From Acidobacteriota bacterium (GTDB lineage Bacteria > Acidobacteriota > Terriglobia > Terriglobales > Acidobacteriaceae), in the NCBI GenBank assembly GCA_019241535.1, contig JAFAWX010000327.1, positions 1 to 34,649 of the forward strand: a stretch of DNA of 34,649 nt, in the 5' to 3' direction. Made by a program: the position numbers and the translations under genes. Positions 1 to 34,649 of the stretch are shown here, one piece after another (within the stretch, counting starts at the first letter, position 1; each line of letters starts with the position of its first letter). A model generated the notes under the pieces. It was not told the origin of the DNA, ran no database searches, and saw nothing but the letters and a program-made list of their open reading frames with translations.

Positions 1-219
1 ACCGGCACTGTCCTCCATCGTGACCTGCTCACTGGCATGCTTGATCTCAATGGGAAGGGATTGCCAGCCCGGGTGACGGTCGAGCTCTCTGCGAATAACG
101 TCTTCGCGCCCGACCAGAATGACCTTTACATGCAAAGCTTTCGCCGCCTGCAGCGCCCCTTCCACTTCCGGTTTAGGGTGGAGGTCGCCTCCCATGGCGT
201 CGAGGGCTATGGTGGTCAT
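1..219 (-). CDS. plsX: Phosphate acyltransferase PlsX, N-terminal part (cut by window edge)
   Basis: The first 73 codons are present; the rest lies beyond base 1. The protein opens [20 protein letters not shown], matching the PlsX N-terminus (IALDAMGGD), and the last visible stretch [13 protein letters not shown] is also typical. PlsX makes acyl-phosphate from acyl-ACP for membrane phospholipid synthesis at the cytoplasmic membrane. It lies 59 nt downstream of rpmF on the same strand, after DUF177, which is the common yceD-rpmF-plsX order; cotranscription is inferred. The ATG at 217-219 is the start that gives the family N-terminus. Confidence 0.93.
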
Positions 220-278
220 TCGTTCCAGTGTATGGCTATCGTGCTGAAAAGCAATACCTTCGCGCTCGAAAGTTCCTC

Positions 279-461
279 TTATGCTTCGACGACTTCGATG
301 ACTTCGCGACCCTTATATTTGCCGCAGTGAGGGCAAGCGCGGTGCGCACGAATCTTTTCGTGGCAATGAGGGCATTCGGCCATTTGGGGGACGCGCAATG
401 CGTCGTGCGCCCGCCGAGTCGAGGTGCGCCGCTTCGAGTGGCGCCGTTTGGGATTAGGCAT
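279..461 (-). CDS. rpmF: 50S ribosomal protein L32
   Basis: A 60-residue basic protein starting [12 protein letters not shown], the usual L32 start, followed by a zinc-ribbon with two CPHC pairs ([18 protein letters not shown]), so this is the Cys-containing zinc-binding form of L32. L32 is a small structural protein of the large ribosomal subunit. A longer reading from 500 adds 13 residues absent from the family, so the ATG at 461 is preferred. It sits between DUF177 (43 nt upstream) and plsX, as in many bacteria. Confidence 0.96.
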
Positions 462-503
462 GAGGTTCCTCTCTCGAACAATTTCGGCCCGGCGCTCCAC
501 GCG

Positions 504-1055
504 TCATGGCTCGAGCTTTTCGCGGATCTCCTTGAGCGCCGACCAGCGTGGATCGTCGACTGCCTCCCTGCAGGTGCATTCTTCCAAGTTCAGGTTGCGA
601 CCGCAGTGGGAGCACAGCCCCTGGCAATCTTCCCGACAAATAGCCTTAAGCGGCAACGCCAGCAGGAGCTGTTCCCGCAATACGTCTTCGAGGAGCAGCC
701 CGCTGCCTTCATAATATCCAACTTCGGCTTCGACCGCCGTCACCGAGAGCTCTTCCCGGCCGGCATCGGCACCAAGCGGCCGGTAAAGCAGATCAAACTG
801 TTTCGCGACCTCCCGGGCGATCGGCTCAAGACAGCGGGCACAGGCTAGCTCAACCTTGGTTGAAAATCGCCCGGATAATCGTATGTCATTGATTACGTGG
901 TGCTTGCCATAGTGCTCCTGGACCAGCTGGGCGCGGCCGGAACTGGCCAGGTGAGCCGTTTGACGGACCTCACGACCGAAATCGATCACCCCGGGCGCGA
1001 TCTGCTCCTCGAACTCGAGCGCATGATCTTCCAATTCACGGATTTCAATGAGCAT
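504..1055 (-). CDS. DUF177/YceD-family protein
   Basis: 183 residues. The central region has the DUF177 hallmark ACARCLEPI. The C-terminal part carries a Cys cluster (C-x3-C-x3-C-x2-C, then C-T-C) that may bind zinc. In E. coli YceD is linked to 23S rRNA accumulation; the molecular role is unclear. The ATG at 1055 is preferred over the upstream start at 1157 because a CGGAGG ribosome-binding site stands 7 nt before it and the longer form would include the promoter. First gene of the inferred DUF177-rpmF-plsX operon. Confidence 0.9.
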   Translation of the reverse strand: MLIEIRELEDHALEFEEQIAPGVIDFGREVRQTAHLASSGRAQLVQEHYGKHHVINDIRLSGRFSTKVELACARCLEPIAREVAKQFDLLYRPLGADAGREELSVTAVEAEVGYYEGSGLLLEDVLREQLLLALPLKAICREDCQGLCSHCGRNLNLEECTCREAVDDPRWSALKEIREKLEP

Positions 1056-1127
1056 TTTGGACCTCCGCATCCGAACCGGTTCGAGCGGAAGCGACGGCAG
1101 GCGTAAGTACTCCTGGCAGCTAGAGTT

Positions 1128-1157
1128 AGGATAAAATCCGCTGAATAAGGGTGTCAA
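1128..1157 (-). promoter_or_regulatory. Sigma70-type promoter for the DUF177-rpmF-plsX operon
   Basis: Read on the minus strand, TTGACA (1157-1152) is followed by an 18-nt spacer and TATCCT (1133-1128). The -35 is perfect and the -10 matches four of six. It lies about 70 nt upstream of the DUF177 ATG, in the gap to the divergent glycosyltransferase gene. Confidence 0.6.
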
Positions 1158-1214
1158 GGATAGGGCCCGCGCTCGACTTCGCTCGCCCGAGAACTACGAA
1201 AACTTGGCGAATGG

Positions 1215-2873
1215 ATGGAACAGCTCGCGCAGACTGACAGGGTCGAGAAGGCGGCAATCCGGATCGCTGCAGTCCGACTCGGGCAGGCAATCGACGGCAA
1301 CCCGCGACCCTGGGCCTGCGCCCTGCTGCTCGCGGGTTTCCTGGTCCGGGTCTTCAAGGCTTCAGGAAGCTACCTGAACCCCGATGAGGCCATGCACTTT
1401 TTTGCTGCAAACCAGAGCAGCTGGTTGCTGACGTACAAAACCAGCCTGACGCTTGCCCATCCGCCGCTTTTGATTCTTCTGCTGCACCTCTGGCGCGGGC
1501 TGGGCAGCTCGGAACTGGTGCTGCGAATGCCGCTGATTCTCGCCGGCACTGCCGCCTGCTGGCTTACCTACCGATGGCTGGCGGGCCTGTTTGGCGAAGG
1601 CGTCGGGGCCGCGGCCCTGGTTTTTATGCTTTTTTTACCCTGTTCGATCCAGCTCTCGACCGAGCTTCGCCAGTATGCTCTGCTCCTGGTTTTCGAGGTG
1701 GGCGCAGCCTATCTGCTCGAACTGGCTTTAGCAAAGAACTCTGTTCCGGCGATGCTCTCATCGGGCATCTGTATCTGCCTCGCTCTGCTTTCGCATTATT
1801 CAGCATTTCTGGTGGCTGCCGTACTCGGCACCTACGCGCTCATCCGCATGCTGCATCGGCATCCGCGCCTGCGGGTTTTTGCCGCCTGGGAGGCAGGCCA
1901 GATTGCCGCCCTTTCTCTTTGCTACTTTCTCTATGTCTCTCACCTCTCAACCTTGGGCCGCAATTTCGGGGCTGCGACTGGGCTGAGAGGATTCATGGGA
2001 GATGAATATCTGAACCACTCCTACTTCCAGCCCGGCCAGATCAATCCTCTCGTCTTTGCCTTGGCCCGAACGGGAGGAGTCTTCCAGTACCTGTTCGGCC
2101 AGTCTGTGGTCGGGGACATCGCGTACCTCGCGTTCGTGGCCGGAATCGTGCTGGTTTTCAGGAGATGGCGTGCCGCTCTCCTCGGTCGGGGCGAGCTCGC
2201 CTGCCTGCTTCTTTTTCCCTTTGCCGCCGCTTGCGCCGCCGCCTTGGCGCGCCTCTACCCCTACGGGGGGACCAGGCATAGTTTCTTTCTGCTTCCTTTT
2301 GCTCTGACCGGAGTGACTATTGCGCTGCGGGCAACGGTCAAAGGCCGTCCTGCAGGCGCAATCCTCGCAGCGCTCGTCGTGGCGCTGCTTTGTAACCTGT
2401 TTCCCTCCCCGCGCTCTCCTTATATGTCGGCCGAAAGCCAGCGCCGGCGCCACATGTCTGAGGCCATCGATTTTCTGCGCCAGGTGGAACCGGAGGCGCC
2501 GATTTTCGCCGATGGGCAGACCAGCTTCATGCTGGCCCATTATCTTTGCACCGCTCCGGTCAGGTTCGACGCGAGAGTGGAGGGCTTCCTCGGTTTTGAC
2601 TGCGGCGGCCACCGGGTTATCGTCGCCAGGACATTCATTTTTACCTTTCGCAGCTTCCGTGATCAGTGGCAGCTGATGCTCGACCACTATCAACCGGCGC
2701 GCGGCTCGACAGTCTGGGTGGCGGAAATGGGCTGGCTCCCGCACTCGCGCTTCGAGCTTTCAAATTTTCCCGGGCTTCACCTCGAAGCGCACCATTTCGG
2801 CAACAACCTCGAGGTATTCCCGTTGACCGCCGGGCAGGCGATGCCCGCCCCGGAACTGCTGCCCAGCTCATGA
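1215..2873 (+). CDS. GT39/ArnT-like integral membrane glycosyltransferase
   Basis: 552 residues with many hydrophobic segments. The N-terminal part has YLNPDEAMHFFAA (residues 53-65) just after the first membrane span; an Asp-Glu pair in the first extracytoplasmic loop is the GT-C (PMT/ArnT-like) catalytic signature, here D57-E58. Such enzymes move a sugar from a polyprenyl-phosphate donor to a lipid or protein acceptor outside the cytoplasmic membrane; donor and acceptor cannot be told from the sequence. The C-terminal 150 residues are a less hydrophobic extracytoplasmic domain. The stop overlaps the panC start (ATGA), so the two are translationally coupled, although no pathway link is apparent. 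No strong ribosome-binding site precedes the ATG at 1215. Confidence 0.8.
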   Translation: MEQLAQTDRVEKAAIRIAAVRLGQAIDGNPRPWACALLLAGFLVRVFKASGSYLNPDEAMHFFAANQSSWLLTYKTSLTLAHPPLLILLLHLWRGLGSSELVLRMPLILAGTAACWLTYRWLAGLFGEGVGAAALVFMLFLPCSIQLSTELRQYALLLVFEVGAAYLLELALAKNSVPAMLSSGICICLALLSHYSAFLVAAVLGTYALIRMLHRHPRLRVFAAWEAGQIAALSLCYFLYVSHLSTLGRNFGAATGLRGFMGDEYLNHSYFQPGQINPLVFALARTGGVFQYLFGQSVVGDIAYLAFVAGIVLVFRRWRAALLGRGELACLLLFPFAAACAAALARLYPYGGTRHSFFLLPFALTGVTIALRATVKGRPAGAILAALVVALLCNLFPSPRSPYMSAESQRRRHMSEAIDFLRQVEPEAPIFADGQTSFMLAHYLCTAPVRFDARVEGFLGFDCGGHRVIVARTFIFTFRSFRDQWQLMLDHYQPARGSTVWVAEMGWLPHSRFELSNFPGLHLEAHHFGNNLEVFPLTAGQAMPAPELLPSS

Positions 2874-3715
2874 GACTCATTCAAGGCGCTGAAGAGATGC
2901 GAGGGTTATGCCGCGCGGCTAAAGCGCGTAGCGGACGCCTCGGCTTCGTACCCACCATGGGCGCCCTGCACGCGGGTCACCTGTCGCTCGTCCGGGCGGC
3001 GCGGGCGCAGTCAAGCGTGGTAGCGGCCTCGATTTTCGTGAATCCGGCCCAGTTCGGGCCGCGGGAAGACTACAGCCGCTACCCCCGGAACCTGGAGAGC
3101 GATTGCGCGCTTTTTGAAAACGAGGGCGTCGAACTGGTCTTTGCGCCCGAAGCCGGCGAGATGTACAGGGAAGATAGCGCCAGCTGGGTGCTAGTCGAGG
3201 GACTGAGCGAACGCCTATGCGGCCGCACACGGCCGGGACACTTCCGCGGGGTGGCCACGGTGGTTGCGAAACTGTTCCACATTGTCGAGCCCGATATTGC
3301 CTTTTTCGGCCAGAAGGATGCGGCGCAGGTGGCCATCGTCCGCCGGATGGTCCGCGATCTTAATTTTGCGCTAGCAATCGTGGTTTGTCCGATTGTGCGC
3401 GAACCGGACGGGTTGGCCCTGAGCTCGCGCAACGCCTACCTCGGTCCCGAGGAGCGCTACTCCGCGCCGGTCCTTTTCCGCTCGCTCGAGCGCGTGCGCC
3501 GACTTTTTGATGGCGGCGAGCGAAACTCCTCCGAGCTGATCCGCGCAGCCCGTGAGGAGTTCCTGGCCGAACCGGCGGTCCGCCTCGATTACCTCGAGGT
3601 AGTCGATCCCGACTCGCTCGAGCCCGAGCCGGAGATCAGGAAGAAGGCGCTGGTTGCGGTTGCCGCCCGAATCGGTAGCACCCGTTTGATCGACAATATC
3701 CTGCTCGAGCCCTGA
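2870..3715 (+). CDS. panC: Pantothenate synthetase
   Basis: 281 residues, the normal length. PanC joins pantoate and beta-alanine using ATP to make pantothenate, in coenzyme A synthesis. Visible family motifs are FVPTMGALHAGHLSLVR (with the HxGH nucleotide-binding signature), IFVNPAQFGPREDY, FGQKDAAQVAIVRRM and LALSSRNAYL (KMSKS-like loop). The ATG at 2870 overlaps the upstream stop as ATGA and gives the canonical N-terminus. A longer in-frame reading from 2666 only runs through the glycosyltransferase gene. No panB or panD lies in this window. Confidence 0.96.
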   Translation: MRLIQGAEEMRGLCRAAKARSGRLGFVPTMGALHAGHLSLVRAARAQSSVVAASIFVNPAQFGPREDYSRYPRNLESDCALFENEGVELVFAPEAGEMYREDSASWVLVEGLSERLCGRTRPGHFRGVATVVAKLFHIVEPDIAFFGQKDAAQVAIVRRMVRDLNFALAIVVCPIVREPDGLALSSRNAYLGPEERYSAPVLFRSLERVRRLFDGGERNSSELIRAAREEFLAEPAVRLDYLEVVDPDSLEPEPEIRKKALVAVAARIGSTRLIDNILLEP

Positions 3716-3720
3716 GGACC

Positions 3721-4293
3721 TTGCCGCCAGCCCCAGCCATCGTACTCGCCTCGGCTTCTCCCCGCCGCGAACAACTGCTGCGCGAGGCGGGGATTGAGTT
3801 TCTGGTCTGCCCGGCGCGAGTTCCGGAAATACCGGAAAGCGGTGAATCGGGCCGCGCCTTTGCCGAACGCATGGCCAACGAGAAGGCGCGAGCGGTTCGG
3901 CAGGCGATGCCCGAGCGCACGATCCTCGCTGCCGACACCGTCGTATGGCTTGACGACGAGCTGCTTTTGAAGCCCCAAGATGCAATCGATGCCGCGCGCA
4001 TGCTGCGCCTGCTCTCCGGCCGCCGCCACCTGGTCACAACCGGGGTGTGTCTTATCGGCGAGGGGTTTGAAGACGTGCGTTCAGAAACCAGTACGGTAGA
4101 ATTCGCGCCGTTGAGGAAAGAGGAGATTGACGGGTATGTTGAGAGCGGTGAACCCATGGACAAAGCCGGCGCCTACGCCATCCAGGGCGGGGCGGCGCGT
4201 TGGATTCTCGACCTCGAAGGCGACTACTCGAATGTGGTGGGACTTCCAGTGGGGCTGGTCAGGCGAATGCTGACCGAACACGGGATGCTGTGA
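3721..4293 (+). CDS. maf: Maf-family nucleotide pyrophosphatase
   Basis: 190 residues. The N-terminus has IVLASASPRREQLL, the Maf signature, then ILAADTVV with the catalytic Asp and EPMDKAGAYAIQG. Maf proteins hydrolyse non-canonical or modified NTPs (dTTP/UTP or m7GTP types) to monophosphates and have been tied to septum control. The start is TTG at 3721; no ATG or GTG is available before the conserved motif, and GAGGA lies very close (2 nt), so initiation may rely on coupling to panC, which ends 5 nt upstream. The 3' end faces tatA with only 3 nt between the stops. Confidence 0.92.
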   Translation: MPPAPAIVLASASPRREQLLREAGIEFLVCPARVPEIPESGESGRAFAERMANEKARAVRQAMPERTILAADTVVWLDDELLLKPQDAIDAARMLRLLSGRRHLVTTGVCLIGEGFEDVRSETSTVEFAPLRKEEIDGYVESGEPMDKAGAYAIQGGAARWILDLEGDYSNVVGLPVGLVRRMLTEHGML

Positions 4294-4296
4294 ATG

Positions 4297-4461
4297 CTAA
4301 GACTTCTTCTCGGGATCGCTCGCGCCATCTTTCATAGCGGATTTGAAATTGCGAATTCCCTCGCCCAGCCCCTTCCCGAGGGCGGCAAACTTGCTCGGGC
4401 CAAAAAGCAGAAGCGCGATGCCCACGATCAGCAGAATGTGCCAGGGTGAAAATAATTCCAT
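4297..4461 (-). CDS. tatA: Sec-independent translocase protein TatA/E
   Basis: A 54-residue protein. One N-terminal membrane helix (about residues 7-20) is followed by FGPSKFAALGKGLGEGIRNF, the classic TatA hinge and amphipathic helix, and a short charged tail DPEKKS. TatA multimers form the pore that exports folded proteins with twin-arginine signals. The start is backed by GGAGG 5 nt before the ATG. No tatB or tatC is nearby. The protein is shorter than E. coli TatA but within the range of TatA/E proteins. Confidence 0.93.
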   Translation of the reverse strand: MELFSPWHILLIVGIALLLFGPSKFAALGKGLGEGIRNFKSAMKDGASDPEKKS

Positions 4462-4498
4462 AAATCCCTCCGCTTGCGCAGGTCTCGGGAAGAAACCG

Positions 4499-4565
4499 TC
4501 AGGAGCGCCTTCTCGCCCCTAAATTACCGGCGCAGACGGTGCCCGCGGGCCTCCTGACAATTATA
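4499..4565 (-). promoter_or_regulatory. Candidate promoter -10 and structured leader of tatA
   Basis: A perfect TATAAT on the minus strand (4565-4560) lies 100 nt before the tatA start, but no good -35 sits at the usual distance. In the leader, GTCAGGAG (4499-4506) and CTCCTGAC (4551-4558) form perfect 8-bp arms, with a GC-rich 10-bp palindrome GCCCGCGGGC near the second arm. The leader could fold; no known riboswitch was recognised. Confidence 0.35.
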
Positions 4566-4587
4566 GCGGACCACAAGGGCGAGAGAC

Positions 4588-5436
4588 TCAAGATGGTCCG
4601 GCAGCCTTCTGCTTGAGAACCATCTTGCCGCGCTCGTCCCGCTCGAGGTAGCTCCAGGGAAGCCTGGGATCGTGCGTGAACATGGTCAGCCAGCCTTCGG
4701 GAATGGCGCGTGAATAGTAGCGCTTGCGACTCTCGATGGTTTCAAGCGGGTACAGATCGAAGGCCATGACCCAGTTGAGATCGAGATGAGCGCTGGTCGG
4801 AATCAGGTCGGAAATGTAGCAAGCGGTCTTGCCGCCGCTGCGAACGATGATTGCCTGCATGTCGCGGGTATGGCCGGAAAAGACTTCGAGCGAAATTCCC
4901 GGAACGATTTCCCGCGTACCGTCAACCAGCTCCATTCTCCCGCTCTCGACCAGCGAATCGTAGTTCTCGTGCAGATAGCTGATCGAGTCGCGCTGATTCT
5001 CGTGTGCGTGACGGAATTCGCCTTGCTGCACGTAGTAGCGGGCCCGGGGAAAGGTGGCTTTGAGCGCGCGGTTTTGTTTCACCGTGTTCCAGCCGCAGTG
5101 GTCGAAATGCAAATGCGAGTTGATGACCAGGTCGATATCCTCGGGTGATATCCCGGCGGCTTGGAGATTGTCGAGGAGCCTGGCGGGCTGCCCATAAATC
5201 TCCGCCATCTTCTCCGGAAGTTTATTGCCGATCCCGGTCTCGATCAGCAGAGTTTTCTCGCCCGTGCGAACCACAATCGAATTCAGCCCGGCGGTTACTC
5301 GGTTTTCCTCGTCAGAAGAAACCTTATTCGACCAAAGGGTCTTGGGAACTACGCCAAAGAAGGCTCCGCCATCAAGGGGGTAGGTACCGTCAGAGATCGC
5401 CGTCAGTTCAAAGTCACCGATGGTTAGGCGGTACAT
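4588..5436 (-). CDS. Metallo-beta-lactamase-fold hydrolase (lactonase-like)
   Basis: 282 residues. The zinc motif HLHFDHCG is at residues 108-115, with further ligands likely at H189 (SGHTRD) and D210 (YISD). The general layout resembles the AHL-lactonase/YtnP-like branch of the MBL superfamily, which opens lactones or hydrolyses esters; the substrate cannot be assigned. There is no signal peptide, so a cytoplasmic enzyme is expected. It is upstream of tatA on the same strand, separated by 126 nt that contain a possible tatA promoter, and divergent from the zinc-ribbon gene at 5551. Confidence 0.82.
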   Translation of the reverse strand: MYRLTIGDFELTAISDGTYPLDGGAFFGVVPKTLWSNKVSSDEENRVTAGLNSIVVRTGEKTLLIETGIGNKLPEKMAEIYGQPARLLDNLQAAGISPEDIDLVINSHLHFDHCGWNTVKQNRALKATFPRARYYVQQGEFRHAHENQRDSISYLHENYDSLVESGRMELVDGTREIVPGISLEVFSGHTRDMQAIIVRSGGKTACYISDLIPTSAHLDLNWVMAFDLYPLETIESRKRYYSRAIPEGWLTMFTHDPRLPWSYLERDERGKMVLKQKAAGPS

Positions 5437-5550
5437 GGTTTCCGGGGGCGGCCCTGCATGCCGGGGGCGCGCGCTTTGATTCTAGCGAAGCAGACGCCGA
5501 TGCGTCTCATTCCAGCATGGTAGAATATTGCTCAGGCAATCACTCTTCCG

Positions 5551-6666
5551 ATGTCCCCTGAAATTGAGAACTTGATCGCGCTTGAGCGAACGGAACAGGA
5601 GATCCAGCGCCTCAGGCAGGAAATTGCCGAACTGCCGAAGAGAGTCGCCGGCATTGAGCAGACGCTTGCGGGAACGCGGGCGGCACTGGAAGGCGCGCGG
5701 ACCGGGCTCAAAGCGGATGAAGCCGGACGCCGTAAGCATGAGACCGCGATCGTTGATCTCCGGCAAAAGATCTCCAAATACCGCGATCAGTCACTGGAAG
5801 TGAAAACCAACGAGCAGTACCGCGCGCTTCTCCACGAAATCCAGTTTACCGAACGACAAATCGCGGATTTCGAGGACCGTGTACTCGAGCTGATGGTGAG
5901 CGCCGATGGGCGGGAGAAGGAGATAAAGGTTGCCGAAGCCGATCTCAAGTTGCAGACCGCTGAGGTCGAGAAGGAGAAGGCCGCGGCCCGCGAACGCACG
6001 GCGCAGGACGAACGGGAGCTCGTCGAATGGAACGCGCGGCGCGAGACGGGGCGCTCGGCCATCGATGCTGATCTTTTGCGCCATTACGACCGGGTGCGCA
6101 AATTCCGCGGATCAGGCCTGGCCGAGGTACGCGATCGCAAATGCACCGGGTGCTCGGTGGTGCTCCGGCCGCAGATCGAAAATGACGTGCGCAGCGGCAA
6201 GCTGGCTTACTGCGATTCCTGCCAGCGAATCCTCTACTTCGACCCCTCGAAGGAGATTCCGGCCGAACCGGCGCCGGAAAAACCCTCCCGCCGGCGGCCC
6301 CGGCCGAAGCTCGATGCCAGTCAAGCCTGGTACTACCGCGAAGAGTACGGCCAGGAAGGAGAGGTCTTCGTAAGTTTCGCCAATGTGGACGGAATGGCCT
6401 CGCGGCGAATCTACGATGCCGCTACCGGCCGCAAACTGGGCGATACGCTGGTACGTGAAGGCGGCTATCGCCAGGCTTTTCCCGAGGACCTCACGAATGC
6501 CATCCGGCTGAATGGCAGCTGGAGCGACTCCGAGCAGGACGAGTGGGAAGGAGAGCTGCCAAGCACGGTGCTCGACGTCCTGCATCGCGATCTGGATCTG
6601 GCGCGTGCGGAAATGGCGGTTCGTGAACGCCAGGAGCAAGCCGCTCCCTCAACCGTGGCCAGCTGA
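5551..6666 (+). CDS. Coiled-coil protein with C4 zinc ribbon (zf-RING_7/DUF164 type) and extra C-terminal domain
   Basis: 371 residues. Residues 1-185 are a long Glu/Lys/Arg-rich helical hairpin, and a C4 zinc ribbon follows with C198-x2-C201 and C221-x2-C224. This is the organisation of the widespread DUF164 proteins, whose role is uncertain (possibly nucleic-acid binding). Those are usually about 240 residues. Here a proline-rich linker and about 130 further residues follow, with a WYYREEYGQEGEVFVSF stretch that I do not recognise. The ATG at 5551 has no clear Shine-Dalgarno. A hairpin at the stop codon may end the transcript. Confidence 0.82.
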   Translation: MSPEIENLIALERTEQEIQRLRQEIAELPKRVAGIEQTLAGTRAALEGARTGLKADEAGRRKHETAIVDLRQKISKYRDQSLEVKTNEQYRALLHEIQFTERQIADFEDRVLELMVSADGREKEIKVAEADLKLQTAEVEKEKAAARERTAQDERELVEWNARRETGRSAIDADLLRHYDRVRKFRGSGLAEVRDRKCTGCSVVLRPQIENDVRSGKLAYCDSCQRILYFDPSKEIPAEPAPEKPSRRRPRPKLDASQAWYYREEYGQEGEVFVSFANVDGMASRRIYDAATGRKLGDTLVREGGYRQAFPEDLTNAIRLNGSWSDSEQDEWEGELPSTVLDVLHRDLDLARAEMAVRERQEQAAPSTVAS

Positions 6667-6685
6667 AGGCGCCAGTGCGCCTTCA
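6664..6685 (+). terminator. Candidate intrinsic terminator after the zinc-ribbon gene
   Basis: TGAAGGCGC (6664-6672) and GCGCCTTCA (6677-6685) form a perfect 9-bp stem with a CAGT loop, starting at the stop codon itself. The tail AATCTCTTT is only moderately T-rich, so termination may be partial. Confidence 0.5.
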
Positions 6686-6829
6686 AATCTCTTTGAAACC
6701 CCACCCAAATTTCTCGCGCCTTTCCCGACATAAGGCCGATGACTCGGCTCGGAAGCCCGCGCCGAGTGTAAATTTATAGCCGGAGCGCGCGCAACTTGAA
6801 GTCGAACCTGCGCCCGGGAGCGATGCCTC

Positions 6830-8131
6830 ATGACACAGGAGAGCGGCGGCCGGCCCGCAGTCACGATCTCTCGCCGCGGAGCCGACCGGGTTCGCGCCGG
6901 CCATCCTTGGGTCTATCGATCGGACGTGGTTGAATCAAGAAACGTCTACCCGGGAGCGGTGGTCACGGTCGCCCAGGAAAGAAACGCCCGTGGAGGGCAC
7001 ACCCCGTCAAGCGATCGCGGCCGGCGACGGCCGGCTTCGATTCTCGGCTCCGCCTTCTACAGCACAGCCTCAGAAATTGCCATCCGCATGGTTGCGCCAA
7101 AGGTAATCGAGGATCCCGCCGGCCTGGTACGTGACCGGATTCGCGAGGCAATCGCCTACCGGAAGCGGTTTGTGCACGACACGAACGCCTGCCGCCTGAT
7201 TTTCAGCGAGGGAGATTTGCTGCCCGGGCTGATTGTCGACCGCTATAACGACGTTCTCTCGTTTCAGGTGCTCACCCAGGCAATGGACACGTCACGGCTG
7301 CGGGAGGTGTTTCTCAAGGAACTGGGCGCCCGGTTGAATCCCGCCGCGATCATTGAGCGAGTCGATCCGCGGGTGCGGCGGCTGGAGCAGCTTCCGCCGC
7401 TCGAGACTCGTCTGCTCCCGCAGATGCCGGCCCAGCTGATAGAAGGAGCAGAAGGGGCTTCGCCGTCCGGCTCAGAAGTGCTGCCGGCAGCAAAGACCAG
7501 CACGGAATTCGAGATGAACGGCGTTCGCTTCCATCTGGACGCCTTAGGGGGTCAGAAGACCGGGGCTTTCCTTGATCAGCGGGAAAACTATCGCGCCGCC
7601 CGAGAATACGCGCGCGGACATGCGCTCGACGTTTTCTGCTATCAGGGGGGGTTTGCCCTGCACCTGGCTGAGAGCTGCGAGAAGGTTACCGGAGTCGATA
7701 GCTCGCGGCCGGCGCTTGAAATCGCCGAACGCAATGCCGGCCTGAACGGCCGGGAAATTGACTGGATTGAGGCCAACGCCTTTGACCTGCTGCGGGACTA
7801 TGTAGCGGCCGGGAACCGCTATGACACGATCGTTGTCGATCCCCCGGCTTTTGCGAAGTCGAAATCACATCTCGGCCCTGCCGTGGCTGCTTACAAAGAG
7901 TTGAATCTCAGAGCCCTCAAGATGCTGCGCGCCGGCGGAGTGCTGGTAACCTGCTGCTGCTCCTACCATGTGAGCACGCGGGATTTTCTCGACGTAGTGG
8001 CTGCTGCGGCTCAGGATTCGCACAGGATTCTCCGCATCCTGGATAACCGCGGACAGGCGAAGGACCATCCCACGCTTCCAGGAATCCCTGAAACGGCATA
8101 CCTTAAGTGCCTTGTAGTCGCCGTAAGTTAA
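6830..8131 (+). CDS. RlmI-like class I SAM-dependent 23S rRNA methyltransferase
   Basis: 433 residues. The N-terminal part is a PUA domain (about residues 10-90, with AGHPWVYRSDV), then the RlmI linker region (FSEGDLLPGLIVDRY), then a Rossmann methyltransferase with LDVFCYQGGFALHLA (near residue 267) and the catalytic motif VVDPPAFAKSK (D337). RlmI makes m5C1962 in 23S rRNA; that target is by family. Compared with the usual form there are two low-complexity insertions, a basic stretch in the PUA (about residues 51-68) and a Pro/Glu/Ala/Ser stretch of about 40 residues before the methyltransferase domain. The ATG at 6830 is preceded by GGAG at 10 nt. Confidence 0.88.
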   Translation: MTQESGGRPAVTISRRGADRVRAGHPWVYRSDVVESRNVYPGAVVTVAQERNARGGHTPSSDRGRRRPASILGSAFYSTASEIAIRMVAPKVIEDPAGLVRDRIREAIAYRKRFVHDTNACRLIFSEGDLLPGLIVDRYNDVLSFQVLTQAMDTSRLREVFLKELGARLNPAAIIERVDPRVRRLEQLPPLETRLLPQMPAQLIEGAEGASPSGSEVLPAAKTSTEFEMNGVRFHLDALGGQKTGAFLDQRENYRAAREYARGHALDVFCYQGGFALHLAESCEKVTGVDSSRPALEIAERNAGLNGREIDWIEANAFDLLRDYVAAGNRYDTIVVDPPAFAKSKSHLGPAVAAYKELNLRALKMLRAGGVLVTCCCSYHVSTRDFLDVVAAAAQDSHRILRILDNRGQAKDHPTLPGIPETAYLKCLVVAVS

Positions 8132-8155
8132 ACAAAATAAGCATTACAAAATGGC

Positions 8156-8184
8156 TTGACAATGAAACACTCACATTTTATGAT
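8156..8184 (+). promoter_or_regulatory. Near-consensus sigma70 promoter for hsp20
   Basis: TTGACA (8156-8161), a 17-nt spacer, and TATGAT (8179-8184). It leaves a leader of about 58 nt before the hsp20 ATG. No CIRCE inverted repeat was found near hsp20 or clpB. A promoter this strong usually needs a repressor or leader-based thermal control, but none can be assigned from the sequence. Confidence 0.8.
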
Positions 8185-8248
8185 GATCATGCGCTAATTC
8201 TGCTAGAAGCTATATTTCGTGAAAATTCATTCGAAGGAGAATAAGTCA

Positions 8249-8740
8249 ATGACAGTTATAACCCGCTGGGATCCGTTTCGCGAATTCACCACCTTACAGG
8301 ACCGCATGAACCGCTTGTTCCGAGAGTCCCAAGGCGATGGCCGGGAAGAAGCTTTGACGACTACGACGTTTGCGCCCCCGGTCGACGTTTACGAGGACGA
8401 GCACAGCGTTACGCTGAAGATTGAGGTTCCGGGAATCGAAGAAAAGGACATCGACGTTCGTGTCGAAAACAACACCTTGACTGTGCACGGGGAGCGGAAA
8501 TTCGAGAAGGAAGAAAAGGAAGAGAACTTCCGTCGCGTGGAGCGGCAGTATGGCAGCTTCGTCCGCACCTTCACCCTGCCCAACACGGTTGATCCGGAGA
8601 ACATCGATGCCCAGTACGACAAAGGCGTCTTGAAGATCCGGCTGGCGAAAAAAGCGGAAGCCAAGCCGAAGCAGATTAAAATCAACGTCGGCAAGTCTCT
8701 TGAGAGCAAAGAAAACAAGGGGGCCGGCCGCGTCGCCTGA
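8249..8740 (+). CDS. Small heat-shock protein, Hsp20/alpha-crystallin family
   Basis: 163 residues. The N-terminus MTVITRWDPFREFTTLQDRM is typical of class A bacterial Hsp20. The alpha-crystallin domain spans about residues 43-138, with PPVDVYEDEHSVTLKIEVPG near its start and YDKGVLKIRLAKK near its end. The tail has IKIN, an I-x-I contact motif used for oligomer assembly. It is an ATP-independent holdase that hands clients to ClpB/DnaK systems. AAGGAGA 8 nt before the ATG at 8249 decides the start over one at 8219. clpB follows, but a strong terminator stands between them. Confidence 0.95.
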   Translation: MTVITRWDPFREFTTLQDRMNRLFRESQGDGREEALTTTTFAPPVDVYEDEHSVTLKIEVPGIEEKDIDVRVENNTLTVHGERKFEKEEKEENFRRVERQYGSFVRTFTLPNTVDPENIDAQYDKGVLKIRLAKKAEAKPKQIKINVGKSLESKENKGAGRVA

Positions 8741-8766
8741 AGTCAATCTCTCTACACACGAGTCCG

Positions 8767-8799
8767 GGGGAGGCACGCAGGCGCCTCCCCAATTTTTTT
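8767..8799 (+). terminator. Strong intrinsic terminator after hsp20
   Basis: GGGGAGGC (8767-8774) and GCCTCCCC (8783-8790) make a perfect 8-bp GC-rich stem with an 8-nt loop, followed by AA and seven T residues. It should end most hsp20 transcripts before clpB. Confidence 0.88.
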
Positions 8800-8847
8800 G
8801 ACCCCCCAAGGGAGCAGCTGGCGAATTAGCCGAGGAGTGATCAAGTT

Positions 8848-11496
8848 ATGGCCATTCGTTGGGACAAATTCACGGTGAAAGCGCAGCAGGCCATAGAGCG
8901 GGCGAATGCCCTGGCTTCCGAACATGGCAATGCCGAGATCGTGCCGCTGCATGTGGTCGCGGCACTTGTTGAAGACCGCGAGGGCATTGTCCCACCCGTG
9001 CTCGAAAAAATCGGCATCGCTCCCGAAGCGGTCTTGGCAGAAATCGAAAAGGCAATCGGACAGCTGCCGAAGCTCTCGGGCGCTGCCGCACAGGCTTCGC
9101 TGTCCCACGCGGCAAACCAGCTCCTTGATCGCGCCTTCAAGGAAGCCGATAGCTTTAAAGATGAGTACGTTTCCACCGAACATCTGCTGCTCGCCTCGAC
9201 CGAGCTCAAACGCGATCCGGCGCAGCAGATTCTCGAGAGCCACGGGGCTACCCATGACGTCGTGCTGCAGGCGCTGACTGCCATCCGCGGCTCGCAGCGT
9301 ATTACCGACCAAAACCCGGAGGCGAAATATCAGGCTCTCGAGCGTTATGCTCGCGACCTCACCGAACAGGCACGGCGCGGAAAGCTTGATCCGGTGATTG
9401 GCCGCGACGAGGAGATTCGCCGGGTCGTGCAGGTGCTCTCCCGACGGACAAAAAACAACCCGGTGCTGATCGGGGAGCCGGGCGTAGGCAAGACTGCAAT
9501 CGTCGAGGGACTTGCCCAGCGCATCGTTTCTGGCGACGTGCCAGAGGCACTCAAGAACAAGCGCGTCGTCGCCCTCGATCTCGGCGGCATGTTGGCGGGT
9601 GCAAAATACCGGGGTGAATTCGAGGACCGCCTCAAGGCGGTGCTCAAAGAGATCGAAGATTCGGCCGGGCTGATCATTCTTTTCATCGACGAGCTACACA
9701 CGCTGGTGGGGGCAGGAGCGGCCGAAGGCGCGATCGACGCCTCGAACATGCTGAAGCCGGCCCTGGCCCGAGGCGAGCTGCGCGCCATCGGCGCCACGAC
9801 CCTGAACGAATATCGCAAATACATCGAAAAGGACGCCGCTCTTGAACGCCGCTTCCAGATCGTATTCGTCGGCGAACCAAGCGTGGAGGATACGATTGCT
9901 ATACTGCGCGGCCTGCAGGAACGCTACGAAGTGCACCACGGCGTGCGCATCAAGGACTCGGCCATCGTAGCCGCCGCCACCCTATCTCACCGCTATATCT
10001 CCGACCGGTTCCTGCCGGACAAGGCCATTGACCTGATCGATGAGGCAGCGGCTTCGCTGCGCATTCAAATCGACTCCATGCCGACCGAGATTGACCAGCT
10101 GGAGCGGCGGGCGACACAGCTCGAGATCGAACGCCAGGCGCTCAAAAAAGAAGACGACCCGAACTCGCGGGAGCGGCTGGAAAATGTCGAAAGGGAGCTC
10201 GCCGAGGTGCGGGAGAGATCCGGAGCTCTCAAAGCCAAATGGAAGCAGGAAAAGGACCTGATCGCGCGCGCACGGCAGCTGAAGGAGACGATCGAGCAGC
10301 TGAAGATCGACGAGCAAGCCGAGGAGCGCAGGGGCAACCTGCAGCGGGTGGCCGAAATCCGCTACGGGCTGCTGCGCCAGGCAGAAGCCGAGCTGGCGCG
10401 GGTCAATGCCGAAATGGATGGCGCCTCCGGCGCCCACCGCGGGCGGGCGGCCCGCATGCTGAAGGAAGAGGTCGACGAAGAAGATGTGGCCCGAGTAGTT
10501 TCGAAGTGGACCGGAATTCCGGTCTCGAAGATGCTCGAGGGCGAGGTAAAAAAACTGATCAACATGGAAGAGCGCCTGCGCCAGCGGGTCGTCGGGCAGG
10601 ATGCAGCGCTCGAGCGAGTAGCAAGCGCCATCCGCCGATCGCGCGCCGGGCTGAGCGATCCAAAGCGCCCGATCGGTTCGTTCATCTTTCTCGGTCCGAC
10701 CGGAGTCGGCAAGACCGAACTGGCACGCGCCCTGGCCGAGTTCCTTTTCGATGACGAGCATGCCCTGGTGCGCATCGACATGTCCGAATACATGGAGAAG
10801 CACGCCGTCGCCCGCCTGATCGGTGCGCCCCCGGGATACGTAGGCTATGAAGAAGGCGGGCAGCTGACCGAACAGGTGCGGCGCCGCCCGTATTCGGTGG
10901 TGCTATTTGATGAGATCGAAAAGGCCCATCCCGACGTCTTTAATATCCTTCTGCAGATCATGGACGACGGACGCCTGACCGACGGCAAGGGCCGGATGGT
11001 GGACTTCAAGAACACCATCATCATCATGACCTCCAATCTGGGCTCCGCCTTCCTGCAGCCGGAGTCCCTGGCCTCCGATGCGGGCTTGGCCGAAGCCTCC
11101 AGGCAGGTTATGAACACGCTCCATGCGCATTTCAAACCCGAGTTCCTGAACCGAGTCGACGACATCATCATCTTCCGCCCACTCGGACGGGAGCAGCTGG
11201 CGAAGATCGTCGAGCTGCGCCTCGAAGAGGTCCGGCGTCTGCTCGCCGATCGCAAGATTTCACTCGAGCTTACGGACCGCGCGCGGGAGCTCATCTTCAA
11301 CCAGGGATTCGATCCGGCTTTCGGCGCGCGTCCTCTGAAGCGCGCTATCCAAAAGCTTGTCCAGGACCCGCTGGCGCTTAAGATCCTCGACGGCGAGGTA
11401 CTGCACGGGGATCACGTGGTAGTCGACGGAAACGGGGACAAAATGGGTTTCGAGGTCACAGGCCGGGCGGCAGAAAAGGAAGTCCTGGCCCGCTGA
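8848..11496 (+). CDS. clpB: ATP-dependent disaggregase ClpB
   Basis: 882 residues. The Clp_N double repeat is at about residues 1-150. First AAA+ module: Walker A GEPGVGKT (209-216) and Walker B FIDE (D281-E282). The coiled-coil middle domain covers about 395-535. Second AAA+ module: GPTGVGKT (616-623) and LFDE (D688-E689). The middle domain and the absence of a ClpP-binding IGF-type loop, as far as I can see, mark it as ClpB rather than ClpA/C. ClpB resolubilises aggregates together with DnaK. GAGGAG lies about 10 nt before the ATG. No T-run terminator was found downstream. Confidence 0.97.
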
Positions 11497-11801
11497 GAAA
11501 ATGGCCTCGAGCGGATCAGCAGGCGGGAGGGCTGCTCCGCAGGCGATCGGCCCCTCCGCCCAGCAGGATTGCCGCTCGCGTTCCCTGAATCGAAAACCGA
11601 CTGGCTGGCCTGACCTCCAGGTCGCTTCCCGTCACCTGGAGTGCGGCTCACCCCGTCGGCTCGAGCTGAAGGGGTGGTCGGCGCCACTACCATGGCCGGC
11701 ATGGCTCTCTGAAAAACCATCCCGTATCGAGACGGCTTCGGCATTGCCCGGTCCCCCCGCTCCGCCGCGGTCAGATCGAGAGGCGCCGACGACTATGCGC
11801 C
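11497..11801. other. Convergent intergenic region, nothing recognised
   Basis: 305 nt between the 3' ends of clpB (plus) and the orphan membrane-domain gene (minus). GC-rich with several imperfect inverted repeats, for example GCGGA near 11515 against TCCGC near 11536, but no stem followed by a T-run and no credible gene on either strand. Confidence 0.5.
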
Positions 11802-12512
11802 TCAAGCGCGCTGTCTTGAGTCGGCAGCAGGCACGGCGCACGAACCGGCAAAATATTCGCGGTAGGACGCATACACGGCAAACATCGCGGGAACAAGCAC
11901 GATGGGCAGCCACCCGGCAGGGCGTCTGGCGGAGCCGAGGGAGGAGATCACCGCGCTTGCCAGGTAATAGGGGAATGACAGGAGAAAGATTCTGTGCCAG
12001 ATGGCGGCCATCGGCGCTCCCTCGGTGAGCGAGATTACGGCTGCCACCGGCACGGTTTGCGCAACGAGCACTGCTGCTGCCGCGGCTGCGGGAAGGAGAA
12101 TAGCGGGGATGACGATCCCCAGGGTTGGGACCCAGCGGAGCACGAGAGCGGCCAGGCCTACGGCCAACGCCATATTGCAGCAATTGAACAACAGTTGAAC
12201 AGGCTTGAGTTCCCTTCTCTCCCTCGGGAGTGACTGGGTCAGGGCGGAAGCGCAGGCAATGACCAGCGCTTCGAGCAGGCTCAATTTCGCAACTGCCAGT
12301 AGAATGACGGGTAGATTTACCGACATGTTGCCGTTGAGCCCCGGCAACTTCAGCTTCAGCCGGGAGGTCAGAAGGGCCGCCGTCAGGAAGCACAGGAATC
12401 CGGAGGGATAGAGAAAAGGCTGGTGTTCGAAGATGGCGTAGCCGGCGACGGCCGACCCGCCTGATGCGATCAGCGCGATGAAGAGCCGGGCTCGTCGCGG
12501 GGTCTCCTGCAT
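11802..12512 (-). CDS. Stand-alone integral membrane sensor-type (MASE-like) domain
   Basis: 236 residues, almost all membrane helices (about 6-7), with no output domain. It is clearly related to the N-terminal membrane domain of the HD-GYP/GGDEF protein at 16999. Both have an LPG-x2-G-x-MSVN motif, then ILL...L-x-E-x-LVI-C-x2-AL; in a hand alignment of residues 52-95 with residues 48-91 of that protein, 25 of 44 are identical. Further shared points are a TVPVAAVISLTE/TIPVSVIIALTE-type helix, FPYYL, AGW and a final Y-x-SY motif. AAGGGA 7 nt before the ATG supports the start. The gene is 77 nt downstream of the S8 protease on the same strand, so probably cotranscribed. It may be an antenna, partner or decoy for the full-length sensor; this is inference. 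Confidence 0.75.
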   Translation of the reverse strand: MQETPRRARLFIALIASGGSAVAGYAIFEHQPFLYPSGFLCFLTAALLTSRLKLKLPGLNGNMSVNLPVILLAVAKLSLLEALVIACASALTQSLPRERRELKPVQLLFNCCNMALAVGLAALVLRWVPTLGIVIPAILLPAAAAAAVLVAQTVPVAAVISLTEGAPMAAIWHRIFLLSFPYYLASAVISSLGSARRPAGWLPIVLVPAMFAVYASYREYFAGSCAVPAADSRQRA

Positions 12513-12589
12513 TATTTGTCCCTTGATTTCCCTAAGTGGCGTTTGCGTCGTAACCGTCTTCAGCCGCGTCGCCCCAATGCGTACGCGAA

Positions 12590-14422
12590 CTAGTTATCGC
12601 CATTGGTTGCGATATTCATGGCGTCGGATTGGGTTTGCGAGCCCCAGACCACGCTTGATCCCCAAACCACGCTGTAGCCCTGGTCGGTGCTGTCCCCCCA
12701 GGTCGCCGTACTACCCCAGACGACGGAGTTGCCGTTTACGCTGCTGTTCGGAACAAGCACGCTGCTTCCCCAGACGACAGAGTTGGCCCAGTTGGAGGAG
12801 CTCCCCCATACCACCGAGGAGCCGTCGACCATGTACACGTTGCCCGAGGAAGAATCGGTGGTGACGGTCGGTGAGAGCGCGCTCCCGGCCGAAGGGGGCG
12901 CCATGTCGTTGCTGTTGAGCGAGGCCGCGACATCCACGTAGCCGGCGCCCACGGTGAAAATATCGTACTGGTCGGTGTACGTGGCGCCGGTCGCAGGATC
13001 GGTGTAGGAACTGCTGGTGGGGAAAGTCTTGTAGGCGGTCTTCATCAGGCGCGCCTTGATCTGGTCGGGCGTAAGGTACGGGTTCTGCTGAAGCAGCAGC
13101 GCCGCAGCGCCGCTGACCATGGGAGCGGCCATGCTGGTGCCGCTCAAGCGGTAATAATAAGGCGAGTCGGACGTGTACCCATTGCGGTAATAGCTCTGGG
13201 GAACGGCGGTCTGAGGATACTCGGTGTAAAGCGTCGCATTCGTCGACGACAAAAGAGAAACCACCAGGTTGCCGGGAGCAACCAGGTCCGGCTTCACCAC
13301 GTGATCAAGCATTGTAGGCCCCTTAGAGCTATAGGTGGCGATCAGGTCGTCGGAGCGATTCGGCGTGCCCATGGTCTTCATTGCGCCCACGGTGATCACA
13401 TAAGGATCGTTGGCTGGGGAGGTGATGGTGCCGTAGCCGTGAGTGTTGTTCGAGTTGTCGCGCCCGTAATTGCCTGCGGCGACCACGACGGTGATGCCCG
13501 ATTTCCAGGCCGCCTCGACAGCCCGGCAAAGCGGATCTTGAGTGTAGCTTTCGGATATCGGCCGACCGAGCGAGAGATTGATAATGCGAATGTTGTAAGT
13601 ATCTTTCAGGTCGACGGCCTGCTCGATGGCGGCAATGACGGCGCTATCGGTGCCCGAGCCGTTCTGATCGAGCACTCTCAGATTGACCAGGCTCGCGTTT
13701 GGCGCGATGCCGCGCATCGTCCGGAAGCAGTTCGCGCACGACGAGGAAGCTGCATTGCCGGCAACGATGCCGGCCACATGGTCGCCGTGACCGTACAGGT
13801 CATTGGTGCTGCTGCTGTCATTCACGAAACTGCGGCTCAACAGGACGCGCGACGCTCCATTGGAATTCCTGAGGTCCCGCACGACGGTGATGCCGCTATC
13901 GATGATGGCCACGGTTACGCCCCTCCCGTCGTAGCCCGAGCTCCAGGCCGTATTGGCCCCGATGGCCGCCGCTGCGTTATCCAGGGCCCCGGCCACGGCG
14001 CGATCCGGCGAGATGTAGGCAATCAACGGGTCGGCCTTCAAGAGCGAGAGAATATTGCCGGCCGGGATGGAATAAAGGGCCGCGTTTATCACCCCCAGAT
14101 TCTCGAGGAGAACGGCGCCGCTCGCCTGCGCGAGGAGGCCATTCAGCTGAGTCGGCGCCTGCTGATACTGCACAATGACATTCACCGAGAAGTTGCCGTC
14201 GGTTGGCTTGACCGGCCCCAGCAAGCCGGACGGCAGGCCTGTGGACTGCGCACCGGTGCCGGCCGCAATGATCCCGAGAAGGTCGGGCGACAGCATCGAG
14301 GACTGCGCGAAGCCGAGGCTCGCGCTCATGAGCGTGGCCCACGCCGCCAGGCGCAGAACTCCCCGCCGAGCTCTCCGTGCGATGGCTTCGGCCGTCGTTA
14401 CCTTTCTCATACTCTTACTCAT
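12590..14422 (-). CDS. Secreted S8 (subtilisin-family) serine protease with C-terminal SVVWGS hexapeptide array
   Basis: 610 residues. A long basic N-terminus and hydrophobic stretch form a signal peptide ending near GFA-QS (about residue 39). A propeptide-like region covers about 77-140. The catalytic domain has Asp175 (VAIIDSG), His215 (GHGDHVAG), oxyanion Asn318 (AAGN) and Ser430 (LSGTSMAAP), so the triad is intact. C229 and C232 are close together in a loop after the His. Residues 536-595 are ten tandem six-residue units. The ATG at 14422 has GGGGGA 6 nt upstream; a reading from 14446 adds eight residues without support. A sigma54-type promoter and palindromes lie just upstream, and the sigma54 activator gene is the upstream neighbour. 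Substrate unknown. Confidence 0.9.
   Translation of the reverse strand: MSKSMRKVTTAEAIARRARRGVLRLAAWATLMSASLGFAQSSMLSPDLLGIIAAGTGAQSTGLPSGLLGPVKPTDGNFSVNVIVQYQQAPTQLNGLLAQASGAVLLENLGVINAALYSIPAGNILSLLKADPLIAYISPDRAVAGALDNAAAAIGANTAWSSGYDGRGVTVAIIDSGITVVRDLRNSNGASRVLLSRSFVNDSSSTNDLYGHGDHVAGIVAGNAASSSCANCFRTMRGIAPNASLVNLRVLDQNGSGTDSAVIAAIEQAVDLKDTYNIRIINLSLGRPISESYTQDPLCRAVEAAWKSGITVVVAAGNYGRDNSNNTHGYGTITSPANDPYVITVGAMKTMGTPNRSDDLIATYSSKGPTMLDHVVKPDLVAPGNLVVSLLSSTNATLYTEYPQTAVPQSYYRNGYTSDSPYYYRLSGTSMAAPMVSGAAALLLQQNPYLTPDQIKARLMKTAYKTFPTSSSYTDPATGATYTDQYDIFTVGAGYVDVAASLNSNDMAPPSAGSALSPTVTTDSSSGNVYMVDGSSVVWGSSSNWANSVVWGSSVLVPNSSVNGNSVVWGSTATWGDSTDQGYSVVWGSSVVWGSQTQSDAMNIATNGDN
12638..12817 (-). 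repeat. In-frame array of ten SVVWGS-type hexapeptide units
   Basis: Residues 536-595 of the protease divide without gaps into units SVVWGS, SSNWAN, SVVWGS, SVLVPN, SSVNGN, SVVWGS, TATWGD, STDQGY, SVVWGS, SVVWGS. Five are exact. Position 1 is Ser or Thr in all ten, position 5 is Gly in eight. A unit in phase (YMVDGS) may precede. Strict six-residue periodicity suggests a beta-solenoid or a repeated binding or anchoring module. Confidence 0.88.
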
Positions 14423-14467
14423 GTTCGGTCCCCCATTACGTAACAACGCAGTCGATAGCTTGGGCTA

Positions 14468-14482
14468 GCAACCGTTCCGCCA
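14468..14482 (-). promoter_or_regulatory. Candidate sigma54 (-24/-12) promoter of the S8 protease
   Basis: On the minus strand TGGCGG (14482-14477), 5 nt, then TTGC (14471-14468), so GG and GC have the required 10-nt spacing. The expected transcript start is near 14456, about 34 nt before the protease ATG. The upstream neighbour encodes a sigma54 activator, which raises the plausibility. Confidence 0.55.
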
Positions 14483-14531
14483 ATGCGCTCAGCCCTAAAC
14501 TATTGAATCCAAGGTGACCCAACTCCCAGGC

Positions 14532-14619
14532 GGCGCGATGCGCCAGCCATTTTGTCCTCCCGACCCGCAGCCGGGGACATTCTGTCCCGCGCCATTCGTA
14601 ACCAAATGGCTGGTGACCC
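14532..14619. promoter_or_regulatory. Cluster of palindromes upstream of the protease promoter (candidate activator sites)
   Basis: In the 321-nt gap between the protease and the activator gene there are: GGCGC-GAT-GCGCC (14532-14544); inverted copies CCAGCCATTT (14543-14552) and AAATGGCTGG (14604-14613); and GGGACA-TTC-TGTCCC (14574-14588). GGTGACCC occurs at 14513-14520 and 14612-14619. The palindromes lie 50-130 nt upstream of the -24 element, the normal position for enhancer-like sites of sigma54 activators. Confidence 0.45.
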
Positions 14620-14743
14620 TAGGAGTTTCATCAGGGATGTCGCCGCCTAGTGGGCCGAGCGAATCCACTGATTCGAGCAGTGACGCCTGAATACAGAGCT
14701 CGAAACCGTTCTTGAAAATTCGGGGGTATGTTGCCTGCGGACT

Positions 14744-16519
14744 CTAGCGATCTTCGGGGCCGGCATCTGCTTTCATCTTGCGGGCTGTCCATTGGCGGAG
14801 TTGTTGATGAAACGCGGGCTGGAGGACTACAAAGCGCGCGCCGGCGCGCCCTGCGGCATCTATCCAGACGATCCGTATCTTCGCCTGGATGAGGGTCTCG
14901 CTTTCGGGCAAAACGAAGCTGGCATCCAGAACTCCGCCAAAACGCGCGGAACTGGTCAGCCCCTCGAGACCCAAGCCGCCGGTGCTGAGATTCACTCCCG
15001 TCACTCTGGTCTCCTCGCCCTCGGCATTCTTGAGGCTGAGCTCAAAACTCGCCTTAGCCCGGAAGCACTGCTGCTGTTCCACCCCGATAAAGCCGGGCGC
15101 TCGCGTGCGCTCGTTGTCTCTGCAGGTGATGTTGTACTGGCGCATCTTACGGCTCAGGGTGCGGCGCGAAATTCCGAGTTGTTCGGCCGCTAAGCCCCGA
15201 TGTCCTCCGGTGTTCGCGAGCGCCTGGATGATCATCTGCTCCTCCATGCCCTCGAGATTGGTGACGGGCAGCTCGGATGTGTTTTGGTTTTTCTGAGCGC
15301 AAGCGGAAATCTCGGCGGGCAAGTCTTCGGCGCGGACCTCGGAACCGTTTGCCGACATGGCGAACTTCACGACCACATTGCGAAGCTGACGGACGTTCCC
15401 CGGCCAGCGGTAAGATACGAGCGCCCTCAGCGCTTCCGGGCTGAAGGCTAAACCGCTGTTCTTCAGGGCCAGAAAGTGCGCGGCGAGCGCGGCGACGTCT
15501 TCCGACCGCTCCCGCAGGGGAGGCACTCGCAGCTCGAACTGGGCCAGGCGATGGTAAAGATCTCCGCGGAACCGGCCTTCCTCGACCCGACGCTCGAGGT
15601 CCTGGTTAGTGGCGGCGACGACGCGCACATCCACCGTGATTTTGCGATGGCCGCCCAGCCGGTAGTAGGAGGAACCGTCGAGCACGCGGAGCAGCTTGAC
15701 CTGCAGCTTGGGGTCGAGCTCGCCGATTTCGTCGAGAAACAGCGTGCCCTTGGCGGCCAGTTCGAACAGGCCCGGTTTGGACGAATCGGCTCCACTGAAG
15801 GCCCCTTTCTCATAGCCGAACAGCTCGCTCTCCACCAGGTTTTCGGGCAAGGCAGCGCAGTTGATGTCCACCCAGGGTCCGCTGCGCCGCGGGGAATTGT
15901 CATGAATACTGCGGGCGATCAGTTCCTTGCCGCTGCCGGTTTCGCCCGTGATTAGGACGATCTCGGGTTCAAGAGCCACCCGGTCTGCCATAGCCATGAA
16001 CCGGTGCATGACTGGACTGGCGATCAAAAACTTCGTTCCGCTGATTTCGCGTTCGACCGGAAGCATCTCGTGGGGCACCTGACCGGTATGACTGCCGGCT
16101 TCCTGGCGCAACTCGGCTACTTCGGCGACGGATTCGGCGGTTTTCTGCCCCCTGATGTCAATCAGAAATCCCGCCATTCCCGCAGCAATTGAGTTCTCAT
16201 CGCCCACCCGTACGAGGCAAAGGTGGACGTCGATCTCCCTGCCGGACTTCGTCCGGGAGCGGAGTTCTCCGAGATAATGGCCCCTTTCAAGCACCTGCCG
16301 AATGACTGAGTCGCGCACGAACGCCTGCTCCTCATCGGGGCACAAAAAAGCGACGGTTTTGCCCAACAGCTCTTGCCCCACGTATCCGTACATGCGAAGC
16401 GCGGCCTGATTGGCGCCGGTGATTTTGCCCTCAAGATCGGTGGCGATCACTCCCGCATGGAACCGGTCGAGAATGCGCGCCATGGACAGGTCTTCGAAGA
16501 CAAGTGTTGCACTGGCCAT
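14744..16519 (-). CDS. Sigma54-dependent transcriptional activator: PAS, AAA+, Fis-type HTH, PilZ-like
   Basis: 591 residues. A PAS domain (about 12-125) is followed by the sigma54-interaction AAA+ module with Walker A GETGSGKE (192-199), the sigma54-contact loop as GAFSGA (239-244, usually GAFTGA) and Walker B TLFLDEI (D263-E264). A Fis-type HTH is at about 424-463 ([19 protein letters not shown]). After it comes a PilZ-like domain (about 483-582) with NLSTGG at 510-515. The first Arg of the PilZ RxxxR motif is replaced (Q483, R487 kept), so cyclic-di-GMP binding is doubtful. AGAGAGG 5 nt before the ATG at 16519 supports this start over a TTG at 16615. There is no receiver domain; input is probably through PAS. 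Upstream neighbour of the protease. Confidence 0.9.
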
Positions 16520-16715
16520 ATCGCCTCTCTGGTGGATCGTAGCCGGCCGGGAGAGTGCAGGACGTGGCGTACCAAGTCCTGTGGCCGGGCGTGGAACTCT
16601 CTGCCGAATAGACAATCTGATACCAGGGCGCCGACTTTAACCAGCGCAACTGTGTTTCACGGATAACGGCCGTAATAGCCGGCCGGTTACCTCGAACTCG
16701 GCAGCCCGGACTTGG

Positions 16716-16907
16716 GGTCACTCTGCCAGTGACCGAGGTAAGGTGTGACCGGTTCCCCCTCTGGCTAGAATTGGCTAACAAATCAGCTTGGTTCGATGCC
16801 AGCAAGCGTTTCGAGGCACGCGGGTAGCGGCGAGGGATCGCGTCTGACCTGGTTTCGAAACACTCCGCTCGCATTGACTGGCCTCCTCCTCCAGGCACGG
16901 GAGGCGC
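16716..16907 (+). promoter_or_regulatory. Palindrome and two sigma54-like elements upstream of the HD-GYP/GGDEF gene
   Basis: The 479-nt divergent gap (16520-16998) holds a perfect inverted repeat GGTCACT-N5-AGTGACC (16716-16734), with another GTGACC at 16745-16750. Downstream are two elements with the 10-nt GG/GC spacing: AGGCAC-N5-TAGC (16814-16828) and AGGCAC-N5-GCGC (16893-16907). Both have the GGCACG core of -24 boxes, but the -12 boxes are imperfect, more so in the second. The layout, an NtrC-like palindrome 80-160 nt upstream of -24, fits control by the neighbouring activator. Confidence 0.4.
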
Positions 16908-16998
16908 AGGGGGAACCACCAGTAAGGAACCGTTTCTGTGGCAGCGGATTTCGACCAAATCCGGGAGTGATAGTGCAGCCGGGAAGTCGAACTGAAAC

Positions 16999-19464
16999 AT
17001 GCCTACACGAGCGAAAGCATGCATCGCAGTAACCGCCGCCGCCGGCGTCCTTGTCCTCTGCGTAGCGCTCTGGAACTGGCATTCCGACAATCTGCTCCGC
17101 TTCTCCTGCTATTTGGCAATTGCCGTCCTCGGGTCAAGTCTCAAGGTGCAGCTACCGGGGATTGACGGTACCATGTCGGTGAATTACCTCTTCATCCTCC
17201 TCGGCGTCCTCGAACTAACGCTGCCCGAGACCCTGGTAATCGGCTGTAGTGCTGCCCTGGTACAGTGCCTGTGGCGCAGCCGCCAGGCTCCCGACCCGGC
17301 CAAAATCGCTTTTAACGTCTTCGGCATGATGGCGAATGCCATCGCTCTTTCTTATTTCACCTACCACCGTTTCCAATCCATTCTGGGCAATGAGTCCTTG
17401 CTGCTGGTCTCGGCGGCGCTGACTTTTTTCGTGGCCAATACCATTCCCGTCTCCGTGATCATTGCGCTGACGGAAAACAAGTCCTGCAGCAAGATCTGGT
17501 CGGAATGTTATTTCTGGACGTTTCCCTATTACCTGGTGGGCGCAGCCGTCATCGGGGTCGTGGGTTTCATGAACCGGCATGCCGGCTGGCAGACATCCCT
17601 TCTGGTGCTGCCGGTAATTTACTGGGTTTACCGCTCTTACCAGCTGTATCTGCGGCGTCTTGAAGACGAGAAGAAACGTGTGGAGATCGAAAAGCGGCAC
17701 GTCGAAGATATAGCCGGGCTGCACATGCGCACCATTGAGGCCCTGGCCCTGGCCATCGACGCCAAGGATCAGACCACGCACAAGCATCTTGAGCGGGTAC
17801 GAACCTATGCCGCCGAAATCGCCAAGGAGCTGAAGCTGCCCGACGACGAGCTGGAGGCTCTGCGCGCCGCGGCGCTGCTGCACGATGTTGGAAAGCTGGC
17901 TGTGCCCGAACACATCATCAATAAGCCCGGGCCGCTGACCCCGGAAGAGTTCGAGAAGATGAAGATCCATCCGGTCATCGGCGCAGAGATACTGGAACGG
18001 GTCGCCTTCCCCTATCCTGTCGCTCCGATTGTGCGGGCACACCATGAGAGGTGGGATGGCTCAGGCTACCCCGAAGGGCTCGCAGGAGAAGCCATTCCCG
18101 TAGGTGCGCGGGTTCTCGCGGTGGTCGACTGCTTGGATGCGCTCGCCAGCGACCGACATTACCGGGAAGCGCTGCCTCTTGATGAGGCCATGGCGGAAGT
18201 GGTCAAGATGTCAGGAACCGCCTTCGATCCCAAGGTCGTGGATATCGTAAAGCGGCGCTATGTCGAGCTCGAACAGCTGGCCCAATCACAATCGGTGAGG
18301 GTCGCTACGCCCGGTCTTTCGACCAACATTCCCATCCGAAAAAGCGTGGCGCCGGCGGCCGGCTTTGAACAAAGAACCGCCGCCGGGGCGCGCAGCGGCG
18401 AAAGCGACTTCCTGGCATCGATAGCCTCGGCGCGCCAGGAAGCGCAGACGCTCTTTGAGCTTAGTCAAGACCTCGGAAACTCGCTCAGCCTGGGAGAAAC
18501 CCTATCGGTTTTGTCCATGCGATTGCGCAAAGTGATTCCCTATAACTCGATTGCGGTCTATGTGTGCCGGGAGCGGCGACTGGTCCCGGAACTGGTGGCG
18601 GGGGACAACTACCGGGTCCTCTCCTCGCTCACCATTCCGCTGGGCGAAGGATTATGCGGCTGGGTAGCGGAAAATCGCAAACCCATCGTCAACGGAAACC
18701 CGCTGGTCGAGTGGGGCTATGCGAGCGACCCGGGGCGATCAATCACGCTGCGCTCGGCAATCGCGGTACCTCTTGAAGGATTGAACGGGGTAGTCGGGGT
18801 GCTTGCCATGTACCATGCAGAACGCGACGCCTTCAGCGGCGACCATCTGCGCATCCTGCTGGCCATAAGCTCCAAAGTCGCGCTCTCGGTCGAAAACGCC
18901 CTCAAGTACCAGCAGGCCGAAAATTCCGCCACCACCGACTATCTGACCGGGCTGCCCAATGCGCGCTCTCTGTTCGTGCATCTCGCCCAGGAACTGGCGC
19001 GCTGCCGGCGAACGGGCAGCAGCCTGGCGGTAATGGTCTGCGATCTGGACGGCTTCAAACAGGTCAATGACCGTTATGGCCATCGCGAGGGCGACAACCT
19101 GCTGCGCGCCTTTGCCGCAGACCTCAAGGGTGTATGCCGGGAATACGACTATGTGGCGCGCATGGGCGGAGACGAGTTCGTGGTGATCGCGCCCGGTATG
19201 AAGCCGGACGGCGTCGGCGACAAGGCCAACCGCCTGAACCAGCTTGCGATCGAGGCGGGAAGGCGGATTTGCGGCAAGGATCTCATCTCTCTCAGCGTCG
19301 GCATGGCATTTTGTCCCGACAGTGGGTTTGACGTCGAGCAACTGCTGGCCGAGGCCGATCGCAAGATGTACACCATGAAGCAAAGGCACCATGCGCTGGC
19401 GACAGGCGGCGAGGATAGAGAAGAGTCCAAAGCACGCTGGACCACGGTCAGTCAGAAAGTGTGA
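16999..19464 (+). CDS. Membrane sensor with HD-GYP, GAF and GGDEF domains
   Basis: 821 residues. The N-terminal membrane domain (about 10-215; 6-7 helices) matches the stand-alone protein at 11802-12512. A coiled coil leads to HD-GYP (about 238-425) with LLHDVGK (H295-D296) and HHERWDGSGYP (348-358), all key residues present. A GAF domain (about 480-635) precedes GGDEF (about 645-800) with an intact GGDEF (723-727) and an inhibition-site RxxD (R714-D717) five residues upstream. It could both make cyclic-di-GMP and break it down; which activity dominates cannot be told. It is divergent from the activator-protease-membrane genes and 12 nt ahead of an ABC transporter. No strong ribosome-binding site is visible. 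Confidence 0.93.
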   Translation: MPTRAKACIAVTAAAGVLVLCVALWNWHSDNLLRFSCYLAIAVLGSSLKVQLPGIDGTMSVNYLFILLGVLELTLPETLVIGCSAALVQCLWRSRQAPDPAKIAFNVFGMMANAIALSYFTYHRFQSILGNESLLLVSAALTFFVANTIPVSVIIALTENKSCSKIWSECYFWTFPYYLVGAAVIGVVGFMNRHAGWQTSLLVLPVIYWVYRSYQLYLRRLEDEKKRVEIEKRHVEDIAGLHMRTIEALALAIDAKDQTTHKHLERVRTYAAEIAKELKLPDDELEALRAAALLHDVGKLAVPEHIINKPGPLTPEEFEKMKIHPVIGAEILERVAFPYPVAPIVRAHHERWDGSGYPEGLAGEAIPVGARVLAVVDCLDALASDRHYREALPLDEAMAEVVKMSGTAFDPKVVDIVKRRYVELEQLAQSQSVRVATPGLSTNIPIRKSVAPAAGFEQRTAAGARSGESDFLASIASARQEAQTLFELSQDLGNSLSLGETLSVLSMRLRKVIPYNSIAVYVCRERRLVPELVAGDNYRVLSSLTIPLGEGLCGWVAENRKPIVNGNPLVEWGYASDPGRSITLRSAIAVPLEGLNGVVGVLAMYHAERDAFSGDHLRILLAISSKVALSVENALKYQQAENSATTDYLTGLPNARSLFVHLAQELARCRRTGSSLAVMVCDLDGFKQVNDRYGHREGDNLLRAFAADLKGVCREYDYVARMGGDEFVVIAPGMKPDGVGDKANRLNQLAIEAGRRICGKDLISLSVGMAFCPDSGFDVEQLLAEADRKMYTMKQRHHALATGGEDREESKARWTTVSQKV

Positions 19465-19476
19465 CGTTTCAACCCA

Positions 19477-20340
19477 ATGAGGCGGAAAATTGCGAGGCAC
19501 TTGATCGCCATAACGGCAACGGTCCTCCTCGGCGGACTTGTCTCAGCCGTACTGGTCCGAATTTCTCCCGGTTTCGCCATCGATGAAAACCAGCTCGATC
19601 CCCGTCTGAACGCGGAAAGCCTGCGCGCTCTCCGCGCCTCCCACTCATCGGAAGCCAACATATTGCGCTTCTATGCGGGCTATATGAACCGGGCAGTTCA
19701 CGGCGATCTCGGCATCTCCCATTCGCTTGGCCAGCCCGTCGGCAGGCTGCTACGGGATCGCGTTCCGGTGACCGGGAGGTTGGCGGCCGGCGGCCTGGCG
19801 CTCGCCTGGACCTTCGCCTTCGGCCTGGCTGCGGCACTGGCTGCAGTGCGCATTAGCACCTGCGATGTGCTGGCAATTGTCTTGAGCGGGATCTTGCTGT
19901 GCCTTCCCGCGGCCGTGATGGCTTTGCTATCGGTCCTCTGGAACGCTCCTGCCTCTCTCGCAGTCGCCTTAATCGTCTTCCCCCGAGTCTTCACCTACTC
20001 CCGCAACCTGCTTCTGAACTCTTATTCCTTGCCGCACATCGTTACCGCCAGAGCCAAGGGATTGAGCAAACTGCGCACTCTGTTTTGGCACGTGCTGCCG
20101 TCCTGCGCACCGTCCCTTGTTGCCGTGGGCGGGATCTCGGTCAACATTGCCTTGAGTGCGGCCATTCCCGTGGAAGCGCTATGCGGAGTCGCGGGTGTCG
20201 GCAGCCTGGCGTGGCAGGCGGCAATGGCACGGGATCTGCCGCTGCTCGTGAACGTCACGGTTCTGGTTACGCTTGTTACCTTGTTGTCCGACGCCGGCGC
20301 GGATGTAATCGGTTATGTGCTAAGTACGCGGGAGAACTGA
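19477..20340 (+). CDS. Oligopeptide-type ABC transporter permease (DppB/OppB family)
   Basis: 287 residues: an N-terminal helix, a short periplasmic part with RFYAGYMNRAVHGDLGISHSL (the typical GDLG-S signature of DppB-type permeases), then about five more helices. The EAA-like loop reads IVTARAKGLSKLRTLFWHVLP with the conserved ARAKGL. It is somewhat short for DppB (usually over 300 residues). It forms the membrane channel of a peptide or nickel-type importer with the next gene's product. It begins 12 nt after the HD-GYP gene, so cotranscription is likely, and is followed after 2 nt by the second permease. Confidence 0.87.
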   Translation: MRRKIARHLIAITATVLLGGLVSAVLVRISPGFAIDENQLDPRLNAESLRALRASHSSEANILRFYAGYMNRAVHGDLGISHSLGQPVGRLLRDRVPVTGRLAAGGLALAWTFAFGLAAALAAVRISTCDVLAIVLSGILLCLPAAVMALLSVLWNAPASLAVALIVFPRVFTYSRNLLLNSYSLPHIVTARAKGLSKLRTLFWHVLPSCAPSLVAVGGISVNIALSAAIPVEALCGVAGVGSLAWQAAMARDLPLLVNVTVLVTLVTLLSDAGADVIGYVLSTREN

Positions 20341-20342
20341 CC

Positions 20343-21143
20343 GTGCCGAGGAAGCTTGCCTGCCTGGTTCTCGCGTTGGTTACGGCCGCTTCGCTTGCCG
20401 CCAGCTGGCTGGCGCCGGCCGGCTACGCCACTCAGTTCCGCGAAGCTCCGAACGCGCCGCCCTCTCGCCGGCATTTGCTTGGCACTGACCAGGTTGGCCG
20501 TGACCTTTTCTCCCGCACCCTATACGGGACTCGTATCTCGCTGCTGCTTGCGCCGGCGGCGGCTCTCGTCGCCACCACCCTGGCTGCGGGCATCGGAGGA
20601 GTTGCCGGATTCCTGGGGGGTGTCCCGGAACGAGTAGCCATGAGCCTTACCAATCTTTTTCTCTCTCTTCCATGGCTTTTCCTGCTGATAACAATCCGCG
20701 CCTTACTGCCTCTCAATGCTTCTCCGTTGGCTTCGGTCCTGGCCACGTTCTTGATGCTCGGGCTGCTCGGGTGGGCTGCTTCCGCACGCGTGCTATGCGC
20801 CGGCGCCCGGGCATTGCGCACTTCCGAACTCCTGCTGCAGGCGCGCGCCTTGGGCCTCCATGGCCCGCGGCTGTTCGCAGTCCATGTGATTTCCAATCTG
20901 AAGCCGGTTCTTTATGCGCAGTTCTGGATTTCTATACCCACATTCATTCTGAGCGAAGCGAATCTAGGCATTCTGGGGCTCGGCGTGCCCGAGCCAATGC
21001 CCTCCTGGGGCACTCTCTTGAAGGAACTCGAGGGCGTGACCTCGCTCACCGAGCAGCCGTGGAAGCTTGCGCCTCTGCTTGTTTTGATCGTCGTAGTCAC
21101 TTCATTTCAGCTCGCTCTCTCCCGCCAGGAGGTGCCTCTCTGA
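20343..21143 (+). CDS. Oligopeptide-type ABC transporter permease (DppC/OppC family)
   Basis: 266 residues from GTG at 20343, 2 nt after the previous stop. The N-terminal part has RRHLLGTDQVGRDLFSRTLYG, the hallmark of DppC-type permeases (HxLGTDxxGRDxxSR), followed by five to six helices. The EAA-like loop includes LLQARALGLHGPRLFAVHV, and LGLGVPEPMPSWGTLL near the C-terminus is also typical. In-frame upstream starts (from 19899) only overlap the first permease gene. The stop codon TGA at 21141 overlaps the CTG start of the binding-protein gene. Confidence 0.9.
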   Translation: MPRKLACLVLALVTAASLAASWLAPAGYATQFREAPNAPPSRRHLLGTDQVGRDLFSRTLYGTRISLLLAPAAALVATTLAAGIGGVAGFLGGVPERVAMSLTNLFLSLPWLFLLITIRALLPLNASPLASVLATFLMLGLLGWAASARVLCAGARALRTSELLLQARALGLHGPRLFAVHVISNLKPVLYAQFWISIPTFILSEANLGILGLGVPEPMPSWGTLLKELEGVTSLTEQPWKLAPLLVLIVVVTSFQLALSRQEVPL

Positions 21144-22774
21144 TCGGCCGCCGCGTTCGTCTCCTTTATTCGTTGGTTTTCATTGTGCTTTCAAGCTCAG
21201 CATTGGCCGAGTCCGGCTCCGAACTGCGCTTCTGTCTCCACTCCGAACCAAAGACGTTCAATCCTTTACTGGTGGCCGACGATGCGGCGGAGACTATCCG
21301 CTATCTCACCGGTGGCGTCCTGGTGCGTGTAAATCGGCAGACCCAGGAACTGGAACCGGAGCTGGCTCTCTCCTGGAAGGTGTCGAAGGACGGCCGGGAG
21401 GTTACTTTCAAGCTGCGTAAAGGACTCTCCTTCTCCGACGGCACTCCCTTCTCCGCTGACGACGTTGCCTACACGATGCGCTTGCTGATGGATCCCGAGC
21501 TCCACTCGCCCACCGGGGATGCCTTCCGTTCCGGGAGCGGAGCGGTGCGCTCCGAGGTTTTCGCCCCCGATCGCGTTTCAATTACCTTTCCGGCAACCGT
21601 GGCCGGTCTTGACCGGCTCTTTGACCAGGTGGCAATCCTCTCCGCACACTCTCCTAAAAAAGAGATGGCGGTCTTGGGACCTTTTATGATCGCCGATTAC
21701 AAGCCGGGAAGCACGGTGCTGCTGAAGCGCAATCCCAACTACTGGAAGACGGATTCGCATGGTCGGCGTCTCCCTTATCTCGACTCCATTCGTCTGGACA
21801 TTCAGCCCAATCGCGACATCGAGCTGGTCCGTTTCAAGCGCGGTGAACTCGACCTGATCAACTCCCTCGACAGCGAGTACTTCGATCGTGTCGACGCCAC
21901 CTCGCCCGGCCTGGTACATGACGCCGGGCCTTCGCTCGATTCCGAACAAATGTGGTTCAACCAGGTGGCGGCTGCGCCCCTGCCGCCCTACGAGCGCGAG
22001 TGGTTCCGTTCGACCAATTTCCGCCGGGCTATATCTCAGGCCATCAACCGCGAGGATCTCAGCCGGATTGTTTTCAACGGCCACGCCCGTCCGGCGCTCG
22101 GCCCCGTCTCGCCCGCCAATAAATTCTGGTACAACTCCAGGATGAAGGCCGATGCCTTCGGCCGCGACGCCTCGCTTGCCAGGCTGGCAGTCGAGGGCTT
22201 TCGCCTCCAAGATGGCATCCTGCGAGACGAAAGCGGCCACCGCGTCGAGTTCTCGATCATTACCAACTCTGGCAACAAGTACCGCGAGCGGATGGCTATC
22301 CTGATTCAACACGACCTTGAGGAAATCGGGATCAAGGTAAACATCGTCACTTTGGACTTTCCCTCGCTGATTGAGCGCATCACCCACAGCTTTAATTACG
22401 AAGCTGCACTGCTGGGCTTTACCAACGTCGATCTCGATCCCAATACGCAGATGAATGTCTGGCTGAGTTCAGCGGAAAACCACCAATGGAACCCGCGCGA
22501 GAAATCGCCGGAGACTTCCTGGGAAGCTGAAATCGACAAGCTCATGCGCGCCCAGGCTTCGTCGCGAGACCCGGGCAAGAGAAAAGAGAGCTTCGACCGG
22601 GTGCAGGAAATTGTCGTCGAGCAGATGCCATTCATTTACCTGGTCAACCGGGACTCCCTGTCGGCAATTTCTGCCTCCCTGCAGGGGACCGTACCAGTAA
22701 TTCTTCGTCCGCAAACCTATTGGAATGCCGATCGCCTGACCGTGTCTGCGGAGGCAGGAACGAGAGGCCGATGA
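21140..22774 (+). CDS. Peptide-type ABC transporter substrate-binding protein (SBP family 5), probable CTG start
   Basis: 544 residues if translation begins at CTG 21140. The family-5 binding-protein body is clear: LRFCLHSEPKTFNPLL, then LALSWKVSKDGREVTFKLR, LSFSDGTPFSADDVAYTMR and NPNYWK. A good signal peptide (IGRRVRLLYSLVFIVLSSSALA, cleavage before Glu) begins right at this codon. No ATG, GTG or TTG lies between the upstream stop region and the signal peptide at a suitable place; TTG at 21173 would cut into the hydrophobic core. AGGAGG (21127-21132) is 7 nt before the CTG, and CTGA overlaps the stop of the permease gene, like the common ATGA overlap. It delivers an oligopeptide-like ligand to the permeases. 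Confidence 0.88.
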   Translation: MIGRRVRLLYSLVFIVLSSSALAESGSELRFCLHSEPKTFNPLLVADDAAETIRYLTGGVLVRVNRQTQELEPELALSWKVSKDGREVTFKLRKGLSFSDGTPFSADDVAYTMRLLMDPELHSPTGDAFRSGSGAVRSEVFAPDRVSITFPATVAGLDRLFDQVAILSAHSPKKEMAVLGPFMIADYKPGSTVLLKRNPNYWKTDSHGRRLPYLDSIRLDIQPNRDIELVRFKRGELDLINSLDSEYFDRVDATSPGLVHDAGPSLDSEQMWFNQVAAAPLPPYEREWFRSTNFRRAISQAINREDLSRIVFNGHARPALGPVSPANKFWYNSRMKADAFGRDASLARLAVEGFRLQDGILRDESGHRVEFSIITNSGNKYRERMAILIQHDLEEIGIKVNIVTLDFPSLIERITHSFNYEAALLGFTNVDLDPNTQMNVWLSSAENHQWNPREKSPETSWEAEIDKLMRAQASSRDPGKRKESFDRVQEIVVEQMPFIYLVNRDSLSAISASLQGTVPVILRPQTYWNADRLTVSAEAGTRGR

Positions 22775-23604
22775 TCGCAGCCCCGGAGCCCTTGCTCTCC
22801 CTGCGCCTGTCGGTTGATTATCCGCAAAAGGCCCGCGTGCTGCGCGACGTCCGTCTGGAGATCGGGCAGGGGGAAATCGTCGGGCTTGTCGGACAAAGCG
22901 GCTCCGGCAAGAGCACTCTGGCACTGGCGATCCTCGGGCTGCTCGAAATGAAAGACGGCAAGGCGCAAGGCGCCATCCGCTTTCGCGGCACCGACCTGCT
23001 CCGGCTGAGTGAACGTGAGATGCGCACCCTTCGCGGCAGCGCGATCGGGCTGGTATTGCAGAGCCCGCTCTCTTCGCTCAATCCCGCGCTGAAAATTCGC
23101 ACCCAGCTGAAAGAAGCCTGGAAGGCCCACCGTAAAGGGACGCGCGACGAGTGTGCCGGAGCGATTCGAAACGCTCTCGCCAGCGTGAGCCTGCCGGTCG
23201 AGGATGAATTTCAGAAACGCTACCCGTCGCAGCTGAGCGTCGGCCAAGCGCAACGGGTGCTGATTGCCATGGCAGTGTTGCATCGTCCCGCTCTGCTTGT
23301 CACCGACGAGGCCACCAGCGCCCTCGATGTCATCACGCAATCGGAGATCCTCGCATTGTTCGCCCGTCTTAAGGAAGAGAGCGGCATGAGCATTCTCTAT
23401 ATCTCCCATGATCTGCCTTCTGTGGCCGGCATTTCCCACCGAACCGCGATTTTGCACGAAGGAGAAATCGTCGAGTGCGCGCCCACGGATCAGATCTTCA
23501 AGCGGCCCAGCCATCCCTATACGCAGCGACTCATTGCCTCACTGCCAGAGGTACCGGCGGGGGGAACGCTCCCCATCGTTAAGACCACAGCGGCTACGCG
23601 GTAA
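22771..23604 (+). CDS. Peptide-type ABC transporter ATPase (DppD/OppD family)
   Basis: 277 residues; the ATG overlaps the binding-protein stop (ATGA). Walker A is GQSGSGKST (41-49), the Q-loop is Q97, the signature is LSVGQ (155-159; LSGGQ in most), Walker B LLVTDE (D179-E180) and the H-loop ISHD (H213). The C-terminal part has the oligopeptide-family HPYTQRLIASLPEVP. Most such importers have two different ATPases (D and F); only one is here and the next gene is convergent. It may work as a homodimer, or its partner is encoded elsewhere. Confidence 0.92.
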   Translation: MIAAPEPLLSLRLSVDYPQKARVLRDVRLEIGQGEIVGLVGQSGSGKSTLALAILGLLEMKDGKAQGAIRFRGTDLLRLSEREMRTLRGSAIGLVLQSPLSSLNPALKIRTQLKEAWKAHRKGTRDECAGAIRNALASVSLPVEDEFQKRYPSQLSVGQAQRVLIAMAVLHRPALLVTDEATSALDVITQSEILALFARLKEESGMSILYISHDLPSVAGISHRTAILHEGEIVECAPTDQIFKRPSHPYTQRLIASLPEVPAGGTLPIVKTTAATR

Positions 23605-23620
23605 CTTTCATCGCCGGCAT

Positions 23621-23640
23621 GCGCGAGGAAATGCTCGCGC
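23621..23640. terminator. Candidate terminator hairpin after the ABC operon
   Basis: GCGCGAG (23621-23627) and CTCGCGC (23634-23640) form a perfect 7-bp stem with a 6-nt loop, 16 nt after the ATPase stop, in the 209-nt convergent gap. No T-run follows, so the call is weak. Confidence 0.3.
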
Positions 23641-23813
23641 CTCCACAGGTCGTGTTGTTGGGCATCGAGGAGAGCCGCAGTCGCAATAAGAGAGAACAGC
23701 AGGAAGCCGTGAACAACGGCTGCAAATTCTCGATGACCGATAGGGGTCGCGCATTCTTGCAGGAAGTATCGATCTTCCACATCATGCTTGATGGCCTCGA
23801 CCGCGGGTCGCCA

Positions 23814-25196
23814 TCACCACCGCAGCTGCTCGGCCACATAGGGGCTGATCTTAACGAAAAGGCTTTCCTGATACAGCGACGTACCGCCCGATGTCACCGC
23901 AATGCGAATCTCAGCAAAGTTGGCGCTCTGAGCGCCGGGAGCGATGACCGGTACGGCAGCCGTCAGTTCGCCATGACCGGGAACGGTAAACGGAGAAAGC
24001 TGGCGCCCCTGCTTCCATCCTTCGGGCAGGCTCAGAGAGACTGCGATCCGGGATGGTTCGGCGCGGTTGTTTCGCAGGAGCAGTGGGATGGTTAGCGTGT
24101 CATCGGGGCGTACGGCGATCTCCGGTCTGAGAACGCGCAGGGTCTCGAGTTCGTGCGCACGCCAGAAATCCTGATAAAAGCCCCACGGACCCGCGAGCGA
24201 AACCTCGAGTGCCTTGGGTGCCCCAAAAGCGGATTGCCGGGGCGGAGTGAATGGAACCGGCACCGGCCCGATCCCCTCGAATACATCCGCTGTTGCCGGC
24301 TTTCGCACCAGAGACTTTGCCAGCCACAAGCGGACGGGATCGGGAAAGTATCCCGTCTGCTGCAATTTGGCCAGAACCGGTCCCAGTTCTCCGCCGCTTT
24401 CGATCTGCCGATTGAGCTGCGGGTCAGGAGACTGGGTGTAATAAGGCGCCGCCGCACGCGCCGCCAGCTCGAGGTACGAGGCCTTGCGTGACGGCGAAAT
24501 CTCCCGTCCCCAGTATTCCGGTCCACGCCCGTGAAAAAAGCCGGTATCAAAGGCATCGCTGAAGTAGTAAAGCTCTTTTGCCTGCCAGGGGCTCAATCCC
24601 TCAAGCGCATTTTCAAACTGGCGGATAGGGGCGGCCAGTTGCGCCGCGAAAACGGCCGGGTCTCCAGCCATGTCGAAAGCCTGGGTTGCAATTACTCCCG
24701 CAGCCTGATGATCGCCATGGTTCTCGCCCGCGACGCTGCCGGGCAGCCAGGTGAAAACCACCTCCGGTCGGGTCAGGCGGAATATGCGGATGGTGTCTTC
24801 GAGCACCCCGCCGGAGCCCCAGGCAGCGAGCGAAACCAGTACGTTCTGGCTCGAAGTATCGCGTCCGTTCAGAAACCATACGTTCGTGATCTCGAGAGAG
24901 CTCATTGCCCGCCGGCCTTCAATTTCCCGCACCAGCCCGAGGGCCCGGGCGTGCTCCCGCCCCCAGGAATTGGCTCCGGAATCGCCGCGTGTGCAATAGA
25001 GGACCGCTACGCGCTTGTGCTCCTCGAAAATGGCACGCGCCAGATAGCTGCTGACCACGGTGTCATCGTCCGGGTGGGCGACCACTACCAGAATGTCAGC
25101 CTTATAGCGGTCGTCAGGGCTCGAGACCTGCGCCGCCCCCATGACCGCCATGAAGGGAACAAACATCACCAGAAACGGGCTTATGTGCTTCCGCAA
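23814..25196 (-). CDS. Secreted PIG-L-family (LmbE-like) zinc deacetylase with C-terminal beta domain
   Basis: 460 residues. A signal-like N-terminus (MRKHISPFLV..., ending near MGAAQ) is followed by the PIG-L domain with VVVAHPDDD (His41, Asp43, Asp44) and GENHGDHQ (H160, H163); these are the zinc and catalytic residues of N-acetyl-sugar or related deacetylases. Residues about 330-460 form a separate domain rich in beta-type sequence with LPEGW and VPGHGELTAAVPV, like NEW3-type domains. The start is TTG at 25196 with AGAGG 8 nt upstream; the next ATG (codon 11) would remove the basic n-region. The substrate is unknown but probably an extracytoplasmic glycan or conjugate. Confidence 0.85.
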   Translation of the reverse strand: MRKHISPFLVMFVPFMAVMGAAQVSSPDDRYKADILVVVAHPDDDTVVSSYLARAIFEEHKRVAVLYCTRGDSGANSWGREHARALGLVREIEGRRAMSSLEITNVWFLNGRDTSSQNVLVSLAAWGSGGVLEDTIRIFRLTRPEVVFTWLPGSVAGENHGDHQAAGVIATQAFDMAGDPAVFAAQLAAPIRQFENALEGLSPWQAKELYYFSDAFDTGFFHGRGPEYWGREISPSRKASYLELAARAAAPYYTQSPDPQLNRQIESGGELGPVLAKLQQTGYFPDPVRLWLAKSLVRKPATADVFEGIGPVPVPFTPPRQSAFGAPKALEVSLAGPWGFYQDFWRAHELETLRVLRPEIAVRPDDTLTIPLLLRNNRAEPSRIAVSLSLPEGWKQGRQLSPFTVPGHGELTAAVPVIAPGAQSANFAEIRIAVTSGGTSLYQESLFVKISPYVAEQLRW

Positions 25197-25253
25197 GGAC
25201 CGGACCTCTTCTGTCAGACTCCGGAACGCGCGCCAGGACGGATCGCTCGGGCA

Positions 25254-25931
25254 CTACGCAGGTTTCTTGCCGTCTTCAAAGGCGTGCTTTTTTTCAAGCT
25301 CTCTGTGCGCGCTTCTTCGGTCGTGTTCGAAGCGCTCGGCCTGCGCCAGCAGGCTTTCGGTTGGCGACGCCCACTCTCCGGTTAGAACCAGTAGACCGGC
25401 ATCGGCCAATTGGCGAGCAATCTCCAGTAGGTGCTCACTGCCGGTTTCCAGATACAGGGCCTCGCTCGGATCAGCCACCCAGGTGTCAGCAGCGGCCAGC
25501 TGCGCCCGCCAGAACACTTCGAGTTCGAGCAGGCGCCGAATCTGGTCGTCGCTCGCCCGCCCGAATACCCACCTCTTGCGCTTGAAATCGTAATACCTGC
25601 TCGAAAAATGCACCGGCACCAGCTTCCCCGATCGGAGGAACTCGAGCTGCCGGCGATCGACCTCCTTGCGTAAGGCGTTGATCACCGCTCCCTCTATATC
25701 TTCGGCCTCGAGCGAAGGCAGCACCTCGCGCACCGTCGCCGAGAGGTTCACTGCGACCTGGGCGCGCAGCCCCTCGCTGTTACCTAGGACTACATTCCCA
25801 TGCAAAACCCAAAAATCGGCTCCCGATGCCGATCTATGGAACGGCCAATCGAGTTCGATGATCAGCGGCAGCCCGCTCAGAGTGACGTAAATATTCTGAT
25901 TACCCCGCTTGCGCAGTTCTGCTTCGCTCAT
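25254..25931 (-). CDS. Conserved-looking hypothetical protein
   Basis: 225 residues, not recognised. No signal peptide or membrane helix. The N-terminal half (about 12-120) looks like an alpha/beta domain with alternating hydrophobic strands (IYVTLSGLPLIIELDWPF, FWVLHGNVVL). The middle has FSSRYYDFKRKRWVFGRASD, and the last 60 residues are charged and helical, ending in KKP. Codon use and lack of internal stops fit a real gene on the minus strand. It lies between the PIG-L gene (57 nt) and the pseudo-receiver gene (119 nt), all on one strand. The ribosome-binding site is weak (GGAAAAATG). Confidence 0.65.
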   Translation of the reverse strand: MSEAELRKRGNQNIYVTLSGLPLIIELDWPFHRSASGADFWVLHGNVVLGNSEGLRAQVAVNLSATVREVLPSLEAEDIEGAVINALRKEVDRRQLEFLRSGKLVPVHFSSRYYDFKRKRWVFGRASDDQIRRLLELEVFWRAQLAAADTWVADPSEALYLETGSEHLLEIARQLADAGLLVLTGEWASPTESLLAQAERFEHDRRSAHRELEKKHAFEDGKKPA

Positions 25932-26050
25932 TTTTCCAGTCCGGAATTGTTGAACCGCATTCTACGACTGGAACGCCGGTCGGGAAAGCCGCTTGATGGC
26001 GGACATGGTGCAGAAGTGGAGAGAGAAAGGGGACGGTGGCGCCTGGCGAA

Positions 26051-26425
26051 TTATGCGCCCGCCGCGGCCGTCCTCGCCGGCAAAGCCGAGATCTTGCGCA
26101 GCATCTCTTCCATGCCTGCGCCAGTGTCGGTATTTGCATCGACGTAAGGATGGCGGGCGCCGTCAGTGTGCATGACCAGCACTCGGGTTGCGGCGCTGAT
26201 CTTCTTCACCACATAGGGCAGATGGTGGCGGTCGTCGCGGGTGAGGGTTCCACCCAGGATAACGAGATCGAAGCTCCCATGGCCGAGCGCGTCCTGCAGC
26301 CCGCGGCGACCAATGGCGGTCTCGACCGCGTAACCGGCATTCGCAAGCAATGCGGCCTGGGAACGAGCCAGTTCTTCGTCCTGCTCACCGTAGAGGACTT
26401 TTAGGCTCCTGGCGGGCTGAGTCAT
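26051..26425 (-). CDS. Degenerate response-regulator receiver (pseudo-receiver)
   Basis: 124 residues from the ATG at 26425, which has AAGGAG 7 nt upstream; a longer reading to 26590 has no support. The sequence follows the receiver pattern: KVLYGEQDEEL at the acidic first strand, GYAVETAIGRRGLQDALG, then FDLVILGGTLT where the phosphoacceptor Asp is replaced by Gly. TRVLVMHTDG matches the fourth strand with its Thr. Without the Asp it cannot take phosphate in the usual way and may act as a binding module. There is no output domain. Divergent from the DUF2911 gene. Confidence 0.75.
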   Translation of the reverse strand: MTQPARSLKVLYGEQDEELARSQAALLANAGYAVETAIGRRGLQDALGHGSFDLVILGGTLTRDDRHHLPYVVKKISAATRVLVMHTDGARHPYVDANTDTGAGMEEMLRKISALPARTAAAGA

Positions 26426-26695
26426 GTTCGATCTCCTTGGCTCGAACCTTAGCAAGATCAGACGGGGAGAGAGAACATAACCGAAGACCAACGGGGCGGC
26501 GGGTTGCTGCCACGCGCTCAGTAACCCTTCAGTGCGCTCCGACCATTCGGTTCTGCGCTCGGCAGTTGTAGAATTTCTGCCTGGAGGCAAGCTCTGACGC
26601 TGCCACCAGCTGCGGCCCGCGAGGACTGGGTCATCGAGTTTCGAGCGGCTTGATTTGCCTCGAATGGTAAATTAGTCGCGAAAGGAATTGGCGAA

Positions 26696-27166
26696 ATGCG
26701 CACCCTCTCGTCGCTTGCGGCTCTCATGATCATCGCGGGCGCCAATGTTCTCGCCGAGGATGCACAGAGCACGTACTGCACCTTCGACGATAACAACGAT
26801 GTCACTATGCAGTACTATTCCCGCCCCAAAGAGACGCCTCGAAATGGCCGTGTCTGGTCGCCGGGCATCACCCTGTACGTGCAAACTCCGCTCGTGCTCG
26901 GCAATTCAGAAATTGGCTTGGGCGCCTATTCGGTTCACCTGATTCCGGACAGGAAGAACTGGACAATCATCGTGAATAAAGGCGTAACCGCGGGAGCAAG
27001 CTACAACCCCGCACAGGACGTCGCCCGTGCCCCCATGGAAATCGGTGAAATCCCGGATCCGGTGGACATCCTGCAACTGGCTTTTGCCCATTTGGCAGCT
27101 AAAAAATGCGGCCTGCGGGTTTACTACCAGAAAGTTGGCGCCTTCGTCGACTTCGCAGAAAAGTAA
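26696..27166 (+). CDS. Secreted DUF2911-like protein
   Basis: 156 residues. Signal peptide MRTLSSLAALMIIAGANVLA, then a body with SPGITLYVQTPLVLGNSEIG, GAYSVHLIPDRKNWTIIVNK and QDVARAPMEIG, which matches the DUF2911 pattern seen in Acidobacteriota and Bacteroidota. Function is unknown. Two cysteines (TYC near residue 28 and KKC near residue 138) could pair outside the cell. AAAGGAA about 8 nt before the ATG supports the start. The 270-nt gap upstream to the pseudo-receiver gene contains no clear promoter. Confidence 0.78.
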   Translation: MRTLSSLAALMIIAGANVLAEDAQSTYCTFDDNNDVTMQYYSRPKETPRNGRVWSPGITLYVQTPLVLGNSEIGLGAYSVHLIPDRKNWTIIVNKGVTAGASYNPAQDVARAPMEIGEIPDPVDILQLAFAHLAAKKCGLRVYYQKVGAFVDFAEK

Positions 27167-27206
27167 GTCCCGAGAAGGCAACCGAGAGGCTCGCTAGAAT
27201 GAAGCG

Positions 27207-28193
27207 ATGAAAGCAGCGGTCCTGGGTTCTCCTTCTCCGGCTGAACAATCCCCGCTCGAAATCATAGATGTCCCCTGCCCGGAGCCGAAACCTGGCCATG
27301 TTCTCCTGCGGGTGCGAGCCTGCGGCGTATGCCGGACCGACCTTCACATTATTGAGGGCGAACTGCCGCCCCGTAAGCCGCGTCTGATTCCCGGCCATCA
27401 GATCGTGGGCGAGGTGGTGGCGGGGACTGGATTTGCACGCGGAGCCCGCCTCGGGGTCTCCTGGATCGGCGGAATCGACGGCAGCTGCTCCTATTGCCGG
27501 CGCGGGATGGAGAATCTCTGCGATTTCCCCGTTTTCACCGGTTATACGGTTGACGGTGGCTACGCTGAATATGCGCTGGCCCGCGCGGACTTTTGCTTTC
27601 CGATTCCGGCGGCCCTCGAGGACGGCGATGCTGCTCCCCTGCTCTGTGCGGGAATCATCGGATTCCGCAGTCTTCGCGTTGCCGGCATCGAGAAGGGAGA
27701 TCGGGTCGGGCTGTTCGGTTTCGGCTCCTCAGCCCACCTTGCAATTCACGTGCTCAGGCACTGGAACTGCGACGTCTACGTATCGACCCGCGGTGAATCG
27801 CATCGCCGGCTTGCCGCGGCGCTCGGGGCCGCCTGGGTGGGCGGCGGGGAGGAAACACCGCCGGTTGAACTCGATCGCGCCATTACATTCGCCCCGAGTG
27901 GAGAGGTCGTGATACGCGCCCTCTCCAGCCTGCGCAAAGGAGGGGTGCTCGCCATCAATGCCATCCACCTTGATCGGATGCCCGAATTTGACTACGACCG
28001 CCTGCTATGGGGGGAGCGTCAGATCCGCAGCGTTGCCAATATGACGCGAGCCGACGCCCGTGATTTTCTGGAATTAGCCGCACACATCAAGCTACGGCCG
28101 AAAGTGACTGGCTTCGCTCTGGAAAAAACTAGCGCCGGGCTGCTCGCGCTAAAGAGAGACGCGGTCGAGGGAGCCGCGGTTATTCTGCCGTAG
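27207..28193 (+). CDS. Zinc-dependent alcohol dehydrogenase (MDR superfamily)
   Basis: 328 residues. The catalytic zinc motifs are CGVCRTDLH (C42) and GHQIVGEV (H64), with C147 in the third position. The nucleotide-binding region has VGLFGFGSSAHLAIHV (G-x-G-x2-A type). The structural zinc lobe keeps C94, C97 and C105, but the first Cys of the usual four is Asp91. It should reduce aldehydes or oxidise alcohols with NAD(P). It starts 40 nt after the DUF2911 gene. Its 3' end faces the PilZ-SPOR gene with a hairpin between them. Confidence 0.92.
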   Translation: MKAAVLGSPSPAEQSPLEIIDVPCPEPKPGHVLLRVRACGVCRTDLHIIEGELPPRKPRLIPGHQIVGEVVAGTGFARGARLGVSWIGGIDGSCSYCRRGMENLCDFPVFTGYTVDGGYAEYALARADFCFPIPAALEDGDAAPLLCAGIIGFRSLRVAGIEKGDRVGLFGFGSSAHLAIHVLRHWNCDVYVSTRGESHRRLAAALGAAWVGGGEETPPVELDRAITFAPSGEVVIRALSSLRKGGVLAINAIHLDRMPEFDYDRLLWGERQIRSVANMTRADARDFLELAAHIKLRPKVTGFALEKTSAGLLALKRDAVEGAAVILP

Positions 28194-28204
28194 CTCGGGG
28201 GTCG

Positions 28205-28237
28205 GAAGGGCAACACGGTTGCACCACGTTGCCTTTC
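28205..28237. terminator. Candidate bidirectional terminator hairpin
   Basis: GAAGGGCAAC (28205-28214) pairs with GTTGCCTTTC (28228-28237) as a 10-bp stem with one G-T pair and a 13-nt loop. It lies in the 68-nt convergent gap between the dehydrogenase and the PilZ-SPOR gene. No long T-run on either side. Confidence 0.4.
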
Positions 28238-28261
28238 AATTGCGGCATGCCCTAATCTCGG

Positions 28262-29806
28262 TTAATTGACAAACGTTAAGACCCGGTTCAGGCCGGAAAA
28301 GTGTAGCTCAACCAGGGTTCGCGAACCGTCGCCTTGCTTGATATAAACGTACTCATTGCGCCAGTACGTGTAAGGTTTTTGCCTCCATATGGCATCGGTT
28401 GTAGTCATGATATTGCGGCCTTGCGCAAACTTAACCTTCGCGTCTCTCACGTAGGACTCCCAGCTTACGACCAAGTCTCCGGCAGGCAGTTTCAGGGCGT
28501 TCACAACGAGCGGCGATGCAAACTCAAAATCTCTCGAGCCTCTCTCGAAGGGGCGCGGCTGATAGCCGTGCGAGCGGAGCTCCCGCTCAATCGCCGCTTC
28601 CTGGTCTTCATCGCCGTAAGGGCCGACGAGCACCTGATAGGAATTTCCCCAGAGATGCCCCTTGCGTGTAACCGTGCTTCGCAATCCGAGCTGCGCCACT
28701 CGTTCCCTGAGGTTCTGCGCTATAAGCTCATCCTTAAACCTCCCGACATCAAGATACATAGCCAAAAGCGAGTCGCCCTCTTGGCCTCGAGTGGGCGCGC
28801 CCGAGAACGGTACGATTACGGCCTTGGCTGGAAGAATCGCCTGGACAGCCACAGGAGCGCTTAGCAGGGCTAGAGAAGGAGGCGCCCCTATTTTGTCGCG
28901 ATCCGGTGGATGGCTGATCGGAGCCGGCGCGCGTTTTGCACCCGAATCCTTTACTGTAACCGCTTGGCGACTGCCTGCAGCGGGTGTAGCCGCACGTGCG
29001 CCTGGCTGGGCGGCCGCCTTGTTCAGGCTCGCGCTATTTTGCGCAGGTTTGTCCTGCCTCTCCTTCTTATCCTCATGTCTCGCATAGAAGACCGGGGGTG
29101 ACGCCAGCGAAGCCTGGGTCGCGGGCTTGCTTTGGTTATCGGTTATCATGCTTCCCGTTTTTACGGCAACTGCAGCGCTCGTATTCTGCACTTCGGCGGT
29201 CGCCACCAGACGCTCTCCCATATGGATGAGTGACCTCCCGAATTGACGCCGATACGCATTCGAGGAGATAAAAATCGAAACCAGCAGCGCTGAAACCAGA
29301 AGCCCGGTTACCAGGCCGCTCGAGAATCCGCCCAGGCTGCTGACTGCTGCCGGCTTTGACAAGGGCGACGGCAAGCCAGACGGGACCGGCAAATCAGCTT
29401 TGCCGATGCGCCCAAGAGTGAGCCGCTGACCGCCTGCGCGACGAAAGCGGTCGACTACGGCCACCTTCAGTTTCGAGATCGTCGTCTGTTGCCCGCGGGA
29501 AAGGGGCTCAGTCATCCAACTGCGGATCTGGCCGCGAGCAGAGGAACTCAGACTGCTGAATCGCAGGCCGCCAACCTTCTGCATCTCGTCGGTCCACAAC
29601 AGCTCGCCCGAAGCTTCGATGCGACGCTTGTGATCTTGCAGCGAAAATCGGAATGGCTCATCGCGAAGAACGGGGGCGATCGAGTGGAAGCACAGTCCCT
29701 CGTCGGACACGTTCAGCACGATGCCGCCATTGTTCGGTTCAATATTGATGTAAGCGAGTCTCTCTAACGTGGTCCGAGGCACCTGGCGGCGTTCTGCAGT
29801 TATCAT
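28262..29806 (-). CDS. PilZ-TM-SPOR membrane protein
   Basis: 514 residues. The N-terminal PilZ domain (about 4-100) has an intact cyclic-di-GMP motif: RQVPR (R7, R11) and NVSDEG (32-37). One membrane helix covers about 162-182. A Pro/Ala/Lys-rich linker of about 150 residues reaches a SPOR-type domain (about 348-420) with YLDVGRFKDELIAQNL and YQVLVGPYGDEDQ; SPOR domains bind glycan strands stripped of peptides at division sites. A last domain (424-514) is not recognised. With PilZ inside and SPOR outside, it could link cyclic-di-GMP levels to the cell wall or septum; this is inference. AAGGG 8 nt before the ATG supports the start. Confidence 0.85.
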   Translation of the reverse strand: MITAERRQVPRTTLERLAYINIEPNNGGIVLNVSDEGLCFHSIAPVLRDEPFRFSLQDHKRRIEASGELLWTDEMQKVGGLRFSSLSSSARGQIRSWMTEPLSRGQQTTISKLKVAVVDRFRRAGGQRLTLGRIGKADLPVPSGLPSPLSKPAAVSSLGGFSSGLVTGLLVSALLVSIFISSNAYRRQFGRSLIHMGERLVATAEVQNTSAAVAVKTGSMITDNQSKPATQASLASPPVFYARHEDKKERQDKPAQNSASLNKAAAQPGARAATPAAGSRQAVTVKDSGAKRAPAPISHPPDRDKIGAPPSLALLSAPVAVQAILPAKAVIVPFSGAPTRGQEGDSLLAMYLDVGRFKDELIAQNLRERVAQLGLRSTVTRKGHLWGNSYQVLVGPYGDEDQEAAIERELRSHGYQPRPFERGSRDFEFASPLVVNALKLPAGDLVVSWESYVRDAKVKFAQGRNIMTTTDAIWRQKPYTYWRNEYVYIKQGDGSRTLVELHFSGLNRVLTFVN

Positions 29807-29881
29807 GACCGTACCCTTGAGAAGAAATTGCCCCGGCGGCGAAGGATTGGGATCACACGGACGAAAATGGCAGTTGGTAGC

Positions 29882-29955
29882 GGTATCGAATTGTTTCGAT
29901 CGATTTTCGATACCAGGTGGCGAGTACTATACAATGCCGCCGCGCGGCTGGACAA
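29882..29955 (-). promoter_or_regulatory. Candidate promoter and operator of the PilZ-SPOR gene
   Basis: On the minus strand TTGTCC (29955-29950), an 18-nt spacer, then TATAGT (29931-29926). Just downstream is a perfect inverted repeat GGTATCGAA (29882-29890) / TTCGATACC (29906-29914), with TCGATCGA-like sequence between the arms. Its position near the transcription start fits a repressor site. Confidence 0.45.
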
Positions 29956-31379
29956 TAGTTTCATGATGAAATTGACATGAATCGTGTCTTGATCTGAGAT
30001 TGAGCAGAAAAGTGTCCACTCGCCGCGAATTTTCGACTGCTTGAAACTTTTTTTAGACGTTCAGCTTCTTTCTCATCCGCTGCCCCGGGGCAAACGATTC
30101 ATGGCGAGCCGCGTTTCGAGTTCTGCGCATTTTTCTCTCATTTCAGAATTCTCGCCACTATCATCTCGTCTAAAAAGGGGCAACTTGTTCCACTTTTTAT
30201 AAGTTTGGTTCCCCGCGCTCAATTCCAGATCTCGAAACCTTCATCACACGAGAGACACCTACATCGGCAGTGGCTTTCGCTCGGACGTTCCTCGCTGGTT
30301 ACTTTAGTCACCTGGTGCGGGAAAATTCCCACTTAGCGGTCCAGTTTGTGGGAATGCATTCCCCCGACGAACTTAGTTTGAGCGTTAAAGAGGGGTCTAT
30401 CTTCCCACTCATTTACCATTCTGATTCTCAGTAATAGTTGCGCTAGATCTGACCTGGTATTGGACGGCGCAAAACGCTTTCGGTGGGGTATGACGCCATT
30501 TTCTGTCGCGGCTTTCCTTCCATTGGACGCACGAACGCAAAACCGCGGGCTTCACTGGTACCGCACTACAATTGATAACCTGCTATCGATTGGTCGAGAA
30601 ATCTTAGGCAGTTTTGCAGTATTGCGGCGCTCTCGGGCAAACCCCGAGTGGGATATGGGGCAGTCGCCTACGGCAATATCGGCAAAGGTACATATACAGC
30701 GCTCGTCAAGATTCGCTCCGGCACGTTTCGGGGGGAACAAGTTATACAGTCAGGGCCGACGAGAAACCGTTGGTCCTCATGCCCGGTGCGCAATGCTGTG
30801 GAGTGCCTAGTCCATCGGTATGAAAAGGGAAAATGCGGCACAGCGGGAAGTGCACGCGAACCGCTCGCCCAACAACCAATCAGGTCGGAAGGAAATCAGC
30901 GAACGCGGGTTTGTACGACATGCTTGGAATCACCAGCAGTGCTTCTCAAGGGGAACGCCTGCGTGAGAACGACGAGTTACGCGTGGCGGCTGCCTTTGCT
31001 GTCGGGCAGCTCATGTGCGGGTAGCACGGCAACGCCGTGATCGCGAAAAACTTTCTGGCGCTCGACTGGATTCGGCACTGTCGCCATAGGGCTGGGAGTG
31101 ACGCTAAAAGGCTGGAGTATAGAACAGTATTTCCGTATTTGCAGAATGATAAAATATAGATGAGCCGACTCGCGAGATTCCGGAGCATTCCAGTTCTGGC
31201 TCCCACCATGAGGCGGCGCGACCAGGGTAAGAGACTTCTAGAGCAGCGCCCACTTATCGCACCGGGTTTCCTCGCCACCGATGGCCGTTAACGAACTGGA
31301 TCCTCCTCTCGCAGTCCTGCCGGAGCTCCTGTAATTGAGGAGCAGAGTGCGATCCCGGCCTCGGCTAGAATGCAGGCGC
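29956..31379. other. 1.4-kb region without a convincing gene
   Basis: Lower GC and T-rich in its first 500 nt, no credible long reading frame with gene-like composition, no tRNA-like fold or CRISPR seen. Short plus-strand frames at 30460-31040 look random. A fragment at 30896-30955 reads NAGLYDMLGITSSASQG, which resembles the start of a DnaJ J-domain but then stops resembling it. Inverted repeats lie at 30325-30363. An AT-rich stretch at 31140-31160 may hold a -10 element for rsmG. No DnaA-box cluster was found. Confidence 0.5.
30325..30363. repeat. Adjacent inverted repeats in the gene-free region
   Basis: ATTCCCAC (30325-30332) and GTGGGAAT (30348-30355) form perfect 8-bp arms with a 15-nt loop, and the second arm overlaps a 14-bp perfect palindrome GGGAATGCATTCCC (30350-30363). 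TTCCCACT recurs near 30404. The two structures exclude each other. Confidence 0.55.
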
Positions 31380-32039
31380 ATGACCAGGGAGCGGATCTCT
31401 CAACTGCTTGCGCCCTTTCTGGGAGCCGACGTCATTTCCGAAGACAAGCTGGCGATGATCTCAGATTACCTTGATCTGCTGGTCGGCTGGAACGCGAAGA
31501 TAAACCTAACGGCCCTTCGGGACCCGGAAGACATGGTTACGCGGCACTTTGGTGAGTCACTATTCACGGCTCGACACCTGTTCCGGACGTTCGAGCGCCA
31601 ATCGCTGGTTGACATCGGGACAGGAGCGGGATTTCCCGGCCTGCCGGCCAAGATATGGCAGCCTCAGCTTGAGTTGACGTTAATCGAATCGCAGCACAAG
31701 AAAACTGTATTTCTGAAGGAGGTCATCAGGACACTTCGGCTTTCGAATACGGTGGTTTTGGCCTCCCGCGCTGAAACTGTCCGCAGTCAAGCCGACGTGG
31801 TTACGTTCAGGGCGGTCGAGCGTTTTGATGCTATTGTCGGCTCGGCTCACCGAATGGTGAAGCCCGGCGGACGATTGGTACTGCTGATAGGGAAATCGCG
31901 TATTGTCACCGTTAGACACTTGCTCGCCGACGTGCTGTGGGAACCGCCTTTACCGATTCCGCTTTCGACAAACCGGATTCTTCTGCTCGGCCGCCGCCCA
32001 TCCTCTCAAGCTCTCGAATCCGAAAATACGGCTGAGTGA
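31380..32039 (+). CDS. rsmG: 16S rRNA (guanine-N7) methyltransferase RsmG
   Basis: 219 residues. The N-terminal part has NLTALRDPEDMVTRHFGESL, and the SAM site is LVDIGTGAGFPGLPAKI, followed by LIESQHKKTVFLKEV; these are the RsmG/GidB signatures. It makes m7G527 in 16S rRNA; its loss gives low-level streptomycin resistance in several bacteria. A start at 31335 would add 15 residues; the ATG at 31380 gives the usual length and alignment. The position before parA-parB is the classic origin-proximal order, although mnmG is not upstream here. Confidence 0.94.
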   Translation: MTRERISQLLAPFLGADVISEDKLAMISDYLDLLVGWNAKINLTALRDPEDMVTRHFGESLFTARHLFRTFERQSLVDIGTGAGFPGLPAKIWQPQLELTLIESQHKKTVFLKEVIRTLRLSNTVVLASRAETVRSQADVVTFRAVERFDAIVGSAHRMVKPGGRLVLLIGKSRIVTVRHLLADVLWEPPLPIPLSTNRILLLGRRPSSQALESENTAE

Positions 32040-32133
32040 ACACCGGGATTGCGCACTGAAGCAGATCCTGGCGCCAAGCCGGGAGAGAGTGCCCCGCACC
32101 GGGCAGGATCAGCGAAGCGGTCGAAATTGCGGA

Positions 32134-32149
32134 TGTTCCACGTGGAACA
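32134..32149. other. parS centromere site 1
   Basis: TGTTCCACGTGGAACA, a perfect 16-bp palindrome matching the bacterial parS pattern (TGTTNCACGTGNAACA). It lies in the 326-nt gap between rsmG and parA; the rest of that gap shows nothing else recognisable. ParB from the gene at 33406 should load here. Confidence 0.93.
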
Positions 32150-32190
32150 ATTGTAGCCGCCGAATAATGGCTTTCTTTGACGCCCCCTCC

Positions 32191-32206
32191 TGTTCCACGT
32201 GGAACA
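32191..32206. other. parS centromere site 2
   Basis: A second identical 16-bp palindrome TGTTCCACGTGGAACA, 57 bp from the first (start to start), also followed by ATT-rich sequence. Paired sites next to parAB are typical of chromosomal partition loci. Confidence 0.93.
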
Positions 32207-32365
32207 ATTTCTTTTTCTCTGTGGAAACCCCGGTCCGTTATCGCCGCAAACCGGAGAAGCCCAACGGAATAGGATTCTCGAGCCTTTGCCCTGCAATCTG
32301 GCATTGCAAACGAAAGCATTCCGCACTATGCTGACACTCAAGTCTCTGGTTCTCCAAACAATTCA

Positions 32366-33265
32366 ATGGCACGCATTATCGCCGTGGCCAACCAAAAAGG
32401 TGGCGTCGGTAAAACTACGACCGCCATTAACCTGTCGGCTTCCTTCGCGGCCGCTAAGCTGAATACTCTTCTGGCCGATTGCGATCCCCAATCAAATGCG
32501 ACCAGCGGACTCGGACTTGGCAAGGATCCCGAACGCGATAGCACCTACAAAGTCCTGATCGGCCAGTGTCAGGCCATGGCTGCGCTCAAGCCGAGCGCCC
32601 TCGAACACCTTTTCGTGCTGCCCGCCCACAAGAACCTCATTGGGGTCAACTTCGAACTGGTCGATGCCGAAAACAGAGAATTCCGCTTGCGGGACTCGCT
32701 TGTCCCCTTGCGCGACCGCTTCAACTTCATGGTCCTAGACTGTCCGCCGGCGCTCGACCTGCTTACGCTGAATGCCCTGGTAGCGGCCGATTCCGTACTG
32801 ATTACCATGCAGGCCGAGTACTTCGCTCTCGAGGGCATTTCTGAACTTCTCGACACCATCGAGCGCATTCGGGCAACGCTGAACTCGCGGCTCGAGATCG
32901 AAGGCGTGCTGTTGACCATGTTCGACGAGCGCACGAACCTGGCCCAGCAGGTCACCGAGGAGCTGAAGCGATTTTTCGGCGAGAAGCTCTTCCGGACCAC
33001 TATCCCGCGCAATATTCGTCTTGCCGAAGCTCCCAGCCACGGAAAACCTGTGCTCCTCTACGACTCGAAATCCCGCGGGGCGGAAAGTTACCTTCAGCTC
33101 GCCAGGGAAATCACTGCTCGGCACATGCCCGGATTCGCGGTACCGGAACCTGCCGAGCACGCCGAGGCAGTAGCGGAAGAGCCAGAAGCGCAGGTAGTGA
33201 ATGCTCCGCGCTGGCGCCGCTGGCGCGAGCGCAACAAACTGGTAACCATCGATTTGAAAGGGTGA
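32366..33265 (+). CDS. parA: Chromosome partitioning ATPase ParA
   Basis: 299 residues. The N-terminus MARIIAVANQKGGVGKTTTA carries the deviant Walker A (KGGVGKT). LLADCDPQSNAT and VLDCPPALDLLTLNAL are the A' and B motifs, and SHGKPVLLYDSKSRGAESY is the ParA C-terminal signature. ParA binds DNA in its ATP form and moves ParB-parS complexes. A tail of about 45 residues rich in Ala/Glu and then Arg (RWRRWRERNK) extends past the core. No clear ribosome-binding site precedes the ATG. The parS sites are 160-230 nt upstream. Confidence 0.96.
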   Translation: MARIIAVANQKGGVGKTTTAINLSASFAAAKLNTLLADCDPQSNATSGLGLGKDPERDSTYKVLIGQCQAMAALKPSALEHLFVLPAHKNLIGVNFELVDAENREFRLRDSLVPLRDRFNFMVLDCPPALDLLTLNALVAADSVLITMQAEYFALEGISELLDTIERIRATLNSRLEIEGVLLTMFDERTNLAQQVTEELKRFFGEKLFRTTIPRNIRLAEAPSHGKPVLLYDSKSRGAESYLQLAREITARHMPGFAVPEPAEHAEAVAEEPEAQVVNAPRWRRWRERNKLVTIDLKG

Positions 33266-33305
33266 GAGTTCAGGCCCACGATGACGTGAACCGGGGTCTG
33301 AACTC
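33266..33305 (+). other. Inverted repeat directly after parA
   Basis: GAGTTCAGGCCC (33266-33277) pairs with GGGTCTGAACTC (33294-33305), 12 bp with one G-T pair and a 16-nt loop, starting at the base after the parA stop. No T-run follows; it may stabilise the mRNA end or attenuate parB. Confidence 0.45.
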
Positions 33306-33345
33306 GAACTCGGCGTATGCTAAGCGCAGTTCTCTATATCAGTAT

Positions 33346-33357
33346 ACGACATGTCGT
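33346..33357. promoter_or_regulatory. 12-bp palindrome upstream of parB
   Basis: ACGACATGTCGT is a perfect palindrome, with GTAT/GTAC flanks that extend the symmetry, about 49 nt before the parB start. TACGAC occurs twice within 20 nt. It could be an operator for parB; it is not parS. Confidence 0.35.
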
Positions 33358-33405
33358 TGTACGACTTACGGATGCCTAGTTCCGACTTAGAAGGGAGCTA
33401 CCCCG

Positions 33406-34365
33406 GTGCCTGCTATTGAAGAACCGAAAGCCCCTGAGAAACGCCGCGCCCTGGGCCGCGGCCTTGATTCCCTGTTGCCCTCCGGCCCTCGCATACTGGC
33501 GCCGCTGGCATCGCCCCTGCCCGCTGCTCTGCCCCAGCCGGCTTCACTCGCGCAGGCCGAAGGCGAACGGATCGCGGATATTTCCCTCGAGCTCATCGAT
33601 CAGAATCCGTATCAGACGCGACGCAGTTTTGATTCCGCGGCCCTGAACGAGCTTGTCGAGTCGATAAAAGCCAATGGACTGGCGCAGCCGATTGTGGTGC
33701 GGCCCCAGGGGGACGGACGCTACCAGCTGGTTCTTGGCGAACGGCGCTGCCGGGCGCTGAAAATGGCAGGGAAAACAACCGTACCAGCGATCATTCGGAA
33801 ACTCGGGGATCAGCAGGCAGCGGAGACGACCGTGATTGAGAACCTGCAGCGGCAGGACCTGAACTGCCTCGAGCAGGCCCAGGCTTTTGCCCGCTTGAGC
33901 CGCGACTTCAACCTGACGCAGGAACAGATTGGGCAACGGGTGGGAGTGTCGCGCGAGTCCGTGGCCAATTACCTGCGGTTGTTGAAGCTGCCCGGCGCGG
34001 TCCTCGACTTCCTTGGCCAGGGCAAATTGGGATTCAGCGAAGCCCGGGTACTGCTTGAAGCGGCTGCATATCTCGAGGCGCCCGAGGTTGTGAAACTCGC
34101 CGAAGAGGCACTCGAGCGCAACCTAACGGTAAAAGAGCTGCAGGCGCGCGTGGCTCGCCTGAAAGGGCTGACCGAGGCCGGCGGAAGCGAGCCGATCCCG
34201 AGACCGGCTGACCCAAACGTTAAAGCCGCCGAGGCAGACCTCGAGAGGATGCTTGGGATGCGGGTGCACATCCGGGATCGCAAGGGCAAGGGAACAATTC
34301 TGATTCATTACCGAAGCATCGACGATTTCGAGCATCTGCTTGGAGTTCTCGGCACGCGGAATTAG
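33406..34365 (+). CDS. parB: Chromosome partitioning protein ParB (CTPase type)
   Basis: 319 residues from GTG at 33406, with AAGGGAG 8 nt upstream. The N-terminus has RALGRGLDSLL, the ParA-interacting start. The ParB/Srx core has NPYQTRRSFD, LGERRCRALKMAG (GERRxRA) and TTVIENLQRQDLN (ENLQR), the CTP-binding motifs. The helix-turn-helix LTQEQIGQRVGVSRESVANYLRLLKLP contacts parS, and the C-terminal 60 residues form the dimerisation part. It follows parA by 140 nt. Confidence 0.96.
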   Translation: MPAIEEPKAPEKRRALGRGLDSLLPSGPRILAPLASPLPAALPQPASLAQAEGERIADISLELIDQNPYQTRRSFDSAALNELVESIKANGLAQPIVVRPQGDGRYQLVLGERRCRALKMAGKTTVPAIIRKLGDQQAAETTVIENLQRQDLNCLEQAQAFARLSRDFNLTQEQIGQRVGVSRESVANYLRLLKLPGAVLDFLGQGKLGFSEARVLLEAAAYLEAPEVVKLAEEALERNLTVKELQARVARLKGLTEAGGSEPIPRPADPNVKAAEADLERMLGMRVHIRDRKGKGTILIHYRSIDDFEHLLGVLGTRN

Positions 34366-34649
34366 CGAAAACCGATTTTGCGCAGAAAGGGGCTCCGTAC
34401 CAGGTAAGGTAAGAATCAGGACGGTAAAGAAGTGGGGACAGATTATTGTTTTCGCTTCCGCGATCGTGCCCTGATTTGCCTTCCGCGTTCTTAATGTACC
34501 CGCTAGCGGTTCATTTTGGCACTCTTCAATCGTCCTCCGCTTTCGCACTGGTCATTCTTGACTTAGTCAGGTACAATGAAGCTGCGTTTGATTTAGCGGT
34601 ACCCTGCAATTAGCACCTCCCGCCTAGCGCGTGACCTGCCTGCAGAAGT
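34366..34649. other. Intergenic end of window with a possible dispersed-element remnant
   Basis: No credible gene. The stretch AGTGGGGACAGATTATTGTT (34431-34450) resembles a sequence I associate with REP/transposase-linked repeats in soil bacteria; this is from memory and unverified. A 10-bp palindrome CCGCTAGCGG lies near 34500. TTGACT near 34558 has TACAAT only 8 nt later, which is too close for a normal promoter. Confidence 0.3.

Follow-up and report, generated by a model that had tools for sequence, protein, structure and literature searches.

Organization of the protease locus

The window analyzed in this work, i.e. the whole stretch of DNA under study, comprises 34,649 nt from an Acidobacteriota bacterium (Terriglobia; Terriglobales; Acidobacteriaceae) and corresponds to positions 1-34,649 of the forward strand of contig JAFAWX010000327.1 (assembly GCA_019241535.1). 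An ORF on its minus strand (12590..14446) encodes a 618-aa putative secreted S8 subtilase (Pfam Peptidase_S8, 3.5e-54), with a TTG start at position 14446 and an in-frame ATG at residue 9. The N-terminal residues 1-47 (14306..14446) read as a signal-peptide-like segment, basic and then hydrophobic, that closes with SASLGFAQ, and they precede a propeptide-like alpha/beta domain of the AlphaFold2 model (residues ~87-153; 13988..14188) whose top structural matches were pro-subtilisins, e.g. ProN-Tk-SP (3afg) and pro-subtilisin E (3whi). The catalytic domain (13016..13927), assigned by Pfam, AlphaFold2 and motifs, matched Peptidase_S8 (PF00082) over residues 174-477 with 184.5 bits (cut-off 21.8). 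The Asp183-His220-Ser438 triad and the oxyanion residue Asn326 were all found in the expected motifs (GHGDHVAG for His220 and GTSMAAP for Ser438), and by these residues the protein is predicted to be a catalytically complete subtilase. Within the GHGDHVAG motif (residues 219-226; 13769-13792, minus strand) Asp replaces the usual Thr. An assignment to the type VII mycosins (TIGR03921) was discarded, the score of 150.6 bits lying below the NCBIfam cut-off of 278.75.

A short beta hairpin of the AlphaFold2 model (residues ~527-540; 12827..12868, minus strand), at which a GxVYLV-type motif is conserved in relatives, joins the catalytic domain to a C-terminal tail that carries ten hexads (residues 544-603; 12638..12817, minus strand) and, over the 15 residues that remain after them (12593..12637, minus strand), runs to a terminal NGDN. 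The ending G-[E/D]-[N/K/Q] is frequent in relatives, and G[ED] was present within the last five residues in 38 of 50 close relatives. With the subtilisin-like S8 proteases (PF00082; pro-Tk-SP, pro-subtilisin E) the window protease has in common the catalytic fold, the catalytic residues and the propeptide-like domain, but it adds this tail, which lies outside all of its Pfam and NCBIfam matches.

At 77 bp downstream of the protease gene, and on the same strand, a gene (11802..12512) encodes a 236-aa multi-span membrane protein that consists of a solo MASE9-like domain. Its score against MASE9 (PF20972) was 20.9 bits, just under the Pfam cut-off of 24.3, which is exceeded by homologous partners at other loci (31.7 bits in L043, 25.7 in L173 and 25.0 in L061). 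A second MASE9-like membrane domain, fused to HD-GYP, GAF and GGDEF domains, is encoded on the plus strand (16999..19464), and these two were the only MASE9-like genes detected in the genome of the window, both flanking this protease. Between the protease gene and the MASE9-HD-GYP-GGDEF gene, upstream of the former, lies a gene for a PAS-sigma-54 activator-HTH_8-PilZ regulator (14744..16615, minus strand). Some other tail proteases (L002, L005, L007 and L030) also have a homologue of this regulator as a neighbour, AAA activators being common generally. Directly after the MASE9-HD-GYP-GGDEF gene, translations on the plus strand (19477-23604) read as peptide ABC importer-like genes (two permeases, a binding protein and an ATPase), through which peptides freed by the protease might be taken up. 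Farther away, a minus-strand gene (28262-29806) encodes a protein that joins PilZ and SPOR domains, a combination that was unfamiliar to us. No match to Rfam was obtained in the window, and promoter and terminator scans gave hits at chance level only.

A hexad array conserved at the peptide level

The translated array consists of ten gap-free units in the order SVVWGS, SSNWAN, SVVWGS, SVLVPN, SSVNGN, SVVWGS, TATWGD, STDQGY, SVVWGS and SVVWGS. The original prediction of a strict period of six over 60 residues with five exact SVVWGS units was borne out, exactly at positions 12638-12817, whereas the accompanying statement that Ser1 and Gly5 are kept even in degenerate units holds for most of them: Ser1 is present in nine units (Thr in unit 7) and Gly5 in eight (Ala in unit 2, Pro in unit 4), with Trp4 in seven. 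Along the 60 residues, 22 of 54 positions were identical at lag 6, a value that was not reached in any of 100,000 composition-preserving shuffles (maximum 20). Tandem Repeats Finder detected no DNA repeat at the array, and the five exact units, compared pairwise, have only 10-15 of 18 bases alike and use serine codons of both the TCN and the AGY type. Because exact copies differ in synonymous codons, it is the peptide that is conserved, and not a recent DNA duplication that is observed, which argues for a repeat that would be old at the DNA level and selected at the peptide level. The periodicity beyond all shuffles and the identical peptide encoded by differing codons also agree with the earlier view that the array is not random low complexity.

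Trp-Gly tails occur on S8 proteases of Acidobacteriota

When a profile of the tail alone was used to search 396 sampled Acidobacteriota genomes, arrays of the x-Phi-Phi-W-G-[DNST] type ending S8 proteases were found in 87 of them. Close homologues carried a hexad tail wherever the C-terminus was readable (e.g. SAVWGT, SVVWGN, NALWGS and SVLWGD), arrays of 18 RIIWGD, 16 TLVWGD and 20 GALWGD units were all located at the C-terminus of S8 proteases, and the same location was observed in about 20 more ORFs from multi-copy genomes. Among the arrays examined in Acidobacteriota, none was seen on a non-S8 protein. The suspicion that similar tails exist on other acidobacterial proteases was thus correct, and the profile search that had been suggested for the hexad unit gave S8 proteases as the only carriers among these acidobacterial arrays.

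A pattern of four W-G hexads was also scanned against 84,980 species genomes. Most of the matches listed were chance frames within simple DNA repeats, and those not on S8 proteases look like readings of this kind. Every listed in-frame array whose upstream frame was readable belonged to an S8 protease, and nearly all came from Acidobacteriota. In three other phyla the profile detected no tailed S8 protease among about 850 genomes (251 from the Chloroflexi phylum, 296 from the actinobacterial phylum and 299 from the pseudomonad phylum), and its matches outside Acidobacteriota were not S8 proteases. The only apparent exception was a GGFWGD-tailed S8 protease (L154, 1-1404, plus strand) on a MAG contig whose title names Anaerolinea thermophila (Chloroflexi), which may represent a transfer, a binning error or a true exception. 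The sequence L157, titled Acidimicrobiia, was discounted as a carrier outside Acidobacteriota, since its genome has four tail proteases and lacks a WhiB gene, and the title is probably wrong. A plasmid search gave partial S8 relatives only, none of them covering 80% of the query. Pfam, NCBIfam and the literature searched provided no name for the tail and nothing relevant on the motif or on repeats of acidobacterial subtilases, and repeats are not mentioned for SBcas3.3, a serine protease from a soil metagenome. Taken together, these searches showed that the tail is S8-only and almost phylum-restricted in its distribution.

The number of units per tail ranged from about five to more than thirty. 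In a set of 808 units, position 1 was S/N/G/T, position 2 A/V/I, position 3 V/L/I and position 6 D/S/N/T, with Gly5 at a frequency of 0.90, the Trp frequency of 1.00 resulting from how the units were picked. Units are homotypic within one protein, with identities of 0.69-0.82 at the variable positions versus the 0.22-0.28 expected from the pool, and often with distinct codons for every copy. Two tail-protease genes (G012:C108 and G012:C29) were broken by stop codons and are apparently decaying paralogues.

Linkage of tail proteases and MASE9-like genes

A search of the flanks with the genes of the window revealed that homologues of the 236-aa protein, or its domain as in the 16999-19464 protein, recur beside tail proteases. 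A MASE9-domain search built on an alignment of 29 such domains was combined with the tail search in the 396 Acidobacteriota genomes, many of which are drafts: 79 had both, 8 the tail only, 50 the MASE domain only and 259 neither, a co-occurrence (Fisher 6e-39) that is uncorrected for phylogeny and in which the genomes are not independent. Two contrasts within a taxon serve as the one control for phylogeny: in the family of the window, tail and MASE9 coincide in nine genomes and are both missing from the others listed, and in genus g27 the tail and MASE9 were both found only in G285 and G394. Among 41 relatives, MASE9 was present in 10 of the 10 tail genomes versus 3 of the 31 others. In these ten tail-bearing relatives a hand count placed 17 of 24 MASE9 genes less than 3 kb from a tail protease and, conversely, a MASE9 gene within 3 kb of 16 of 26 tail proteases versus none of eight tail-less S8 matches; the 10 of 26 tail proteases with no MASE9 gene within 3 kb include some at contig ends and two broken ones. 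At the scale of the phylum, at least 28 of 98 MASE9 genes listed in tail genomes were near a listed tail versus about 0.25 expected, and this adjacency is a lower bound because both searches list best matches only. Moreover, in 20 of 26 close pairs the partner was on the same strand, directly downstream and at less than 500 bp. These results established, at the level of gene order and gene content, a genetic pairing of the tail protease and the MASE9-like gene.

The partners vary in what follows the membrane domain, i.e. HD-GYP-GAF-GGDEF, PAS-GGDEF, HisKA-HATPase, PAS-kinase-receiver or no output domain, while the S8 tail and the MASE9 domain are retained. No conserved Cys, His or Asp was found in 29 MASE9-like domains (best column frequencies 0.34, 0.38 and 0.41), and a sorting partner of the exosortase/rhombosortase type, with its catalytic Cys, His or Asp, was discarded on these grounds.

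In 37 adjacent pairs, the divergence of the unit sequence correlated with that of the MASE9 domain once catalytic divergence was removed (partial Mantel, r 0.25, p 0.002), a modest signal of a kind of test that may be inflated by phylogeny. The same partial r of 0.25 (p 0.014) was obtained in 24 close pairs, r was 0.03 and not significant in 13 distant pairs, and the correlation between unit and catalytic domain given MASE9 was weaker (0.13, p 0.06, 37 pairs). Ala occupied position 2 of the unit in 6 of 7 divergent MASE9-HD-GYP pairs versus 1 of 15 solo pairs (Fisher 6e-4, classes assigned by hand). Paralogue descent is a confounder of the relation between unit type and partner type, and both covariation results may come in part from it.

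Structure of the tail and irregular relatives

With 34 sequences, AlphaFold2 gave a good model of the propeptide and of the catalytic domain (pTM 0.81) and showed no confident fold in the tail, where the pLDDT was about 25 (23-34). A relative with a perfect 17-unit array, predicted with ten aligned arrays, gave a pLDDT of 31 and a pTM of 0.18. Such failed predictions neither prove disorder nor speak decisively against a triangular beta-helix fold. Profiles of the tails matched left-handed beta-helix acyltransferases weakly (LpxD 3eh0, E 0.037), and Hexapep (PF00132) matched 2 of 21 tails (best 4.8e-5).

Irregular tails came to light when 20 regions around MASE9 genes were read, the majority from genomes in which the tail profile had detected no or few tails. 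In 12 of the regions an adjacent S8 protease had Phi-Phi-W-G motifs in its tail, of the GLIWG or GAIWGG type and usually irregularly spaced, not gap-free hexads, so that several of the genomes counted as MASE only do have an S8 protease with such motifs beside the MASE9 gene. A gap-free GIAWSD array was present on an S8 protease beside MASE9 in L269. In L263, a MASE9-like gene adjoins a pair of neighbouring S8 proteases (3638-5701 and 879-2660, minus strand), of which the former ends in an irregular Phi-Phi-W-G tail and the latter has an interrupted frame and masked bases nearby. Judged from these homologues, the strict period of six is a special case within a wider class of Phi-Phi-W-G motif tails. 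The loss of periodicity in homologues, foreseen as a blow to the original prediction, was encountered in part, as the motif copies persist and the strict period does not.

Discussion

The linkage and co-occurrence with MASE9 suggest that the tail docks the protease to the MASE9 protein or signals through it. According to this proposal, the protease would be exported, its propeptide would probably be auto-processed, and the tail, as a multivalent short motif (polar residue, two aliphatics, Trp, Gly and a small or acidic residue), would be a docking element or ligand for the adjacent MASE9 protein, either holding the protease at the cytoplasmic membrane or serving for its recognition there. A solo MASE9 partner would serve to localise the protease or to stabilise it, and the MASE9-HD-GYP/GGDEF or MASE9-kinase forms would convert the condition of the protease, or of its tail, into a c-di-GMP or phosphorelay output or, in the alternative direction, c-di-GMP or kinase outputs would gate proteolysis. 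Where the partner has such modules, the pair would tie extracellular proteolysis to intracellular signalling. We infer the physical contact, the export and the direction of signalling, and the linkage of the genes could reflect shared regulation without contact. A meeting of the tail with the periplasmic face of MASE9 would depend on the membrane topology. Protease and membrane sensor probably work as one protease-and-sensor unit, and a functional pairing with the tail as contact element, the contact being deduced from linkage, is put forward with middling confidence.

The MASE9 partners resemble known MASE domains of c-di-GMP enzymes (MASE9, PF20972; MASE1) in that a membrane domain is fused to GGDEF, HD-GYP or kinase modules, as MASE1 is the membrane domain of the c-di-GMP enzyme DgcE of E. 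coli (PMC6510439), but here the domain also occurs as a solo protein and is linked to a secreted, repeat-tailed protease. The logic of the proposed unit has its nearest precedent in LapD-LapG, in which an inner-membrane c-di-GMP protein controls an extracytoplasmic protease (PMC3032545, PMC3032553). The likeness is one of analogy and not of membership, the protease of the window being an S8 serine protease and its partners MASE9-like proteins, either MASE9-HD-GYP/GGDEF, MASE9-kinase or solo. LapG, in contrast, belongs to the cysteine proteases, and LapD has a HAMP-GGDEF-EAL architecture.

The original prediction left the choice between a structural solenoid and a multivalent binding or anchoring tail. 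A left-handed beta helix or similar beta solenoid, serving to stabilise the protease or to build stacked fibrils, would account for the strict period in many members, for the weak LpxD and Hexapep matches and for homotypic units, as expected of stacked ladders. The tail also resembles the Hexapep/LpxD helix in its small/polar-aliphatic pattern with Gly, but it has Trp at the usual aliphatic position, the window tail gave no Hexapep match, and unit numbers from about five to more than thirty fit such a fold poorly. As the spacing is irregular in homologues and AlphaFold2 yielded no fold for either tail, the solenoid is weakened and a multivalent linear-motif tail is favoured; we consider a rigid solenoid quite unlikely.

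A multivalent tail could instead be an anchor to the cell surface or matrix, or an export or retention signal, that binds lipid, peptidoglycan, glycan or another protein, with the MASE9 neighbour merely co-regulating expression. Its constant position at the very C-terminal end of an enzyme that looks exported, its hydrophobic and Trp-rich character, the G-[E/D]-[N/K/Q] end of close relatives and the nearby MASE9-HD-GYP/GGDEF and PilZ regulators, which suggest c-di-GMP control of surface functions, are in agreement with such a role. However, it leaves unexplained the frequent solo MASE9 partner without output domain and the covariation of unit and partner, and no conserved Cys, His or Asp points to a sortase-like enzyme among the MASE9-like proteins, so that we regard an anchor as a rather doubtful alternative. 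An array of multi-copy peptide signals, like tandem pheromone precursors, from which the protease frees identical short peptides sensed by the MASE9 receptor, would explain why units are alike within a protein and unlike between paralogues despite synonymous change, why a receptor-like partner with varied output domains adjoins, and why unit and partner covary. Nevertheless, the units are not separated by a conserved processing site, many of those in the window protein are degenerate, and the irregular tails of relatives would yield no uniform peptide, all of which makes this explanation very unlikely.

Returning to the protease-and-sensor pairing, a broader formulation, in which the subtilase tail is the cognate ligand or a releasable multi-copy peptide signal for MASE9 receptors with exchangeable outputs in a largely Acidobacteriota-specific module, is offered tentatively and as improbable on balance; if true, it would give the MASE9 domain a proteinaceous ligand. 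Few inputs have been assigned to the widespread MASE-type membrane sensors, and the pairing described here suggests a concrete input, the protease or its tail, as well as a function for a tail family unnamed in the databases searched. By this pairing, a family of such sensors is genetically tied to one class of secreted protease, marked by its repeat tail, across Acidobacteriota, an abundant soil phylum.
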